Source of the DNA: a virus
IMG/VR virus record: IMGVR_UViG_3300032282_005530
Coordinates: 1-64,000 of that record
Length of the DNA: 64,000 nucleotides
Reading direction: 5' to 3' (one strand)
The notes below the pieces were generated by a model. The model made no database searches, had not been told where the DNA came from, and saw only the letters and a list, made by a program, of their open reading frames with translations. Within the stretch, counting starts at the first letter, position 1; every line of letters begins with the position of its first letter. The translations under genes and the position numbers were made by a program. Positions 1 to 64,000 of the stretch are shown here, piece after piece.

Positions 1-135
1 GTAGCAAAACTGGCACTAGTTGAATTTGTAGCAAAACTGGCACTAGTTGAATTTGTAGCAAAACTGGCACTAGTTGAATTTGTAGCAAAACTGGCACTAG
101 TTGAATTTGTAGCAAAACTGGCAGAAGTTGCAAAA
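1..135 (-). repeat. 27-bp in-frame tandem repeat in a fibre gene
   Basis: Four identical 27-bp units start at 1, 28, 55 and 82, and a diverged fifth starts at 109. On the minus strand each unit encodes NSTSASFAT, so gain or loss of a unit keeps the reading frame. Perfect DNA identity between units suggests recent expansion. The window begins at a unit boundary, so the array may continue to the left. Confidence 0.95.
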
Positions 136-416
136 CTAGCAGTGCCAACTAAATCACCATTAAAAGAAGCCGTTACACTTGTTAATGATATGTTATCTTT
201 TAATACGACCGGATCTTCCGGAGCACCATTACCGGCAATATTTCCTGCAGTTTCAACTGTTTCAATAACAAAAACAGAAGCACTAATAGCATTATCTACG
301 ATTCCACCTGCAATCCACCCGGTGCCATCTGGACTTGATATAAGTAAAGAAGCTGTGCCGGGTAATGGTAAAACAAATGGAATTGCCTTTATTGAGAACC
401 CATCGTTAAAACTCAT
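1..416 (-). CDS. Tail-fibre-like protein, C-terminal part cut by window edge
   Basis: The frame opens at an ATG (414-416), one base after the stop of the gene upstream (TGAAATG), and stays open to the left edge, giving about 138 residues. The first ~95 residues are hydrophobic and Gly/Thr-rich, with phrases such as SLTSVTASFNGDLVGTASF that are typical of phage fibre shafts. After that come near-perfect 9-residue repeats (NSTSASFAT) encoded by 27-bp DNA repeats. A virion adhesin role is inferred from repeat style and from the neighbouring fibre genes. The receptor-binding end lies outside the window. Confidence 0.7.
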   Translation of the reverse strand, partial: MSFNDGFSIKAIPFVLPLPGTASLLISSPDGTGWIAGGIVDNAISASVFVIETVETAGNIAGNGAPEDPVVLKDNISLTSVTASFNGDLVGTASFATSASFATNSTSASFATNSTSASFATNSTSASFATNSTSASFA

Positions 417-417
417 T

Positions 418-822
418 TCAGCCTACTCCTGCCGAGCCGGACCAATTATTATTTAATTCGGTTGCCGATATGTTTGTTAAACCTGTTATGATACTTGCTG
501 ATAGTGCAGTACCATTGTTGCTCATTAAGTAAACTCGCGTGACTTTTAAATCTGCAGCAAAGCTTTCACCGGCAGATAATAAGAAAAAATTGTTTGTATT
601 TGATACACCATTTGAACTAAACCCAACGCGCATAGATACAGAACCTGTGCTAACATTTTTAACAATTATACTTTTTGTTACTTGCGGAAAACTAATTTCT
701 AGTGGAGTTGAACCACTTGCAGGAACAACAAGCGAACTCGAAACCCATGGAATACCAGATACTTGATAAGAAGCGGCATTACCTATACCTGGTCTGTGTA
801 AACTCATAAAATCTGTTGACAT
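418..822 (-). CDS. Small virion-associated protein, unknown family
   Basis: This is a 134-residue protein with no predicted membrane segment. It is rich in Ser, Thr, Asn and Val, has a beta-sandwich-like alternation, and opens with an LHRPGIGNAASYQ stretch. It lies between two fibre-like genes and probably belongs to the same distal-tail or fibre operon. A Shine-Dalgarno-like GAGGA (832-836 read on the minus strand) precedes the ATG. The function is unknown; virion location is inferred from context only. Confidence 0.6.
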   Translation of the reverse strand: MSTDFMSLHRPGIGNAASYQVSGIPWVSSSLVVPASGSTPLEISFPQVTKSIIVKNVSTGSVSMRVGFSSNGVSNTNNFFLLSAGESFAADLKVTRVYLMSNNGTALSASIITGLTNISATELNNNWSGSAGVG

Positions 823-839
823 TGTTCTTTATCCTCTGT

Positions 840-847
840 TATAAATA
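840..847 (-). promoter_or_regulatory. Candidate TATTTATA element before a fibre gene
   Basis: On the minus strand the gap upstream of the gene starting at 822 reads TACTATTTATA, then four bases, then the Shine-Dalgarno GAGGA. The same element occurs ahead of the genes starting at 5365 and 27690. It may be a late promoter element for the gp55-like sigma factor in this window. In such AT-rich DNA a chance match is quite possible. Confidence 0.25.
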
Positions 848-854
848 GTAAAAA

Positions 855-2093
855 TTAAGCAATAGCACCAGTAGAACCACTAAATACTGCGGCTGCAATT
901 CTATTTATGGCTTCTTGTAATGTTGATGGTGGACTTCCAGACCAATGTGAAGGTTCAGAAGCACTAAACGCAATATTACCAGTTAATTCTGTAAACTGTG
1001 CTATTGTTCCGGTTAGTTCACCAGGTAAAGTTAATTTACCATCATTTCCAAAATCCCACACATATGAAGCAGAAGTAGTATTTTGTGTAGTAGTAATTTG
1101 AACCCAATGTTTTTCAGTATAGCTATTATCTTGATCTCTAATAATTATATTAGCTTTTTCTCCACCAACAATCAGTTGTGCATCGGCATCATCAATTAAA
1201 CCACCAGCACGAATATGAATGTGGTTTGGAGAAGTTGGATCGATTACTAAATATTGACCATTAACAATTAAATTTGTATCAGGTATTAATTCTAATGTAG
1301 AAGCACCAAAATAATCGCCGGAACTACTTGGAATGCTACTAATTCTTGTGTTATATACAAAATTTAAATTCTCTAAAATATTTATATTTGTTGCTGTTAC
1401 TTCTGTAAATTGTGCCGTTGTTCCGCTTACTGCTTGTAGAGATGCGTGACCACTTCCAGTTAGGTTTCCACTTATATATAAACCTGGAAAGGCTATTAAT
1501 TTATCATATGAAGAAGTATAAATAATATAAGCATAATCAGGATATTGTGATAGGTCTACTTGTCCTCCTAATACCAAATTTCCGGAAATATTAGCATTAG
1601 AAGAAGATATTGTTGTAAATAATGCTGTAGAACCGGTTAAAGAGCCACTAACTAAAACTGTTGATGAACTATTTCCAAGTTCTAAATTTATACCATTAAT
1701 TTTAGTTAATTGTGTCGAAGCATTACCAAATCCGGCTGTTACTGGAGTTGAAAGTTTAAAAAACTGAAAGTGTTGAGCATTAGTATCAAGAACCATTCTT
1801 GTGCTTGTATCTTGATAAACATCAGTTACAATTGAGGAACCGCTAATTCTTAAAAAATTAGTATCCAAAACATCATCAACTCTATGATCGTATGTTTGAA
1901 TAGTTGAGGCAGTTAAATTACTTGCTGTTAAATTTGTTACAGTTAAAGAGTTAAAAGTAGAACCAGTTACATAATTGAGAATTTGTTCGGCTGATGCTCT
2001 TTTTGTTGTGACTGTTTCATAATCAACAATAGGAACAAAATCATTTGAAGTTACTGTCGAAGACGCTGTTAGTTCTGAAATTTTTACTGACAT
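855..2093 (-). CDS. Tail-fibre-like protein
   Basis: The protein has 412 residues. Its start, MSVKISELTASSTVTSN followed by DFVPIVDYETVTTKRAS, is the classic N-terminal anchor pattern of many phage tail fibres (ISELT...PVVD...T.KASAEQI). The body alternates SLTGSTALFTTISSS-type shaft motifs (residues about 40-240) with a more globular part, and a short C-terminal module begins near WSGSPPSTLQEAINRIAAAV. It probably makes a trimeric adhesin. It sits in a fibre cluster with neighbours on the same strand. The receptor is unknown. Confidence 0.75.
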   Translation of the reverse strand: MSVKISELTASSTVTSNDFVPIVDYETVTTKRASAEQILNYVTGSTFNSLTVTNLTASNLTASTIQTYDHRVDDVLDTNFLRISGSSIVTDVYQDTSTRMVLDTNAQHFQFFKLSTPVTAGFGNASTQLTKINGINLELGNSSSTVLVSGSLTGSTALFTTISSSNANISGNLVLGGQVDLSQYPDYAYIIYTSSYDKLIAFPGLYISGNLTGSGHASLQAVSGTTAQFTEVTATNINILENLNFVYNTRISSIPSSSGDYFGASTLELIPDTNLIVNGQYLVIDPTSPNHIHIRAGGLIDDADAQLIVGGEKANIIIRDQDNSYTEKHWVQITTTQNTTSASYVWDFGNDGKLTLPGELTGTIAQFTELTGNIAFSASEPSHWSGSPPSTLQEAINRIAAAVFSGSTGAIA

Positions 2094-2121
2094 CTATAAA
2101 TCCTCAATTGTATATAATTAG

Positions 2122-2376
2122 TTATTCTATTATTATAAAAGTTCCATCTTCTGTTAATAAATATTCTCCATCTTCAGTCACTAGAACTGTAGATGGTACA
2201 GGACTTGGTGGACCGGCAGAAACTGGTTCCATTAAAAAGTCAAATAATCTAGCTCCGTCTTGTGAAATCGTTTCATTATTATAATACATACTACCAGAAT
2301 ACGTAAACACTCTTACTTTTGGATAAGTCTTAATACGATTTACAAATATGTCATTCCTCTCAAATTTTTTTAACAT
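2122..2376 (-). CDS. Small protein of unknown function in fibre cluster
   Basis: This is an 84-residue protein with a basic N-terminus (MLKKFERNDIFVNRIKTYPKV), a Pro-rich middle and a C-terminal near-duplication, VLVTEDGEYLLTEDGTF, in which a VTEDGxY / LTEDGxF turn repeats. It starts one base after the stop of the gene starting at 3334 (stop at 2378-2380), so it is translationally close to that gene. I do not recognise the family. A small virion or fibre-assembly component is likely from context. Confidence 0.55.
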   Translation of the reverse strand: MLKKFERNDIFVNRIKTYPKVRVFTYSGSMYYNNETISQDGARLFDFLMEPVSAGPPSPVPSTVLVTEDGEYLLTEDGTFIIIE

Positions 2377-2377
2377 T

Positions 2378-3334
2378 TTATAGATCCATTTTTAATTTAA
2401 ATGTATAACTATCTAATTCTCTTTTTCTTACAGGATTTGCTAGTTTTGCAATACCTATTAGATTTTTTTGTTCATCATATATTGCTATTTTCGAAATGTA
2501 TGTTGTTTTTTTAAAATCTGGTTCTTCATCAACAAATGAAGAACTAACCATATTTTTACTAACAATATTACTATTTTCGATATAAACGTAAGAACTTGTA
2601 ATTGGTTGTAAATTCTGGCCATATTCTATCGATGTTGGATTATTAGAGTGATTTAATTCTCCAATTTTCGCATGAGCCATCATGGTTATATTTGGTATAT
2701 AATTTGTTCCCTCAAAATCTAATAAGAAACTCGATGAAACAACTCTATTAGTTTCATCTGAACCGGTATGCATGAAATATTTCCAAGAAGGAGGATAATA
2801 TGTCAAACCTATGCCAAATAAATCTGTATATATCGGATGCAAATTCCAAGAACCGGTTAATATTATAAATCCCTCATTATATAATACTACACCGGCTACA
2901 CTTCCGGAACCAACACTACCACTTGGACCAACTTGAATAAGTTCTCCATTTTGCTTAATATCTTTTAGTTCTGCTATTAAAGTTCCCGTTAAATACCATT
3001 TACAATCGATACTTCCTTTACGAATAGAAGAACCATAAAATATAGATGGAATACTAATCAAACTTATTTCTTGTTGTTCTTTGTCGCCAAAAGAAGAACT
3101 ATAATAATAATGCTTGCTTATATTTCCATAATAATCTAATGTATTTTTTAATGCTTTTACATAGTCTCTATTTTGATTTGTATGTACATAATCTCTAGTT
3201 ATGTTTGAAACATAAGGATATTCGCTTCCAGTTATAATATCGCCATATTGAAATTGGCTAAAATTAGTTGCAGAAACTGTTTTAAAGTTATTTAAACTTC
3301 CATCTTTTGTTATAAATTGCTTTGGTCTTGCCAT
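2378..3334 (-). CDS. Virion protein, paralogue of the next upstream gene
   Basis: This 318-residue protein resembles the 338-residue product of 3396-4412. Both carry a (V/L)LYxxGxxxLTxS segment in the middle and end with a matching order of elements: LNHxxxxxSxNPT, then a sentence like TYISKIAIYDEQKNLIGIAKL, then P(V/L)(R/K)K, and a short basic tail. This suggests an ancient tandem duplication. The composition (Ser/Thr/Tyr/Asn-rich, no membrane segment) fits a structural protein of neck, tail or fibre type. The exact virion role is not recognised. Confidence 0.65.
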   Translation of the reverse strand: MARPKQFITKDGSLNNFKTVSATNFSQFQYGDIITGSEYPYVSNITRDYVHTNQNRDYVKALKNTLDYYGNISKHYYYSSSFGDKEQQEISLISIPSIFYGSSIRKGSIDCKWYLTGTLIAELKDIKQNGELIQVGPSGSVGSGSVAGVVLYNEGFIILTGSWNLHPIYTDLFGIGLTYYPPSWKYFMHTGSDETNRVVSSSFLLDFEGTNYIPNITMMAHAKIGELNHSNNPTSIEYGQNLQPITSSYVYIENSNIVSKNMVSSSFVDEEPDFKKTTYISKIAIYDEQKNLIGIAKLANPVRKRELDSYTFKLKMDL

Positions 3335-3342
3335 AATAATAA

Positions 3343-3369
3343 AAACTGCCTAAAATAAATAGGCAGTTT
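3343..3369 (-). terminator. Rho-independent terminator
   Basis: A perfect 10-bp stem (AAACTGCCTA 3343-3352 with TAGGCAGTTT 3360-3369) encloses a 7-nt loop. On the minus strand it is followed by TTTTTATTATTATG. It lies after the stop of the gene at 3396-4412 and just before the start of the next gene, so it should attenuate or end the upstream transcript. Confidence 0.75.
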
Positions 3370-3395
3370 CTTTCTTTTGATTTTAATATTCGTAA

Positions 3396-4412
3396 TCAAT
3401 AATCAAGTCTTACTCTCAAAATCATCTCATTTGTTGGATCTTTCTTGAGAGGTTCACTTAATTTAGCAACAGCAAGCAGTTCATTATCTGCAGAATAAAG
3501 ACCAACAGATGTTATATAACTTACTGGATTGTCTAATGACGAATTTTTTACAACAATCTTACTTGAACTTAAGTAAGTTGGATTTGAACTATAATTAAAT
3601 TCATTATGATTTAATCTGCAGAAATAAATTGTTGAATTTAATTCTGTTGTATTATTAAAATTAACATCATTTACTCTTCTTCTCAGAGAATCCGCAGCAA
3701 CTTGCATAGAACTTGTTTGGAACAAATTACTTACATCACCGGTTGAACCGGTCATAGTTGCTCCGCTAAACAAAGAAGCAGTCAAAACAGCAATACCTGC
3801 TTGATAATATAATAAACCAACTCCTGTTCCTTCTACGGCAGCAGAACTTGTATATAATATTCCATATTCTCCTGATGGAGAGTTTATACGATATTCGTTT
3901 TGAGCACCATAATCACCAACTGTTTTTAATGTTCCACTAAATGGCGTAGAAAACGAACCTGTACCAAGAACCAATCTAAAACTATCTTTTTTGATTTCAT
4001 CTTTAACAAGAAGTCTCGAGAAGTTTATAAAGAATACTTCTGTTAATTTGTCGCCCTCTGTTAAATCACCATTACGATCAAATTCTAAAATAGTTCCTGT
4101 TACATCATTACCAACAAGAACTTGTGCCATTTGATTATAAACATTTATTTTTTTGGCATTTTGTTCATTAAGAGAACTTGATAAACCAGATTTTGGGCTC
4201 AATCCAACAGTTATATCAAATATGTGATTTGCTGAAGAACTTAAAACGGGATAATCATATACTGATTGGAACATTCCATGAGAATAGTTTTTAATATTAT
4301 TATCAGAATAAGTGCCAGATACTATTGTTCCTGTAATGGGAATTGCTTCGTGTAAGAGTGTGCGAGTTGAAACAACATCATTATTCAAAAAAGTCTTATA
4401 TATTGTAGCCAT
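3396..4412 (-). CDS. Virion protein, paralogue of the next downstream gene
   Basis: This 338-residue protein has the same layout as the 318-residue neighbour: a LLYYQAGIAVLTAS segment in the centre, LNHNEFNYSSNPTYLSS, and a closing IxSVGLYSxxxELLAVAKLSEPLKK block. A Shine-Dalgarno AGGAG lies a few bases before the ATG. It has no membrane segment or catalytic motif. Presumed virion structural protein; identity within the tail is unknown. Confidence 0.65.
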   Translation of the reverse strand: MATIYKTFLNNDVVSTRTLLHEAIPITGTIVSGTYSDNNIKNYSHGMFQSVYDYPVLSSSANHIFDITVGLSPKSGLSSSLNEQNAKKINVYNQMAQVLVGNDVTGTILEFDRNGDLTEGDKLTEVFFINFSRLLVKDEIKKDSFRLVLGTGSFSTPFSGTLKTVGDYGAQNEYRINSPSGEYGILYTSSAAVEGTGVGLLYYQAGIAVLTASLFSGATMTGSTGDVSNLFQTSSMQVAADSLRRRVNDVNFNNTTELNSTIYFCRLNHNEFNYSSNPTYLSSSKIVVKNSSLDNPVSYITSVGLYSADNELLAVAKLSEPLKKDPTNEMILRVRLDY

Positions 4413-4429
4413 TTTATTCTCCTAATTTA

Positions 4430-5365
4430 TCATTTTAACTTTAAAAATCTTACAGGAATATCAATTCTGTAACCGGTTGTAGCACCAATAACTCTTACTG
4501 TACTATCGATATATCTAAAATCTCCAGAATTCGAATCGACTGTTAATGTAATATCAGAACCAAGTTGTTCAAACAAGAATGTACTTGTTTGTAAATCTAG
4601 AGAAGCGTTTATTTTAAATTCTAATATAGTGCCTCTTGGACCTCTTATAGCTTGTAATATAGTGTCTGTATTAGTATTAGTACTAATAAAAACTTGGTCA
4701 GTTCCTTCAGAAAAGAAATAACTTGCCACTTGATCATCGTCCAGATATGATAAACTGGCTCTTGTATTATTTTTACTTGCAATAGTGCCAAGACGATTAT
4801 CTAATTCAATTATATATTGAGTTTCTTTTAAATCTACTGAAATTCCTCCAGGTGAAGATGGTGAAATTTCATTTGTATCTAGTCCTTGATCTGTTCGAAT
4901 AAATGTTGCGTCTTGACCGGTAGTTGATGACTGTCCAACTCCTTGTATGTGGCCTTGACTGATTGATAGTTCCGACATTTTTTCTCTTGTATTTTGATCT
5001 ACAGATACAAGAAATAGACCATTGCAGTTTGATAAATTACTTGTTTTATTTGCTTGATTTTCTTGACTTAATTTTATGATAGGCATAAATAATAAGTCAT
5101 TTCTTGATACTGTGATTAATTTCGATTTTAAACTAACTGAATTATTTGTAAATGCTTCTAATATTGGAGTTTGTAACAAACTTAGATCATAATAAGCAGA
5201 ACCGCTTGTATTATTTTTATCGTAAAGACCATAATTTATTTCATCGTCTCCAAGCGCAAATTTTGCTATTCTAAAACTTCCATCTGCTTTTGCTAATCTA
5301 TATCTACCTGTATCAGTTAATACAGCGTCTAATATTATGTCGCCACTATTATCAAGAAATGCCAT
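4430..5365 (-). CDS. Conserved virion protein
   Basis: The protein has 311 residues. Its N-terminus MAFLDNSGDIILDAVLTDTGR followed by a RLAKADGSFRI stretch is a distinctive pattern that I associate, without proof, with structural proteins of large phages. The N-terminal third (FALGDDEINYGLYD) is the best candidate for a conserved fold, and the rest is Ser/Thr-rich beta. The opening logic (LDxxLTDTGRxxLAKxxGxF) resembles that of the 343-residue protein at 12173-13204 (IELTQYGKHLLSKGKLKP), so the two may share a fold. Clear Shine-Dalgarno (AGGAG) before the ATG. Confidence 0.65.
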   Translation of the reverse strand: MAFLDNSGDIILDAVLTDTGRYRLAKADGSFRIAKFALGDDEINYGLYDKNNTSGSAYYDLSLLQTPILEAFTNNSVSLKSKLITVSRNDLLFMPIIKLSQENQANKTSNLSNCNGLFLVSVDQNTREKMSELSISQGHIQGVGQSSTTGQDATFIRTDQGLDTNEISPSSPGGISVDLKETQYIIELDNRLGTIASKNNTRASLSYLDDDQVASYFFSEGTDQVFISTNTNTDTILQAIRGPRGTILEFKINASLDLQTSTFLFEQLGSDITLTVDSNSGDFRYIDSTVRVIGATTGYRIDIPVRFLKLK

Positions 5366-5382
5366 TTTTTATTCTCCTACGG

Positions 5383-5390
5383 TATAAATA
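5383..5390 (-). promoter_or_regulatory. Candidate TATTTATA element
   Basis: Minus-strand text upstream of the gene starting at 5365 reads TACTATTTATACCGTAGGAG, the same arrangement as before the gene starting at 822. It is one of three intergenic copies. The function is inferred only. Confidence 0.25.
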
Positions 5391-5404
5391 GTATTTTAGT
5401 GTTT

Positions 5405-8400
5405 TTATTCTAATTTGTAATTAAATTTAAACTTTATTTCAATCTTTTTGCCAGTTTGTTTTGATGTTGCGATCATTTTAAAAGTTTTGCCCCATGGAGA
5501 AGCAAAATTTGTAATTCCTAATGAAAAATTATTTTCTAAGGCTTGTTGCGCATTTTGTGAACCTAACAATCTAGTATCTTGGGAATTAATTAAATAATGT
5601 TGCATCTGTGGTTTTATTTTAATAAATCTTCTCATTTCTAGTGAATTTTCAAACTTTGGAGTTTCAAATTCATAGTTTTTAATAATTGGAAATATCATGC
5701 CATTTTCATTTATCATTTCCAACTCATATACTGGAGATGGATTTGATATATTATCATGAACATCTACTGTTCTAAAGCAATAATAATATTTTTTATTAGG
5801 CTCTATGTCATCAATAATACTTCCAGCATTAATATTGCTTTCATTTTCTATATTTGGATTTGGTAATATTAATTTTATATATCCATTTCGAAATTCAGTA
5901 TAATTTCTTGGCTTTTTATCTAATTTCATGACTTCATATCTTTTTACAAAATCATCTGTTTTATATACTACAAGACCTCTTGAATTTTTATTATACGTAT
6001 CTATCTTATCTACATCACTCTCTAATATGCTAATCGGTTGTAATTTTTCTTCTCCGGTTCTTGTATTTAAAAATAAACCAATTTTATTATCTTTTCCAAA
6101 ATATGGAACAAATTCAATTTCTGGCGAAAGAGGAGGATGTTCTCTTATAGATAAATTATCAAAATTTATCATTTCGACTTCCATAACCATGGGTTCAATT
6201 TTTGACATTACTTCTATATCAAAATTATAATCTTGTTGATAATTTAATAATCTTTGTTGATAATGTGTAGAAGCAACTATTTGATAGGCAAATATTTTAT
6301 ATTTATATTCTTTTGAATATTTTATCTGAGTATCAATAATATTAATATAATCTATACCATCAACTTTTGGAATCCAAAAATTTTGTATTGGATTATCTTG
6401 TGTTTCGTTTTTTTCATATTTTGCTATACGATATGCAACTGTTTCATTATAAGCCTTTTTTCCATTTAATAAATCGATGTAATTTCGGAAATTATTTTTT
6501 AGAAATGTTTTTACTTGTCCTAAAAATATTATTTTTCTTAAACTATTGATAAATCTCATAGAATTATTATTTCTATTTTGAAATTCATCAGTATTACCTA
6601 TTATCGTAGTATTTTCTGGATCTACAATAGGCATAGTTGAGCCAAATGTTTCTTCTTGAAATATACTTGACATCATGTCAGATAATTTATATTGTTTAGT
6701 GTTTTTTCTTTCTGTAGAAAATTCTGAAATTATTTGAGATGCGGGATTTGCAAGTGTATTATCGACAATATTTTGTTGAAACATTTTTTGTGAAATAATT
6801 TTTTCTTCTTGTACAAAAGAATTGCCAACAAATAAATTTGCTAATTTAACAATAAAATTATTTATTAATTCAGAATTATGAAGCATTTTTGTTATATTAG
6901 ATTTTTTATCTATTGGAATAGAAATATCTGTATACATTGGAAATGTAGATTTTTTTTCATTTAAATTTGCTAAATTTGCAATAGAATCAGTTAAAAAAAT
7001 TATATTTTTATTTTTTTTAATAAGACTTTCATAAAAACCAGCATTACTTTGTCGAGAGTTTATATAATCATTAGCATATCTTTCAAAATAAGAACTCTCT
7101 ATTAATATAGGCTCATTTGTGGATGAATTATTGGAATTAATAAAAATATCGTTTAATAAAACATATAAATTTGGTAATTCTTTTTCATTTGATTGTAAAT
7201 TTGTACTTATTGCTATATCTTCATATTTTTTAATATAAAAATTATATTTTACTTTTATATCCGTAATAAATGCATTAATTATATTAAGATTTTCTAATAA
7301 TTCTGTATTTTGAAATGGAAAAGTCATCTCAAAACTATCATCACGATAAGGACCATTTATAAATCTAGAAAATTGAAACTCTGTTTTGTTTTGATATTTT
7401 ATTTCACCCGTAAAACTTCTACCTAATAATAATTGTTTTTTTAATAATTTATCATTTTCATTCGAATTAGATATTAATCCAAGTTGTAGATTATTTTGAT
7501 TATTAATATTTATTGGTCTTGTTCTAAAAGTTAATACTTCTCTTACAACTGGAGAATATACAGATTGCGTTATAATTTCTTGTTGAATTGCTCTTAATAA
7601 TGACAAATATGTTATATCGCTTTTTGTACGATACAAAGCCAAACTATTATCTTGCTCAAGAGAATAAAAAGAATTGAAAAAATATTTCAATCTATCATCA
7701 ATTAATGGGGTTTCTAGTGAAAATCTTTCTTTTAATTGTGAAGTTTGTGTACCATAATCTTTTCTGTTTATAATAAAACCTTGTCGTCCAAAAGATAAAA
7801 AAGGAGATATATTGGTTCCAAAAGAAGAGCCAAATTCCAATCTTCTCGAAGCATCGTCTAGATCTTGTATGGCTTGTTGTGGTGTTATATCTGATTGAGT
7901 ATCATCTTGATCGGTTGTACTTGTTCCAACTCCTTGACCATTTCCGGTTCCAGTTCCATTTTGACCAGACTGAATACTTTGTACTAAACTACAAATAGCT
8001 TCTACTGTAGGTTGAAGCTCTTGTATTTGTGCTTGAATAGGAATTTGTCTTCCCGGATTACGACTATTATATAATGCTTGTTGATATTCAATTCTTAATT
8101 GTTGAAGTCTATTGTTTCCTTCTTCACACTGTTGTTGTAGTTCTTCTAAGGTATATGATGTGCCTTGAAAGTCATAAGTATCTCCAGAAGTTCTATCTCG
8201 GCAATTTTCTGCATTATCTGCAGTCGATACTCCCAAATCGATCATACCTGAAAATACAGCAGAGCCTTCTTGTGTTGCACCGGGTACTGTTGAAGTTCCA
8301 GAGCCTCCAGAAGTTTGTGGATTTATAGTTAAGGGAATAGTAATTTGTAAATCGGGGTTTGAATTATTTTGTTGTCGAACGAATTGTTCTTTAAGTCTTT

Positions 8401-8731
8401 GCCAATTCATTCTATATTCTACATTATCAATATATCCATAAATTTGTGTTTGATTATTGTTATAATATAATGTAATATCATAATTGTTGCCATCTTTCAC
8501 AACTCTAATTGTCCATGGGTTTCCTGGCCCCACAACACTTGAATTACTTTCTTTTTGATCTCTTATAGAATAAATCCATTGAGAAGTATTATTATTCCCG
8601 GAATAGGGAAAACCACCACTACCATTTTTTCTAAACGGCAAAAGTAGTGGATTAGTACTTCCTATTCTTGTTTCATATTCGACTGTTACTTTATTAAAAT
8701 CAAAACTAAATCTTCCAGAAACAATTTGCAT
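5405..8731 (-). CDS. Large virion structural protein (1108 aa)
   Basis: This is a 1108-residue Asn/Gln/Ile-rich protein. Residues about 145-285 form a low-complexity Gly/Ser/Gln linker with a short Glu/Gln coiled-coil-like piece (TLEELQQQCEEGNNRL). Near residue 1000, the segment PNKKYYYCFRTVDVHDN followed by ISNPSPVYELEM is typical of the end of a fibronectin type III or similar Ig-like module. No enzymatic motif is visible. It is co-directional with and close to another ~1120-residue protein. A tail or baseplate appendage is likely; the precise role is unknown. Confidence 0.65.
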   Translation of the reverse strand: MQIVSGRFSFDFNKVTVEYETRIGSTNPLLLPFRKNGSGGFPYSGNNNTSQWIYSIRDQKESNSSVVGPGNPWTIRVVKDGNNYDITLYYNNNQTQIYGYIDNVEYRMNWQRLKEQFVRQQNNSNPDLQITIPLTINPQTSGGSGTSTVPGATQEGSAVFSGMIDLGVSTADNAENCRDRTSGDTYDFQGTSYTLEELQQQCEEGNNRLQQLRIEYQQALYNSRNPGRQIPIQAQIQELQPTVEAICSLVQSIQSGQNGTGTGNGQGVGTSTTDQDDTQSDITPQQAIQDLDDASRRLEFGSSFGTNISPFLSFGRQGFIINRKDYGTQTSQLKERFSLETPLIDDRLKYFFNSFYSLEQDNSLALYRTKSDITYLSLLRAIQQEIITQSVYSPVVREVLTFRTRPININNQNNLQLGLISNSNENDKLLKKQLLLGRSFTGEIKYQNKTEFQFSRFINGPYRDDSFEMTFPFQNTELLENLNIINAFITDIKVKYNFYIKKYEDIAISTNLQSNEKELPNLYVLLNDIFINSNNSSTNEPILIESSYFERYANDYINSRQSNAGFYESLIKKNKNIIFLTDSIANLANLNEKKSTFPMYTDISIPIDKKSNITKMLHNSELINNFIVKLANLFVGNSFVQEEKIISQKMFQQNIVDNTLANPASQIISEFSTERKNTKQYKLSDMMSSIFQEETFGSTMPIVDPENTTIIGNTDEFQNRNNNSMRFINSLRKIIFLGQVKTFLKNNFRNYIDLLNGKKAYNETVAYRIAKYEKNETQDNPIQNFWIPKVDGIDYINIIDTQIKYSKEYKYKIFAYQIVASTHYQQRLLNYQQDYNFDIEVMSKIEPMVMEVEMINFDNLSIREHPPLSPEIEFVPYFGKDNKIGLFLNTRTGEEKLQPISILESDVDKIDTYNKNSRGLVVYKTDDFVKRYEVMKLDKKPRNYTEFRNGYIKLILPNPNIENESNINAGSIIDDIEPNKKYYYCFRTVDVHDNISNPSPVYELEMINENGMIFPIIKNYEFETPKFENSLEMRRFIKIKPQMQHYLINSQDTRLLGSQNAQQALENNFSLGITNFASPWGKTFKMIATSKQTGKKIEIKFKFNYKLE

Positions 8732-8791
8732 TTTATATATCCTTAAATCTCATATTCACGAATTTATTAATAAATTTAATCAACCTCTCGA

Positions 8792-11700
8792 TTACGGACC
8801 ACGTGGATTGCTGATCGGATTTGTTGTAGTGTTTGAAGTTGAAGTTGAGCGATATAACTCTCTAGAAAGAGAAATTAAATTTGTTAATTCTATTCTTAAA
8901 TAATCTTGTTGTATTTGCGTATCAGGATTTAGTGATGGAGTTTTTAAAATAAAATATTTATTAAAAATAAAATTTTCTATATCCGGATCATTTATTACTC
9001 CAATCGTAGGATTGGTATATGGCGATAAACGACATAAAATACTTTCATTTTCACGCATATTAAGAAACTTTTCTGCATTTAAAACTTTCCATTGTGGATT
9101 TTGAATATTTATCATTCCTTCCGAAGTTTCATCAATTGAAAAATCATTTAAATACTGTATTTCCATGATATTGTCAAAATAAAAATAATTTAATGCCTTG
9201 TTTTCTATTGCTTTATCAAAAGTTGTATAAGCAAAATAATTATCTAAAAATTGCAAAAAATCCGTAGTTCTGGCAGCCATTGCTTTTATGTGATATGGTG
9301 CATTCAGTAATTTTTGCTCATAATATGGACTATTGGAATATCTACCGTTTCTAAGATTTTTTAATATATCTGTTAAAAGGAATGAAAATAATTGTATATT
9401 CTGTCTTTCAGAAAAATCAAATTTAGTTCCTTTAATTACTGGTATAGAAATAGCAGTTAAAAATTTTAACAATTCTTCTGCATTTGGCTGCTCTATTGAT
9501 GGATTGGCCACAGAATTACCTAGTGATGCCATACTAGGTGGTGATGGTCCGACAGATACTTGTTGACCATTTGTACTTGCAATGTTATAATTTAAAAAAT
9601 CGCAGTTAAAATAAGTTTTCCATAATTCTTCTAAATCAAATATTATTCTTTGTTTATTGGTTATAGAAAAACTTCTTGATCCATCTTCATTGTTTAAAGG
9701 ATAAAATCGTTTAGATAATTTTACATTTTTTTCTAATTTAAATTGCATTATTTCTGAAAATAAAGAAGTCATATTTTCGAAAATATTACCTTGATATATA
9801 CTTTTTACCTGTGAGGTTGAAGCGTTGTCAGCTCTGATGGCATCTTCAGTACTTAAACCCAGAGGAGATGTAATAACGGAATAATTTTTTAAATCAAATC
9901 TAACGGGACTAATGTGAGAATAACTATCAGTAGATGTATTTAATGATAAATTTACTGGCTGATTATTAATTTGAACAAAAAATGGCGGCAATAATGGAAC
10001 ACCATCATTATTTGCAGATGGAATATCAAAATATTTTTTAATTTCTTGCGTTATTCGAATATTGAAATTTTTAGCGTCTATTTGTCTTATTCCAACGTCT
10101 GATGCTCTTCTTTCTTTGCTCGTAGAAAAATAATCTACAGACATATTATTAGAATATCTACTATCATAGAAATTATTAAACATTTTTTTAATTTTAAATG
10201 TTCTCACTTCTCTTTCGGAAGAAGTTTTCTTAGTTAAATCATTATTTATTTGGGAAGAAGTATCTTTATTTACTTTTATTAATCTTTCAAGTGTCACTAT
10301 CATATAATCAAATAATTCAATTATTTTTGATATTGAAGTAGGATTTCCTGAACGAGGATTTAAGTAATTTTGTAATATAATTAAAAATGAATTTTTATCT
10401 TGTTCAGAAATATTCTCAGCACTAAATAAAGACAACGCATAAAGCAAAACTGAGGGTTCAATAATCCATGGTTCTCTTCTTATAAATTGTCTTTCTAATT
10501 GTTGTGCTAATTGATCAGATATTTTATTTGTTACAACATCGAAACCATGTGCTATAATATCCGTTCTTGTATTGTCTGAATTAAGAGTATTTAAATGTGG
10601 ATTATCATTTTCTAAAAAATATTTTTTCATTGTAGGCTTACTAACTAAATTATAATATCTAGTAAGACTATTTTTACTATTATTTAATATATTTAAAATA
10701 TCAGTTATTAATTTAATCGTTCCATCCTCAACTTCTAATTCCACACCATACTGATATGAACCTTCAAAATTTATTTTTTGTTGTAAAGTAAAAAGTTGAT
10801 CTGTAGCAGTGAAATATCTAATAGAACGAGAAACCATTTCTTTTGTAGCAAGATTAACTTCTCCAATAAAATTTCTACCATTTTCAGAACTAATTGTAAT
10901 AAAATCTTTCCACGATAATCTATCTCTAGAAGAAATAATACTAATTTCATTATCATAATTATTGTTTGAATTTTGTATTTCTTTTATCTGGGATATTTTC
11001 TTGTCAATTTGATTTTCAATTCTTCTTCTTTTTATATTTAATTTTAATATTCTTGATTTATTAATAGCTGCTTCCTTGAAATCACTATTTTTTGTATTAT
11101 ATAAATGTCCAAGAGAAGAAAAGTGTTTTAATGCTTTGTTAAAATCTATTCCAAAAATAAATTTTAAAACACCATCATAATCACGACTTAAAAATAAATC
11201 TGAAAAGATATTATCATTACCTGATAATTTAAAATTTGTTGACTGAATTTTTGTAATATCAGTAATATTGGAAGCAGATAAGAACAAAGAAGAAAAATCA
11301 ACTATCTTTCTTTCAATTTCTGAAATGTTTCGAAAATCTTGTACTTTATTATTAGCAACACTTGTTAATGTGAGATTAGCAGATGCTGGACCTTCTTCAT
11401 CTCCTGTTCTCCAAATATTTTGTGGCGATAAATGAACAGGACCATCCCATGTCTGACCATTCTCATCGACATATATATTACTTGTATCAACAACCCTAAA
11501 ACTATCAATAACTATTTCACTAGTAACTTTACCATTTTCTTCTAAAGATTCAGCAATATCATAATCGATATTAAAATCTTGTGATAATTTTTCAAGGTCT
11601 ATTCTAGATACGGCAAAATATGATAAATGCTCTGGATTTGTTTGTGTTAATTCATATGAAATTTGATATGGAACTTCATATATTAAATTACCATCATTAT

Positions 11701-12160
11701 CTGGATAAGATGAAAATGAATTTAACTGTGAGTTATTACGTAGAGAAATAGTTTTGATTGTCACATTAGATGATAATATGTTTCTTATTCTATTTCGCTC
11801 GGTTTCACGTGAAATAAAACTAGCACCACTTGATATGAATCCTGATGCAATTAATGAATTATCAGTTAATAATGAATTAAATTGATTTGTTCCTAATGTC
11901 TTTATCATATTATTAGAATAAGATAAAATACTGGTCGCATCTTTATTTGTTGATTGAAATACATCAACTTTTACGTATTTTATTATAACATTTTGATTAA
12001 ACCAAGTTCCAAATTGATCATTGTCTAAAGTTTCTTTTATTATTAAATTTAAATTAATTATTAATTTATTATTTTCTAAAGAGTTACTAATAGTTATTTT
12101 ATTTATAATAACTTTTGGTAAAATACCTTGTAAAACTTGTTCTTGTGCTGTTGCGACCAC
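8792..12160 (-). CDS. Large virion structural protein (1122 aa), GTG start
   Basis: The reading frame begins at a GTG (12158-12160) preceded by AAGAGG at a good distance; there is no better ATG nearby. The product is 1122 residues, rich in Asn, Ile, Lys and Leu. It has a basic helical stretch (INKSRILKLNIKRRRIENQ, about residue 375) and several helical segments. No recognised domain. The next downstream gene (5405-8731) makes a similar-sized protein, so the two may form part of one assembly. Role inferred only from its place in the structural block. Confidence 0.65.
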   Translation of the reverse strand: MVATAQEQVLQGILPKVIINKITISNSLENNKLIINLNLIIKETLDNDQFGTWFNQNVIIKYVKVDVFQSTNKDATSILSYSNNMIKTLGTNQFNSLLTDNSLIASGFISSGASFISRETERNRIRNILSSNVTIKTISLRNNSQLNSFSSYPDNDGNLIYEVPYQISYELTQTNPEHLSYFAVSRIDLEKLSQDFNIDYDIAESLEENGKVTSEIVIDSFRVVDTSNIYVDENGQTWDGPVHLSPQNIWRTGDEEGPASANLTLTSVANNKVQDFRNISEIERKIVDFSSLFLSASNITDITKIQSTNFKLSGNDNIFSDLFLSRDYDGVLKFIFGIDFNKALKHFSSLGHLYNTKNSDFKEAAINKSRILKLNIKRRRIENQIDKKISQIKEIQNSNNNYDNEISIISSRDRLSWKDFITISSENGRNFIGEVNLATKEMVSRSIRYFTATDQLFTLQQKINFEGSYQYGVELEVEDGTIKLITDILNILNNSKNSLTRYYNLVSKPTMKKYFLENDNPHLNTLNSDNTRTDIIAHGFDVVTNKISDQLAQQLERQFIRREPWIIEPSVLLYALSLFSAENISEQDKNSFLIILQNYLNPRSGNPTSISKIIELFDYMIVTLERLIKVNKDTSSQINNDLTKKTSSEREVRTFKIKKMFNNFYDSRYSNNMSVDYFSTSKERRASDVGIRQIDAKNFNIRITQEIKKYFDIPSANNDGVPLLPPFFVQINNQPVNLSLNTSTDSYSHISPVRFDLKNYSVITSPLGLSTEDAIRADNASTSQVKSIYQGNIFENMTSLFSEIMQFKLEKNVKLSKRFYPLNNEDGSRSFSITNKQRIIFDLEELWKTYFNCDFLNYNIASTNGQQVSVGPSPPSMASLGNSVANPSIEQPNAEELLKFLTAISIPVIKGTKFDFSERQNIQLFSFLLTDILKNLRNGRYSNSPYYEQKLLNAPYHIKAMAARTTDFLQFLDNYFAYTTFDKAIENKALNYFYFDNIMEIQYLNDFSIDETSEGMINIQNPQWKVLNAEKFLNMRENESILCRLSPYTNPTIGVINDPDIENFIFNKYFILKTPSLNPDTQIQQDYLRIELTNLISLSRELYRSTSTSNTTTNPISNPRGP

Positions 12161-12172
12161 TTAAATACCTCT

Positions 12173-13204
12173 TTAGCAGTTCTTTATGTCATCTTCATTA
12201 AATGAACTATCATAAATAGAAGTTAATTGTTCTCTATTTTGCTGACGTTGTAAAGAATTATCAGTATATTCTTCGCAATCATAATTCGTATTATAAATTG
12301 AAGAATTTATATTTCTCATATTATTAATTAATTCGCAAATGAGATTTTTTTCAATTTCTTGATCAACCAATATATTAAAATAATTCATAGCCCTATATGG
12401 ATCTTGTTCTTTTAAAGTATTATAATATTCTACATCTTGTGAAGACATTTGTGGTGGATCTAATAAAATTCCATCTTTATATACTTCAAATTTCTGATCA
12501 AAAATTAATGGAATCATTTTTTCTTGTTCCGTATTTTCATTTTCAACCATAAACATTTCAATATCAAAATTTTTCATTTGATCTTCTACATTTTTTTCTG
12601 TTAATTCAATCATCAAATAATCATCTTGTATATAAATTGAAGAACCATCTCCAAATGTAATTGGAACATTTATAGAATTATAATTCTGTGAATTTTCATT
12701 TGCGTTTATTGCACTGATTTTAAATTCTATTGGTTTCATTTCTAATAATGGTACTTTTAAATTCGGAATAGAACTACCAGTTTGTATGGTTGTTGTTTGC
12801 TGTATTTCTCCTCTTAGAATAGCAGCATTTATAGCAGGTATTTTTTTATCTCCTAAAAAGGATGTTCCTATTCTTTGACCATTTGAATAATGTTTTTCAA
12901 GATGAGGAGCAGAACTTAACATTTCTGTATTATTTTGATTTTGTTTAATTAAGAATAAATTTTTTTCTACTTCTTCTTCAATTCCAGTAAAAACATATTG
13001 AACTTTTTGTCTTGGTACTTCTTTTATTCTGTCTACGGCACTTGCATTTGTTTCTTCTACACCTGAATATTTTGCATCATAAATAATATCATCATCAAAA
13101 AAAGCATAATAAACAGGCTTTAATTTTCCTTTCGAAAGTAGATGTTTTCCATATTGTGTTAATTCTATTTGAATTACTTCTTCTTTCTGATTAAAAAATG
13201 TCAT
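12173..13204 (-). CDS. Conserved virion protein
   Basis: This 343-residue protein starts MTFFNQKEEVIQIELTQYG, followed by KHLLSKGKLKPVYYAFFDDD. I associate this N-terminus, from memory, with structural proteins of large phages. The C-terminal third is acidic and Asn/Gln-rich. Its ATG overlaps the stop of the 2520-residue gene (ATGA at 13201-13204), which implies translational coupling to it. No catalytic motif is visible. Probably a connector, neck or tail-associated component. Confidence 0.65.
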   Translation of the reverse strand: MTFFNQKEEVIQIELTQYGKHLLSKGKLKPVYYAFFDDDIIYDAKYSGVEETNASAVDRIKEVPRQKVQYVFTGIEEEVEKNLFLIKQNQNNTEMLSSAPHLEKHYSNGQRIGTSFLGDKKIPAINAAILRGEIQQTTTIQTGSSIPNLKVPLLEMKPIEFKISAINANENSQNYNSINVPITFGDGSSIYIQDDYLMIELTEKNVEDQMKNFDIEMFMVENENTEQEKMIPLIFDQKFEVYKDGILLDPPQMSSQDVEYYNTLKEQDPYRAMNYFNILVDQEIEKNLICELINNMRNINSSIYNTNYDCEEYTDNSLQRQQNREQLTSIYDSSFNEDDIKNC

Positions 13205-16200
13205 GTATTAATACTCCCAGAAACATATTCTAGTTCAACATCTACTTTGGCGGTTTCAACCAGAGAAAAATAATCATAAGGCCAGTTAAAACTATATGGC
13301 GCTACAGTTTTACCAGTAACAATTTCTGGGAACAATGAATCGTCTTTTGAATTTGCTGTCATTTTAAAATAATCTATTTCTGCTCTTCGTTTTACCTTGA
13401 ACATCAAGAATTTAATATTTGACGGTAATCCTTGTCCATGGAAGAAATCAAATAATGAATTTTTATGAGTTATTATTTGCTCTTCTCTTTCTGCTCTTGT
13501 AGCTATTTTTGGCATCACACCTTGCCAAATATTAGATAAATCTTTTTGCTCAAGAACGCTTTTAAATTCAGTAATATACATTACAAATGGTTTTATATCA
13601 TTATAAAGTATAAAATTTAAATTTGGTGGTATAACATATTTGTTCATAAGCTTAATCATTCTACTTATACTTGTATCAATTATGCTGCCATCTGTATCAA
13701 GATAATATCTTAAATCTACCGCTGGCTTCCCTTGTAGTATATTATCTCTTTGAATTGTAAACATGTTTTCATCAATTTTAAAAAAATTATGATTTTCTAT
13801 TAAAGTAGTTCCATTAGCAAATAATGTTTGTGGGTCTTCACCTCTATAATATACTATTCTCTGTTCCGGAACTGATTTTTCAGAATAAGGAATTATGACT
13901 AAAGCTTCAGAAATTTCTTTTGTATCTGCTATTTCTCCTATTCTTCTTGACAAAACACTCTTATTAAATCCACAAGCCTGAAGAAGAGAGCCGGTCTTTG
14001 AGCTGACTGTTAAACTTTTTATTCTTTCCGGATATGTTTCTGCAAGTTCTAAATATATTCCTTTGTTAGTAGGTATTTTTCCATATCCGCTCCACATTCC
14101 AATTCCAAAACCGGAACCTGTTGGAATAATATGTGAAGAAGAAATTTCTTTTAGTTCCAAATCTGCCGCAGATGCAGATAAAACATCTGTTGCTGATACA
14201 TAAGTACTGTCAGAAAAATCTAGTATTGGTGTTTCCATTTTTGTAGAAATTACCCATTGAAGAGGATTTCCAGCATTTGTGGCAGTTCCATTACTAAATC
14301 CACTTCCTTGTTGTGATAAAAATCCGCCTAAAAAGTTATTAGACAATGTACTAGCAGAACGCAAATCAACTGTTTGTATTCTAAATTGTTTTGTACCCAT
14401 AAGTTCTACTGAAGAACTTAATGGCATTGCTACTTCATTATACAGACTACCAGAAGGATACTTCGAAGAATTAATTAAACCGGTATTGCTGAAAGTCATT
14501 GTCAGATTTGGCAATATTTCATCTAAAGTATATTTTCTACTTCCATCATAGGGCTTAAATGAAATAGTTGCTATTGCGTTTCCATAAAAATATGGTGGAG
14601 TATATGCTGCATATGCTGGATCTTCAAGAACTTTATGCATACTCAAATTGTTATTTATTGACGTCAAATCCGTATTTGAACCACTCCAAAATGCTGGTCC
14701 AAAATACATGCCTTTCATTTTTCCATAATTATCATCTAATGAAGAAGAATAAGAATCTGCCATAGTGATAGATTTATTTCTTAAAACAACATTCATATAA
14801 TATGTTTTTGATGCATCAAGAGTTAAGAACTCTGTTTCTGGTCTTGAGAAAAATGCAGTTAATTTTGATTCTTTTAAGAAAAAATTAATTGTTTCTGCTA
14901 AGAAATTATTTATTGCTAAACTATAGATTGAATTAGAATTATTTTCTAATTCAAAGAAGCTTTGAAATTTATATTTATTACCAGCAGATTTTCCAAAATC
15001 AGCAGCATCGCTTTCTAGATTAATTTCTCTTGATTTCATTATTCTATTTTCTTCACCTTTTTCAGAAGAAGAAACAGGCAAACCTCTAAAAACATCTAAA
15101 ATTGTTTCAAATGGAATTCTATATGATGGTTTTTGATTTAAATTAGTAAAATAATTATTTATTGGCAACGAACCGGTATAAACCGCCCAATCAACTGCTA
15201 TGCCAGATTTGATTAAATTATAAAATATACCAGGTGAATATAATGGCTCCAAGAAAGCACTTTCTTTAGAAAATTTTTGCAAATAACCATCAGAAGATGT
15301 ATGGTAAAACAATCCATCTATTATATTTGAACCAGTTTGCAATAAGAAGCCACCTTTAACAGAATCTGTATCAAGATAAGAGTCTTTTAAATAATTTACT
15401 AGTTTTATACTATAATCTTGTGGATAAAAACCATTATAAGGTAATAATTTTTTAACTGCTTTTATTTTAAAAGTTATATTATCTAATTTTGTTAATTCAC
15501 GATTTTGATCTTGTATTTGGTCTCTTAAACTAAATTCAATATTATTGACAAAATTATCTAAATTTATTTTCCTTTCATTACCATTATTTTCTTTTATTAA
15601 TGAAGGAATTTTATTAGATATATTAAATTCTGGTATTACCGAATAAGAACCAAGATAGTCATTTGACATCAAACGAACATCTTCATAAAAATCTTCATAA
15701 CTATCGTACCATGGATTTATTCCCGATAATTTTTCAGTATATCTGTTTAATCCCAAATCAATTGAAGATGATTTTAATATATGGTTTTGTGTCTCATTCA
15801 TTGAGCAAGTTATAATAGAACTATGCTCATAAACATATTTTGGAGATACTGCAAGTGCTGAAGGATCTCTAATATTGACACCTGGATAAGACAGATTGTT
15901 TTTTAAAACAACATTTAAATTTTCACGAGATGTTGTAGAAATACTGTTAAAGAAATATCTTTCAGGCAAAGACCATACAGGATGTTGTTCGAATAAGTAT
16001 TGATTGGAAGAACTATTCCAACTAACAGAAGTAAAAATTAATTTATTATTTAATTCTGCTCCATTTTTAAATGCAGTATCTATTAAAGAACTTGAAATGC
16101 TAGAACCAGAAATATAATTATCATAACTTATATTATTTGTATCTTCTATTAATTCAAGTGCAGATATACTTGGAGTTTGAAACGGCAATTCATACTGAGA

Positions 16201-19200
16201 ATCAACAGTTTCTCCAATTGAATTAATATAACTTTTTGAAGTTCTCATTCTATTTTGTTGCTGATCTCTCCAGAATGCTCTTTGAGTTCCAAGTTGGCGA
16301 TCGTATCCATCAATACTGTAACCAGGCTGATCGGTTATATAATCAGTTCTTTTTCTAAATTGTTTTAAACCTGTAAATTTAGAATTTGGAAATATTGTCT
16401 CATTATATGAATACCCAAGTAATCTTTGAATAGGATTATCGGTAGATTCAAGAAAATTAGTATAATTTCTATATAATACATCATACATTTGAAATGGTTG
16501 ATTTAATGTTTGTAATCCAAGTATTGTTTCTATTTCTTTATTTGAAAAACGTTCAATATTATTCTCGTATGTATGTATTATTTCTAATCCTGAATTTGGA
16601 TTTCTTGAATTCTTTAAAACAATTCTATGTTTTAATGGTTTATTATTTAAATTAATTGGAGGTTCTTTAAATCTAAATGATGTATCATATTTATCATTTA
16701 AATTAAAAGAAATAATATTTGTATTTTCTGTTGTTAATTTTCTTGTTATAGGATGTTGGCTGTTTCTTATTGATTTCCAACTTGCTGCTTGATATGGTCC
16801 ATTAAAATATGTTGAATAGCTTACTAGTCCAGTATTTTCTGGGGTTATATTTGCAGACGAAGTAAAGGCAATAATTGATACATTTTTATTTCCTTTTTCA
16901 TCTATTAATTGTGAAGTATCTTTATCTATTATCGATGAATAAACGTGTATTGGAGCAGGTATTTTAGAATTATCTAATTTATGTTCAGAATATTTTTTAG
17001 GCTGCATTCCATAAGAAGATTTACTTGTTCTATATAATTCATTAATTTGTTCTTCAGTTAAAGTTTTATCCCATATTATTATATCGTGCAAATTGTAGTT
17101 GTATCTTGGAGAGTTGTTCTTTGAAGGAATAAATAAATTAGTAATATTTAAATTTTTATATAATTTTGCTTCTGTGGCTAATCCAGCATCAATATATATT
17201 TTATTATTAACAGTATTCAAAGTTGATACGCGTTTTGTTGAACCAATTCTAAGAGTTTCTGAGCTTAAATCAGTTACGAGTGTGATCAAATGCCAATTAC
17301 CATCGTTGACAAATGGCTGTGATTTTTTAGTATTTGTTATTCCACTTCCACTAACAAATAGACTTGAACCGGTTGGCGATACATTTAATAATAAGCTATG
17401 ATCAAAATCAGAACCACTATATTGTAATATAGGTATTGGTGAATTTCCATTAAAATTAAATTCATGTATTGAATCAGTGTGTTCACCAATAATATATAAT
17501 TTTTGTTGTTCTTGATTAGTTTCTCTGATAAACAAACCTGTTCCGGATGCTTCATATGCTGAAACATCTAGAGTATATTCATTGATAAGATTAAAATCAG
17601 AAGTTAAATCCCACGGTCTTTCTAAGTTATATGAATAGACACTTTTTGTAGTTTTATCAAATATAATTACTCTTCTTCCTTCTGCTCCTCCTATATGAAG
17701 CGCATTTGGACTTCCAGTAATAGATTTAGAAGTAGCAGAACCGGTAGAACTTAAATCCCACGGATCAGAAAGAGTTTTTTCATAAATCTTATTATTAACA
17801 TCTCCAACTACATACAATTTTGTTCCATCTGGTTTAAAATATAAGTCTCTTGGTCCAGCATCATCATTGAACGCATAAAATGTTGCTAAATAAGCCGTTG
17901 TAATATTCCAAGAAGTTATTATATATCTGTAGATCGCTACATTCGGAAAAGAACTTATTAAATATAAACTATTACCATCCGGACTTATATAAATACCTCG
18001 AGGCTGAGTCGACTGAATAGATATGTTAAAAGAACCAGCAGAAGAGGTTGTTGTCAAATCCCATGGAGTAGATAAATCAAATTGATATATTCTATTATTG
18101 GCATTTCCAACAATATATACTCTTGTTCCGTCAGATTTAAAAAACAATCCTTCTGGCTGATTATCGGTTGAATTATAAGAATACGATCCAACATATGTTG
18201 AATCTGAAAGATCATAATTAAGATATTCAGATGTTTTCATCCACAAAGAAATACTAAAATCTTTTCTTAAAATATCAGATGAAATATTGCTCAAATCAAC
18301 ATACGTATTGCTTAAACCATTAAATGTTAAATATTTTCTATCTCTATACATAGTATTTGTATAGGTACTTACAAACACTTCATCTTTATCAATTGCGCCA
18401 CTTATACCTAAGTGATCTCCAAATGGACTATTTAACTGAAATTCTAAATCAGTAAAAGCACCATTAGAATTATAAAAACTGGCTGTGCTATATGGATGAT
18501 TAAAACTTTGATATTCTATTGGTTGCTGGTTTGAGCTTATAGAATCTGCAATCCACTTATATCTCAAATCGGTTGCCGGTATTGAATGCTGAACCCAAAA
18601 ATTGTCATGTCTTGAATAATTTAGTTCTTGTATTTGCTTTAATTCATTAACATATACAATACCAGAATTATATCCTGCTGCGCTGGCTGCATCTTCATCT
18701 TGATAAGCGCCGACAACAAATACACTTGCATCTGAATTTAATTGAACTCTAAAACCAAAATAATCACCAGCATTTATTGCTAAAGAACCAGTGATTTTGA
18801 GAGTTTCTGTCCATCCAACACTACCAGATCTAAAAATATAGGCAACACCAGAAGAAGAAGCATTCGGGTCTACTTCATCATCACGAGCACCTACTGCAAG
18901 TATATCACCAGATGAATTAAGAGAAACACTAGTACCAAATCGATCGTTTTCGTGGGCCAAGGAGCCAGTTAAGGCAGCTGTTTCTATCCACCCAGAACTG
19001 CCAGAAGAGAATATATAAACAACACCAGAAAATAAATCATTCGGAACATATTCATCAGCCCAAGCACCAACAGCAAGAATATTGCCTTCAGAGTTTAAAG
19101 ATAGAGAAATACCAAATTGATCGTCCACATCAGTTGCATAACTTCCTGTTAATACAGAACTTTCAATCCAGCCAGAACTACCAGAAGAAAACATGTAAAC

Positions 19201-20763
19201 AACACCAGAACTTAATCCGTTCGAACCGCTTTCATCTTTATATGCTGCGATTGCAAGAGTGTTTCCTACAGAATTTAAAGAAACTGTATAGCCAAAATTG
19301 TCGTCTGTATCTGTTGCTAAAGAACCGGTTAATCTTGCAGTTTCAATCCAGCCAGAACTACCAGAAGAAAATATATATGTAATTCCGGAATTATTTCCAT
19401 TTGAACCACTTTCATCTTGATATGCACCAACAGCAAGAATATCACCTACAGAATTCATTGCAATACTACGACCGCTAAAAAGTTCGCTTCCATCAATTGC
19501 AAGAGAACCAGTTATTATGGCATTTTCAGTCCATCCCGAACTTCCGGAGGTAAATATATAAACAACACCAGAACTTAATCCATTTGAACCGCTTTCATCA
19601 TTTTGAGCACCAATTGCAAGAATATTGCCAGCAGAATTTATTGCTAAACTATATCCAAAATTATCATTAGCATCCGTAGCCAAAGAGCCGGTTAATCTTG
19701 CGGCTTCAATCCACGAAGAATTATTTTTGGTAAATATATAAACAACGCCAGAACTTAACCCATTTGAACCACTTTCATCTTCGACAGAACCAACAGCAAG
19801 GATGTTTCCTAAAGAATTTAGTGCAATACTACGACCAAAATAGTCATTCGTATCTATCGCCAAAGAACCGGTTAGATATATTTGATCATTTATTTCAGTT
19901 GATTGTATTCTTTGTTTTACTAATGTATTTCTATTTACACCATGTATCGTTACTGCATTAACAGAACCACTATCTGGTAAAAGAGCATAAGTTGAACCAG
20001 AATTAAATTGTGCTGCGTGCTGAGTTAGTTGATTATAGTATGGCTGTCTTACTTTTATATTTCTTGTTGTAAGAGAATTGTTTGGTGAAAACTCTTCACC
20101 AGCTCTATCTAAAACACCTCTTGAGCTTTCTTGTTTGCCACCTGGAGCATTAAATCTTTGAACAAAAGTTGTTTTATCTTGATATTCTTTTCCTTTTGCA
20201 TCTATTCTTGTTATATCAGGGAGAGAATATATTTGTTGTGATGAAGATGAAACGAATTGAGTAGTTAATACACCATTTGCTTCAAATCCATCAGCAATTA
20301 AATTATTGTTTAAACCACGACCAACATTTTGAATAACTTGATAATTGTATTCAAAATTACCTGCGATATTTCCACTTGTTTGTATATTTTTAATATTTAT
20401 TGGTGATTTAGCAGTAAAATCTCGGGTTAATATTGCTCTTGGTCTGTTTATATCTACTACATCTGGTCCATATATTTTTATAGAATTTTGTGAAGCAGAA
20501 ATAAAATATCCTTCTGCTCTACTGTCACCATTATCAGTACTGGAATTTAAATTAATATGACGATGTTGATTGCCGCCAACATGTTGTTGAGTAAATGGAC
20601 CTTGTAACGGTGAATTTTCTAATTGACCATATTCATCACGATGATGATTGACTATATCAATGTTTTGTCCAACAGCAGCAGTTAGTTGCGCTGTATATCC
20701 TGTATTAACAGAAGAACTTACAACAGTAAACGGAAGTTTACCTCTTGTATTAATATCAGTCAT
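13201..20763 (-). CDS. Giant multi-domain virion protein (FG-GAP propeller, LamG with inserted propeller)
   Basis: The protein has 2520 residues. Residues ~1-290 are an unassigned N-terminal region. Residues ~291-705 hold seven FG-GAP/integrin-type repeats of about 59 residues, each with (D/N)xFGxSxxLNSxGxxLAVGAxxDE followed by GxVYIF and GW(I/T)E, which is enough for one closed seven-bladed propeller. Residues ~806-849 start a LamG/concanavalin-type domain (YVDLSN, FSISLWMKT), residues ~849-1112 hold five YVTN/NHL-like repeats (FKPDGTKLYVVG, then DPWDLS), and ~1114-1248 complete the LamG (GNWHLITLVTD, IIIWDKTLTEEQINELY). The C-terminal half is unassigned. Carbohydrate or receptor binding on the virion surface is the likely job. 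No signal peptide. Confidence 0.8.
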   Translation of the reverse strand: MTDINTRGKLPFTVVSSSVNTGYTAQLTAAVGQNIDIVNHHRDEYGQLENSPLQGPFTQQHVGGNQHRHINLNSSTDNGDSRAEGYFISASQNSIKIYGPDVVDINRPRAILTRDFTAKSPINIKNIQTSGNIAGNFEYNYQVIQNVGRGLNNNLIADGFEANGVLTTQFVSSSSQQIYSLPDITRIDAKGKEYQDKTTFVQRFNAPGGKQESSRGVLDRAGEEFSPNNSLTTRNIKVRQPYYNQLTQHAAQFNSGSTYALLPDSGSVNAVTIHGVNRNTLVKQRIQSTEINDQIYLTGSLAIDTNDYFGRSIALNSLGNILAVGSVEDESGSNGLSSGVVYIFTKNNSSWIEAARLTGSLATDANDNFGYSLAINSAGNILAIGAQNDESGSNGLSSGVVYIFTSGSSGWTENAIITGSLAIDGSELFSGRSIAMNSVGDILAVGAYQDESGSNGNNSGITYIFSSGSSGWIETARLTGSLATDTDDNFGYTVSLNSVGNTLAIAAYKDESGSNGLSSGVVYMFSSGSSGWIESSVLTGSYATDVDDQFGISLSLNSEGNILAVGAWADEYVPNDLFSGVVYIFSSGSSGWIETAALTGSLAHENDRFGTSVSLNSSGDILAVGARDDEVDPNASSSGVAYIFRSGSVGWTETLKITGSLAINAGDYFGFRVQLNSDASVFVVGAYQDEDAASAAGYNSGIVYVNELKQIQELNYSRHDNFWVQHSIPATDLRYKWIADSISSNQQPIEYQSFNHPYSTASFYNSNGAFTDLEFQLNSPFGDHLGISGAIDKDEVFVSTYTNTMYRDRKYLTFNGLSNTYVDLSNISSDILRKDFSISLWMKTSEYLNYDLSDSTYVGSYSYNSTDNQPEGLFFKSDGTRVYIVGNANNRIYQFDLSTPWDLTTTSSAGSFNISIQSTQPRGIYISPDGNSLYLISSFPNVAIYRYIITSWNITTAYLATFYAFNDDAGPRDLYFKPDGTKLYVVGDVNNKIYEKTLSDPWDLSSTGSATSKSITGSPNALHIGGAEGRRVIIFDKTTKSVYSYNLERPWDLTSDFNLINEYTLDVSAYEASGTGLFIRETNQEQQKLYIIGEHTDSIHEFNFNGNSPIPILQYSGSDFDHSLLLNVSPTGSSLFVSGSGITNTKKSQPFVNDGNWHLITLVTDLSSETLRIGSTKRVSTLNTVNNKIYIDAGLATEAKLYKNLNITNLFIPSKNNSPRYNYNLHDIIIWDKTLTEEQINELYRTSKSSYGMQPKKYSEHKLDNSKIPAPIHVYSSIIDKDTSQLIDEKGNKNVSIIAFTSSANITPENTGLVSYSTYFNGPYQAASWKSIRNSQHPITRKLTTENTNIISFNLNDKYDTSFRFKEPPINLNNKPLKHRIVLKNSRNPNSGLEIIHTYENNIERFSNKEIETILGLQTLNQPFQMYDVLYRNYTNFLESTDNPIQRLLGYSYNETIFPNSKFTGLKQFRKRTDYITDQPGYSIDGYDRQLGTQRAFWRDQQQNRMRTSKSYINSIGETVDSQYELPFQTPSISALELIEDTNNISYDNYISGSSISSSLIDTAFKNGAELNNKLIFTSVSWNSSSNQYLFEQHPVWSLPERYFFNSISTTSRENLNVVLKNNLSYPGVNIRDPSALAVSPKYVYEHSSIITCSMNETQNHILKSSSIDLGLNRYTEKLSGINPWYDSYEDFYEDVRLMSNDYLGSYSVIPEFNISNKIPSLIKENNGNERKINLDNFVNNIEFSLRDQIQDQNRELTKLDNITFKIKAVKKLLPYNGFYPQDYSIKLVNYLKDSYLDTDSVKGGFLLQTGSNIIDGLFYHTSSDGYLQKFSKESAFLEPLYSPGIFYNLIKSGIAVDWAVYTGSLPINNYFTNLNQKPSYRIPFETILDVFRGLPVSSSEKGEENRIMKSREINLESDAADFGKSAGNKYKFQSFFELENNSNSIYSLAINNFLAETINFFLKESKLTAFFSRPETEFLTLDASKTYYMNVVLRNKSITMADSYSSSLDDNYGKMKGMYFGPAFWSGSNTDLTSINNNLSMHKVLEDPAYAAYTPPYFYGNAIATISFKPYDGSRKYTLDEILPNLTMTFSNTGLINSSKYPSGSLYNEVAMPLSSSVELMGTKQFRIQTVDLRSASTLSNNFLGGFLSQQGSGFSNGTATNAGNPLQWVISTKMETPILDFSDSTYVSATDVLSASAADLELKEISSSHIIPTGSGFGIGMWSGYGKIPTNKGIYLELAETYPERIKSLTVSSKTGSLLQACGFNKSVLSRRIGEIADTKEISEALVIIPYSEKSVPEQRIVYYRGEDPQTLFANGTTLIENHNFFKIDENMFTIQRDNILQGKPAVDLRYYLDTDGSIIDTSISRMIKLMNKYVIPPNLNFILYNDIKPFVMYITEFKSVLEQKDLSNIWQGVMPKIATRAEREEQIITHKNSLFDFFHGQGLPSNIKFLMFKVKRRAEIDYFKMTANSKDDSLFPEIVTGKTVAPYSFNWPYDYFSLVETAKVDVELEYVSGSINT
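18650..19890 (-). repeat. Seven ~180-bp tandem repeats encoding FG-GAP blades
   Basis: The phrase encoding GSLAxDxxDxFGxSxxLNS...VYIFSSGSSGWIE recurs seven times in direct order. Units are clearly similar at DNA level (for example repeated blocks reading on the plus strand like ccagaactgccagaagaaaa), so they could recombine or expand. Seven is the blade number of integrin-type propellers. Confidence 0.85.
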
Positions 20764-20777
20764 TATTTACTCCCAAT

Positions 20778-23700
20778 TCATTCGTCGGAACAATCTTTTT
20801 TCTCAATAACTTTAAGTACATCAATCTCTAAATATCCACCCGAACCAATTTTTGTTGCAGGTTTTACAACATCCATGTTAATAGGATTTTTATTTACATA
20901 TATTTGTATATCTGTACCAAAATCTGCAACTCTTGTAAACTTCTTTTTATATTCAGAAGATAGTGCTTGAAATATTCCATTTAATTCACTGCTTCTTTCT
21001 TTTCTTTCTTTCCACCACAAACAATTATTTCTTTCGTTTAATGGTATAGGAGCGTGTCCGTGTTGCCAATCATATTTTAATTCACCTATAGTTTTAACAA
21101 CTGCTATTGGTAAATCTGCTCCAAATTCTATTGAGGGCAGTTTCCACATGTATTTATTTCTTTCTAAAACATGACTTTCAACAACATCACTTATTTCATC
21201 AGAGAAATCCGCCGATGCTGGTATTAGTTGATATACCATTTTATTGATTGCATTATCGATCCATTTAAAATAATCTACATATTTTTCTAAATCTGGTTTA
21301 TTTGAAACTTTTTCGAAAAACATTTCTCTTAGCTTGATTAATTCTCTATACTCTCTCTCAAATTGATATTGGGGTTTTCCTATTAAATTATTAAATTCTG
21401 TTATAGTTCCAAAAAATCTAATCATTTCTTCTGAAATTGTTTGATACATACTCTTTTCCAGAGCAAAATAATAATTTAAAGGTCTTGTATCTTTTGTAAA
21501 AATTTCAACATCTTCTCTGATTATGTTTATAAGATCTGTATCTGATATATTTTCTGGCAATCTATGCTTGGCAATAGAAACGTATCCGTTTTCGACCATG
21601 TCGATATTGTTTCTAAAAAAGAAATCTCCTACACCGGTATTTAAATTATTAACTACATCTCCGATAATATCATAATTATTTTCTAAAGAACCGCTCGATA
21701 TATCCATGATGAAAAATTTACCATCATATGTATTCGAAGGTCCGGTTCCACTTCCATTATCAGAACCTGTAACAAGAGAGAAGTCCCAATTTAATGCAAG
21801 AGTTTTAATTTGCGGTATTTCTAAACTTGAACTAATAGGTAATGTTTCTAAATTGTTATATGGTCTATCTTGTCCATAATTTTTTGGATCTTTTGCATGT
21901 TGTATTAATATTTCATCATCCAAATATGAACACCAGTATCTAATATTTGATAGTTTTATATCACTATTATGCAATATAGAGCCGGTAAAATTTTCTCTAT
22001 GACAACCAGCATATATTCTTTTTGCTGCAGCAAAATGTTGTTCTGCAATATTTTGCGGAACAGATGCAGTTAAGCGTATTTCTAAATCAACAATATCCTG
22101 CGTTGTATTGAGAGCATAAAATTCAAATACATAATCTCCTACAGTACCACTATTAATTTTTAAAGAATTAGGATATTTTTCATGTTTTATTTTTGCATTT
22201 AAATTCCATTTTTCATTATTATACAAATCTTTTATTAAACTTGAAGTAAGTTGAAATCCCATATACGAAGAAGACACTAAAAAGTATCCATCAGACGATA
22301 AAATATCTGGTCTTACAATATAAACTTCTAAATTTGCCTCATCGGAACCATTCCATGTTGTATCTCCTGGCGAGAATGTATTTGCAGAATGCATACCAAA
22401 AACTGAAGATGTTAAAAAATATGTATCAAAAAATATTTTTTGTGATTGTTTAAACTTTTGTGGAATAACAATTTCCGCTTCAAAAGTAGAACCATGATAG
22501 GATAAATTAGAATTTCCAGGTATATAAGAAATAGATTGCGGGTATAGACTTGAAGTCATCTGATAGATTGTTCCTTGAAATCTATCTGGATCATTGAAAC
22601 TTATAAATTTTTTCTTATAATATGTATTTATAAATCTATCATCAAATGTATAAGTGGCATCATTTGAATATATATTCAACTTTACTAATTCTTCATCGAC
22701 ACCAAAGCATCTCAATAAATTTCTTATTGATTTTTCAGTACCCTTTGATTTATTTATATAAGCCAAATTATTATATATGTTTTGGTATATATGATTTTTT
22801 ACATTAAAAAGCCTATCTTCATATAGAATATCTTCTGTTCTATTTCCTAAGTTTTCTAATATAGAAGAATTTGTAAATATATCTTGAGTAACAAAACCCA
22901 TAGATTCTAATAGTTTCATTCCATATGGGAATGCTCTTCCGTTTGAATATTTAACCTCTTTTAAAGATGGTAAGTGCTTAATTTTAATAAAAAGATCATC
23001 AAAATATGAACCAATTATTTGTGTTAATTCATAAAGTTTATTACTTTCATTTATTTGATCTTCTTCAACTATCCAAGATGGAATAGTATAATAAATCATA
23101 GAGTTATTATTATTGTCATGAAGATTTCCAAGTTCTTCTTTTTCTTGTAACAATGATTGAACACTTGGGTGTGTTAAATATATAACTGGATCTTGAAATT
23201 CAGTTTTTGATGCACCAGAATCAACAATTGCAGAACCGGTATTCCTTGAACCAAGTGCATATCCTGTCCAAGAACCGTTTGAAAATCTACCTGAATAATC
23301 TAAAATCTTTGTATCGTATCTTGTATCGATTGAAGATGAATTGTAAATTCCTTCATTAAATTTAAAATATACTCCTAAATTAGTATTTGAAATATCTGTA
23401 TTGGCTCCTCCATTAATTTGAGTAAACCAATATCTTGAAATATCTTTTTCACTTCTTTTTGTTTTCCAGTATCTAAATTCATCTAAAGAACCCGATAATT
23501 TTCCATAACCTAAAGCAGCGTTTCCACCGCTTACTTGAGTTCCAAGAGAACCAATCCAACCAAGCATTGCTCCATATACTCTTCCTATTGAAGAGCCAGT
23601 AACAATAGTATCATTTAAATCGCCATTCTTAAATAATCTAAATTGTATATTACTTCCAGTATTTACAGCGGTAATAGAATAAAAATTCCAATTTCCATCT

Positions 23701-24464
23701 GATAAATCTAGATTTTGTCCTATAGATATATTGTTATTAAAATTTGAACCGGAGGACATTTCTAAGAAAAATTTATTTTCTTCTCCAGAAACTCCAGGAT
23801 GTATTTCTACTCTAAATCTTCCATAATCAGAGCCAAAACTCGCTGTATTCCAAAGATCAAAAATAACTTGTTTATTGCTTCCGCTTAAATTATCTTTTTT
23901 CAGCCAAAATTCTATAGTCGTACCAAGATTACCATCCAACAATAAATTACTTTCTCTATTTTCTTGTGCATCTAAAATATTTGATGTACCAAATAAAGGT
24001 TGTAATTTAAATTGATCTAAATTTTCTGCGGTATTTGGACCACCTTTGACAAGTATATATTCCTTATCAATTGGATTTGAATATCCATCAGAAGAAACTG
24101 ATGAAGAAAGACCATATGAATATCCAAGATTTATGTAACCATTTTGTCTCGGATATTCATTTTCGAAAATATAATTTTGAATATCTGATGCTTCTTTGGT
24201 CCATTTAAGTTTTTCACTTGCACTTCCATCATATGGATATTTTTTACATATTGTTTCTATTGCATCTGTATAATATTTTTTTGCTGAACCGAAAAAAGCA
24301 AAATTTTTAGGATCACTATAATCTATGTCTGGTTTTATTAATTTTCTTTCTTCTAGCTCTTGTATAATATATTCTGCAGATTCAACATCACGAGAAGCAT
24401 CTTCTAAATTAGTTGAAACAAGTATTTTACTTGATTTTTTACCAAACAGATTTATCAAAGACAT
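20778..24464 (-). CDS. Large baseplate-type protein with LamG domain
   Basis: The protein has 1228 residues. Residues ~1-115 form a helical N-terminal domain containing KKYPYDGSASEKLKW and ENEYPRQNGYINLG. Residues ~175-350 are a LamG/concanavalin-like domain (TTIEFWLKK, DGNWNFYSI, SLDEFRYWKTKRSEKDI). Residues ~480-610 (LYELTQIIGSYFDDLF, then LESMGF, then INKSKGTEKSIRNLLRCFG) resemble the tail-protein-I type region of baseplate proteins. The gene sits directly downstream of the DNRLRE-like and gp6-like genes. It probably bridges the baseplate to fibres; carbohydrate binding through LamG is inferred. Confidence 0.7.
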   Translation of the reverse strand: MSLINLFGKKSSKILVSTNLEDASRDVESAEYIIQELEERKLIKPDIDYSDPKNFAFFGSAKKYYTDAIETICKKYPYDGSASEKLKWTKEASDIQNYIFENEYPRQNGYINLGYSYGLSSSVSSDGYSNPIDKEYILVKGGPNTAENLDQFKLQPLFGTSNILDAQENRESNLLLDGNLGTTIEFWLKKDNLSGSNKQVIFDLWNTASFGSDYGRFRVEIHPGVSGEENKFFLEMSSGSNFNNNISIGQNLDLSDGNWNFYSITAVNTGSNIQFRLFKNGDLNDTIVTGSSIGRVYGAMLGWIGSLGTQVSGGNAALGYGKLSGSLDEFRYWKTKRSEKDISRYWFTQINGGANTDISNTNLGVYFKFNEGIYNSSSIDTRYDTKILDYSGRFSNGSWTGYALGSRNTGSAIVDSGASKTEFQDPVIYLTHPSVQSLLQEKEELGNLHDNNNNSMIYYTIPSWIVEEDQINESNKLYELTQIIGSYFDDLFIKIKHLPSLKEVKYSNGRAFPYGMKLLESMGFVTQDIFTNSSILENLGNRTEDILYEDRLFNVKNHIYQNIYNNLAYINKSKGTEKSIRNLLRCFGVDEELVKLNIYSNDATYTFDDRFINTYYKKKFISFNDPDRFQGTIYQMTSSLYPQSISYIPGNSNLSYHGSTFEAEIVIPQKFKQSQKIFFDTYFLTSSVFGMHSANTFSPGDTTWNGSDEANLEVYIVRPDILSSDGYFLVSSSYMGFQLTSSLIKDLYNNEKWNLNAKIKHEKYPNSLKINSGTVGDYVFEFYALNTTQDIVDLEIRLTASVPQNIAEQHFAAAKRIYAGCHRENFTGSILHNSDIKLSNIRYWCSYLDDEILIQHAKDPKNYGQDRPYNNLETLPISSSLEIPQIKTLALNWDFSLVTGSDNGSGTGPSNTYDGKFFIMDISSGSLENNYDIIGDVVNNLNTGVGDFFFRNNIDMVENGYVSIAKHRLPENISDTDLINIIREDVEIFTKDTRPLNYYFALEKSMYQTISEEMIRFFGTITEFNNLIGKPQYQFEREYRELIKLREMFFEKVSNKPDLEKYVDYFKWIDNAINKMVYQLIPASADFSDEISDVVESHVLERNKYMWKLPSIEFGADLPIAVVKTIGELKYDWQHGHAPIPLNERNNCLWWKERKERSSELNGIFQALSSEYKKKFTRVADFGTDIQIYVNKNPINMDVVKPATKIGSGGYLEIDVLKVIEKKDCSDE

Positions 24465-25891
24465 TATTTATGCACCCTAAATTTAAATGTATCTTTTAGT
24501 TCATAAAACTCACCATTATATTCGAAACCAAAAAATAATTTATAAGAATATTCTGGTTCCAATAAATTCATATCAAAATCAAAATAATTACCAATATTAT
24601 CATACGATGTTAGAGTATGTTTAAAGCTTCCTGTTCCGTAAGGAATTACTTCATATCCATCTGCTATTCTTATAATTTTATAATATAAATTTTCTATAAT
24701 TGTAGTATCCGGTTCATAATATGCTACATGATATAAATTTGAATCCCAATTTCTATTTTTTATTTCTACTCTCAATCTAACATTATCACTGTTTCTATAA
24801 TTTTGTTTTAATTGAGGCATAGACAATATGTATTCTGGTATTGAAAAATCATCTGAAGCATCTTGAGTTTTTGTATATATAAGAGAACCTGTGTGAAGTT
24901 CGGTTCCTCCTAAAGTTCTCCATACATCATATAAATACGAATAACTACCACTTATACCTATAGAAGCAGTATAAACACCAGTTGTATAATATCCTCCAGT
25001 TACAGTTGTCGTAGATCCATTTAATAAAGCCAAAGGTAATCCTGATGGACCATCGTCAACAGTTCCACTATACATACTTACCAATAAAGTTCCTGTACCT
25101 ACAGTGGGAATATTTTTTAATTGCCCTCTAATATTATTGTACAAAAATAGAGTATTTAAATTATCTTGTGCTGAGACAAGCTCGCTACTCATATAGAAAC
25201 TGTTTCTTTTATCTTTTATAGATGAATTACTTCTTACTTCAATCCAGGGTCTTTTATAAAAAAACTGACTTCTTCTTGCGAAGAATTTTTTCGTGTAATA
25301 AGATTGATTGTCGTTTTCTAAAGAAGAACTAAGACAAATTAAAAATCCATTATTTGTTATTTCTGAATTTATCCATTTTTCTACAATATTAGTAACATCT
25401 ACTTCTAAATCGTCAGTCGATAATTGAATTGTCGATATTGTTTCTTCGTTTTGTAGATAATCTCCACCTTCAATTGTCCAACCTTGAGTAGAAGATGCAC
25501 TTATCCAATTTGCTGGGCCAATATCTAAATATTGTTCCATATCAAGACCGTAACCTTCTGTCCAAGAACGAGATAATGGAAAAACACTAACAGTTATATT
25601 TTCCGGTGTTTCTTGTGAGTGAGAAGCGTTACTTAATTTTAAAATAAATTGACAACTTCCACTATCCGCAATAACTTTATTATTTCTATCGCTAAGAATA
25701 TTTGATATTGGAAACTGTACTAAAATTCTTGATTTTTCAGAAGATGTTTCACTTACTTGAGCATATATGGAAAATATTTCTAATATGTCAGAAGCACCCA
25801 TATTTGATTTAGTTGCCCTTGTAATATTATCATTTTTATAAGCATTTGTAATAGTTGTATCTTTTTCTGCTACATATCTTTTTATTGTCAT
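24464..25891 (-). CDS. DNRLRE-like beta-sandwich virion protein
   Basis: The protein has 475 residues. Residues ~1-220 match the layout of DNRLRE-type domains: an opening RYVAEKDTTITNAY, a central KSRILVQFPISNI, then a Trp-rich SWTEGYG segment, and DVTNIVEKWINSEITNNGFLI. The C-terminal half looks like further beta modules ending in FEYNGEFYELKDTFKFRVHK. Its start codon overlaps the stop of the gp6-like gene, and its stop overlaps the start of the next gene (TAATG), so the three are coupled. Probable fibre or baseplate decoration; domain call from motif memory. Confidence 0.7.
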   Translation of the reverse strand: MTIKRYVAEKDTTITNAYKNDNITRATKSNMGASDILEIFSIYAQVSETSSEKSRILVQFPISNILSDRNNKVIADSGSCQFILKLSNASHSQETPENITVSVFPLSRSWTEGYGLDMEQYLDIGPANWISASSTQGWTIEGGDYLQNEETISTIQLSTDDLEVDVTNIVEKWINSEITNNGFLICLSSSLENDNQSYYTKKFFARRSQFFYKRPWIEVRSNSSIKDKRNSFYMSSELVSAQDNLNTLFLYNNIRGQLKNIPTVGTGTLLVSMYSGTVDDGPSGLPLALLNGSTTTVTGGYYTTGVYTASIGISGSYSYLYDVWRTLGGTELHTGSLIYTKTQDASDDFSIPEYILSMPQLKQNYRNSDNVRLRVEIKNRNWDSNLYHVAYYEPDTTIIENLYYKIIRIADGYEVIPYGTGSFKHTLTSYDNIGNYFDFDMNLLEPEYSYKLFFGFEYNGEFYELKDTFKFRVHK

Positions 25892-27690
25892 CAGCTTATT
25901 TCTCCAACTATGTCAGAATTTGGAAACTTCACTTCAAAAATAACATTGTTTGGAGCCTCTATATATCTGCCATCTGGTGACATAAAACTTTCAACATCAA
26001 ACAAAGTATCAGAATAGTCAGCGCCTCTCTTTTGAGAAACCTTAACCCACTTTACATCATTTACGCCAGTAACATTTTTAAGAGCAGTATATATATCGCT
26101 TATAAAAAATGATTCTCCAATATGCATCTTTACAGAATATAAAGTTGATAAAGCACTTATACAACTTCTTAATACATCAACGTTGTCTGCTTCTATATCT
26201 GATACGATTTTAAAGTTAATTTCTAAATTAACTATTTTTGCATCTATTACATCTATTGTATCATTTATCATTCTATTTTTATTAAGCCAAGTTTTTATAT
26301 TTTGTTTTATGGATTCATTGCAAACTTCCAAAGTTCTGTTTTGATTTTCACTAATAACATAAATGTTTAAATTTCTTTTAAACGAATCATTATCTCTTAG
26401 TATTCTTGCTCTTTTTATATTTCCATATTCTGGGGGCATATTATAAATTAATGCTTCATAATCTTTTTCTGTAACTGCTCTATTTTGAGAGCCGAATGTA
26501 TTATAAACTCTAAATTTTAATTCTTCAGAAGTCATATTTGGTATATCACCAACTATTGGTTCTTCATTGTTTACCTCTATAGATGATCTAACTAAATCGA
26601 TTTTTTGTTGTTGAAGAGATCTCGTGTCTCCAAAATCAAAAATAGGATCATTCACATTTTTAAGAGTTCCGGCGCCGGCATTAACATTATTAGATGTATT
26701 TGCGCGCGCTATTATTTGCAGAATAGTATTTGAAGGAACAACACCTAGTTTATCTGATTTTATTAAATTGTTTGGATCAAATTCCTTGTCTGATATATAA
26801 TTTTTACCATAATATTCTAAAGTAACAGATGCTGGGTCTACCAGATCTTGATTATAGGTTTCTGCAGACGAATCGCCAGTTCCGAATTGTAAATATGTAC
26901 CTTCTCTATCTCGCAAAACAACAAATCTTCTCGGAACCGTGAAGGGTTTTAAGATATTTTTAACTTGATTATTTGTAGTATTATCTCTGTTTAATACTGG
27001 TTTATATACTATATCTTGACTTAAATAATCAACTTCATAATATTCATTTCCATCACCATCTTTGACAGATATGATTTCAGTTAAAAAATCAATTTCAACT
27101 GGTATTTTTAAAAATCTTTGATACTGACCGACAGTATAGAATGTCTGAGCTAAATAACCAGATTGAACTCTTCCATAAGCTTTAATTGCATATGTTTCTG
27201 GTAAACCGGTTTGTTCATTGACGGTTCCAACTACTACCTCATTATCTTGTCTGTTAAAAAATACATCTTCTACTAGTGTAAATGCTTCTCCAAATACTGT
27301 TGAAAATATACTATTTTTTCTTAAAACTGGAATATAATCCGGATCTGGTCTATCGCCTGTCACATAAGCTGGGACTAATATGAAAAAACTTGCAATACCA
27401 TGTGAAGAAGGATTTTCAGAATATTTAAAACCAAATGGTTTTGATAATTTTAATATATTATCAAACTCTGTGGCAGTATCTAAAAAACTCTCATTTGCGT
27501 TATAATCTACATAAAAAGATAAATTATCGCCAATATATGAAACAGTATCTAGCATTAAACTACCAAAACCAACTTCACTAAAATCTTTATATGTTTCTGG
27601 ATAGTATTTTTTGGCATGCTCTACTAAAGCATTTTTAATTGCTTGATAATCTCTTGCTAAATAATCGATTGGTATATTCTTTTTTGGCAT
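25891..27690 (-). CDS. gp6: Baseplate wedge protein, T4 gp6 / phage gpJ family
   Basis: The protein has 599 residues. The N-terminus (IDYLARDYQAIKNALVEHA, then YPETYKDFSEVGFGSLMLD, then YIGDNLSFYVDYNANESFL) is diagnostic of the gp6/baseplate_J-like family. Later it has the usual VTEKDYEALI block near residue 410, then RILRDND, and a C-terminal region ending in a VKWVKVSQKRG segment. In T4, gp6 forms the inner ring of the contractile baseplate. Placed next to the gp25-like gene, as in many myoviruses. It supports a contractile tail. Confidence 0.9.
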   Translation of the reverse strand: MPKKNIPIDYLARDYQAIKNALVEHAKKYYPETYKDFSEVGFGSLMLDTVSYIGDNLSFYVDYNANESFLDTATEFDNILKLSKPFGFKYSENPSSHGIASFFILVPAYVTGDRPDPDYIPVLRKNSIFSTVFGEAFTLVEDVFFNRQDNEVVVGTVNEQTGLPETYAIKAYGRVQSGYLAQTFYTVGQYQRFLKIPVEIDFLTEIISVKDGDGNEYYEVDYLSQDIVYKPVLNRDNTTNNQVKNILKPFTVPRRFVVLRDREGTYLQFGTGDSSAETYNQDLVDPASVTLEYYGKNYISDKEFDPNNLIKSDKLGVVPSNTILQIIARANTSNNVNAGAGTLKNVNDPIFDFGDTRSLQQQKIDLVRSSIEVNNEEPIVGDIPNMTSEELKFRVYNTFGSQNRAVTEKDYEALIYNMPPEYGNIKRARILRDNDSFKRNLNIYVISENQNRTLEVCNESIKQNIKTWLNKNRMINDTIDVIDAKIVNLEINFKIVSDIEADNVDVLRSCISALSTLYSVKMHIGESFFISDIYTALKNVTGVNDVKWVKVSQKRGADYSDTLFDVESFMSPDGRYIEAPNNVIFEVKFPNSDIVGEIS

Positions 27691-27705
27691 TTATAAAACC
27701 TCAAT

Positions 27706-27713
27706 TATAAATA
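27706..27713 (-). promoter_or_regulatory. Candidate TATTTATA element before gp6-like gene
   Basis: Minus-strand text ATATTTATAATTGAGG precedes the gp6-like start. It is the third intergenic copy of this octamer placed a few bases upstream of a Shine-Dalgarno sequence. Promoter role is inferred. Confidence 0.25.
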
Positions 27714-27718
27714 TATTC

Positions 27719-28108
27719 TCAACTGATTATTAGTTGTCCGTCAGACTGTATTGTTATATTTTCACTAGTACCCAAAGGTGTTATAAAAATACCTATATTT
27801 ACAGACAAAAGATTTCCTTCTTGATTTAAGGAGCCATAACTTATATTCGTTAATTCAATATATGGTGCATATCTTGCTATTTGGGTTCTTAGTCTTGATT
27901 CAAAATTTATAATAAGTGTAGAGCTATAATTTTCAAATAGAATTCTTTTCAATCCAACCCCAAAATTACTATCCATTATTCTTTCGCCAGGATTTGTTAA
28001 TAATAACATTAAAAAATTTTGCCTAACCAGACTTTTTAAATCGCTGATCATATTGTAGCCTTGCTGACTACCGAGTTTTAGAGGTAATTTAGGACCAAAT
28101 GCCGACAT
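27719..28108 (-). CDS. gp25: Baseplate wedge protein, gp25/GPW family
   Basis: This 129-residue protein has the typical length of the family. The segment QNFLMLLLTNPGERIMDSNFG followed by VGLKRILFE is the family hallmark (LL.T.pGERv..p.fG.gl...lFe). In contractile tails gp25-like proteins link the baseplate wedge to the first sheath ring. It is followed closely by the gp6-like gene, which is the conserved myovirus order. Despite the historical name gp25-lysozyme, no catalytic activity should be inferred. Confidence 0.92.
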   Translation of the reverse strand: MSAFGPKLPLKLGSQQGYNMISDLKSLVRQNFLMLLLTNPGERIMDSNFGVGLKRILFENYSSTLIINFESRLRTQIARYAPYIELTNISYGSLNQEGNLLSVNIGIFITPLGTSENITIQSDGQLIIS

Positions 28109-28127
28109 TTTTATTCACCTTAATTAA

Positions 28128-31100
28128 TTATTCAATAGTATATTTTTTATATCCATCTAAATCAAGACATAATTGTTTTAATTGATTTTTTATTTCTTGA
28201 TTAATTTGTGTATTTTCATCGGCATATACATCATAACCTAATAAAAGTATCTCGGCGCCAAGCAATATTAAACCCGGTATTGTAATCGGAGGCCCATATC
28301 CAAATCCTGCTGGTGGTATACCAAATATATTTACTGGCAACTGTGCTAAGGAATATGGCAACAATGTATTAAATGGGAACATCAATTCTGATGGCGTAGA
28401 TGAACCTGGAGATGAGTTTCCTTGAGAAGCAAAACTTGTAGCAATTTTTACAGCATTCCTTATCAGCATAGAAGTACTTATATTTGGATCTGTCAAAGAA
28501 CAATAATATTGTAAAACATGTACTGCTGCTTTTGCTGCTACTTTAGTTGCTATGGCGGCATTTGCTTGATCGAAAGCAAAAGTACTTTTCCATACCTCAC
28601 TTAATTCGTCCCAATCAATTTCGTTATTAAGTGAAATCATTTGTGTATTAATATCATTTAATATTGCAGTTTTTGTTTCGTCAAATGGCTGTTTTATTTG
28701 CATATTACCAAGTGTATAGACACTTGAAAATATTAATATATTTGATAATAAATTATTTATTTTATAAATGTTATAAATATTTGTATATTCTGGATCACAT
28801 AAAAAATCTTGTTTTATTTGTTCTGTCAAAGTTGTTAAAGTTGTCGACAAACTATTATTTTCTCCAATTTCTAAACAATTTAATAAATCTTGTGATGTCG
28901 AAATATTTTCAAATTCATTAATTAATCTAGCCTTTTCTAGAAATGGCAATACAGTTATAATACCCATTTTATCTTTTTCAGTTTGTCCTGAAGAATTAAT
29001 TTTAGATGGAATAAAATATGGAATAGCAAAACTTGAATAAAATTCATTCGCAGTAATATATTCTGTTGATCCTGGTGCTGTAAGAACTTTAATCCTATAA
29101 TTATTACTTCCTAACCATACTTTATATTTTTCTCTTGCCGTTAATTCAGCAACTCCTCTTTGGAGTATCGAACGATTATCGCCAGAAACAGGTTCAGGAA
29201 TTTCTAAAATACTTTGCGAGTTTGGTTGAGGATCTTTTATAAAAGTTAATCTTACTCCATATTTTACTCCTTCATCAAATAATTCATTTAAGATATTTGT
29301 AACAGAATTTGTTTGAGATAATAAATTATGAATATATCTAACAAAACCGTACATTTTTTTTATACTAACATAACCATAACATTTAAAATTATTTTGATAT
29401 TCTTTTATTAAATTTAAATTATTAGAATTTATTATTGAAGATGAGATTTTTACAAAAGGAACATAAATATATCTTTCGGCTATAAAAGAAAATGAATCTG
29501 TAAATTTACTATTTTGTTTTTGTAAATATAAATCTATATTATTACGATTATCATCTAAATCAACATTTTTTATATCATGTAGGTCAAATAATTTTTTAGT
29601 AAATAAATTATTAATTATAAAATTATCCAAGAATTGCTGTTCGTTTATATTTTCTTGACATGATTCACCAAGTTCTTCTATTACTCTTTGATTTGTTGAA
29701 GTTATATAAGAAAGTTTATTAAAAATTATATTAAGTTCATTAAAAGCAAGATTTCTGAGATGTAATTTAAAAATTTCTATTTCATTTTTTTCTATTTCAT
29801 TTTCAAGACATTGTATTGTAAAATCTAGCTTTTCTTCATATTCAGGCGTCATTGGCACATCATTTTCAATTTTATTTTTATATTTTATAAGAATAAATCT
29901 ATCTGATGATAAAAGTTTATTAGTATCTTTTAAAAATTTTAATCTTTCAAATAATTCTGGTCTTTCATTATTATCGATAAATTGTTTAAAGTAGTAATCA
30001 TGAATATAGCCAACGTGTTGTTTTATTAAAAGCAAATAAGCATTTCTATTGTTTTTTAAACCACTAGAAAAAGAAATAATTTTATTATATACATGTTCTG
30101 AAACATAAGATGCAAACATTAAATCTTGTATTATTTCTTTTTTAAATTTAAAAGTTCTTAAAACATTAATACTTCTTAAGCAAAATTCAGAACAAGCAGT
30201 TCTCATTAATCCTATTATTAAGCCATCTATTATTGATAATATTAGACTATTATCCGAATCTGATGCTAGTTGTTGTATACTTTGTACACTTAAAGCATCT
30301 CTTTCTCTTTGAGAAGAAATTTGTAAAATTAATTTGGCTAATTCTTCTCTACCATATAAATTTGGATCTAAATTCAACTGTTTTTGTTCTTCTGTTGGAA
30401 CAGGACAAAAATTTATATATTTCATAGCATTATCGATAAATGCTGTATCTTTTAAAAGCGGTGGATTAACTGAACCTTCATTATTTAAATTAGGAAAAAT
30501 AGAAGATAATGTTCTTTTAAATTCACTATCGGGTGGAGGTGCGGGAATTTCTTTTAATAAACTATCATTCATTATTTCATCAGTTATAATACCAAAGGAA
30601 GCCTTTAAAAATGAAGCATATCCATCTTGTACGTATAAATCGATAGTATTTAATATATTTTCAGTCTGAGAATCTACCGCTAAAAATATTGAATTTTTTA
30701 ATATTTGTGAATATTGTGTTTTATAAGTTAAGTAATTACGATTAGAAGTTTGTGAACCGGTTGGTACTTCGTATGAAAATACTACAGTATTTGGTCTTTC
30801 TAGATTATTTTCATATATTTTGTATATATTTTTTTCATTTGTTTGAACATTTTCTATTTTCCAACTTCTATTCAAATTAGATAGAAATGCTTCATATATT
30901 TTTTTAGATTCTTCAGAAGTATAAATATATTGACCCTCTACATTGATTGATAAAGCATCTTGTTCTTGTGAATAGTTAAATTTAATATTATCATCTATAT
31001 CACCGAATCCTTGTTTAAATATTCCACTTCCCACATATCTATGAGTATTATCAAATATATATCTGCCGCCGGCGGGAAATTCATCATCAGATGGATATAT

Positions 31101-34100
31101 TCCACTAGGTGTTTCATTATCCGATTCTGGTGCATTAAATCCACCTTTATTTAATAAATCTTTAAATTCTTGATTTTCTATCTTTTGTGTTTCTCCTTCA
31201 CTATTATTTGTGACATTAAACTCATATACTTTTCTTTGAATTTTTTTCTTTAATACAGTATTATTGTAAAAATTATTTGTAGAATTTCTAAATTTATTAT
31301 ATGTTGATTTTAAATTGTTTCTTATCAATCTTCTACTAGATTCATCAACAATTTTTATAGATTTACCGTCTGGTAATAGGCCTATTAATATTGGTTTATA
31401 TACTTTATCTTGAATTTCTTTTTGAACTTTATCTGGACTAATTCTAAAAAGACTATCGATAAGATCTGCATAATTATTGTTTGAACGATTGTTTAATTGT
31501 TCAATTTGTGACGGTGTAATTTGTATTGAAGGTTGCTGTGTGCGATCTGTTTGTGGCTGTTGATTCTGATTTATTTGCTCTTGTGTATCTAGAGAATTTT
31601 GTGAATTATCTCTACGAGGTATACAAAAAATGCCATTTTTTTGCTCTTCAGATGAAACTCTGGAGGAATATGCTGATGCGGCTGCAATTATTTCTTCTCT
31701 AGATTGTGAAATACCGGTAAGAGAACCAAGAGCAGAAAAAATACTTCTAACAGTTGCAGGTGCAGATATTGAAGTTAATACCGGATCGTACTCATTCATC
31801 GAACGAGATATTAGTACTATATCTTGATCTGGTGCTCTGCCAGCCAAAACATTAAGAAAATTAGAGGGCTCCATAGAATTAGAAACCAGCTTTAAGAAAC
31901 TTGTAAATTTTACATATATTTCTTGTTCAGAAATAACTGCTTGGCTATTTTGATCTTGATTATTAGCAAGTAATTTATTTACTGTTGTATTTTTGGCTTT
32001 TATTTCTACACCACCAACAACTGGATAATTCCACGATGCTGTTAGATTTGTTTGTTCTGTTACGATTATCGATGATGTTAAATGAGAATTTAAAATATCA
32101 GTTATTTGCTCTACATAATTTGTTGGATTAATATCTGGGTTATTTTGTAAAAATCCGTCTAAATCAAACTGCCCATTTTTAATCTGTGTTATTAAGCTTT
32201 GCGATTCGGCGCCCAAAACAGAAGCAGCGATTTCATTCGTAGCTAAATCAAATATAGACTTCCAACCATTGCATGTTGTTAATAGGTCAACTATTTTTAA
32301 AAATATTGATATGATTAAATCGTAAAATAATTTAATTATTGTAAAATCAATAGATACTTTTATATCATTGTATATATCTATTTCTGGCAATGAAGGCCAT
32401 CTAAATGAGCCAAAAATAAAACTTAAATCAAATATATCAAATAATTTTACTAAATCACATAATATATCTGTATTTATACCATACTCTGTTTCTAGTTTGT
32501 CTAACATTCCATCTATTAATTCAGAGTCAAAAAGTCGTTTCTCTTCATCTGTTAATGTTAGTTCTTGATTCAGTTTTAAATCTCTATATTCTTGTAATTT
32601 TGTTTCAAGTTTTACTTCCATAATTCTAGTATATGGATCTTCAGATAAATTACCTAATATTCTATCGGCTTCTGTTAAAGCAAATCCAGGCTCAACTCTT
32701 AAATCTAATTGTTGAAAAATAATAGTTCTTCTTCTATTTTCAGCAATATTTTGTTCTAATTGTGCTATTTCTTCCAGTAATATTGCCTCTCTTTGATCTC
32801 TGGCCTTCTCTATTTTTACTCTATTAATTGATTGAAGAATAGTAGGATATACGCTTTGAGGAAATGCTTTTTTAACTATTTCTTCAAGTTGAGAAAATCT
32901 GAAACTTTTTAAAACATCTCTGCAAGATGAAGTTTGTGGAAGAAAACATTTTTGTACTTCTTTTAAAAGACATGCAATATTTAATCTAGCCGTGACAATG
33001 TCTTTAAATCTGTCAATTAAATATTTGTCTGTTATAGATAAAAATTTATCTCCTAACTCTTTTATTATAGATGGATCTCCTATAAAAGATAATGTATTTT
33101 GAGGAAGATTTGCAAAACCATTTCTTTTTATAATATTTTTAAAAAACTTATTAGCATTTTGATCTCGCGCTATTTTAGCAGCCGGCGTTTGATCTGCAGA
33201 TGAATAATAATATCGAGTATGTTTTCTTATCAGTTCTTCTGCTTTTGATAAACTTATTTTATTTTCACTTAAAGTTTCTTTAAAAAATGCAGATGGACCT
33301 TGTAAAATATTTGGTATAAAATATAAATCTGGAAATGTATAATAATCAAATGCACCGGACTCTACTTTGATTAACCATTTAGAAACGGCATCTCCTCCAA
33401 AAGCAATTTCTTGTCTAAGTAATTTATGTCTTGATTTGGTTACAATATCATTGTCAAGATACTCTTCATAAGGTATTGATGCTTCTGGATTACTTAAATC
33501 GGATGGCGGGCAAAAGGTCCAATCAATTTCTTGTATATTAAAATCAATATAATCAATATCAGATAATATAGAAAGTATTGTTGGTTCAAAGAATTCTGTT
33601 AGAGGAGCTGAAGGATTTATTGCAAAATCTTCTGGTGATATTATAGCAACGAATTTTTGTTTTCTTTCTGGTGCTGTGCTTTGAAATGGATCGCTAAATG
33701 TTTTGATTCTAGTTGAAGAACCAAATTCAACTTTAAGTGGTGATGTATTCTCAATCTTTTTTTGTATTATTACTTGTGGTTCTTCTTTATAAAATGTTAA
33801 TTTAAAATAAAGTTGTTCTTTTCTTATTCTTTGCGAATCGTATTCTGCATTACTAACAATCTGATCTGAGTTTAAATCAAGTATTTGTTGACCAATAAAT
33901 GTTTGATCATAAAAATTATAACCAACATATTGTGATTTAAATTCATCTAAATTAGCGGTTTTTGCTAAAGCATTTTCAGCTAATTGTGCAAGTTTTTTTC
34001 TTATAATATTATCAATTACTTTTATTCTTGCTTTATTAAGTTTACTTTCCTCCATGTTTCTTTGCGCATTTGAACTATCTTCAAACTGGCTCAAAAATGA

Positions 34101-34865
34101 ATGCGTTTCTGGTTCTACTTCTCTTAAAGAATTAAAGAATATTTCGTTTTCTTTAAAAATAAGTGAAGAATTATTAGCAAAATTATCAAGATTGTTTAAA
34201 TCATCTATTTCGAATAATTCAGATAATGGCATTTCTAAATTAGAAAATTCATTTATTATTCTAGTATAATAAACACTAGGTTTTTCGGTCCAGCCAAATT
34301 CAGGTATATATTGAGAAGTAATACTGTTTAGTTTACTTAATAAAAAAGTATATTTATCAGCGTCTAAAGAAATATTTAAATTTTGATTATAATTCTCAAA
34401 ATCTATTGGAGATAAAATATCTACTTTTAATTTTATATAAGGTTTAACATTTAAAAATTGTAATATTGCATTATCAGGATTTGTATTCGCAGCAGCAAAT
34501 ACATCAAACTCTGAGCCGAAATCATCTATTGGTAATATAGCATCTGGTAATATATCAGTTCCAACATAGCCACTTTCCTGAAGAGATTGTCGAGTACTAA
34601 CATATCTTGCTGAATACAGTTCATTAACTAATTTAACTAAACTTTCTTTATATTTTTTATTTTGAAAACTTTCTCTTAAATTTTTATAAGTTACATTTTG
34701 ATTAACAAATGTCAGTCCTGGTTTTTCTGGATTGACTGGGTTATTATTGTTTAAATCGATTTCGGAGTTTTGAAGAAATTTTATTAATTTTTCTATCTTT
34801 TTATCAATAGTTGATAAATCGATAGTAAAAGAAGTTGGTACAACATTTTTAAGTATTAAAGGCAT
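28128..34865 (-). CDS. Giant virion protein in baseplate block (2245 aa)
   Basis: The protein has 2245 residues, mostly helical, Asn/Ile/Lys/Glu-rich. A coiled-coil-like stretch begins REAILLEEIAQLEQNIAENR (about residue 690). A hydrophobic region near residues 840-880 (FTIIKLFYDLIISIFLKIVDLL) and another near 2190 (PGLILLGAEILLLGYDVY) are unusual for a purely soluble virion protein. It lies between the gp25-like and spike-like genes, where hub or tape-measure type genes may occur, but I see no hallmark of either. The ATG overlaps the preceding TAA by one base (TAATG). Function unknown. Confidence 0.6.
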   Translation of the reverse strand: MPLILKNVVPTSFTIDLSTIDKKIEKLIKFLQNSEIDLNNNNPVNPEKPGLTFVNQNVTYKNLRESFQNKKYKESLVKLVNELYSARYVSTRQSLQESGYVGTDILPDAILPIDDFGSEFDVFAAANTNPDNAILQFLNVKPYIKLKVDILSPIDFENYNQNLNISLDADKYTFLLSKLNSITSQYIPEFGWTEKPSVYYTRIINEFSNLEMPLSELFEIDDLNNLDNFANNSSLIFKENEIFFNSLREVEPETHSFLSQFEDSSNAQRNMEESKLNKARIKVIDNIIRKKLAQLAENALAKTANLDEFKSQYVGYNFYDQTFIGQQILDLNSDQIVSNAEYDSQRIRKEQLYFKLTFYKEEPQVIIQKKIENTSPLKVEFGSSTRIKTFSDPFQSTAPERKQKFVAIISPEDFAINPSAPLTEFFEPTILSILSDIDYIDFNIQEIDWTFCPPSDLSNPEASIPYEEYLDNDIVTKSRHKLLRQEIAFGGDAVSKWLIKVESGAFDYYTFPDLYFIPNILQGPSAFFKETLSENKISLSKAEELIRKHTRYYYSSADQTPAAKIARDQNANKFFKNIIKRNGFANLPQNTLSFIGDPSIIKELGDKFLSITDKYLIDRFKDIVTARLNIACLLKEVQKCFLPQTSSCRDVLKSFRFSQLEEIVKKAFPQSVYPTILQSINRVKIEKARDQREAILLEEIAQLEQNIAENRRRTIIFQQLDLRVEPGFALTEADRILGNLSEDPYTRIMEVKLETKLQEYRDLKLNQELTLTDEEKRLFDSELIDGMLDKLETEYGINTDILCDLVKLFDIFDLSFIFGSFRWPSLPEIDIYNDIKVSIDFTIIKLFYDLIISIFLKIVDLLTTCNGWKSIFDLATNEIAASVLGAESQSLITQIKNGQFDLDGFLQNNPDINPTNYVEQITDILNSHLTSSIIVTEQTNLTASWNYPVVGGVEIKAKNTTVNKLLANNQDQNSQAVISEQEIYVKFTSFLKLVSNSMEPSNFLNVLAGRAPDQDIVLISRSMNEYDPVLTSISAPATVRSIFSALGSLTGISQSREEIIAAASAYSSRVSSEEQKNGIFCIPRRDNSQNSLDTQEQINQNQQPQTDRTQQPSIQITPSQIEQLNNRSNNNYADLIDSLFRISPDKVQKEIQDKVYKPILIGLLPDGKSIKIVDESSRRLIRNNLKSTYNKFRNSTNNFYNNTVLKKKIQRKVYEFNVTNNSEGETQKIENQEFKDLLNKGGFNAPESDNETPSGIYPSDDEFPAGGRYIFDNTHRYVGSGIFKQGFGDIDDNIKFNYSQEQDALSINVEGQYIYTSEESKKIYEAFLSNLNRSWKIENVQTNEKNIYKIYENNLERPNTVVFSYEVPTGSQTSNRNYLTYKTQYSQILKNSIFLAVDSQTENILNTIDLYVQDGYASFLKASFGIITDEIMNDSLLKEIPAPPPDSEFKRTLSSIFPNLNNEGSVNPPLLKDTAFIDNAMKYINFCPVPTEEQKQLNLDPNLYGREELAKLILQISSQRERDALSVQSIQQLASDSDNSLILSIIDGLIIGLMRTACSEFCLRSINVLRTFKFKKEIIQDLMFASYVSEHVYNKIISFSSGLKNNRNAYLLLIKQHVGYIHDYYFKQFIDNNERPELFERLKFLKDTNKLLSSDRFILIKYKNKIENDVPMTPEYEEKLDFTIQCLENEIEKNEIEIFKLHLRNLAFNELNIIFNKLSYITSTNQRVIEELGESCQENINEQQFLDNFIINNLFTKKLFDLHDIKNVDLDDNRNNIDLYLQKQNSKFTDSFSFIAERYIYVPFVKISSSIINSNNLNLIKEYQNNFKCYGYVSIKKMYGFVRYIHNLLSQTNSVTNILNELFDEGVKYGVRLTFIKDPQPNSQSILEIPEPVSGDNRSILQRGVAELTAREKYKVWLGSNNYRIKVLTAPGSTEYITANEFYSSFAIPYFIPSKINSSGQTEKDKMGIITVLPFLEKARLINEFENISTSQDLLNCLEIGENNSLSTTLTTLTEQIKQDFLCDPEYTNIYNIYKINNLLSNILIFSSVYTLGNMQIKQPFDETKTAILNDINTQMISLNNEIDWDELSEVWKSTFAFDQANAAIATKVAAKAAVHVLQYYCSLTDPNISTSMLIRNAVKIATSFASQGNSSPGSSTPSELMFPFNTLLPYSLAQLPVNIFGIPPAGFGYGPPITIPGLILLGAEILLLGYDVYADENTQINQEIKNQLKQLCLDLDGYKKYTIE

Positions 34866-35773
34866 TAGTTTGTCCTATTATAACGACTATTTATATAGTT
34901 TAAGCCAGAAGTATTAAGATAATTTCTTCTCATAATATCTATTCTTGGAATGGCTACTTTTGTGCTTTTTAAAACAGTGTGTTGATGAATAACAGAATTT
35001 TGAGATTTTACAGTATTATTTAAATTAATATCTAGTTCTTTTATTAATGATTGTGCAGTAAAATCTGATAAATGTGTGTGCTCCATTATTGCATCATTAA
35101 TTTTCATTTGTGCATCAAAAGAACTATATAATTTTTTATATAAACTTTCAATTTCTAATAAAATATCTTTTAGTAATAATACTAAATTATCGCCTTTTAC
35201 CATTGCTTGAGTTGTATTTTCAGCATCACCAGCAATTAAATAAATTCCTCTTATTGGTTTTGGAGTATGTGATGGATCTTCCTGTCTACCGGTTATTAGT
35301 TCTGCTGGTTGTTGATCTACGCCAGTTACAAGCTTTATTGCTCCTCGTGAAAAAAATCTTAATTCATCTGCTTTTAAAATTATAGCAGACTGATTTACAG
35401 ATTGTGAATCATAAAAATATCCTTTTGAACCCCAATATTTATCAGAATTTGTTTTCTCTATTATTGAAATAACTGCAGAGTCATAATAAAAATTTGGACT
35501 CAAATTCGAACAAGAAGTATATGGAACAGGCTGATCTTTGATTGCCGTTCCTAATCCAGCACATAAAGTTATGGTAGATGAATCAATTTTTTTATCTGCT
35601 ATGTTGGCTGTAACCGGACCAAGTATTATGTGAGTATTTGCTTCTGAGGTTATGTGGTTTTCTCCGCTCTGTTTAACATATTTTACAGAGCCAGGAACCC
35701 TTACTTCCAATCCTTCAGAGATCGTACTTGCTTTTTTTAGCATTTCTTCATACTGTGCTGTAAAAGATGACAT
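34865..35773 (-). CDS. Putative baseplate spike/hub-associated protein
   Basis: This is a 302-residue protein. The middle (residues ~50-190) is beta-rich, with phrases like NTHIILGPVTANIADKK and ELRFFSRGAIKLVTGVD that resemble beta-helix or OB-type spike proteins. It is followed by a helical stretch and two HTH-type His triads (IMEHTHLSDF, VIHQHTVLKS) that could bind a metal, as in phage spike tips. It is directly downstream of the C39-like gene (1-base spacing) and upstream of the giant baseplate protein. The spike role is inferred from position and His motifs. Confidence 0.5.
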   Translation of the reverse strand: MSSFTAQYEEMLKKASTISEGLEVRVPGSVKYVKQSGENHITSEANTHIILGPVTANIADKKIDSSTITLCAGLGTAIKDQPVPYTSCSNLSPNFYYDSAVISIIEKTNSDKYWGSKGYFYDSQSVNQSAIILKADELRFFSRGAIKLVTGVDQQPAELITGRQEDPSHTPKPIRGIYLIAGDAENTTQAMVKGDNLVLLLKDILLEIESLYKKLYSSFDAQMKINDAIMEHTHLSDFTAQSLIKELDINLNNTVKSQNSVIHQHTVLKSTKVAIPRIDIMRRNYLNTSGLNYINSRYNRTN

Positions 35774-35774
35774 A

Positions 35775-37103
35775 TTATATACTCAATTTAAATGCATTTA
35801 TTATTTTATAAGTAGCATTGTATAATTTTGAGCCTCGTTTAGAAGGTATAAAAGAAAACAAATTTTCTCTTCTAAAAATAAATGAACTTCCAAACATAGG
35901 ATCATTACATATATAATTACCTTCTGGATCTTTTTTATATGCCATTATATAATGATCTCCTATTCCATCTTGTCCAAGATTAGTTTCACTTCCAATTTTG
36001 TAATCAACATGTAAAATGGCTACTGAATTACTATCAATGGTTTCATCGATAAATTTTTTTAAACTTTCTAAATCAGTAGAGGGGGCGCTTGAAACATATC
36101 TTATATTTAAAGAATTAGCAAGTTGCGTGCGATCAATTACAGCGCCAACAGAATTAAATATTTTAAAATTATAATTTTCTAATTTTTTTTGTGTTTCATA
36201 TTTTTTAATTATTTCATATGATTCCTTCGGATTTATAGTTTCTCTTTTTAAAAGCCAATTTCTAGACATAGTATAACAAGTAACAAGACAACCAATACTG
36301 CTGAAGCTTTTACTTGTATCGCCACCAAGTTTTAAGGTTCTCCAACCTTCTTCTGCTTGCCAATAAGCAGGTGTAGGTGGAGAATTTATGATTGTAACAT
36401 CACAATTTTCTCTTTTTTCACAATTATCGATATTTTGTTTTGGTTTTGCTATTTCTTCATCTTGTTTATTAACTATATTTTCTTCTATCTGTGAAACGTT
36501 CAATTCAGAAATAAAACTTCTTTCTTCTTCTGTTAATTGAGTAAAAGTATTATTTTCTTTACTTATAATTTCATAAAAACCCTTTATTCGCTCTCCGCTT
36601 TCTTCTGTTGCATTAAAATAATGTATCTTTACTCTCTCTCCTTCTAAAGGTCTCTTTTGAGAAGGATCTAAAGGAGCAAACAAATCATGCTCTGATACTG
36701 AATTCATGAATTCGAATTTTAAATTTTCCCTTTCTTGTTTTGTTAATCTTGGAGTTATTTTATCTAAAATATTTTGTGGATTAGTTTTAGAAGACTTATC
36801 AAGTTCTGTTCTAGCATAAACACAGAAGCCCTCTAAATATCCTGGTGATTGTTGTTCACCCATTTGTTGGTTTAAATGATGTGATAATAATTTATATTTT
36901 ATTTGAGTAACCGGAGATAATACTACTACTCCAACAAATGTTGATGGAAGAGGTGTTTTATCTTGCTCTTCAATAGTCTTTTGAAAATTATAAAATCCGC
37001 TTCTTGGCTGTTCTACTCTACTATCTGCTTTTCTCTTTCTATACCATGTAGATGTATCATGTGGTATACTAAGGCCTTTTTTTCTATAAATATTTTCAGC
37101 CAT
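35775..37103 (-). CDS. Virion-associated C39-like cysteine peptidase-fold protein
   Basis: The protein has 442 residues. Residues ~50-180 look like an OB-type or structural module (STFVGVVVLSPVTQIKY, then GERVKIHYFNATEE). Residues ~240-440 match the papain-like C39 layout: YWQAEEGW (possible oxyanion Gln), SSIGCLVTCYTMS (C272 as candidate nucleophile), GDHYIMAYK (H384), and YICNDPMFG (D401). C39-type domains cleave peptides and related folds appear in murein hydrolases. In this baseplate context it may replace the lysozyme domain of T4 gp5 and open the cell wall. Catalytic competence is inferred; C276 is an alternative nucleophile. Confidence 0.65.
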   Translation of the reverse strand: MAENIYRKKGLSIPHDTSTWYRKRKADSRVEQPRSGFYNFQKTIEEQDKTPLPSTFVGVVVLSPVTQIKYKLLSHHLNQQMGEQQSPGYLEGFCVYARTELDKSSKTNPQNILDKITPRLTKQERENLKFEFMNSVSEHDLFAPLDPSQKRPLEGERVKIHYFNATEESGERIKGFYEIISKENNTFTQLTEEERSFISELNVSQIEENIVNKQDEEIAKPKQNIDNCEKRENCDVTIINSPPTPAYWQAEEGWRTLKLGGDTSKSFSSIGCLVTCYTMSRNWLLKRETINPKESYEIIKKYETQKKLENYNFKIFNSVGAVIDRTQLANSLNIRYVSSAPSTDLESLKKFIDETIDSNSVAILHVDYKIGSETNLGQDGIGDHYIMAYKKDPEGNYICNDPMFGSSFIFRRENLFSFIPSKRGSKLYNATYKIINAFKLSI

Positions 37104-37108
37104 TTAGA

Positions 37109-37399
37109 TTATTCCTCTATCTCCTCTATTTCATTATAGAGTTTTTCTTTATCTTTATTATCTAAATCGCCATATTTATCTTCATCTGACTTTTTCATCA
37201 AACCAATTAATTTAACCAATTGTTCATTGGAACGCTGAAGTGTTTCCAGATATTTAGCAGCAACCATTCCAGTTGTAGCATACCTATCTTGTTGCTGTCC
37301 TATATATTGAGCAACATCTTCAAGTAATTCTTGTGCGGCTTCTCGATCTTTGTTTATATTTTCTATTGCTTGTAGGATTAATTCATCTTTAGATTTCAT
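37109..37399 (-). CDS. Small helical conserved phage protein
   Basis: This is a 96-residue acidic, helical protein with a characteristic core KYLETLQRSNEQLVKLIGLM. Similar small proteins occur, to my memory, near gene 55 homologues in marine T4-like phages. It follows the sigma factor gene by 19 bases and precedes the C39 gene by a few bases. No membrane segment or metal site is visible. Function unknown. Confidence 0.65.
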   Translation of the reverse strand: MKSKDELILQAIENINKDREAAQELLEDVAQYIGQQQDRYATTGMVAAKYLETLQRSNEQLVKLIGLMKKSDEDKYGDLDNKDKEKLYNEIEEIEE

Positions 37400-37418
37400 A
37401 TTAATAATTATGGTCTAA

Positions 37419-38150
37419 TTAAATTTCTCCATTATCCCAAGTTTTCTTAAAATCTTTATATTTTTGTCTTATTTTATTGAGATTGTTCACAACTTGTTTT
37501 GTGTTTAAGTCAGTAATCTCACGTACATATAAATATATGGCTTTTTTATTAAAAATCTCTATAGAATCAGGTTCTTTTAATAATATTATTATAGCATCCA
37601 GAACCTTTTTTTCATTTGCCTTTAAATCTAGTTTTTTCCAACCTTCTATCTCTAGCCATAAATGATTCCAAAATTCTTCATTTTCTCTTTTTATATCAGT
37701 ATCGTTATGTATAATTAAATTATCATAATCAACTTCTTTTTGATGCTCTGCATCATCCAGAAATAATTCTTTTTTATTTTGACGACTTACTTTTTTAACT
37801 TTATGAATAAACCAATTTTTTGTAATAACAGAAAAATAACTAAACGCTTTGGAACCCTTAGACGGATCGAATTTGTCTAATATTGTTGTGATCCAAATCT
37901 TACATTCTTCTTTTAAATCGTCGATATTTGGAAGATTGTTAAATTTATAGGTAAATACAATTTTATTTACCATTTCATTAAAAGCCGGTCCAATAAGACT
38001 TCTGTATAAATGTTGTCTTACTTTTGGATCTTTTGTGAGAGAATATTCAATTATAGCATCCTCATGATCCTGAGTAAAATACAGTTTTTCCTGTTGTTGA
38101 GGCGAATTTTTCTTTCTTCTCCTCGTTGTCTTCGGAGTCGTCTTCGTCAT
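37419..38150 (-). CDS. gp55: Late-gene RNA polymerase sigma factor, T4 gp55-like
   Basis: The protein has 243 residues. The segment at about residues 72-115 (NLPNIDDLKEECKIWITT, then FDPSKGSKAFSYFSVITKNW) is the conserved region-2-like core of gp55-type late sigma factors. A helical C-terminal part (EITDLNTKQVVNNLNKI) may be the DNA-facing end. In T4, gp55 directs host core polymerase to late promoters together with gp33 and the sliding clamp gp45, which are not in this window. The start overlaps the upstream membrane protein gene by 89 bases, encoding a basic, Lys/Thr-rich tail (TKTTPKTTRRRKKN). A later start is possible. Confidence 0.85.
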   Translation of the reverse strand: MTKTTPKTTRRRKKNSPQQQEKLYFTQDHEDAIIEYSLTKDPKVRQHLYRSLIGPAFNEMVNKIVFTYKFNNLPNIDDLKEECKIWITTILDKFDPSKGSKAFSYFSVITKNWFIHKVKKVSRQNKKELFLDDAEHQKEVDYDNLIIHNDTDIKRENEEFWNHLWLEIEGWKKLDLKANEKKVLDAIIILLKEPDSIEIFNKKAIYLYVREITDLNTKQVVNNLNKIRQKYKDFKKTWDNGEI

Positions 38151-38451
38151 CTGGTTCCTCTTCGATAATTTCTTCTTGGTCTTCCAATAATTCCATGACT
38201 TCTTTATATTTTGTCATGTAATTTCTTAAATCTCGTGAATGACGAATAAGATTTTTTAAAGTTTCATCGCCATAATACATTTCAAGTTCATAAATGAATT
38301 TAATATGTTGATCAAATTCACTTAATCTGCCATATAATTCAACTAGATTATTGGAAACAAAGTTAAGTCTAAATACCAATTTAAAACAAAACCATCCAAG
38401 AAGAGCGGTTGAAACGATAAATAAAATTAATAAGAATATTAGTATAGTCAT
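38062..38451 (-). CDS. Small membrane-anchored acidic protein
   Basis: The protein has 129 residues. An N-terminal transmembrane helix (ILIFLLILFIVSTALLGWF) is followed by a helical region and a very acidic tail (EEEPDDEDDSEDNEE). The last ~29 residues are encoded in DNA that also encodes the N-terminus of the sigma factor in another frame. Its ATG overlaps the upstream zinc-ribbon gene's stop (ATGA). Inner-membrane location is inferred. Function unknown. Confidence 0.65.
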   Translation of the reverse strand: MTILIFLLILFIVSTALLGWFCFKLVFRLNFVSNNLVELYGRLSEFDQHIKFIYELEMYYGDETLKNLIRHSRDLRNYMTKYKEVMELLEDQEEIIEEEPDDEDDSEDNEEKKEKFASTTGKTVFYSGS

Positions 38452-38711
38452 TCAGGTTTATATTCTGTCTTGGTTAATTCTTTCTTTTCACGTTTTATTT
38501 CTTCACGGGCTTCTTCAATATAAGACTCAACTATAGAACCTACTTTTTGGGTAGATTGCTTTTTTATTGTACCACTGAAATATGGAAGTTTTAACAAAGT
38601 TTGTTCTTTACAAACTTCACATTCATTCTTTTTGTCTGTCATCGCATGATAATATTCAAAAGTATTATCACACTTTTCACAATGATATACGTATCTAGGC
38701 ATATCATTCAC
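38448..38711 (-). CDS. FmdB-type zinc-ribbon protein
   Basis: The protein has 87 residues. MPRYVYHCEKCDNTFEYYHAM (from the fourth residue) and CEVCKEQTLLKLPYFSGT give two CxxC knuckles in the spacing of FmdB-type regulatory zinc ribbons. The C-terminal half is a charged helix (EEAREEIKREKKELTK). Such proteins are common in T4-like phages and are thought to bind nucleic acid or proteins. It overlaps both neighbours by a few bases in the same operon. Specific partner unknown. Confidence 0.75.
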   Translation of the reverse strand: MNDMPRYVYHCEKCDNTFEYYHAMTDKKNECEVCKEQTLLKLPYFSGTIKKQSTQKVGSIVESYIEEAREEIKREKKELTKTEYKPE

Positions 38712-38922
38712 TTACAAATTGAGGTACTTCTTCTTCGTCTTCTGGTAATTTTGCTCTCACTGATGGTGGATTTGAAACAACTAATTCTCCATCTGGTCCA
38801 GTAAATAGTTCAAAACCTTTTAACACTGGAACAATGTCAGTCTGAGTTAGTAGGCTATTCTGTAAAGCCATCATTACTGCTCCGAGAGCTTGATTTGATA
38901 ATTTTAATTTTTCCATTTTCAT
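38704..38922 (-). CDS. Small conserved phage protein, unknown function
   Basis: This is a 72-residue protein with the core KLSNQALGAVMMALQNSLL, followed by TDIVPVLKGFEL and a C-terminal Pro/Glu-rich tail. I recall similar proteins in marine T4-like phages, always as unknowns. It overlaps the cupin gene's stop by ATGA and the zinc-ribbon gene's start by 8 bases, so it is translationally coupled on both sides. Confidence 0.65.
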   Translation of the reverse strand: MKMEKLKLSNQALGAVMMALQNSLLTQTDIVPVLKGFELFTGPDGELVVSNPPSVRAKLPEDEEEVPQFVSE

Positions 38923-39257
38923 ACCCTTCCGTAAGAATCTTCGTATCTTACTATATCTTCTTCTGCAAATGAAGTGCCTGTTTGTACTTCTATTACTACG
39001 AGATCATCAGTTCCAACGTTTTCTAATCTGTGTTTTGTAGTTGCTGGAATAAAATATATCATTCCTGCTTGTGTTGGTGAAATTTCATCATCAAGAGTTA
39101 TTTCACCATTTCCACTTATAACACACCACAACTCATTTCTATTTTGATGAGATTGTAGACTAAACTTTTGTCCTGGCTTTACAACTAGTTTTTTTACTTT
39201 ACATTTTTCTTCTTCGTGGAGAATTTGAAACGTTCCCCAAGGTCTTGTTTCTGTCAT
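38919..39257 (-). CDS. Cupin mannose-6-phosphate isomerase-type protein
   Basis: This 112-residue single cupin matches the C-terminal isomerase domain of type II phosphomannose isomerase/ManC: RPWGTFQIL, VKPGQKFSLQSHQNRNELW (metal-binding His and Glu), GMIYFIPATTKHRLEN (third His), LVVIEVQTG and the ending EEDIVRYEDSYGR. It would convert fructose-6-P to mannose-6-P, the first committed step to GDP-mannose. It overlaps the gmd gene's stop, so it is coupled to it. The nucleotidyltransferase half of ManC and a phosphomannomutase are not visible in this window and would have to come from the host or elsewhere in the phage. Confidence 0.8.
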   Translation of the reverse strand: MTETRPWGTFQILHEEEKCKVKKLVVKPGQKFSLQSHQNRNELWCVISGNGEITLDDEISPTQAGMIYFIPATTKHRLENVGTDDLVVIEVQTGTSFAEEDIVRYEDSYGRV

Positions 39258-40234
39258 TTACTGCTCCTTTTCACATATTCTAAATCACTTTCATACATTT
39301 CTTTTGCTAATTGTTTAATATCAGTTTTAGGTTGCCAATTAAGAACTTTTTTTGCTTTTTCTGCATTTCCTAAAAGGAATGGAACTTCATGAGGCCTGAA
39401 TAATCTTGGATCTATTTCTAAATATTTATACGGATCAAGTTGAGCATTGTTAAAAACTAATTCTAAGAAATCTCTAACAGATTTCGAAATACCAGTTGCT
39501 ATTACATAATCGTCCGGTTTATCTTGTTGCAACATCAACCACATAGCCTCAACATAATCTCTTGCATGACCCCAATCTCTTTTTGCATCTAGATTTCCAA
39601 GTTGGATCTTTGCTTGTAGTCCTAATTTAATTTTGGCGGCGGCTATTGTTATTTTTCTTGTTACAAAAGTCTCACCGCGTCTTGGCGATTCATGATTAAA
39701 TAATATACCACTATTTGCATGAATATTATATGAATAACGATAATTTCTAGTTAGATTGTGTGCAAATAATTTAGCACAAGCATATGGAGACGCAGGTGTC
39801 ATCAAGCTAGTTTCTACGTATCCTATTTCTGGTGTTGGTGCATCTCCATACATTTCCGAAGAAGAAGCTTGATAAAATTTTGTATCTGGTTTTATATTTC
39901 TAATTGCTTCTAATATTCTCATAGGTCCCATTGCAACACTATCAACACTATGTTCTACTAAATCAAAAGAAACTTTTACATGAGATTGTGCAGCTATGTT
40001 GTAAATTTCATCTGGTTTATATTGTTGTATAAATCTATAAATCGAGCCATTATCATTTAAATCATAATATTCTAACTTAAAATTAGAATCTGATAATATA
40101 TGATCTATTCTATTGGTATTGATTAGACTTGTTCTTCTTTTTGTGCCAATTACTTTATATCCTTTAGACAATAAAAGTTCTGCTAAATAAGAACCATCTT
40201 GGCCAGTAACTCCAGTTATAAGTGCGGTTTTCAA
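39254..40234 (-). CDS. gmd: GDP-mannose 4,6-dehydratase, TTG start
   Basis: This 326-residue short-chain dehydrogenase has an N-terminal Rossmann motif (GVTGQDGSYLAE), the GMD signature QASSSEMYGDAP (catalytic Ser125 and Glu127) and YACAK (Tyr151, Lys155), then GILFNHESPRRGETFVTRKI, all typical of Gmd. The start is a TTG (40232-40234) with AGGAG upstream. It converts GDP-D-mannose to GDP-4-keto-6-deoxy-D-mannose, the shared precursor for L-fucose, colitose, perosamine and rhamnose. The next enzymes in the operon point to colitose. Confidence 0.92.
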   Translation of the reverse strand: MKTALITGVTGQDGSYLAELLLSKGYKVIGTKRRTSLINTNRIDHILSDSNFKLEYYDLNDNGSIYRFIQQYKPDEIYNIAAQSHVKVSFDLVEHSVDSVAMGPMRILEAIRNIKPDTKFYQASSSEMYGDAPTPEIGYVETSLMTPASPYACAKLFAHNLTRNYRYSYNIHANSGILFNHESPRRGETFVTRKITIAAAKIKLGLQAKIQLGNLDAKRDWGHARDYVEAMWLMLQQDKPDDYVIATGISKSVRDFLELVFNNAQLDPYKYLEIDPRLFRPHEVPFLLGNAEKAKKVLNWQPKTDIKQLAKEMYESDLEYVKRSSK

Positions 40235-40260
40235 AATAGACTCCTAAATATTAATATCTT

Positions 40261-41421
40261 TTAAATAACACAATTAATTAAATCACAAACTTGCTTAATA
40301 TCATCATATGTTAAATTTTGATTATTTGGTACATATAAACCATATTTATGTATTAAATCACAATTTTTTAGATTTGTTATTCCATGATTTTTAATCCAAA
40401 ATGGTTGTAATCCCATAGAGCCAGCAATCAATGGACGACACTCAATATTATTATTTTTTAATACATCTATTATTGTATTTCTATTTTTAGAAACAATTGG
40501 AAATGCAAAATTTGATATTAAATTTTCTCTCATAGCAATATTAACATTATTATTTTTAATATTATTTAAATAAGTTTTAAAATTTTCGAATCTTACTTTA
40601 GAAAAACTTTCTAAATTTTTTATTTGCCTCAAGCCTATAAAAGCTTGTAAATCCGTTGCTCTAAAATTAAATCCAGAATAATAAAATGTATATAAAGAAT
40701 CAAAACCGGTTATTTTCCACTCATCTCTAAGTTTATTTTTAAAATGTTCATTATTGTCTCGATCCCATCCGTGATTTCTGATACTCAATAGAACCTGATA
40801 CAATTCTTCATCATTTGTATTTATGAAACCACCTTCTATTGTGCTAAGGTGATGGCCAAAATAAAATGAATAAAAAGAAGCAAGTCCAAAATTTCCTAAA
40901 TATGTATCTTTATATTTACTTCCAGCACTTTCGCAATTATCTTCCAATAATAAAACATCATACTTTTTACATAATTCCACAATTCTATTCATATCTGGAA
41001 CTAATCCTAAAACTGAAACTAAAATTAAAGAAGATGGATTTTCTTTTTCGAAGATTTGCTCTAAATGTTCTAGATCACAAGATAAATCTTGTAAATTACA
41101 ATCACACAATATTACATCCATACCTAATATTTCCGGAGATGAAACATCAGTATGCCAACTTAAAGAAGGTACGACTATTTTATTGTTCTTCAATCTTCCC
41201 ATTTGTTGAAGCGCACTTAGGGTTAAAAATATCGCAGAAGAACCAGAATTAACAAATACAGAATATTTAGTACCTATTTTTTCTGCCCATCTATCTTGAA
41301 GTTCAACAGTTAATTTTCCTTTTGTTAGTTGAGGAGTATCTTCTGTACTCAACCATTCACAAAGAGATCTAATATCTTCTTTATTTATTGTATCATTTAC
41401 AAGTTTTATCATAGTATTCAT
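40261..41421 (-). CDS. colD: GDP-4-keto-6-deoxymannose 3-dehydratase (ColD-type PLP/PMP enzyme)
   Basis: This 386-residue DegT/DnrJ/EryC1-family fold type I enzyme has the PLP-binding Asp in LLLEDNCESAG (D161). At the position where aminotransferases keep the Schiff-base Lys (SFxxxK) it reads SFYFGHHLSTIEGG, so His190 replaces Lys. A His there is the known hallmark of 3-dehydratases such as ColD and of the related CDP-sugar enzyme E1. With gmd next door, the substrate should be GDP-4-keto-6-deoxymannose and the product a 3,6-dideoxy intermediate of colitose. The start may be ATG 41421 or 41412; it overlaps the next gene's end. Confidence 0.85.
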   Translation of the reverse strand: MNTMIKLVNDTINKEDIRSLCEWLSTEDTPQLTKGKLTVELQDRWAEKIGTKYSVFVNSGSSAIFLTLSALQQMGRLKNNKIVVPSLSWHTDVSSPEILGMDVILCDCNLQDLSCDLEHLEQIFEKENPSSLILVSVLGLVPDMNRIVELCKKYDVLLLEDNCESAGSKYKDTYLGNFGLASFYSFYFGHHLSTIEGGFINTNDEELYQVLLSIRNHGWDRDNNEHFKNKLRDEWKITGFDSLYTFYYSGFNFRATDLQAFIGLRQIKNLESFSKVRFENFKTYLNNIKNNNVNIAMRENLISNFAFPIVSKNRNTIIDVLKNNNIECRPLIAGSMGLQPFWIKNHGITNLKNCDLIHKYGLYVPNNQNLTYDDIKQVCDLINCVI

Positions 41422-42298
41422 ATACCTTTCTTATTCCATCAAATAGATTTATAAAATTATAATTTCCAATAATATTTAAAAGCTTTTTATTTGTTACATC
41501 TTTTCTATGTTGACCATTTGGCTTTGTTGTGTCAAAAATAATTTGCAAATTTTGATTATTAGTAGACTTTAAAGCTATTTCCGCTATTTCTTTTATATTG
41601 TAAATCTCATTATTAGATACATTACAGTTTTCAGTTATATTATTATCTAAAAATATTTTTATTATATATGCTAAATCTTTAGCATGCATAAATTGCCTTA
41701 TTGGCGTACCATCTCCATAAATTTCTATATTTTGTTTTTTATTTTTATTTGCTTCATGTATTTTTCTTATCAAAGATGAAACATAATGTGAGTTTTCATC
41801 AAATTTATCATATTCTCCATACAGATTACATGGTATTAAATAATTATATTTTTTATTATATTGTTTATTAATAGAGTCAATTTGTACTGCTAAAGTTCTC
41901 TTTGCATATGCATATGAAAAATTTGACTTAGCTGGTGGACCTTCGAATAGCATATCTTCATTCATTGGATAATTCGCAACAATATCAGGATATATGCAGG
42001 TACTTAAAACAGACAAACAATCTTCTACTGAATATTTTACACAATTTTGTAATAAGAATGTGTTCATCAATACATTTTCTTCTAAAAATTGTACTGGGTA
42101 TTTTAGATTTTCTGTTATACCGCCTACTCTTGCTGCTAGATGTATTACTTTTGTTGGCTTAATATCTTTAAAAAGCTTATCTACTTGTTGTTGACTAGTC
42201 AAATCACAGTCTTTTGAAGATAAATATATGCCTTCGAACTTTAATTCTTTAAGGAATTTGCCAACCATTCCGGAACCGCCAGTTATTAAAGTTGTCAT
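41393..42298 (-). CDS. colC: GDP-L-fucose/GDP-L-colitose synthase-type epimerase-reductase
   Basis: The 301-residue protein has a Rossmann start GGSGMVGKFL, LAARVGGI, the Fcl/ColC signature STCIYPD (residues 99-105) and the catalytic SYAYAK (Tyr129, Lys133). This family does C5 (and for fucose C3/C5) epimerisation and C4 reduction with NADPH. Fcl and ColC are homologous, so the sequence alone cannot separate them. The adjacent ColD-type gene makes colitose synthase the better call. A Shine-Dalgarno GGAG precedes the ATG. Confidence 0.75.
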   Translation of the reverse strand: MTTLITGGSGMVGKFLKELKFEGIYLSSKDCDLTSQQQVDKLFKDIKPTKVIHLAARVGGITENLKYPVQFLEENVLMNTFLLQNCVKYSVEDCLSVLSTCIYPDIVANYPMNEDMLFEGPPAKSNFSYAYAKRTLAVQIDSINKQYNKKYNYLIPCNLYGEYDKFDENSHYVSSLIRKIHEANKNKKQNIEIYGDGTPIRQFMHAKDLAYIIKIFLDNNITENCNVSNNEIYNIKEIAEIALKSTNNQNLQIIFDTTKPNGQHRKDVTNKKLLNIIGNYNFINLFDGIRKVYEYYDKTCK

Positions 42299-42897
42299 TT
42301 ATTTTTTCTCCAACACTCCCAAACAAAAGGAAAGTCATAAATTTTAATAAAATTATTTTCTATTAATAAATTTTGTATATTATTACGACGATTTTGACAA
42401 TTTTCAATAAAATCATGAAATTGAACTTGTATGGAATTTATTTTTTGAATTGTATATTTTAAATCAGCTAAATTTTCTAATAAACTATATTCTTCACCTT
42501 CTATATTTATTTGGATTAAATCAATTTTATTTAAAGAAAAAATTTCAAACAATTTTTCAATTGTAATCATTTTTATGTCTATAAAATTATCAGTTTTTTT
42601 ATAAACAGAACTAGCATCCTTGTCTAAATATATTTTTTGTGTAGTATTTTTATCTGAAATACCACAATTTAAAATGTGAACCTTTTTATTGTTTTTATAT
42701 TTTTCTACTAGTATATTATAAAATTCTGGTACAGATTCTAATAAAATTATATTAGGATTATATTTTTTAATAATTTTATCTGCCCATACACCAGTATACG
42801 CTCCTAAGTCAACAACATAACTATCTTCATTGAGCTCGTGTTGAACAGAAAATGTATTATCTCCATTCGATGAGAACCAATTATTTATATTGCTCAT
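42295..42897 (-). CDS. FkbM-type methyltransferase
   Basis: The 200-residue protein has an N-terminal SAM-binding motif (YVVDLGAYTGVWADKI), then ILLESVPEF and a second signature region KIDLIQINIEGEEYSLLE typical of the FkbM family, followed by IQVQFHDF. These enzymes usually O-methylate sugars or glycolipids. It sits between the epimerase-reductase and GT10 genes, so O-methylation of the glycan made by this operon is likely. The stop overlaps the next start (ATGA). Confidence 0.8.
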   Translation of the reverse strand: MSNINNWFSSNGDNTFSVQHELNEDSYVVDLGAYTGVWADKIIKKYNPNIILLESVPEFYNILVEKYKNNKKVHILNCGISDKNTTQKIYLDKDASSVYKKTDNFIDIKMITIEKLFEIFSLNKIDLIQINIEGEEYSLLENLADLKYTIQKINSIQVQFHDFIENCQNRRNNIQNLLIENNFIKIYDFPFVWECWRKNK

Positions 42898-42900
42898 AAT

Positions 42901-43719
42901 TCATATTTCCTTCAGTAGTAAAGAATATAACGCTCTCTCTAGCATATCATAGTTAAGACTAAGATTAAAATTAATATCAATATGCTTTTTTTTACTTTCA
43001 TAAAGTTTAAAATCTATCTTATTTATTATTTTTTCTAAATAAGATAAATTATCGAATGTTAATATGCCATCTTTATTAAAATAATCACCTATATTTGGAC
43101 AACCCCAATAAATTGGTATTGTACCAACTGCAATACAATCGATTATTTTTTCAGTAAAATACCCTTCTATTTTAGCATTTTCTACAATAATAGAAAACAT
43201 ATAATCATTTAATCCATCTTCTTTAAATTTTATTGGCTTTGTTGAGCTTCCAAAAAAATCTATGTCAAAATTATTAAATTTTTTATAAATATCGTGCCTT
43301 AATTTATGTCCTTCAAGAAAATTTTTTTCAGAAAATATCATAGATATTTTCTTACTCTTTTTTTCAATAACTTGTGGATTTTTTATCCAACAACCACCCA
43401 AAGGAAGATATAAACCATTTGAAATATTTTTTATTAAATTTATATCATGAGTATATATACGATCAAATTTAGTACAATTTTCTTCCAAATAATCATATAC
43501 ATGAGGTATTAATTTGCGGCACTCTAAAGGCATCGCAATTTTTTTACCAGAAATATTTTCTATAAAATTAGATCTAATAAAATTATCAGTAAAAATAAAA
43601 ATATTTGAATTATTAAAATTATTTCTTTCATATTCGATTAAATTAAATTCTTTATTAGGAACAGAATATTTAATATGAGAAAAGTTTGAATCAAATAAAT
43701 TAACAGTAATTTTATTCAT
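42901..43719 (-). CDS. GT10-type (alpha-1,3-fucosyltransferase family) glycosyltransferase
   Basis: The protein has 272 residues from the ATG at 43719, which overlaps the stop of the GT11 gene (ATGA); an upstream in-frame ATG at 43794 would give a 25-residue shadow extension. The hallmark YFTEKIIDCIAVGTIPIYWG and the following CPNIGDYFN match GT10 fucosyltransferases, whose nucleotide-sugar site carries this motif. Donor is probably a GDP-6-deoxy-L-sugar made by the operon, either fucose or colitose. Acceptor and linkage are unknown. Confidence 0.75.
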   Translation of the reverse strand: MNKITVNLFDSNFSHIKYSVPNKEFNLIEYERNNFNNSNIFIFTDNFIRSNFIENISGKKIAMPLECRKLIPHVYDYLEENCTKFDRIYTHDINLIKNISNGLYLPLGGCWIKNPQVIEKKSKKISMIFSEKNFLEGHKLRHDIYKKFNNFDIDFFGSSTKPIKFKEDGLNDYMFSIIVENAKIEGYFTEKIIDCIAVGTIPIYWGCPNIGDYFNKDGILTFDNLSYLEKIINKIDFKLYESKKKHIDINFNLSLNYDMLERALYSLLLKEI

Positions 43720-44495
43720 ATTTTTATCCAGTCTTCCGGAAAAAGATCTTGTGTATCTTGTGGACCAAATTCGCCAAACCACTTGATGGGACAAATTACC
43801 TTTTTTTGTTTATTTTTATTTAACCATGCAGACCACCAACTAAAAGTACTATTTGCAATAACATTAAAAGAACATCTAGACATTAAATATAGATCTATAT
43901 AATCTTGTTCGTTATTAATAAATTGTAAATTTTTAAATTTTAAATTATGTTTGCACCATTCTACATCGTCACTGAACAATAAAATATTTTTATCTTCGTT
44001 TAAAATTTGTAATGCATTTTTATAATATTCAATATCACATACTGGATGTATTTTAGGATATCTCAAGTAATCGCCTCTTCTAACATGTAAAGAAATTGAA
44101 TTATTAAAATCTATATTCGAATATTTTTTATTTATATAAGAACTTATTTCTTCTGTTTCTTCAAATAATTTTTTAATGTCTTCTTTATGATCGATAAAAT
44201 ATTTTTCACTCTGAAAATATCCATCTAAAATTTGATTATTTTCAAGTGTAATTTGTTCATATGAAAATTTTTTTTCATTAAAAGATTTTAAATATAAATT
44301 TGGCTTTTCTTTTGATAATATAATTTTTGAAAAAATATTATTTTTATATTTATCAAAACTATATCCGTGAATTGAAGTATTGACATAGTTTTGATAAATG
44401 ACTAATTCTGTTGAAAGATTTTTGGATAAAGAAAAAGCCGCAGCTATTTGAAATAGCTGATTTCCTAGTCCGCCTTTTAAATTGCAGGATATCAT
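43716..44495 (-). CDS. GT11-type (alpha-1,2-fucosyl/colitosyltransferase) glycosyltransferase
   Basis: This 259-residue protein begins MISCNLKGGLGNQLFQIAAA, the GT11 N-terminal signature, and carries the donor-binding motif HVRRGDYL (137-144) followed by a C-terminal FNVIANSTFSWWSAWLN block, typical of alpha-1,2-fucosyltransferases. Known colitosyltransferases of E. coli O-antigen clusters belong to the same family. With ColD/ColC in the same operon, transfer of colitose is a specific inference. Coupled by ATGA to the GT2 gene upstream. Confidence 0.85.
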   Translation of the reverse strand: MISCNLKGGLGNQLFQIAAAFSLSKNLSTELVIYQNYVNTSIHGYSFDKYKNNIFSKIILSKEKPNLYLKSFNEKKFSYEQITLENNQILDGYFQSEKYFIDHKEDIKKLFEETEEISSYINKKYSNIDFNNSISLHVRRGDYLRYPKIHPVCDIEYYKNALQILNEDKNILLFSDDVEWCKHNLKFKNLQFINNEQDYIDLYLMSRCSFNVIANSTFSWWSAWLNKNKQKKVICPIKWFGEFGPQDTQDLFPEDWIKI

Positions 44496-45226
44496 ATGTT
44501 TAATTTATTATATGGTATTTTATTTCTTATTTTACGATCGGTTGATAATTGTAGATTAAGATTTACTTTATGATCATTTATTGGATTGCTAGTATTATAG
44601 CAATAAAGAATATCAGATACACATTTATGTTTTCCACCACTCATCTCTAACATCGGAAACATTATGGCTAAATCCCACGCCATTCTATAAAATTCACCAT
44701 CATCATCTTTTAAGTCTTCTATTTTTATATTTTTCCAAAGTTTATATTTAAAAGTTCTTAAATGACTCGCTCTCCATGTGTCTTTTCTATAAAGATTATT
44801 TTTTATAACATTTTCTGAATACGAAGTAACATTTGAAGGTAAAATTCCTTGTGGATAATGTACATAAGTTCCATATGTTAACAATATATCTTCGTTAGAA
44901 TAATAATAATTTAACTTATACAAAGCAAAATCATCAAATAACCAGTCATCTCCATCTAATAATACTATAACATCTTCATCGCTTGGTTTTGAATAGTTAA
45001 TAGTATCATAAATATTTTTTAAAGCATATTTTTTTTCAGTATTCGTTATAATATTTAATTTAGGATCCTTATATTTATTTAATACTTCTAATCCACGATC
45101 TGTAGAAATATCATCAGAAAAATAACATGAAAAATTATCATATTTTTGAGATAATAAACTTTCTACCGTTTTAGACAACCATTTTTCTGTGTTATAAAAT
45201 GGAATTATAATTTTAAAATTAATCAT
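44492..45226 (-). CDS. GT2-family glycosyltransferase
   Basis: The 244-residue protein has the GT-A fold start FKIIIPFYNTEKWLSKTVESL, SDDISTDRG and the nucleotide-metal motif VIVLLDGDDWLFDD (DxD-type), followed by LTYGTYVHYP and WRASHLRTFKYKLW. It adds a sugar from an NDP donor; donor and acceptor are not readable. Overlaps the GT11 start by ATGA. It may extend the same glycan chain. Confidence 0.8.
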   Translation of the reverse strand: MINFKIIIPFYNTEKWLSKTVESLLSQKYDNFSCYFSDDISTDRGLEVLNKYKDPKLNIITNTEKKYALKNIYDTINYSKPSDEDVIVLLDGDDWLFDDFALYKLNYYYSNEDILLTYGTYVHYPQGILPSNVTSYSENVIKNNLYRKDTWRASHLRTFKYKLWKNIKIEDLKDDDGEFYRMAWDLAIMFPMLEMSGGKHKCVSDILYCYNTSNPINDHKVNLNLQLSTDRKIRNKIPYNKLNI

Positions 45227-45229
45227 ATT

Positions 45230-45835
45230 TTAATGTCCTACTTTATACATGATATAGTCTGAAATATAGATTTTTGCTTTATTGTCAATACTCTTCTTTA
45301 AGAAGAAAAAATCTTCTGCTTCACTAGATTCAAATAATATATTATTTTCTTTTAAAAAAGATGTTTTTATAGCAAAAGATATACCTACATTTCCAACATA
45401 TAAAGAGTTATTTCCATATCTTGGAATTATTGTTCCATCTTTTAAAATCATTCTAAATATGCAAAAATCAAAATCATTTTTATTTGATTCCAATTTTAAT
45501 GCTTCAACATAATCAGATGACAAAGTATCGTCATCATCTAAAAAGCCTATCCACTCGGAATCAATCTGTTTGTTTAGTAAATGATTTCTAACGCCGCCGG
45601 CTTTACTGTGATTTTGTGCTTTAAAATCAACATTTTTTAAAAAACCTGTTTTAGGAAGATAAAAATAATTTATTCTATCGTCTTGCATTGGTATTTTTAT
45701 TTGTTGTTCAGTTAATCCATCAAATCCAACATAAGCACACCAATCATCTTGGCTTTGTTTTATTAATGAATTTAAAGAATTATTTAAACTTTCTCTCGCT
45801 ACACTTGGTATAATAAAAGTAATAAATTTTTTCAT
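45230..45835 (-). CDS. GT2-family glycosyltransferase, short
   Basis: The protein has about 201 residues from the ATG at 45835, which overlaps the previous stop (ATGA); an in-frame ATG at 45865 would only add ten residues. The start ITFIIPSVARESLNNSLNSL and the sequence EWIGFLDDDDTLSSDYVEAL (DxD motif) identify a GT2 catalytic core. It is short for the family and ends soon after FFLKKSIDNKAKIYIS, so it has only the core domain. Donor unknown. Confidence 0.75.
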   Translation of the reverse strand: MKKFITFIIPSVARESLNNSLNSLIKQSQDDWCAYVGFDGLTEQQIKIPMQDDRINYFYLPKTGFLKNVDFKAQNHSKAGGVRNHLLNKQIDSEWIGFLDDDDTLSSDYVEALKLESNKNDFDFCIFRMILKDGTIIPRYGNNSLYVGNVGISFAIKTSFLKENNILFESSEAEDFFFLKKSIDNKAKIYISDYIMYKVGH

Positions 45836-46890
45836 AATATTATTTTTGATATTTTGTTGTTCCAAATTTTTCCAAACAATACATGATCGCTTATCATCTG
45901 TTTATCATTCTTTTTTTCTCCAACAGAATTAAATGTCAAAGATTCATCATGCCAAAAAAATAAATCTTTTCCATAATACATCACTTTCTTATTGTCTTCA
46001 GAAACTCTCAGACAAATATCAACATCCTGAAAGTTTTTCGAAAGTGAAGGATTTAATCCGCCATTTTTAATAAACCAAAATAAATCATATAAATGAAAAG
46101 CACCGGTTATAAATGTTTCACCTTTATCGCAATTTACTAAATGATTATTGGGTTTAGAAAATCTTTTAAAATGTAGTGGATTATATAATATTGGATTATT
46201 TGCAAATTGTATCCAAGCTCCACCTCCAAATTGAACTGTTCCTCTCCATTTTCCATCTTTCATATCTGGAAAATGTTGCTTCACATTTTCACTATCTTCT
46301 GTATGGCCTCTAAATGATTTAAGAGGATAAAGAAGTTTAGTTCCGGAAATAGTTGAACCATCTTCTCTGTGCTTTTTAATTATTGTTTCTAAGTATTCTC
46401 TTTTTTCAACCCATAAATCATTATTCCACAATATTATTTCTTCACAACCTAATTTGTTGGCGACATATGCTCCAATATTACAAAGCATTGAAAAGTTGAA
46501 ACCCTTTTGATTATCAACTTGTAATAAAGAAAGAGAAGAGTATTTTAAAAGAGACGAATAATCATCTGTAGAACGATCATCAACTACCATTATATTACAA
46601 ATCTCATCAACCTTGTTGATGAATAAATTATTCAAAGTATATTCAATTAAATCTAGATTATTCCTTGAAGGAATAATAATAAATGGTTTTGTTTTATCAA
46701 ATTGTGTTTTTTGTTTTGTAAATTTGCAAATATATTCAACATCAATAGATTTAAATTTCGCTTGTTCTCCAATTACTTCATCAAGCAAGATTTCTTTTTG
46801 TTTGACTATAAATTTATCTGTAAAAATATCTATATCTTCATTAAATAAATTACACTCAAAGAATAATTTCTGTTCCATCTGATTTTCCAT
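45832..46890 (-). CDS. GT2-family glycosyltransferase with N-terminal extension
   Basis: The 352-residue protein carries an N-terminal ~60-residue extension, then FIIIPSRNNLDLIEYTLNNL, MVVDDRSTDDYSSLL, and EIILWNNDLWVEKREYLET, the DxD-like catalytic site. A FITGAFHLYDLFWF region and QDVDICLRVSEDNKK follow. This is the layout of rhamnosyl- or galactofuranosyl-type GT2 enzymes, but the donor cannot be set. The start overlaps the upstream gene by 23-35 bases (ATG 46890 or 46878). Confidence 0.75.
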   Translation of the reverse strand: MENQMEQKLFFECNLFNEDIDIFTDKFIVKQKEILLDEVIGEQAKFKSIDVEYICKFTKQKTQFDKTKPFIIIPSRNNLDLIEYTLNNLFINKVDEICNIMVVDDRSTDDYSSLLKYSSLSLLQVDNQKGFNFSMLCNIGAYVANKLGCEEIILWNNDLWVEKREYLETIIKKHREDGSTISGTKLLYPLKSFRGHTEDSENVKQHFPDMKDGKWRGTVQFGGGAWIQFANNPILYNPLHFKRFSKPNNHLVNCDKGETFITGAFHLYDLFWFIKNGGLNPSLSKNFQDVDICLRVSEDNKKVMYYGKDLFFWHDESLTFNSVGEKKNDKQMISDHVLFGKIWNNKISKIIL

Positions 46891-48088
46891 TCAATACTTG
46901 AACAAATTTTTGTACTTGTTTTTGTTCCGCAAATTCTTCTAAAATATATTCTTTTAATTTCCTTGCTGGAGCAAGAGCAGCACCATAGTTCTTTTGTACT
47001 TTTCTCATAGCGTCCATGACACTACTTTCTTTAACAAAGCACCACTGACTATCTGCTTGTATCACGCCTTCCCAAACTGCTTCTTTGTTTACATTTGCCA
47101 AATCAAAATCGATACTTGTAAAATGATTTCTCATTCTTACCTTGCCGTCTTCTTTAAGCGGTGCAAGTAGAAAATCAACATGACCACTCCACTTAGGAGC
47201 GATTACCGGAAGTCCATTGCATACCGCTTCGAACAATGGTAATCCAAATCCTTCTCCGTGGGTTGTTGATACAATTGCCTTAATTTTTGGATGAGTATAA
47301 AGAGATTGCATTTCTTCATCGCTCATATTACCATGAAGGAGATATACTTTGCATTTTGCATCTGTAAATTCCTTCTTTAGTAGTTCAATTCTTTTTTCGC
47401 ACATCAATCTGTCAGCGATACAGTTTTTGGCAAAGTTCAACTTCAAAACCAACCCAACATCAGCATCATTTTTAAACTCTTTTAAAAAGGCTTTGATAGT
47501 TGTTTCGACATTTTTCCTTGGTCCCCACTGTGCAACAGAAAGGAAGTTAAAATCGGTTTTTAAATCGAGATTAATTTCTTTTTGTTCTAATTTCTTAACC
47601 GGAAAATGAACCACTTCAACTGGAGTTGTATTTTTAAAATCTATTACTTGACCTGTTTGTGGGTGTTGTAATTTATACTCTGTTACATCAAATATCTGCT
47701 TCGAATGATTGGATACAACAATAATTTTATCCATTAATCTTGCTTTATCAATCCACTGTGGAGAAACTTTTGTTGTTTCAATACCAGCTGTATATCCGAT
47801 ATTTACAGCCGCTATTTTTTCAAATTCGTTTGGTATAGTGATCTGAATACTTATATCAAATGGACCTTTTTGTTGAATGTATCCATGAGTTTTGGCCATT
47901 AATCCTGCAAGCCATTCTGTTTCTTGTGATTGTTCAATTGTCCAACCGGTTTTTCCCCAAGGAATATTAACAAGATATATGTCGAATAGGTCTTCTCTTG
48001 TTCGTAGAGAACGAAGTGCAAATCTCGCTTGTTCTCCGTAACCACTTAAAGATAAAGCTGGTCCTTTTACTAAAACTTTCTTTCTCAT
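46856..48088 (-). CDS. GT4-family glycosyltransferase
   Basis: This is a 410-residue GT-B enzyme. KGPALSLSGYGEQARFAL at the N-terminus is the glycosyltransferase loop. FNFLSVAQWGPRKNVETTIKAF is a donor-site start, and ALVSTT-like IVSTTHGEGFGLPLFEAVC supplies the E-x7-E catalytic region. It lies in the glycosylation operon and overlaps the upstream GT4 gene by ATGA. Donor and acceptor are unknown. The neighbouring gene is similar, so the pair may act on successive sugars. Confidence 0.85.
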   Translation of the reverse strand: MRKKVLVKGPALSLSGYGEQARFALRSLRTREDLFDIYLVNIPWGKTGWTIEQSQETEWLAGLMAKTHGYIQQKGPFDISIQITIPNEFEKIAAVNIGYTAGIETTKVSPQWIDKARLMDKIIVVSNHSKQIFDVTEYKLQHPQTGQVIDFKNTTPVEVVHFPVKKLEQKEINLDLKTDFNFLSVAQWGPRKNVETTIKAFLKEFKNDADVGLVLKLNFAKNCIADRLMCEKRIELLKKEFTDAKCKVYLLHGNMSDEEMQSLYTHPKIKAIVSTTHGEGFGLPLFEAVCNGLPVIAPKWSGHVDFLLAPLKEDGKVRMRNHFTSIDFDLANVNKEAVWEGVIQADSQWCFVKESSVMDAMRKVQKNYGAALAPARKLKEYILEEFAEQKQVQKFVQVLNGKSDGTEIIL

Positions 48089-49350
48089 GCGATCTCCTTA
48101 AAGGTCCAACGAGCATAATTTTTTCTATTTTCCCATGAACCACGCTCATTATACATTTTTGTAAAGATTTCATCCCACTTATTCATAAGAGTTGCAGTAT
48201 TATAGTTTATTTGTAAATGATTTCTGCCGGCAGTTCCAAGTGCGCGTCTTTCTTGCTCGCTCATATTATAAATTTTTAATAGAGCATTTATAAAATCATC
48301 TTTATTTACTCGATCTTCATAAATAAATGGAACTTCTTGAGAGCCAACAATCATTTGTGAAACAATTGGCAATTCAACACCAAAATAATTTCCATTTTCA
48401 TCTTTTACTTGTTCTTGTAGTCCACCGGTTCTTGGAACGATTATTGGAGTTTCACATGCTAAACTTTCCATGGTTGAAAGACCAAATCCTTCGGCATCAG
48501 ATAGGCTTACTGTTACGTCGGCAAGATTATACATCGCTGCTAAATCTAATGGACCTACTCTTGAAGGAGAGAACATAACTTCTCCATTTGACAAACCTAA
48601 TTCTGCGATGATTGCTTCAAGATTTGGCCCATGTACATCTTTAGGATCTGTGTGCATCAATAGTTTGGCTTTATCTTTTCCTACAATTTTTAGGAAATCA
48701 GCAAACCACCATACAACACTTCCAGGATTTTTTCTACGAGCATTTCTACTGTTCCAAAATACAGTAAATTTTTTAACCGGGTCTTTTGGAAAGATCATCT
48801 TTCTAAAATTATTTATTTGTTCCTCGGGCATCCTTTTAAACATATCCATGTCGACCGAATGAGGAACATAATGTGTTTCTACTTCTGGGGCCACATTTCT
48901 AACAATATCATCTGTTACTTTTGATATTGTTGCTATTATATCGTTAGACACATAAAAAGGTTTATTGAATTTTGGATATGGATAATTGTCCCATACATGA
49001 TAATAAATCATGGGAACATTGCAACGAATTTCGTCTTCTATTTCCCATAACCAACCATAAAAACGAGGATCTGTCATAAACCAAAGAATATCTGGTTTTT
49101 GTTGCTTTAAAATTTGTCTTATAAGATCTTGCGTACCATATCCATCAACTGGGACTATGATAAAATCATCGCCCCATTCATGGGTTTTTTGTGGGCGATA
49201 ATCATTGTGCTTCATCGCACCACCAAGGCATATGAAAGAATACTTACCAGTCTTTAACATCGCCTCGATCATATATCTGGTTTGAGTTCCAACACCAGAA
49301 GGCGATAATGGATGATCTGATATTGTTAATATCTTAATTTTTTTATTCAT
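48085..49350 (-). CDS. GT4-family glycosyltransferase
   Basis: This is a 421-residue GT-B enzyme. It opens KIKILTISDHPLSPSGVGTQTRY and has FWNSRNARRKNPGSVVWWFADF in the hinge region and DVTVSLSDAEGFGLSTMESLAC (E-x7-E) at the donor site. A Shine-Dalgarno GAGGAAG precedes its ATG, so it probably leads the glycosyltransferase series. Its donor is not readable from sequence. Confidence 0.88.
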   Translation of the reverse strand: MNKKIKILTISDHPLSPSGVGTQTRYMIEAMLKTGKYSFICLGGAMKHNDYRPQKTHEWGDDFIIVPVDGYGTQDLIRQILKQQKPDILWFMTDPRFYGWLWEIEDEIRCNVPMIYYHVWDNYPYPKFNKPFYVSNDIIATISKVTDDIVRNVAPEVETHYVPHSVDMDMFKRMPEEQINNFRKMIFPKDPVKKFTVFWNSRNARRKNPGSVVWWFADFLKIVGKDKAKLLMHTDPKDVHGPNLEAIIAELGLSNGEVMFSPSRVGPLDLAAMYNLADVTVSLSDAEGFGLSTMESLACETPIIVPRTGGLQEQVKDENGNYFGVELPIVSQMIVGSQEVPFIYEDRVNKDDFINALLKIYNMSEQERRALGTAGRNHLQINYNTATLMNKWDEIFTKMYNERGSWENRKNYARWTFKEIA

Positions 49351-49359
49351 TAAACTTCC

Positions 49360-50169
49360 TCAAGGACAGTGCTGTGTTCTATGGAATGAACACGTTGAGC
49401 ACGATAGTTTATTTTTTATAAACCTTTCGTGGTCAACATTATGCACACATTCTTGTAAAAGTTTAAGAGCATTATTTACTTTTTTCTCACCACTAGTAAC
49501 GCGGAATAATTCTACTTTATCTTTCTTTGCTGTTCGCTTAAGAAGTCCGAAATGAGTTTCGATTTTATCTACTGGAATACCGTGTTTTTTCGAAAAGAAA
49601 TGCTTATAATAAGTCAACTGATAAGTGACCATCGCATCACTTTTCTTTTGTGGTTCCCATCCCCAACTACAAGTTTTCCAGTCGATAATATGATGAACAC
49701 CGTCTTTTGTTTTTAGAACAAGATCGATATATCCTTTGTATTTATAATCATCAGCCTTATATTGTTCAATTTCTTCAAGTAAATCTTCTTCAGCAGAAAA
49801 GAATTGAAATTCACCAAAATACTGCTGTGCTGCTGGATATACTAGATCCACCAACTCACGACCTTGATTTTCAAAATCTTTTAGATCTTTTTCTGATATG
49901 CCTTCACGGATTTGTTTTGATAAGGCACTAATTTCTTTGGAGAAGTTAAATGAAAAGTCTTTTCCATAATCAAAAGATCCTTCCTTCTCTTGCTTAAAGA
50001 TTTTCTCGCTTGTTGAGTGAATTGCTTTTCCGAAAGCAGTATGAATAGACTCGCGGCCTGCGGCAATACCATCAACCCGAGTGAGTTTATAGTAGAAAGG
50101 ACAAAACTTCCAATCTTTGATTGAAGAATAACTAACATAATCAGGTTTTTTATTTTCTGTTTCAAGCAA
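49360..50169 (-). CDS. RecB/Cas4-like PD-(D/E)XK nuclease with Fe-S cysteines, TTG start
   Basis: The 269-residue protein starts at a TTG (50167-50169) with GAGGTG upstream. YSSIKDWKFCPFYYKL is followed by HTAFGKAIHSTSEKIF, then YKGYIDLVLKTKDG and HHIIDWKTCSWGW (the D-x(n)-DWK nuclease core). CSTCSFHRTQHCP at the C-terminus, together with Cys in the N-terminal FCP, supplies four Cys for a Fe-S cluster, as in AddB/Cas4-type exonucleases. Probable role: 5'-3' or recombination exonuclease on phage DNA. No Cas1/Cas2 neighbours. Confidence 0.8.
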   Translation of the reverse strand: MLETENKKPDYVSYSSIKDWKFCPFYYKLTRVDGIAAGRESIHTAFGKAIHSTSEKIFKQEKEGSFDYGKDFSFNFSKEISALSKQIREGISEKDLKDFENQGRELVDLVYPAAQQYFGEFQFFSAEEDLLEEIEQYKADDYKYKGYIDLVLKTKDGVHHIIDWKTCSWGWEPQKKSDAMVTYQLTYYKHFFSKKHGIPVDKIETHFGLLKRTAKKDKVELFRVTSGEKKVNNALKLLQECVHNVDHERFIKNKLSCSTCSFHRTQHCP

Positions 50170-50182
50170 CGGACACCTCTCG

Positions 50183-50863
50183 TTAGGTTCCTAGTAAGAG
50201 TTCTATTTTTTCAAAAACAGCAGGAGAAATCTTTTTAACATTGTCGTATTCACGACGAGCAAAATATTCCTCAAAGCAATTAGCAAAATATTCTCTCAAG
50301 GAAGTTGCGCCATATGGCGATACAAATAAATTTGGTGTCAATTGTGTTAGAGTTGGATATCCTACAATTAGGTAAAGAAACTCATCAAACTTTTGACTAA
50401 ATTCTGTATTACCGTAAGACGCGTCGGACACCTGATTGTACCCGTATGCCTTCAGCAAGTCAAGCAAAGCACGTCTTTTGCGTAAAAATTCTTCCTCTAT
50501 CTTGCCATCTTCATATATATCCATACCATAAGTTTCTTCTACGCAATGTGCTATTTCATGAACAATATCTTCGTAAACATCTTGTTCGTCATCTTGTTCA
50601 GGAAGAACGTATATCGCTCCATCTTTATAAAGAGCATTTAAATCTCTCTTCAACAAGAAATCATAATCTCCAATATAAATTCCATCTAAATTTTGAACAA
50701 AATGCTCTGGAATAATAATTTGTAATTTTTTTAAAATGTTATTTAAATTAATGTTTTCCGGCATTTCTTGTTGCTGAATTACATTAATATTACCAAATAT
50801 AGTTTGTTCTATTAGTTTGACTTGATACGAAGATTTAAAATATCTATTGAAGTTTCTGCTCAT
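50183..50863 (-). CDS. Putative zinc metallopeptidase (HExxH)
   Basis: The protein has about 226 residues from the ATG at 50863 (MSRNFNRYF); the in-frame ATG at 50884 adds seven residues. DIVHEIAHCVEETYG is a zinc-binding HExxH site. A C-terminal LREYFANCFEEYF could carry the third ligand Glu, the pattern of compact zincins of the ATLF/Pro-Pro-endopeptidase type. No signal peptide, so it would act in the cytosol or virion. Target unknown. It slightly overlaps the upstream gene. Confidence 0.65.
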   Translation of the reverse strand: MSRNFNRYFKSSYQVKLIEQTIFGNINVIQQQEMPENINLNNILKKLQIIIPEHFVQNLDGIYIGDYDFLLKRDLNALYKDGAIYVLPEQDDEQDVYEDIVHEIAHCVEETYGMDIYEDGKIEEEFLRKRRALLDLLKAYGYNQVSDASYGNTEFSQKFDEFLYLIVGYPTLTQLTPNLFVSPYGATSLREYFANCFEEYFARREYDNVKKISPAVFEKIELLLGT

Positions 50864-51092
50864 TTTCAGCTCGCTCCATATCAAGAAGACATTGTCTATA
50901 TCCTCTTAAAAAATTTTCCTGTGCTACAAGTAGTAAAAAATCTGGAAATTCTTTTGCTAATACATCTACACACATTTCGACGTTTACTTCGCCGTTTTCT
51001 GGTTTTAATTTTTCACCAACATATTGAACAAACATTTCTTTTAGTGGATTATCTTTTTGTACCACTGTTTCTTCTAATTCTCTATCGTCCAT
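50844..51092 (-). CDS. Small conserved phage protein, unknown function
   Basis: The protein has 82 residues, with the pattern NPLKEMFVQYVGEK, then VEMCVDVLAKEFPDFLLLVAQENFLRGY. I recall this as a conserved unknown in marine T4-like phages. Good Shine-Dalgarno (TGAGGAGA) before the ATG. Helical and acidic, no metal or membrane signature. Confidence 0.65.
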   Translation of the reverse strand: MDDRELEETVVQKDNPLKEMFVQYVGEKLKPENGEVNVEMCVDVLAKEFPDFLLLVAQENFLRGYRQCLLDMERAENEQKLQ

Positions 51093-51111
51093 ATTATCTC
51101 CTCAAAGTATT

Positions 51112-51768
51112 TTATTTATTATCTCTAACAATTCCATGACAGGAACAATTTGGTATTCCTAGATTATCAAAATTAAGCGAAATAATTTGCTCTTTTGATA
51201 CAAAATTTTTCAATTCTTCACTCATTTTATATTCACCATTTTCAAATTTTATTAAACCTTTTTTATAAAGTTCAAAAATTAATTTTTCTGCTGTGTCGTG
51301 AGAGTGATTGTGAATTTGATTTGATTCTTTTCTATCTTGTCCGGAACATAAAAATAGATTTTCTGGTGTGTTATTTAATTTATCTCCGTCAATATGGTGA
51401 ATTATTTCGTGCTCTTCTAGATGTCTTCCTATTTGTTTTTCTATAACTAAAATATGCTCCATAATATATCTACCGCCTCTATATGGTTTTGAACGAGGGT
51501 GATCGTCAACCAAAACTGCTTTATATCCACCGCCCTGTTTTCTCCAACCTTTTCTAATATTTCCCAAGCTTATCTTTTTTTTTAATTCTTTTGATAATTT
51601 TTTTCCCCAATTAGGATGATTTTCACCAGATACAGAACACTTTCTACATAAATGCTCTTTTTTGTATTTTGCCGTTATGTATTTAACATTTCTTTCTTTA
51701 TTACACTTTTCACATTTAACTTTTATTATATCTTTCCAAGATTTTTCTTCTATATTATCTAATATCAT
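51112..51768 (-). CDS. HNH homing endonuclease (HNH_3 type with zinc finger)
   Basis: The protein has 218 residues. An N-terminal zinc ribbon (KCEKCNKERN, then HLCRKCS) and a NUMOD3-like GENHPNWGKKLSKE motif precede an HNH core: YIMEHILVIEKQIGRHL, then EIIHHIDGDKLNNTPENLFL with the catalytic His pair and the Asn. A C-terminal segment may bind DNA. Free-standing homing endonucleases like this copy themselves into cognate sites. It sits between the 82-residue gene and PhoH with no intron evident, so a nearby gene is the likely target. Confidence 0.85.
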   Translation of the reverse strand: MILDNIEEKSWKDIIKVKCEKCNKERNVKYITAKYKKEHLCRKCSVSGENHPNWGKKLSKELKKKISLGNIRKGWRKQGGGYKAVLVDDHPRSKPYRGGRYIMEHILVIEKQIGRHLEEHEIIHHIDGDKLNNTPENLFLCSGQDRKESNQIHNHSHDTAEKLIFELYKKGLIKFENGEYKMSEELKNFVSKEQIISLNFDNLGIPNCSCHGIVRDNK

Positions 51769-51819
51769 TTCACTATCTCCTTTTTAGAAGTAAATAGTGA
51801 AATAAAATATTTTCTACCT

Positions 51820-53136
51820 TTATAAAATACGAGCCGCCAAACTTGCAACAGCAGATCTTTCACCCTTGGTAAGGGTTACGTGGCCGGCTAATTGTGTTGA
51901 TTTAAATTTTTCAACAGCGTAGGCAAGTCCGTTACTTGTATCATTAACATAGACATTATCTATTTGCTCTATATCGCCCGTTAAAACGATTTTGGTGTCT
52001 TCGCCTACACGAGTGACGATTGTTTTTAGTTCGTGCGCTGAGAGGTTTTGTGCTTCGTCTATAATCATGAATGCCTTGGCGATGCTGCGACCACGAATAT
52101 AGGTTAGAGCTTCAATTTCAATTTGACCCTTCATCATATATTCTTGTAATAATTCTTTATCATTACCAAGAAGGAACTGAAGATTGTCTTGGATTGGACT
52201 TAACCATGGCAACATTTTTTCTTCCATGGTTCCGGGCAAATAACCAATATCACGACCAAGTGGCTGAACTGGACGAGATACAATTAAGCGAGTATAAAGA
52301 CCTTTTGTAAGCATTTGCTCTAATCCAGCAGCAATCGCAGTTAGAGTTTTACCTGAACCAGCTTTACCTACAAGGGTTACAACTGGAACGGTTGGATCCA
52401 TCAATAGGTCCATAGCGAAACTTTGCTCTCTATTACGAGATTCAATTCCATAAATATTATTTCTTCCCTTAAACTCACCAATCTTGCGAAGTGGAGTATC
52501 TTTATTTATAAATCTGGCGAGAGCAGTTTTGTTTGGATTATTATTGCTTATCAAAGTTAGATACTGATGTGGGTAGAGATAAGATGCTGCCTTGTCTTCT
52601 AAAAACATTTGCTCACCCTTATAGTGGCGATCAATAAATTCGTCATCAACAACAATTTCTTTAAATCCAGAATACAATTCTGAACTACTGGAGATTACTT
52701 GATTTGAATCATATCCTTCAGAACCAAGACCTATTGAATCGCAAATAACTCGCATATTAATATCACGAGATACAACAACAACTTTTTTATCTTGATTATT
52801 TTTCCATACCGCATATGCCGTAGCAATAATAACGTGATCTGGAACTGTCAAATCTAAATCGGCTGGAAAGGTAGAAGGAGAAAATGCAACAGATTTAAGA
52901 AGACCTTTGCCTTTTTGTAATCTTACACCTTCTTGTAGAGAACCTTTTTCTCTTAATTCATCAAGAATTTTAATAAAGTTACGAGCATTTTGTCCAACAC
53001 CGTCTTGACGATTTTTATGTTTATCGACTTCTTCAAGAACTTTTAATGGAATATAAACATCATCTTTGCCAAAACTATAAACAGCATTAGCATTAGCCAA
53101 ACAAACACTTGTATCTAGCACGAATATTTTTTTCAT
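51820..53136 (-). CDS. phoH: PIN-PhoH ATPase (PhoH2/YlaK-type)
   Basis: The protein has 438 residues. Residues ~1-140 form a PIN domain with D8, E35 and the acidic D125 region (VVVVSRDINMRVICDSIG), and DHVIIATAYAVW is also typical. Residues ~235-438 are a PhoH P-loop ATPase with Walker A LVGKAGSGKT (256-265) and Walker B FMIIDEAQNLS. PIN-PhoH fusions (PhoH2) are RNA helicase/ribonucleases in bacteria. PhoH is also a frequent marine phage gene. ATG overlapped by no other gene; a divergent protease starts 63 bases upstream. Confidence 0.92.
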   Translation of the reverse strand: MKKIFVLDTSVCLANANAVYSFGKDDVYIPLKVLEEVDKHKNRQDGVGQNARNFIKILDELREKGSLQEGVRLQKGKGLLKSVAFSPSTFPADLDLTVPDHVIIATAYAVWKNNQDKKVVVVSRDINMRVICDSIGLGSEGYDSNQVISSSSELYSGFKEIVVDDEFIDRHYKGEQMFLEDKAASYLYPHQYLTLISNNNPNKTALARFINKDTPLRKIGEFKGRNNIYGIESRNREQSFAMDLLMDPTVPVVTLVGKAGSGKTLTAIAAGLEQMLTKGLYTRLIVSRPVQPLGRDIGYLPGTMEEKMLPWLSPIQDNLQFLLGNDKELLQEYMMKGQIEIEALTYIRGRSIAKAFMIIDEAQNLSAHELKTIVTRVGEDTKIVLTGDIEQIDNVYVNDTSNGLAYAVEKFKSTQLAGHVTLTKGERSAVASLAARIL

Positions 53137-53177
53137 TTTGTTACCAACTTTTCTTTATAATAATTATGTATTTTAAC

Positions 53178-53214
53178 CTGCGGCAATATAGTTACATATA
53201 TGCCGCAGTTTTTT
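53178..53214 (+). promoter_or_regulatory. Hairpin with U-tract over the protease start
   Basis: CTGCGGCA (53178-53185) pairs with TGCCGCAG (53201-53208) across a 15-nt loop, followed by TTTTTT (53209-53214) on the plus strand. The annotated ATG of the protease (53200-53202) lies at the stem base. It could act as a terminator for plus-strand transcripts reading out of the phoH region or sequester the start codon. An alternative protease start is the in-frame ATG at 53230, 15 bases beyond the U-tract. Confidence 0.55.
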
Positions 53215-53952
53215 AAACAACTATTTGGCATGATTTTACTAGTGATATTCTCTACTAGTTGCGGATGTGTAACTGTATTAAATTCAGTTAATTTCAAAAA
53301 TGCTCCAAGAGAATCGTTTGTTAAGGTTGAAATTCTCACTTCTGAATACGCCTCTATGGGCTCTGGAGTAATTATCAACCATATCGATAATTTGAACACG
53401 ATTATTCTTACTGCTGGTCATGTTTGTGATTTTAACACAATAGCAATCAGAGTTTTAGATCTACAAGAAAATAAATATCCTGTTATTGGATTTGTAGTTT
53501 CTTCTGAAGACGATTTATGCTTGCTTATAACAGAAACAATAATACCAGCCAATCCATTAAAAATGGCTGAAAATGCTCCCGAAATAGGAGATCATATTTA
53601 TAATATTGCTGCACCATTAGGATTACATGGTCCAAATATGGCATTAATGTTTGATGGATATTATGAAGGTGCTGTTCAACTGCAAGAAGAAGAATATAAA
53701 TCTAGCGTTTATAAATTAGTTGGTGTTGGTGGAAGTTCTGGTTCTCCAATTTTTAATGAAAATTGGGAAATAATAGGAATTATTTCTCGTGGAGTTCCAG
53801 ATTTTCAACATGTTATGTTGGCAACAAATCACGAAAGAACTAGTTTATTTTACAAATATTCTTTCACTTATGATTTTAAAATAAAAATATTACAATCAAG
53901 AAAAATAAAAGAAAATTTTTCTGAAAAAGTAAAAGAAATATTTAATCAATAA
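53200..53952 (+). CDS. Trypsin-like serine protease, predicted secreted lipoprotein
   Basis: This 250-residue protein is the only convincing plus-strand gene. Its hydrophobic N-terminus MILLVIFSTSCGC (from residue 11) looks like a lipoprotein signal with a lipobox Cys at residue 21. The catalytic triad is His74 (LTAGHVC), Asp104 or 105 (SSEDDLCLL) and Ser182 (GVGGSSGSPIF), in the order and spacing of chymotrypsin/trypsin-type proteases. It faces divergently away from PhoH and converges one base from the next gene. Lipidation is inferred. A host-derived moron gene or surface-modifying protease are both possible; the target is unknown. Confidence 0.8.
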   Translation: MPQFFKQLFGMILLVIFSTSCGCVTVLNSVNFKNAPRESFVKVEILTSEYASMGSGVIINHIDNLNTIILTAGHVCDFNTIAIRVLDLQENKYPVIGFVVSSEDDLCLLITETIIPANPLKMAENAPEIGDHIYNIAAPLGLHGPNMALMFDGYYEGAVQLQEEEYKSSVYKLVGVGGSSGSPIFNENWEIIGIISRGVPDFQHVMLATNHERTSLFYKYSFTYDFKIKILQSRKIKENFSEKVKEIFNQ

Positions 53953-53953
53953 T

Positions 53954-54136
53954 TTATTTATTTAATTTTTTAATTATCTCACGAGAAACTAAAACTTCTT
54001 TAAATCCACCGGGTATTTCTAAAAACGCGCCACCGTCATATTCAGACCAGCCTTCAATTATATAAATTAACTCTTCTATTTCTTCTTGAGTTAGTTGATC
54101 TTTAAATTCGAAATCAAAAGTTACTCGCAACTTCAT
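53954..54136 (-). CDS. Small protein of unknown function
   Basis: The protein has about 60 residues from the ATG at 54136 (MKLRVTFDFEFKDQL). A start at 54187 is also open but would put coding sequence across a strong terminator hairpin, so the shorter start is preferred. It is acidic, with VTFDFEFKDQLTQEEIEELI and a glycine-rich GWSEYDGGAFLEIPG. Its stop and the plus-strand protease stop are almost back-to-back, so the two genes converge. Confidence 0.5.
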   Translation of the reverse strand: MKLRVTFDFEFKDQLTQEEIEELIYIIEGWSEYDGGAFLEIPGGFKEVLVSREIIKKLNK

Positions 54137-54164
54137 ATAATATATAGTCTTTAAAAAAGACAAT

Positions 54165-54185
54165 AAAAAACCCCCTTTCGGGGGC
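54165..54185 (-). terminator. Rho-independent terminator
   Basis: CCCCC (54171-54175), TTTC, GGGGG (54180-54184) form a stable stem-loop. On the minus strand it reads GCCCCCGAAAGGGGGTTTTTT. It follows the tRNA-Gln region, so it should end minus-strand transcription of the tRNA cluster. Confidence 0.85.
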
Positions 54186-54203
54186 AAATAATTATTAAGT
54201 TTT

Positions 54204-54277
54204 TGGTTGGGGAACAGGGACTCGAACCCCGATAAGTGGAATCAAAATCCACGGTCCTGCCATTAGACGATTCCCCA
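54204..54277 (-). tRNA. trnQ: tRNA-Gln (UUG)
   Basis: Acceptor TGGGGAA (from 54277) pairs with TTCCCCA (54208-54214), with discriminator A and encoded CCA at 54204-54206. Anticodon loop TTTTGAT in a GTGGA/TCCAC stem gives UUG. T-arm CGGGG-TTCGAGT-CCCTG. It follows the tRNA-Leu region. Confidence 0.95.
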
Positions 54278-54286
54278 ATAAAATTA

Positions 54287-54868
54287 TTAAATATTATTAA
54301 TTAATTCTTCAAACTTTTCGAATGATTCTCCAAAAATTATATGTGAATTATTTTTTATTTTTTCTCTACTCCAATTCCACCATTCTGATTTTAAAAGAAT
54401 ATCTATTTGTCTATCAGTAAATCTCTTCTTTACAACTTTTCCTGGATTACCAACAACAATAGAATACGGCTCTATATCTTTTGCTACTACGGCATGTGTT
54501 CCTATTACTGAACCTGTTCCTATTTTAACACCGGATAAAATTGTAGAAGATCTGCCTAGCCAAACATCATTCTCGATTATAATGTTTCCTTTAGTTAATA
54601 ATTCTGTTGTTGTATCTGACTTCATATCTAAATCCGGTAGATATGTTGTTATACGTTTTATATTGTGGTTTCCTCCCAGAAAGAAAGATACTTGTGCTGC
54701 TATAGAGCAAAATTTTCCTATTTTTAATTTAGCCTGATGCTCAGTAGCTTGTTCGTAATAAACAACAGAATTTAACAAAGAATTAAAACTAACAGTTATT
54801 CTTGTTGAAGAATCGATGTTTATTATGTGTGGTATATCTTTATGCTTGTGAAGTTCAACTGCCATCAT
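54287..54868 (-). CDS. Hexapeptide-repeat acetyltransferase (CatB/XAT-like)
   Basis: The protein has 193 residues. Left-handed beta-helix repeats are visible in KIGKFCSIAAQVSFFLGGNH, then IIENDVWLGRSSTILSGV and KIGTGSVIGTHAVVAKDI, ending in YSIVVGNPGKVVKKRF. The Asn-His of GGNHN is the usual acetyltransferase catalytic His site of the XAT class. It lies between tRNA-Gln and tRNA-Leu. It may acetylate a sugar of the glycan made by the upstream operon, or another small molecule; the substrate is not readable. Confidence 0.75.
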   Translation of the reverse strand: MMAVELHKHKDIPHIINIDSSTRITVSFNSLLNSVVYYEQATEHQAKLKIGKFCSIAAQVSFFLGGNHNIKRITTYLPDLDMKSDTTTELLTKGNIIIENDVWLGRSSTILSGVKIGTGSVIGTHAVVAKDIEPYSIVVGNPGKVVKKRFTDRQIDILLKSEWWNWSREKIKNNSHIIFGESFEKFEELINNI

Positions 54869-54893
54869 ATATTTATAATTTTATATTAATATT

Positions 54894-54980
54894 TGGTGCC
54901 CCGAGCCGGAATCGAACCGGCATGACCTTGCGGTCGGCGGATTTTAAGTCCGCTGCGTCTACCTGTTCCGCCATCGGGGC
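54894..54980 (-). tRNA. trnL: tRNA-Leu (UAA)
   Basis: Acceptor GCCCCGA (from 54980) pairs with TCGGGGC, discriminator A, CCA encoded at 54894-54896. Anticodon arm GCGGA-CTTAAAA-TCCGC gives UAA. A long variable arm (GACCGCAAGGTC) marks class II. Confidence 0.95.
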
Positions 54981-55017
54981 AGGAACGAGATCAGTATAAC
55001 ACCGATCTCCCGGTCTG

Positions 55018-55533
55018 TCAAGCCGCTGCCATCTGCTTTGTGTATTCAAAGAGCATAATGTTACACGCTTGCGCCGTATTTAAACAAAAACCTATTCCCG
55101 GCATTGGAATTTGTACAACTTCACTGTGCTGGAGAATATCGGATGGTACTCCTGTTTGTTCGTTCCCCACCACAATACAGACCTTACGATCTGTCGGATA
55201 CGCATAATCATACAAACTCCTTGAGCTGTCTGTTAATTCCGCTGATACAATATGAATATTATTCTCTCTGCAATAAGTTAAAAAATGATGTGGATTAGAA
55301 AACTTTTGAAGTTCTATGAAGTCACTTGTAGTACCTGAAAGCTCTCTTAGTTCTTTTGGTTCCGGACAACAACCAATCAGATTTACTTTACTTGCTCCAA
55401 AACAAGCAGCGGCCCTTATAACATAACCAATATTTGGTTCATGTTTAAAATTAATACAAGCAACCTCTACTGGAAACTTAACAGAGAGTTTTTCTTTGTT
55501 CTTATATCTTTCTCGACGAGTTTCACCGCGCAT
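55018..55533 (-). CDS. SpoU/TrmH-family RNA 2'-O-methyltransferase
   Basis: The protein has about 171 residues from the ATG at 55533 with GGAG eight bases upstream (the in-frame 55557 ATG overlaps the upstream gene). SpoU motif 1 is NIGYVIRAAACFGAS, motif 2 is VCIVVGNEQTGVP and motif 3 is IPMPGIGFCLNTAQACNIMLFEY (shown in shortened parts), with a Cys where Ser often sits. These SPOUT enzymes methylate ribose of tRNA or rRNA from AdoMet. It is embedded in the tRNA cluster, so phage tRNA modification is a natural guess. Confidence 0.85.
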   Translation of the reverse strand: MRGETRRERYKNKEKLSVKFPVEVACINFKHEPNIGYVIRAAACFGASKVNLIGCCPEPKELRELSGTTSDFIELQKFSNPHHFLTYCRENNIHIVSAELTDSSRSLYDYAYPTDRKVCIVVGNEQTGVPSDILQHSEVVQIPMPGIGFCLNTAQACNIMLFEYTKQMAAA

Positions 55534-55535
55534 AT

Positions 55536-55856
55536 TCACTCCATAAAAAGAAAACAACTTGTTGGCATATTATCAGAGCATTCAATATTCCTTAGTTCTT
55601 CTTTACAAAGATAAATCATTTGCAAATCTGGTAGTTCTACGTTACACATTTCTCCATCTTTTACAACTTTATCGCAATCTTCTACATCAAATCCAGTACA
55701 GGCATGTGCTTGTACACACAAAACTTCATATGCATCATTACAAGCAGATTTTTTCTTATTTAATGACATTTGTAGTTCTACTGCATTTTTAGCAGTAATA
55801 CCAAATAAAAAACCACCCGCTAATCCTATAATACAAAAAAGAATATTTTTTTTCAT
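55536..55856 (-). CDS. Cysteine-rich protein with N-terminal signal/anchor
   Basis: The protein has 106 residues. The first ~20 residues, MKKNILFCIIGLAGGFLFGI, are a signal peptide or membrane anchor. The rest has eight or nine Cys (for example ACNDAYEVLCVQAHACTGF, then CDKVVKDGEMCN), a pattern of extracytoplasmic disulfide-rich proteins. Its start overlaps the stop of the YkuK-like gene by ATGA. Function unknown; location in the periplasm or envelope is inferred. Confidence 0.6.
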   Translation of the reverse strand: MKKNILFCIIGLAGGFLFGITAKNAVELQMSLNKKKSACNDAYEVLCVQAHACTGFDVEDCDKVVKDGEMCNVELPDLQMIYLCKEELRNIECSDNMPTSCFLFME

Positions 55857-56341
55857 GTATTTAATCCTTTTCTCTTTGTTCCATCATTACCTTTATGAAC
55901 TATGAAATCGGCAGCATAAATAGCAAAAATAGAATCAGGCTTACAGTATGCTTTAAATCCCATCGATTCAGCATACCCAATAGCACCAGCAACAAGTCGA
56001 CTCGATTCATAGGTAATATCTGGATTCAAATCAAAGTCAATACATTCAATATCTATTGAATAATCGTCTCTTAACGTCGTAGCAAACTCAATTGCTTTCT
56101 CGACCTCAACCCAAAGACGAACTTGTGGTTCTTCAATTTTAGCAATTTTTTCTTTTGAATAAAGAATAAAAGCACCACTCTTGTCTGGATGAATTCCGAC
56201 AAGAGTAGTAATAAAGACAGTTTTATCCTTGATGTTCATACTATCACATCCAACACGATATTTAATATTTGGATGTTTTGAAATCACATCTTCTAGTGAT
56301 ACTTCTGAACCATCGTGTAAAGTTTTAATTTTTAGTTCCAT
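55853..56341 (-). CDS. YkuK-like predicted RNase H-fold protein
   Basis: The protein has about 162 residues starting at the ATG 56341 (MELKIKTL), with AGGA six bases upstream. The longer in-frame start at 56395 runs through a terminator hairpin. KYRVGCDSMNIKDKTVFITTL, IECIDFDLNPD and ESSRLVAGAIGYAESMGF match the YkuK/DUF458 family of RNase H-like fold. The role of this family in phages is unknown; RNA or nucleotide binding is possible. Confidence 0.7.
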   Translation of the reverse strand: MELKIKTLHDGSEVSLEDVISKHPNIKYRVGCDSMNIKDKTVFITTLVGIHPDKSGAFILYSKEKIAKIEEPQVRLWVEVEKAIEFATTLRDDYSIDIECIDFDLNPDITYESSRLVAGAIGYAESMGFKAYCKPDSIFAIYAADFIVHKGNDGTKRKGLNT

Positions 56342-56365
56342 AAACATTCCTAGGAATATAAACAA

Positions 56366-56393
56366 GACTGCCCTGTTTTTAGGCAGGGCAGTC
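56366..56393 (-). terminator. Likely Rho-independent terminator
   Basis: A perfect 10-bp stem GACTGCCCTG (56366-56375) with CAGGGCAGTC (56384-56393) and an 8-nt loop lies between the gene at 56407 and the YkuK-like gene. On the minus strand it is followed by TTGTTTATATT, a moderate U-tract. Confidence 0.65.
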
Positions 56394-56406
56394 ATCTAAT
56401 CATCTA

Positions 56407-56724
56407 TCAAGTAGCAGGCTTCCAACCAAGCTTTTTAAAGTGTTCTGAACGAGAACTAAACCACTCTCGTCCCTTCTCTGAATCATTGCGGGAGATAAAT
56501 TTAATTCCTTTTGTAGTTACTGGATAAGCTACATGCTTCAATCCACTTAGATTAGCAAGTGCTACTGTCTTTACTCGGAAAGGAATTTCATCAACCATAA
56601 CAACCATTCCGTGTTGTGGAACGAAATTAGCCTCAACAGTCTTTACGAGTGTTGAATTCTGGTGTTCTTCACGACCACGAAGTTCAAGATCAAGATTTAG
56701 TTCAATTGTACGCTTATCAGACAT
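56407..56724 (-). CDS. Small protein of unknown function
   Basis: The protein has about 105 residues from ATG 56724 (MSDKRTIELNLDLELRG) with AAGGAG upstream; an in-frame ATG at 56745 lies before that Shine-Dalgarno. Beta-rich with a VPQHGMVVMVDEIPFRVK core and an ending EWFSSRSEHFKKLGWKPAT. Located between the dCMP deaminase and YkuK-like genes. No recognised motif. Confidence 0.6.
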   Translation of the reverse strand: MSDKRTIELNLDLELRGREEHQNSTLVKTVEANFVPQHGMVVMVDEIPFRVKTVALANLSGLKHVAYPVTTKGIKFISRNDSEKGREWFSSRSEHFKKLGWKPAT

Positions 56725-56757
56725 AACATTTCTCCTTTTGTTCAAGTGTCGGTAGTC

Positions 56758-57192
56758 TCAATCTACCATGCACATATCATATCTTTCTACATCAATACCA
56801 GATTTTTTTAAGATGTCTAATCCTTTTGAATCTCGGTATTCATCACAAAAAATAACTTTTTTAATTCCAGCATTAACAATCATACGAGCACAAACAGGAC
56901 AAGGCGAATGAGTGAGATACATTTTTTTGTTTCTGTGATCTCCAAAATTCATCTTGATCAACGCATTTGCTTCTGCGTGGATGAACCCACTTTTACCCGG
57001 CTCCATACTATCAGGTTGATTATTTCCACCTTGCTCGTCTCCGTTGTAACCAATAGCAAGAACACTAGTATTGTCTTCTGTAACAATTACAGAACCAACT
57101 TTCAATCTGGGATCACGGGAACGTTCTGCGATATGCAGAGTTAATCCCATCCAGATTTCATCCCACTTTGGTTTTTTCTTTGGTCTTGCCAT
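56758..57192 (-). CDS. dCMP/deoxycytidylate deaminase
   Basis: The protein has about 144 residues from ATG 57192 (MARPKKKPK), with GGGGAAAAGT upstream. The zinc site is HAEANALIK (His and catalytic Glu) plus PCPVCARMI, with a GYNGDE motif (residues ~50-55), a family hallmark of dCMP deaminases that feed dUMP into thymidylate synthesis. Phage deaminases help to rebalance the dNTP pool for AT-rich genomes, which fits this one. Short overlap with the upstream zinc-finger gene. Confidence 0.9.
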   Translation of the reverse strand: MARPKKKPKWDEIWMGLTLHIAERSRDPRLKVGSVIVTEDNTSVLAIGYNGDEQGGNNQPDSMEPGKSGFIHAEANALIKMNFGDHRNKKMYLTHSPCPVCARMIVNAGIKKVIFCDEYRDSKGLDILKKSGIDVERYDMCMVD

Positions 57193-57376
57193 ACTTTTCC
57201 CCATAACATTCATCACAAAGTTTTTCTTCTTGTAATGTTGTCCATTCCCATTCATTCATACAACAATCACAAAGCTTTGATGGGTCTTTAATCGCCGCTC
57301 TATTCGCTTTTGACAAGACTCTTGCTGCTTTTAATGCTGCTTTAAGTATTTTGCCTTCTTTTTTATTTTCATTCAT
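57158..57376 (-). CDS. Small zinc-knuckle protein
   Basis: The protein has 72 residues. The N-terminal half is a Lys/Ala helix (KAALKAARVLSKANRAA). The C-terminal half has two cysteine pairs, LCDCCMNEWEW and KLCDECYGEKYG, that can coordinate one zinc. Overlaps the deaminase start by 35 bases. Possibly nucleic-acid or protein binding; otherwise unknown. Confidence 0.6.
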   Translation of the reverse strand: MNENKKEGKILKAALKAARVLSKANRAAIKDPSKLCDCCMNEWEWTTLQEEKLCDECYGEKYGKTKEKTKVG

Positions 57377-57380
57377 GATT

Positions 57381-57457
57381 TGGCGCTCTCGGAGAGATTC
57401 GAACTCCCGACCTTACGGGTAGAAACCGTCGGCTCTATCCAACTGAGCTACGAGAGC
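57381..57457 (-). tRNA. trnR: tRNA-Arg (UCU)
   Basis: Acceptor GCTCTCG pairs with CGAGAGC; discriminator G, CCA encoded at 57381-57383. The anticodon loop TTTCTAC gives UCU, decoding AGA/AGG, which fits an AT-rich genome. One G-A mismatch sits at the outer anticodon stem pair. Confidence 0.95.
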
Positions 57458-57465
57458 ATTTCCTT

Positions 57466-57630
57466 TCACTTTCCTAATACACGATACAAATCAAAACATC
57501 CACTACACTGACCTATTGATAATACGATAATCAATAGGGTTGAAACGGCGCCCAACTGTCTTGAAAATTCTTTTACAGCACCGGCCCAAGTTTCAGTAAC
57601 TACAATCGTATTTTTATTCTGTTCTGTCAT
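57466..57630 (-). CDS. Short membrane protein between tRNA genes
   Basis: This 54-residue reading frame runs from an ATG at 57630, preceded by AGAGAAGAAA, to TGA 57466-57468. The product starts MTEQNKNTIVVTETWAGAV, has a predicted transmembrane helix (VSTLLIIVLSIGQCSGCF) and ends YRVLGK. It fills the gap between tRNA-Arg and tRNA-Asn. Its small size makes it easy to miss, and it may be a phage membrane peptide. No family recognised. Confidence 0.5.
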   Translation of the reverse strand: MTEQNKNTIVVTETWAGAVKEFSRQLGAVSTLLIIVLSIGQCSGCFDLYRVLGK

Positions 57631-57643
57631 TTTCTTCTCTATT

Positions 57644-57720
57644 TGGCTGTCCAGGTTGGGGTCGAACCAACGACTTCGTGATTAACAGTCACGCGCTACT
57701 ACCAACTGAGCTACTGGACA
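57644..57720 (-). tRNA. trnN: tRNA-Asn (GUU)
   Basis: Acceptor TGTCCAG pairs with CTGGACA; discriminator G, CCA encoded at 57644-57646. Anticodon arm GTGAC-TGTTAAT-CAC-type with loop CTGTTAA gives GUU. Its 5' end is overlapped for 32 bases by the end of the HNH endonuclease gene. Confidence 0.95.
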
Positions 57721-58186
57721 ATAAAATATTTCTTTCATTTTTGTCTATCATATTTCTGATATTTTCAATTTTATCAGAAAATCTTTTATCTGTTTCATAT
57801 TTTTTAAATATGTATGAATTATTTTCTATGTGGGTTTTTATTCGGTGGCAATTTGCGCATAATATTCTACATTTTGCTATTTCATTTTTTATAGCTTCAG
57901 ACTTTACACCTATTCTTACCATTTCAGAAACAGACTCAGTTTTATTATCAATATGATCAAACTCTAAAACCATTGGATTTTGTTCTTCGCATATAAAACA
58001 TTTGTGCGCTTCTTTTATTTCTAAAACTACATCTTGTAAACGATTTCTGTTATTTTTTACTCTTTCTTGTTGCTTTAATTTATTTTTATTCCACCAAATA
58101 CTTTGATTTTTTTTATTACATGAACGACATTGTTTTCTTCCATTTTTGTAAACTACTTTTTCTTCATTATGCTCTTTACAAATCAC
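57689..58186 (-). CDS. HNH homing endonuclease fitted between two tRNAs
   Basis: The protein has 165 residues. An N-terminal zinc ribbon (MICKEHNEEK ... RKQCRSCNKK) precedes the HNH region: CFICEEQNPMVLEFDHIDN (with the D-H catalytic pair) and CRILCANCHRIKTH. The start lies one base from the encoded CCA of tRNA-Ile. The last nine codons (SSSSVGSSA) and the TGA stop are read from the D-arm and anticodon stem of tRNA-Asn. It fits a mobile endonuclease that sits in the tRNA cluster, with an origin by insertion at tRNA boundaries inferred. Confidence 0.85.
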   Translation of the reverse strand: MICKEHNEEKVVYKNGRKQCRSCNKKNQSIWWNKNKLKQQERVKNNRNRLQDVVLEIKEAHKCFICEEQNPMVLEFDHIDNKTESVSEMVRIGVKSEAIKNEIAKCRILCANCHRIKTHIENNSYIFKKYETDKRFSDKIENIRNMIDKNERNILLSSSSVGSSA

Positions 58187-58187
58187 T

Positions 58188-58263
58188 TGGTACTCCCGGT
58201 GGGATTCGAACCCACATTTGTACGCTTATAAGGCGCGCGCATTAACCGTAATGCTACAGGAGT
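58188..58263 (-). tRNA. trnI: tRNA-Ile (UAU)
   Basis: Acceptor ACTCCTG pairs with CGGGAGT; discriminator A, CCA encoded at 58188-58190. Anticodon loop CTTATAA gives UAU, reading AUA directly. Bacteria usually read AUA with a lysidine-modified CAU tRNA, so this phage tRNA supplies an independent decoder for a codon that is common in this AT-rich genome. Confidence 0.85.
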
Positions 58264-58372
58264 AAATAGTACTTATAACTTGTAAGAGACTTATAAAACT
58301 TCTACCGAGTTACGAGAGCACATGCATGCATCATAGCAGAGATCGCTGGCCGCGTCAAGCACGGCACAACGG

Positions 58373-58618
58373 TCATTTATTTTTTTTATTCTTTTTTGGC
58401 GTTTCTTCTGTTTGAACTAATGCTGGATTTGTTCTTACTTTGACTACAAATGTTTCAACTCCAGCAGCGTTTACAAAACGTTTTACTTTTACCTGTTTTG
58501 TTTCATCGGATAGAAAAGTTTTTCTAAATGTATCCGCTTCTCCGAATGTTGAAAACACTCGCTTATTATCCCATGGTGGTCCATCTTTATGTGGAACTTT
58601 TTCAACTTGTTCTGTCAT
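58373..58618 (-). CDS. Small protein of unknown function
   Basis: This 81-residue protein starts MTEQVEKVPHKDGPPWDNK and ends with a Lys-rich tail (TPKKNKKNK). The core FSTFGEADTFRKTFL / KQVKVKRFVNAAGVETFVVKV reads as a small alpha-beta domain. Overlaps the next gene by 17 bases. No recognised family. Confidence 0.55.
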   Translation of the reverse strand: MTEQVEKVPHKDGPPWDNKRVFSTFGEADTFRKTFLSDETKQVKVKRFVNAAGVETFVVKVRTNPALVQTEETPKKNKKNK

Positions 58619-58913
58619 TTTTTTTCTCTCTTTCTTTATTAAATTTCTCTAATCTAACTCGATGCTGATGTAACAAAACAATCAAACGATTGGTATTATC
58701 TTGATCGAGATTTACAACATCCCAATTTCCATATTTGCACTTATAGCCAAGTAGATATTTACCTACTGTGACTAGTTTTCCAATAATATTTTTTGGCTGT
58801 ATTAATTGAAAGTGAAAAAATAATTCTGGTGGCCATTCACCATCGCTTTGTTCACTTGTTACGCAAAATGTATGTTCCTTACTGGAACAAGTGCATTCAA
58901 AATAATCATTCAT
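58602..58913 (-). CDS. Small protein of unknown function
   Basis: The protein has about 103 residues from ATG 58913 (MNDYFECTCSSKEHTF), which overlaps the stop of the next upstream gene (ATGA), so the long start at 58958 is not needed. Cys at the N-terminus (ECTCSSKEHTFCV) could bind a metal. Beta core GKLVTVGKYLLGYKCKYGNWD. Ends in a charged helix. Unknown function. Confidence 0.55.
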   Translation of the reverse strand: MNDYFECTCSSKEHTFCVTSEQSDGEWPPELFFHFQLIQPKNIIGKLVTVGKYLLGYKCKYGNWDVVNLDQDNTNRLIVLLHQHRVRLEKFNKEREKKNDRTS

Positions 58914-59155
58914 ACCGGTTGGACCCATTTTTCTAAAAATAATTCTTCTTCGGTACAATTATCATGAAAACCAATCCATATTTGTTGGTGAGAGCTAATA
59001 AATTTAAATATATCATTAAACTCACCACTAATAAGATATACTCTACCGGTTATTCCATTTTCGACTGTATATTTTCCACAATCTTTTTCTACGAGAAGTG
59101 GAGGAAGAACAGGTTTTGTGAACTTGTCCATAAAAACAAACATACTGTAATGCAT
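58910..59155 (-). CDS. Small protein of unknown function
   Basis: This 81-residue protein is probably started at ATG 59155, preceded by AGAGAATAAA (alternative M at 59131). It contains YTVENGITGRVYLISGEFNDI and ends in the acidic TEEELFLEKWVQPV. Coupled by ATGA to the next gene. Unknown family. Confidence 0.55.
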   Translation of the reverse strand: MHYSMFVFMDKFTKPVLPPLLVEKDCGKYTVENGITGRVYLISGEFNDIFKFISSHQQIWIGFHDNCTEEELFLEKWVQPV

Positions 59156-59167
59156 TTTATTCTCTTT

Positions 59168-59761
59168 TCAGAAACATGTCTCTAAAAACAATTTTAACAT
59201 TTTTTTTGAAGGTTTTAAAGTTCTTGTGAATGTTTTTGGCATATTAGAAAATATTTTATTTGTTCTAGATGGTGCAGTTTTAAACCATTTTCTTTTTATT
59301 TTGGCTGCTTCATATCCAAGAACATAACTATTTGCTTTCTGAATATAAAGTTTCTCATCTTTATATAATTTATATTCTTTTATAAATTTTAAAGCTCTCT
59401 TCTCGCAATCCAATTCACATTTTTGTATTAATTCACAAGTTTTTTGTAATTTATTCTTAGAAAGTTCTATTTTTCCTTCAAGCCATTCATCAAAATCAAC
59501 ATAAGCATCAGAAGTAGCTTTATCTAAAAATTTATTTTCTTTCCATTGACAAAAATGACTATATTCATGTGCTAATACGGTAAGCCATTCATCACAATAA
59601 ATAGCAACATTTAATCGTCGCTCATCGTCACTCCAATAACCAGAAACACCTATCTTTTTTGAGAGTTTTATTTCTTGTTTTGGATGAAAGACTATTTCAA
59701 CCCCATGTCTTAAACAGTCTTCTTGAACCAATTCTAAGAACTTCAGGATTGAATTTTTCAT
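59168..59761 (-). CDS. Putative zinc metallopeptidase (HExxH)
   Basis: This is a 197-residue protein. The core NVAIYCDEWLTVLAHEYSHFCQW contains HEYSH, a zinc-binding HExxH. Residues after it are helical, with SNKLQKTCELIQKCELDCE-like Cys/Glu-rich text and a basic C-terminus (PSKKMLKLFLETCF). No signal peptide. It is co-directional with the small genes to its left and lies next to the Ala/Ser tRNAs. The target is unknown. Confidence 0.6.
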   Translation of the reverse strand: MKNSILKFLELVQEDCLRHGVEIVFHPKQEIKLSKKIGVSGYWSDDERRLNVAIYCDEWLTVLAHEYSHFCQWKENKFLDKATSDAYVDFDEWLEGKIELSKNKLQKTCELIQKCELDCEKRALKFIKEYKLYKDEKLYIQKANSYVLGYEAAKIKRKWFKTAPSRTNKIFSNMPKTFTRTLKPSKKMLKLFLETCF

Positions 59762-59789
59762 ATATTTAACTAGTCATAACGAAAAATTT

Positions 59790-59863
59790 TGGTGGACCGG
59801 GAGAGAATCGAACTCTCAATTCAACGATGCAAACGTCGTGTTATCCCATTTAACTACCAGCCC
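59790..59863 (-). tRNA. trnA: tRNA-Ala (UGC)
   Basis: Acceptor GGGCTGG pairs with CCGGTCC through two G-U type pairs; discriminator A, CCA encoded. Anticodon arm CGACG-TTTGCAT-CGTTG gives UGC. Confidence 0.92.
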
Positions 59864-59866
59864 ATA

Positions 59867-59957
59867 TGGCGGACAGGGTGAGATTCGAACTCACGATAGG
59901 CTATTAACCTACTCCGGGTTAGTAATCCGGTGCCTTCAGCCACTCGGCCACCTGTCC
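59867..59957 (-). tRNA. trnS: tRNA-Ser with ACU anticodon
   Basis: Acceptor GGACAGG pairs with CCTGTCC; discriminator G, CCA encoded at 59867-59869; long variable arm as for Ser tRNAs. The anticodon loop reads TTACTAA, so the anticodon is ACU, with an A-C mismatch at pair 31-39 of the anticodon stem. The common bacterial form has GCU. An A34 Ser tRNA is very unusual in bacteria. Confidence 0.8.
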
Positions 59958-59964
59958 ATTATAT

Positions 59965-60216
59965 TTACTTAGGTGGAAAAACCACTTTTACCATAACTAA
60001 TTTAAAATCATCTTTACTATCTTTTCCCCAAAGTAAACTATCTACCATTCTACCAAGCCAATTTTTTCTTACAAGAGTTACAGAATAATTTTTCTTTATC
60101 ATATCACCTTGTTCTGGTGTTAAAAATTTTTCTGAAACAAGCGCATCAACAAACCCCTCTTTTACAAGGTTAAAATTGATTGGAAGACTTTCATCATATT
60201 GAACTATTTGTGACAT
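59965..60216 (-). CDS. Small protein of unknown function
   Basis: The protein has 83 residues, with EGFVDALVSEKFLTPEQGDMI and a basic patch VTLVRKNWLGRMVDS, ending VKVVFPPK. Preceded by AGAGATTTAA at its start. Located between tRNA-Ser and the atypical leucine-type tRNA. No recognised motif. Confidence 0.5.
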   Translation of the reverse strand: MSQIVQYDESLPINFNLVKEGFVDALVSEKFLTPEQGDMIKKNYSVTLVRKNWLGRMVDSLLWGKDSKDDFKLVMVKVVFPPK

Positions 60217-60243
60217 ATTTAAATCTCTCTAAAATTAAGTCCG

Positions 60244-60328
60244 ATGTTTAACCCGGATTCGAACCGGGATGCCATAACGGCGCTATAAACTACTTTATAG
60301 TGAGTCTACCAATTCCTCCAGTAAACAT
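60244..60328 (-). tRNA. Atypical class II (Leu-type) tRNA-like gene
   Basis: The leucine-type D-region GGAATTGGTAGAC, a class II variable arm (GCCGTTATGGC) and a T-arm CCCGG-TTCGAAT-CCGGG are present; acceptor ATGTTTA pairs with TAAACAT. But the anticodon stem CTATA/TATAG encloses an 8-nt loop (AAGTAGTT) with no clear U33, an extra T sits between T-stem and acceptor, and the 3' end is followed by CGG instead of an encoded CCA. Possibly a decaying tRNA or an altered-decoding tRNA; UAG is the nearest leucine anticodon. Confidence 0.5.
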
Positions 60329-60335
60329 AAGACAG

Positions 60336-60410
60336 TGGTGACGGGTGCGGGAATCGAACCCGCGATGCCTGGGTGAAAGCCAAGTGTTATAACCGTTTAA
60401 CTAACCCGCC
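60336..60410 (-). tRNA. trnE: tRNA-Glu (UUC)
   Basis: Acceptor GGCGGGT pairs with ACCCGTC; discriminator A, CCA encoded. Anticodon arm CTTGG-CTTTCAC-CCAGG gives UUC. Its 5' 14 bases overlap the end of the adjacent homing endonuclease gene. Confidence 0.95.
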
Positions 60411-61053
60411 TTTTCTTTTTTATAAAACCTACAGCACTTTTATGAATATTAAATTTTTTAGCTATCATACTATAACTATCTTGATCGTTTAAGATTGATA
60501 ATATTTGTTCTTCCGAAAGTTTCGGTTTAAATCTCGTTTTTTTTCCGGATTCAATAAAATTATTTTCATTTTGTTTTTTTCTATATTTTCCACAACAAAT
60601 ACGACTACAAAAGTTTGTTTTTTTTGGTTTTCTTTCAGAGTTATAATTTTTTAAACAATGCATACAATTTAAATTATATTTTGGATTATAAATATCGTAC
60701 AATAAATAAAATTTTGTAGTATGATATTTGTTTTTTACATAATCAAAAATATGTTTTAAATCTTTTTTATATAAAACTTTAATTTTATATCCATTATCAA
60801 TTGCTATTTGAGTTTTTATTTTAACAATTTCTGTTTCATATCCTTTAATTTCTACAATTTCACTCGTATCGGTTAAAATAAAATCTGGATAATATTTTAT
60901 ATTACCATCTGTTAAAAAACCCGGAAACCTACAAAAAGATATATTATTTTCTAAATTATAAATTACCCAGCACAATTCATATGTAGAACCACAATATATA
61001 CCTTTATAATATCCGGTCTTACTGCGACCAGTACCTTTTCTTATTCCGCCCAT
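60397..61053 (-). CDS. PD-(D/E)XK-type homing endonuclease overlapping tRNA-Glu
   Basis: The protein has 218 residues. Residues 20-70 fit a PD-(D/E)XK nuclease: Glu26 (YELCW), Asp57 (IKYYPDFIL), and Glu68-x-Lys70 (VEIKGY). Residues 130-154 form a zinc module (NCMHCLKNYN ... FCSRICC). The C-terminus is a helix-turn-helix (LSEEQILSILND, IAKKFNIHKSAVGFIKKKR). The last five codons (K-R-R-V-S) and the TAA stop are the 5' end of tRNA-Glu. Known PD-(D/E)XK homing enzymes include I-Ssp6803I, which comes from a tRNA intron. Here it is free-standing. Confidence 0.75.
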   Translation of the reverse strand: MGGIRKGTGRSKTGYYKGIYCGSTYELCWVIYNLENNISFCRFPGFLTDGNIKYYPDFILTDTSEIVEIKGYETEIVKIKTQIAIDNGYKIKVLYKKDLKHIFDYVKNKYHTTKFYLLYDIYNPKYNLNCMHCLKNYNSERKPKKTNFCSRICCGKYRKKQNENNFIESGKKTRFKPKLSEEQILSILNDQDSYSMIAKKFNIHKSAVGFIKKKRRVS

Positions 61054-61115
61054 ATTAAATTTCCTTTAATATAATTAGAATATTCCTAGCCATTAGACAA
61101 TAAAAAATTAAAAAA

Positions 61116-61188
61116 AGCCGATACTCAGACTTGAACTGAGAACCTTCGCGTTACAAGGGCGATGCTCTACCAATTGAGCTATGTCGGC
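61116..61188 (-). tRNA. trnT: tRNA-Thr (UGU)
   Basis: Acceptor GCCGACA pairs with TATCGGC with one C-A mismatch; T-arm CTCAG-TTCAAGT-CTGAG. Anticodon loop CTTGTAA gives UGU. No CCA is encoded: the 3' end continues CTTTTTTTAA. The pair 31-39 is C-C. Confidence 0.88.
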
Positions 61189-61191
61189 AAA

Positions 61192-61213
61192 TTGGCACAC
61201 GAAAGTGTGCCAA
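61192..61213 (-). terminator. Hairpin between the gene at 61218 and tRNA-Thr
   Basis: A perfect 9-bp stem TTGGCACAC (61192-61200) with GTGTGCCAA (61205-61213) has a 4-nt loop. On the minus strand it is followed by a weak ATTTG tract before the tRNA. It may be a terminator, processing signal or barrier. The strength of termination is uncertain. Confidence 0.55.
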
Positions 61214-61217
61214 TATA

Positions 61218-61496
61218 TCACTTTTTACGTAGACGAGTAACCGCTACAGCAAGAAGTCCTACAACCAATACTAAAACTGCTCCAGTGGCAGGTGTAAGTT
61301 GAAGACCTTCATCATCAGTGTCAGTTACAGCAACTTGTACCCCTTCTACGGTTACAGCTACGTCCGGAACTGCTTCACCTTCACCAGCTACTACTGGTGC
61401 TGCTGCAACGACTTCTTCAGTTTTAGGTGAATCTGTAACTGCTGTAGCTGTATCAGTTGTTTGTGTAGTTGGCGTGTTTGTTGTTTGATTATCCAT
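61218..61496 (-). CDS. C-terminally anchored surface protein, LPXTG-like tail
   Basis: The protein has about 92 residues from ATG 61496 with an AAGGAG Shine-Dalgarno. The body is Thr/Val/Asp/Glu-rich and low-complexity (MDNQTTNTPTTQTT ...). The C-terminus LTPATGAVLVLVVGLLAVAV plus TRLRKK has an LPxTG-like turn, a hydrophobic stretch and a positive tail, the layout of a sortase sorting signal with T instead of L-P at the start. A simple tail anchor is the alternative. It overlaps the upstream gene by 8 bases. Confidence 0.6.
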   Translation of the reverse strand: MDNQTTNTPTTQTTDTATAVTDSPKTEEVVAAAPVVAGEGEAVPDVAVTVEGVQVAVTDTDDEGLQLTPATGAVLVLVVGLLAVAVTRLRKK

Positions 61497-61854
61497 TTGT
61501 TTCTCCTTCAAAATAAGTAACAATATTATATTTTTTGATAGACTGCACGTATTCCATTCTATCAATTCCTAACAGAGCAGCGGCTTCCCGATCTGATCTG
61601 GTGGCAGATGCAGCATACATTAGTAGTGCCGCCTTGGCAACATCTTTGAGACTCTTATAAATTGGTATTCCAAAAAGAGCAGTACCAGATGCTTTAATTG
61701 CTAATTCTAATTTTAAACCTATCAATTCTTCTATTGTTAGTGAATTTAACATTATTTCAAATTGTTCTGATATTTTACCATCGCGTTTTAATTTTTTCGA
61801 CAACGAATAGTGTTCGCGTTTACCTTGAATTTTTCTTTTCTTCTTCCAAGTCAC
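61489..61854 (-). CDS. Small conserved phage protein with HTH-like end
   Basis: The protein has 121 residues. Basic N-terminus (MTWKKKRKIQGKRE), then SLTIEELIGLKLELAIKASG and a C-terminal helix-turn-helix-like part, SATRSDREAAALLGIDRMEYV. I recall this layout as a conserved unknown of marine T4-like phages, resembling a Fis-type DNA binder. Overlaps both neighbours. Function unknown. Confidence 0.65.
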   Translation of the reverse strand: MTWKKKRKIQGKREHYSLSKKLKRDGKISEQFEIMLNSLTIEELIGLKLELAIKASGTALFGIPIYKSLKDVAKAALLMYAASATRSDREAAALLGIDRMEYVQSIKKYNIVTYFEGETNG

Positions 61855-62113
61855 TTACTAATCCTAAAAGGGCATAACCCGCTATATCACGATATGGACT
61901 TTCACCAAACGCATCTTTTCTTGTAGCTATGCGAAACAATTTATCAATTATTCGTGTTATTGTTAATAGATCTCTATAGTTTTCTGGTTTAACACCGTTA
62001 GGAAATAAAATTTTTATTATCTCTTCACTTTTCGAAAAACTATCGCCATAAGCTTCTTGTTTTTCTTTTACAAGTTTACCTATTTCAGTAGCAGTTTTTA
62101 TATAGTCTCTCAT
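61820..62113 (-). CDS. Nmad1/DUF1599-like protein
   Basis: The protein has 97 residues. LVKEKQEAYGDSFSKS and ENYRDLLTITRIIDKLFRIA, then DAFGESPYRDIAGYALLG, match the nucleotide-modification-associated/DUF1599 type family, which resembles all-alpha NTP-pyrophosphohydrolases. It may act on nucleotide pools or DNA modification. Overlaps the gene at 61489 by 35 bases. Confidence 0.65.
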   Translation of the reverse strand: MRDYIKTATEIGKLVKEKQEAYGDSFSKSEEIIKILFPNGVKPENYRDLLTITRIIDKLFRIATRKDAFGESPYRDIAGYALLGLVSDLEEEKKNSR

Positions 62114-62150
62114 GCCAATAAATTAGCACATGTTTAGAAACATGTAAAGA

Positions 62151-64000
62151 CTATCTACGTTTTCTTCTTTCCATGACTGGATTTGGAGAAGCCGGCGGTG
62201 GTTGTTCTAAATTAGAAGATGGCATTTGAGAAGTTGTATTTCCTTCTGGAGAGTTTGAATCAAGTTTTTGTTTTTCTTTTTCATAAGAAGGGGTTGTTGG
62301 CTCTTCTGGAGTTTTTGCCATATCATCTTCGAAAATATCCATATGTAACAATTCATTTGTTAAAAGATATTCAGAAAAAGCATCTTTGTCGCGCTGATCT
62401 GATAAAACATCATAAGCATCTTTTATTTGTTTTTTAATTTTATTAAACGTTCTTTGAGACATATCACGACCAGTTGTATCAAGGCCATCATCTACTTCTG
62501 GTTCTGGTTTTAATTCTGTTTTATCAGAAACTTTTGGTTCGTTTTTCTTTGCAAAAGGATCAATAAATCTTGGATCTGATTTTGCTGCTTGGCGAGCTTG
62601 ACTTAATTCCGCTTCGTCTTCTTGTTCCTTTAATTCAACATCAACAGAGACTTTTTCTTCTGGTGTTTCTGTTGCAGTAATTAAATTTTTTGTTGCTTTA
62701 ACAAGATTTGCTCTGAATGAATCACGTTGTTCTTTACTGGTTGTTAATTGCTTATAACTATTTTCTATTGTTGGAACAATTTTTTTAAGAAGATCTCTAA
62801 GAACATTGATCCCGGTTATAGGATGTGGTGGTTCTTCATCTTTTTCCTGCAAGAGTTTTCTTATAACTAATCGTAATTGTTTTTCTTCTTGAAGAATTTT
62901 TTCTTCACGCTCTTTCATTTTACGTTTTAATGCTTCACGTACTACTTTGCGTAATTTAATTTCTTCAATAAATTCTTTTCTGTTTACCATGAATTGTTCC
63001 TCTTGCATAATTAGCACTTTAATGCGTTCTTTTCTGGATGGTTCATCATCTCTTTTTTGAACAGAAATTCCAAGACGAGCATTATTATCACCACCGTAAT
63101 TAACATTAACTTCATCAACTTCTTCTGTTTCTTCTAAATGATCTTGATTTACGTGCCCAGCAACTCCACCGCCGCTCATAGCCATTTCTTCTAGATCTTG
63201 TTCTTCTTTAATAGATTTAAAATATTCAACTTGACGAAGACGATTTTTTGCACCAGCACGACTATTATAGCAACCTAATTTTTTCTTTTTTCCTTCTTTG
63301 GTTTTCTTTTTCGAAAAGACACACCATTTATTTCCAGATTTTCTTATAATTTCATTTAACAAAGAAGGGGACAAAGGTTCCAGAACTTTTTTTTTGTTGT
63401 CTTCAAGAATTTCAATTCTGGAACGGATCAAATTCATTAATCTGATGCCTTCTTCCAGTTCAAGACGACCAGCAAAGTTCTTCATAAACGTTTCTACGTC
63501 GCCATCAATAGCGGCTTGACGCGCTTTACTGGCTGAAACTGACTGAACACCTTCGCCTTCATCAAGTCTTTCACCGGCAGAAACTATTTCAATAGATTTA
63601 AAATTATAATCTTTATTATACTTATTTAATACTTCAAACTGTTCTTTTCTATCAGAACCAACAATTACTTTTAAATTCTTGTAACCTTGTTCTGATAGAT
63701 ATTTGGCAGTATCAAATATAGTATTAATATTAGTATTATTTAATATATTACTGTTATATTCAGGGAAGATTTTACTAAGATAAGAGATCTTTTCCTGGAT
63801 TGTTAAGGGATTTTTTTGTTTGTCTGTTGTTTTTGTTGGAACAATAAAGAAATCAGCTTTATTTTGTTTTGCTAGATCTGAAGCGACTTTAAATACAATT
63901 TCATGACCGATCGTTGGTGGATTAAATCTACCAAATGAAATGATTGCTGTCTTATTTTCAGACAGTTTATTTAATGGAGGTATTGTACCACGTGAATATT
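62151..64000 (-). CDS. Nucleotidyltransferase with long charged C-terminal extension, N-terminus outside window
   Basis: The frame extends past the ATG at 63485 to the right edge, so about 616 residues are visible and the true start is outside. The N-terminal part has IISFGRFNPPTIGHEIVF (T/HxGH motif), VIVGSDRKEQFE, SAGERLDEGEGVQ and SVSASKAR (ISSTxxR-like), the class of NMNAT/cytidylyltransferase-type enzymes seen in marine T4-like phages. After ~residue 170 the protein carries a WCVFSKKKTKEGKKKKLGCY block, a basic Lys/Arg/Glu helical region, and a Pro/Ser-rich end. Function of the extension is unknown. Confidence 0.75.
   Translation of the reverse strand, partial: YSRGTIPPLNKLSENKTAIISFGRFNPPTIGHEIVFKVASDLAKQNKADFFIVPTKTTDKQKNPLTIQEKISYLSKIFPEYNSNILNNTNINTIFDTAKYLSEQGYKNLKVIVGSDRKEQFEVLNKYNKDYNFKSIEIVSAGERLDEGEGVQSVSASKARQAAIDGDVETFMKNFAGRLELEEGIRLMNLIRSRIEILEDNKKKVLEPLSPSLLNEIIRKSGNKWCVFSKKKTKEGKKKKLGCYNSRAGAKNRLRQVEYFKSIKEEQDLEEMAMSGGGVAGHVNQDHLEETEEVDEVNVNYGGDNNARLGISVQKRDDEPSRKERIKVLIMQEEQFMVNRKEFIEEIKLRKVVREALKRKMKEREEKILQEEKQLRLVIRKLLQEKDEEPPHPITGINVLRDLLKKIVPTIENSYKQLTTSKEQRDSFRANLVKATKNLITATETPEEKVSVDVELKEQEDEAELSQARQAAKSDPRFIDPFAKKNEPKVSDKTELKPEPEVDDGLDTTGRDMSQRTFNKIKKQIKDAYDVLSDQRDKDAFSEYLLTNELLHMDIFEDDMAKTPEEPTTPSYEKEKQKLDSNSPEGNTTSQMPSSNLEQPPPASPNPVMERRKRR

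What the first reader, a model, noticed from the sequence alone, without database searches (positions are those of the whole stretch)
38919..44495. Phage-borne GDP-colitose route with its own glycosyltransferases
A cupin Man-6-P isomerase, Gmd, a ColD-type 3-dehydratase (His at the PLP-lysine site), an Fcl/ColC-type epimerase-reductase, an FkbM methyltransferase and GT10 plus GT11 enzymes lie in one operon on a phage genome, with short overlaps. Gmd and Fcl-type genes occur in some large phages, but the ColD step would redirect the sugar to colitose, a 3,6-dideoxy L-sugar used in O-antigens. Two GDP-mannose supply enzymes, phosphomannomutase and the guanylyltransferase, are missing here.
Basis: partly seen in the sequence, partly recalled or inferred. 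Interest (0 to 1): 0.85.

Follow-up and report, generated by a model that had tools for sequence, protein, structure and literature searches.

The report
Phage genes for a colitose-type sugar
This bacterial virus carries a tightly packed set of genes that very probably turns the cell's GDP-mannose into colitose, a rare sugar known from bacterial surface antigens, and the same core set turns up in hundreds of other viral sequences, sometimes with a different last step.

Summary
Window 38919-44495 (minus strand) encodes a PMI-type cupin, Gmd, a DegT-fold enzyme, an Fcl-type epimerase/reductase, an FkbM methyltransferase, GT10 and GT11, close-packed or overlapping, within a longer glycosyltransferase island running to 49350. 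The DegT-fold enzyme has His190 where aminotransferases have the PLP-lysine, lacks the Fe-S cysteines of RfbH/E1, has bacterial ColD as best sequence and structure match, groups with ColD rather than RfbH, and sits between Fcl and Gmd. A GDP-colitose route (GDP-mannose > Gmd > ColD > ColC-like) is the best reading; no activity is shown. No phosphomannomutase or guanylyltransferase was found in the 82-kb record, so the host must supply GDP-mannose. It is not unique: isolate cyanophages carry Gmd-Fcl-ColD-GT11 under other names, and a profile scan of IMG/VR found at least 584 viral relatives. In 70 informative loci, Fcl lies directly upstream of ColD in 52; 14 carry a two-subunit ThDP enzyme plus another SDR instead, none both. 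This exchange supports the 4-keto-3,6-dideoxy intermediate and suggests that related viruses make C4-branched sugars. PMI and FkbM are not core. What is glycosylated, and whether GT10/GT11 use colitose, is unknown.

The parts
38919..39257 (-). single-domain cupin, type II phosphomannose isomerase (C-terminal domain of ManC); accessory
   Evidence: PF01050 E=1.4e-29; present in 0 of 6 related records and about 2 of 80 related loci
39254..40234 (-). Gmd, GDP-mannose 4,6-dehydratase (TTG start)
   Evidence: TIGR01472 436 bits over the 415 cut-off; best PDB hit GDP-mannose 4,6-dehydratase 1n7g E=7e-107; within 1.2 kb downstream of ColD in 62 of 72 related loci
40261..41421 (-). ColD-type GDP-4-keto-6-deoxymannose 3-dehydratase, His190 at the PLP-lysine site, no Fe-S cysteines
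41393..42298 (-). Fcl/ColC-type C5-epimerase/C4-reductase (proposed GDP-colitose synthase)
   Evidence: Ser/Cys/Tyr/Lys/His positions of K-12 Fcl (107, 109, 136, 140, 179) conserved; ORF overlaps ColD in all viral loci checked
42295..42897 (-). FkbM-family methyltransferase, accessory
   Evidence: TIGR01444 and PF05050; 8 of 80 related loci
42901..43719 (-). GT10-family glycosyltransferase (start re-set to the ATG at 43719, 4-nt overlap with GT11)
   Evidence: PF00852 E=6e-8; L002 orthologue start
43716..44495 (-). GT11-family glycosyltransferase (alpha-1,2-fucosyl/colitosyl type)
   Evidence: PF01531 E=1e-29; phrog_2644 E=5e-61
44492..45226 (-). GT2-family glycosyltransferase
   Evidence: PF00535 E=1e-18
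45230..45865 (-). GT2-like glycosyltransferase
   Evidence: PF00535 E=1e-5
45832..46890 (-). GT2-like glycosyltransferase
   Evidence: PF00535 E=1e-4, just below its cut-off
46856..48088 (-). glycosyltransferase, phrog_2170 type (GT4-like)
48085..49350 (-). glycosyltransferase, phrog_2170 type (GT4-like)

Best explanation
A phage operon makes GDP-L-colitose (or a very close GDP-3,6-dideoxy-L-hexose) from the host's GDP-mannose. Gmd gives GDP-4-keto-6-deoxymannose. The ColD-type enzyme, using PMP/PLP and glutamate with His190 as acid/base and no Fe-S partner, removes O3. The Fcl/ColC-type enzyme epimerises C5 and reduces C4 with NADPH. One or both of the fucosyltransferase-family enzymes (GT10, GT11) then transfer the sugar to a glycan assembled by the neighbouring GT2/GT4-like enzymes. 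Shown: gene content and order, family membership, catalytic-residue conservation, purifying selection, conservation across viruses. Inferred: every reaction, the sugar's identity, donor use by the transferases, and the glycan's destination (virion protein or host surface).
For: Best PDB sequence matches are E. coli ColD (2gms E=1e-54), ahead of E1 (2e-30) and perosamine synthase (2e-27); AlphaFold model (pLDDT 85.6) has ColD 2gms as top Foldseek hit. His at the lysine site in the window and all ColD/RfbH-type homologues aligned, and in 73 of 73 distinct rows of the larger set. RfbH Fe-S-region cysteines absent, as in bacterial ColD. Residues invariant in bacterial plus viral ColD-type enzymes but different in RfbH-type: W89, E164, R254, N366. 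Tree groups the viral enzymes with bacterial ColD, 98/99. Bacterial gmd-fcl-ColD operons have the same gene set with coupled reading frames. Of 70 viral loci with enough upstream DNA, 52 have Fcl directly upstream and 14 a ThDP enzyme plus SDR instead, none both, as expected if ColD makes a 4-keto sugar. dN/dS ColD 0.07, Fcl 0.13, Gmd 0.11, dS near saturation. Mechanism from PMC8987622.
Against: Only 32% identity to E. coli ColD, about as far as ColD is from RfbH. Sequence cannot tell ColC from Fcl: the viral branch joins neither, so Fcl could make GDP-fucose in parallel. The nearest bacterial relative found sits in a heptose-like cluster with a transketolase pair, so the clade is not restricted to one sugar; adding it lowers support for grouping with ColD to 91/88. 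WbgN uses GDP-fucose as well as GDP-colitose, so GT families do not fix the sugar. One relative (G006) has no Gmd in its 74-kb record.
Confidence: 0.72

Rival explanations
1. The operon makes two sugars: Gmd plus Fcl give GDP-L-fucose for GT10/GT11, while the ColD-type enzyme makes a separate 3-deoxy sugar finished by a host or undetected phage reductase.
For: GT10 and GT11 are fucosyltransferase families; Fcl is not separable from true Fcl by sequence; cyanophage S-SCSM1 carries MPI, Gmd and Fcl with fucosyltransferases, reported as a GDP-fucose route (PMC9602691).
Against: Only one epimerase/reductase is present and its reading frame overlaps ColD in all nine viral loci checked and in the window; bacterial ColC-ColD pairs are coupled the same way; where Fcl is absent a ThDP enzyme plus another SDR takes its slot.
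Confidence: 0.15
2. The DegT enzyme is an ordinary sugar aminotransferase (perosamine-type), so the product is an amino sugar.
For: Phage records name the relatives 'aminotransferase'; the fold is shared; SpnQ, a His-type enzyme, can transaminate without its reductase (PMC8987622).
Against: His replaces the catalytic lysine throughout; by the same review ColD and E1 show no such transaminase activity; ColD and E1 outscore perosamine synthase.
Confidence: 0.05
3. A colitose-like route acting on another GDP-sugar, for example a 6-deoxyheptose, giving a related but different deoxy sugar.
For: Closest bacterial relative L048 lies beside GHMP kinase-like and nucleotidyltransferase-like genes and a transketolase pair.
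Against: The window's 4,6-dehydratase passes the Gmd equivalog cut-off and matches Gmd (E=7e-107) far better than the GDP-heptose dehydratase 7us5 (1e-33).
Confidence: 0.05

Closest known systems
Bacterial GDP-colitose pathway (gmd-colC-colD, usually with manC), e.g. E. coli ColD 2gms and Alphaproteobacterial plasmid operons
   Same: Same enzyme set, His-type Fe-S-free 3-dehydratase, overlapping ColC-ColD frames
   Different: Phage-borne; 32% identity; order Fcl-ColD-Gmd; ManC reduced to a lone PMI cupin; GDP-mannose must come from the host
Synechococcus phages ACG-2014f and S-CAM7 (annotated nucleotide-sugar epimerase x2, aminotransferase, glycosyltransferase)
   Same: Gmd-Fcl-ColD-GT11 cassette on an isolate phage, His at the lysine site
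   Different: About 30% identity in ColD; bacterial gene order; not named as a colitose route in the records; no PMI or GT10 match in the loci fetched
Cyanophage S-SCSM1 cell-wall gene set (PMC9602691)
   Same: MPI of the single-domain type II, Gmd, Fcl and fucosyltransferases on a phage
   Different: No ColD step reported; interpreted as GDP-fucose
RfbH/E1-type enzymes on phages (S-H68, AG-345-D19, huge phage LR756502 copy B)
   Same: His-type 3-dehydratase on phages
   Different: Carry Fe-S-region cysteines and fall outside the ColD clade

Membership tests
ColD (GDP-4-keto-6-deoxymannose 3-dehydratase) | DegT/aminotransferase fold, best match to ColD | tested here: met
ColD (GDP-4-keto-6-deoxymannose 3-dehydratase) | histidine in place of the PLP lysine | tested here: met
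   His190; 73 of 73 distinct rows
ColD (GDP-4-keto-6-deoxymannose 3-dehydratase) | no [2Fe-2S] cysteine motif (distinguishes from E1/SpnQ) | tested here: met
ColD (GDP-4-keto-6-deoxymannose 3-dehydratase) | groups with characterised ColD in a tree | tested here: met
   98/99, 91/88 after adding a bacterial outlier; a sister branch, not within the bacterial clade
ColD (GDP-4-keto-6-deoxymannose 3-dehydratase) | 3-dehydration of GDP-4-keto-6-deoxymannose with glutamate | not testable with these tools
   needs purified enzyme
GDP-colitose pathway | Gmd and a ColC/Fcl-type epimerase/reductase beside ColD | tested here: met
GDP-colitose pathway | reductase is ColC rather than Fcl | tested here: inconclusive
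   tree and residues do not separate them
GDP-colitose pathway | own GDP-mannose supply (ManB, ManC) | tested here: not met
   none in the record; a supply feature, not part of the dedicated steps
RfbH/E1 CDP-3,6-dideoxyhexose pathway | Fe-S cysteines, CDP-glucose enzymes RfbF/RfbG nearby | tested here: not met
complete O-antigen cluster | membrane flippase or polymerase (Wzx/Wzy) | tested here: not met
   no strongly hydrophobic segment in any island protein tested

The most novel reading that the evidence does not exclude
Phages maintain a modular GDP-3,6-dideoxyhexose factory: a conserved ColD-Gmd trunk whose end module is exchanged between an Fcl/ColC-type enzyme (colitose) and a two-subunit ThDP enzyme plus SDR (a C4-branched 3,6-dideoxy sugar of the yersiniose or octose kind), used with phage glycosyltransferases to decorate virions or remodel the host surface during infection.
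Probability: 0.5. Interest if true: 0.75.

Novelty: new variant of a known kind. Interest (0 to 1): 0.6.

Why it matters
Colitose and its 3,6-dideoxy relatives are known as bacterial antigen sugars. A virus lineage that keeps its own genes for them, under purifying selection and with relatives in hundreds of contigs, implies that making the sugar pays during infection. Since the records call these enzymes 'aminotransferase' or 'epimerase', the route has gone unnamed there. The exchangeable last step gives a testable prediction about which sugar each virus makes, and bears on why phages carry sugar genes at all: virion glycosylation, superinfection exclusion, or something else.

Tried and rejected
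Genome-collection scan with the protein's exact peptides found only weak or partial matches, so the cellular source is unknown. A scan of 297 genomes from the phylum of G010 (a Lentimicrobium MAG) gave one close relative in a heptose-like cluster and a textbook gmd-ColC-ColD operon, but no clear donor. Fcl versus ColC by tree or residue: inconclusive; K at Fcl position 187 looked ColC-like, but the PDB GDP-L-fucose synthase 4b8w also aligns K there. PMI and FkbM as core parts: rejected, rare in relatives. DNA hypermodification as the purpose: no thymidylate-synthase-type gene in the record, but it is a fragment, so only weakly against. The active-site loop 189-193 of the model has pLDDT below 50, so no pocket geometry was inferred. 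Promoter-like sites in the island are no more than in shuffles, so no promoter is claimed. Literature searches found no paper naming a phage colitose route, within an open-licence library only.

Full report
Setting. The window is bases 1-64000 of an 82,365-base IMG/VR virus record classed as linear, possibly a fragment. Baseplate-wedge, late-sigma and PhoH-like genes mark it as a tailed phage related to contractile-tailed phages. The host is unknown; best baseplate matches are to Microcystis and Flavobacterium phages at only about 29% identity.

Minus-strand ORFs at 38919-44495 are, in transcription order, GT11, GT10, FkbM, Fcl-type, ColD-type, Gmd and a lone PMI cupin, joined by 4-nt overlaps, one 29-nt overlap and short gaps. 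Upstream the run continues through GT2-like and GT4-like genes to 49350. GT10 most likely starts at 43719, not at the TTG at 43794, since its L002 orthologue starts at the equivalent ATG.

The ColD-type enzyme. PDB best hits are the E. coli ColD entries. The AlphaFold2 model (mean pLDDT 85.6, pTM 0.86) returns ColD 2gms as the top Foldseek hit, although other aminotransferase-fold entries score close behind and the loop around His190 is poorly modelled. His190 aligns with ColD His188; every His-type homologue aligned keeps it, while ArnB has Lys. The cysteines conserved in RfbH at 251, 253 and 261 are present in the RfbH-type phage enzymes (S-H68, AG-345-D19, huge-phage copy B) but absent in the window, its relatives and bacterial ColD. 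Tree: viral enzymes with bacterial ColD, 98/99, apart from RfbH; 91/88 when a bacterial enzyme from a heptose-like cluster is added, which falls among the viral ones. Identity to E. coli ColD is 32%. The mechanism assigned to ColD, His as base, no Fe-S cluster, hydrolysis of the intermediate and transamination with glutamate, is from the review PMC8987622.

Neighbours. Gmd passes its equivalog cut-off. The Fcl-type enzyme keeps the catalytic positions of K-12 Fcl but cannot be called ColC or Fcl by sequence. In the window and nine viral loci its frame overlaps ColD by 4-29 nt, as in bacterial ColC-ColD pairs. Against L002 (76% identical ColD), dN/dS is 0.07 for ColD, 0.13 for Fcl, 0.11 for Gmd and about 0.25 for GT10/GT11, with dS near saturation.

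How common. Synechococcus phages ACG-2014f and S-CAM7 carry Gmd-Fcl-ColD-GT11, annotated as epimerases, aminotransferase and glycosyltransferase. Of the best 80, Fcl lies immediately upstream in 54 of 73 with enough flank, Gmd within 1.2 kb downstream in 62 of 72, and both in 45 of 65 with both flanks; PMI-like matches in 2, FkbM in 8, ManB in none.

The exchangeable end module. Of 70 loci with at least 2.4 kb upstream, 52 have Fcl adjacent to ColD, 14 have a two-subunit ThDP enzyme (transketolase-type, or in some E1-dehydrogenase-type) plus a different SDR, none has both, and 4 have neither by these criteria (Fisher p=1.6e-11). Several loci are near-copies, so that p is inflated. On the tree the label changes at least 6 times; L065 was labelled Fcl by default although its flank is too short, so at least 5 is the safe figure. 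ThDP enzymes of the YerE, alpha-keto acid dehydrogenase and transketolase kinds are known or proposed to add carbon branches to keto sugars; YerE acts on CDP-3,6-dideoxy-4-keto-glucose (PMC12247030). That two alternative modules both suited to a 4-keto deoxy sugar share one slot beside ColD is independent support for ColD making such an intermediate. The branched-sugar reading of those relatives is inference.

Purpose. No island protein tested has a strongly hydrophobic segment, so no Wzx/Wzy-type protein was seen; the enzymes look cytoplasmic. This suits glycosylation of a virion protein or of a host lipid-linked precursor; neither is shown. GDP-mannose must come from the host, as no manB/manC-type gene was found in this record, nor a manC-type gene in six related ones, all possibly fragments.

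Noticed in passing
L055, L056, L061, L066, L067, L069, L077, L084, L088, L089, L090, L097, L101, L112 (viral contigs): ColD-type gene preceded by a two-subunit ThDP enzyme (transketolase- or E1-dehydrogenase-like) and an SDR in place of Fcl; suggests phage-encoded C4-branched 3,6-dideoxy sugars.
   Followed up: partly
record G000 beyond about 77.5 kb (L023 14500-19366): GC rises from about 30% to about 55% with repetitive ORFs; possibly an assembly join or foreign segment, outside the window.
   Followed up: no
L048 4902-8586 (bacterial genome G177): His-type 3-dehydratase next to a transketolase pair and GHMP-kinase-like and nucleotidyltransferase-like genes; closest bacterial relative found.
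   Followed up: partly
L007 3979-5136; L085, L091, L092 near 7146-8267; L100 3010-4122: Second ColD-type gene, 33-36% identical to the window's, in the same viral locus.
   Followed up: no
window 54204-61188: Ten-gene tRNA block with an unassigned tRNA whose anticodon reads gtag at 60243-60327.
   Followed up: no
window 13201-20763: 2520-aa protein with FG-GAP repeats, a possible adhesin or glycan-bearing virion protein.
   Followed up: no
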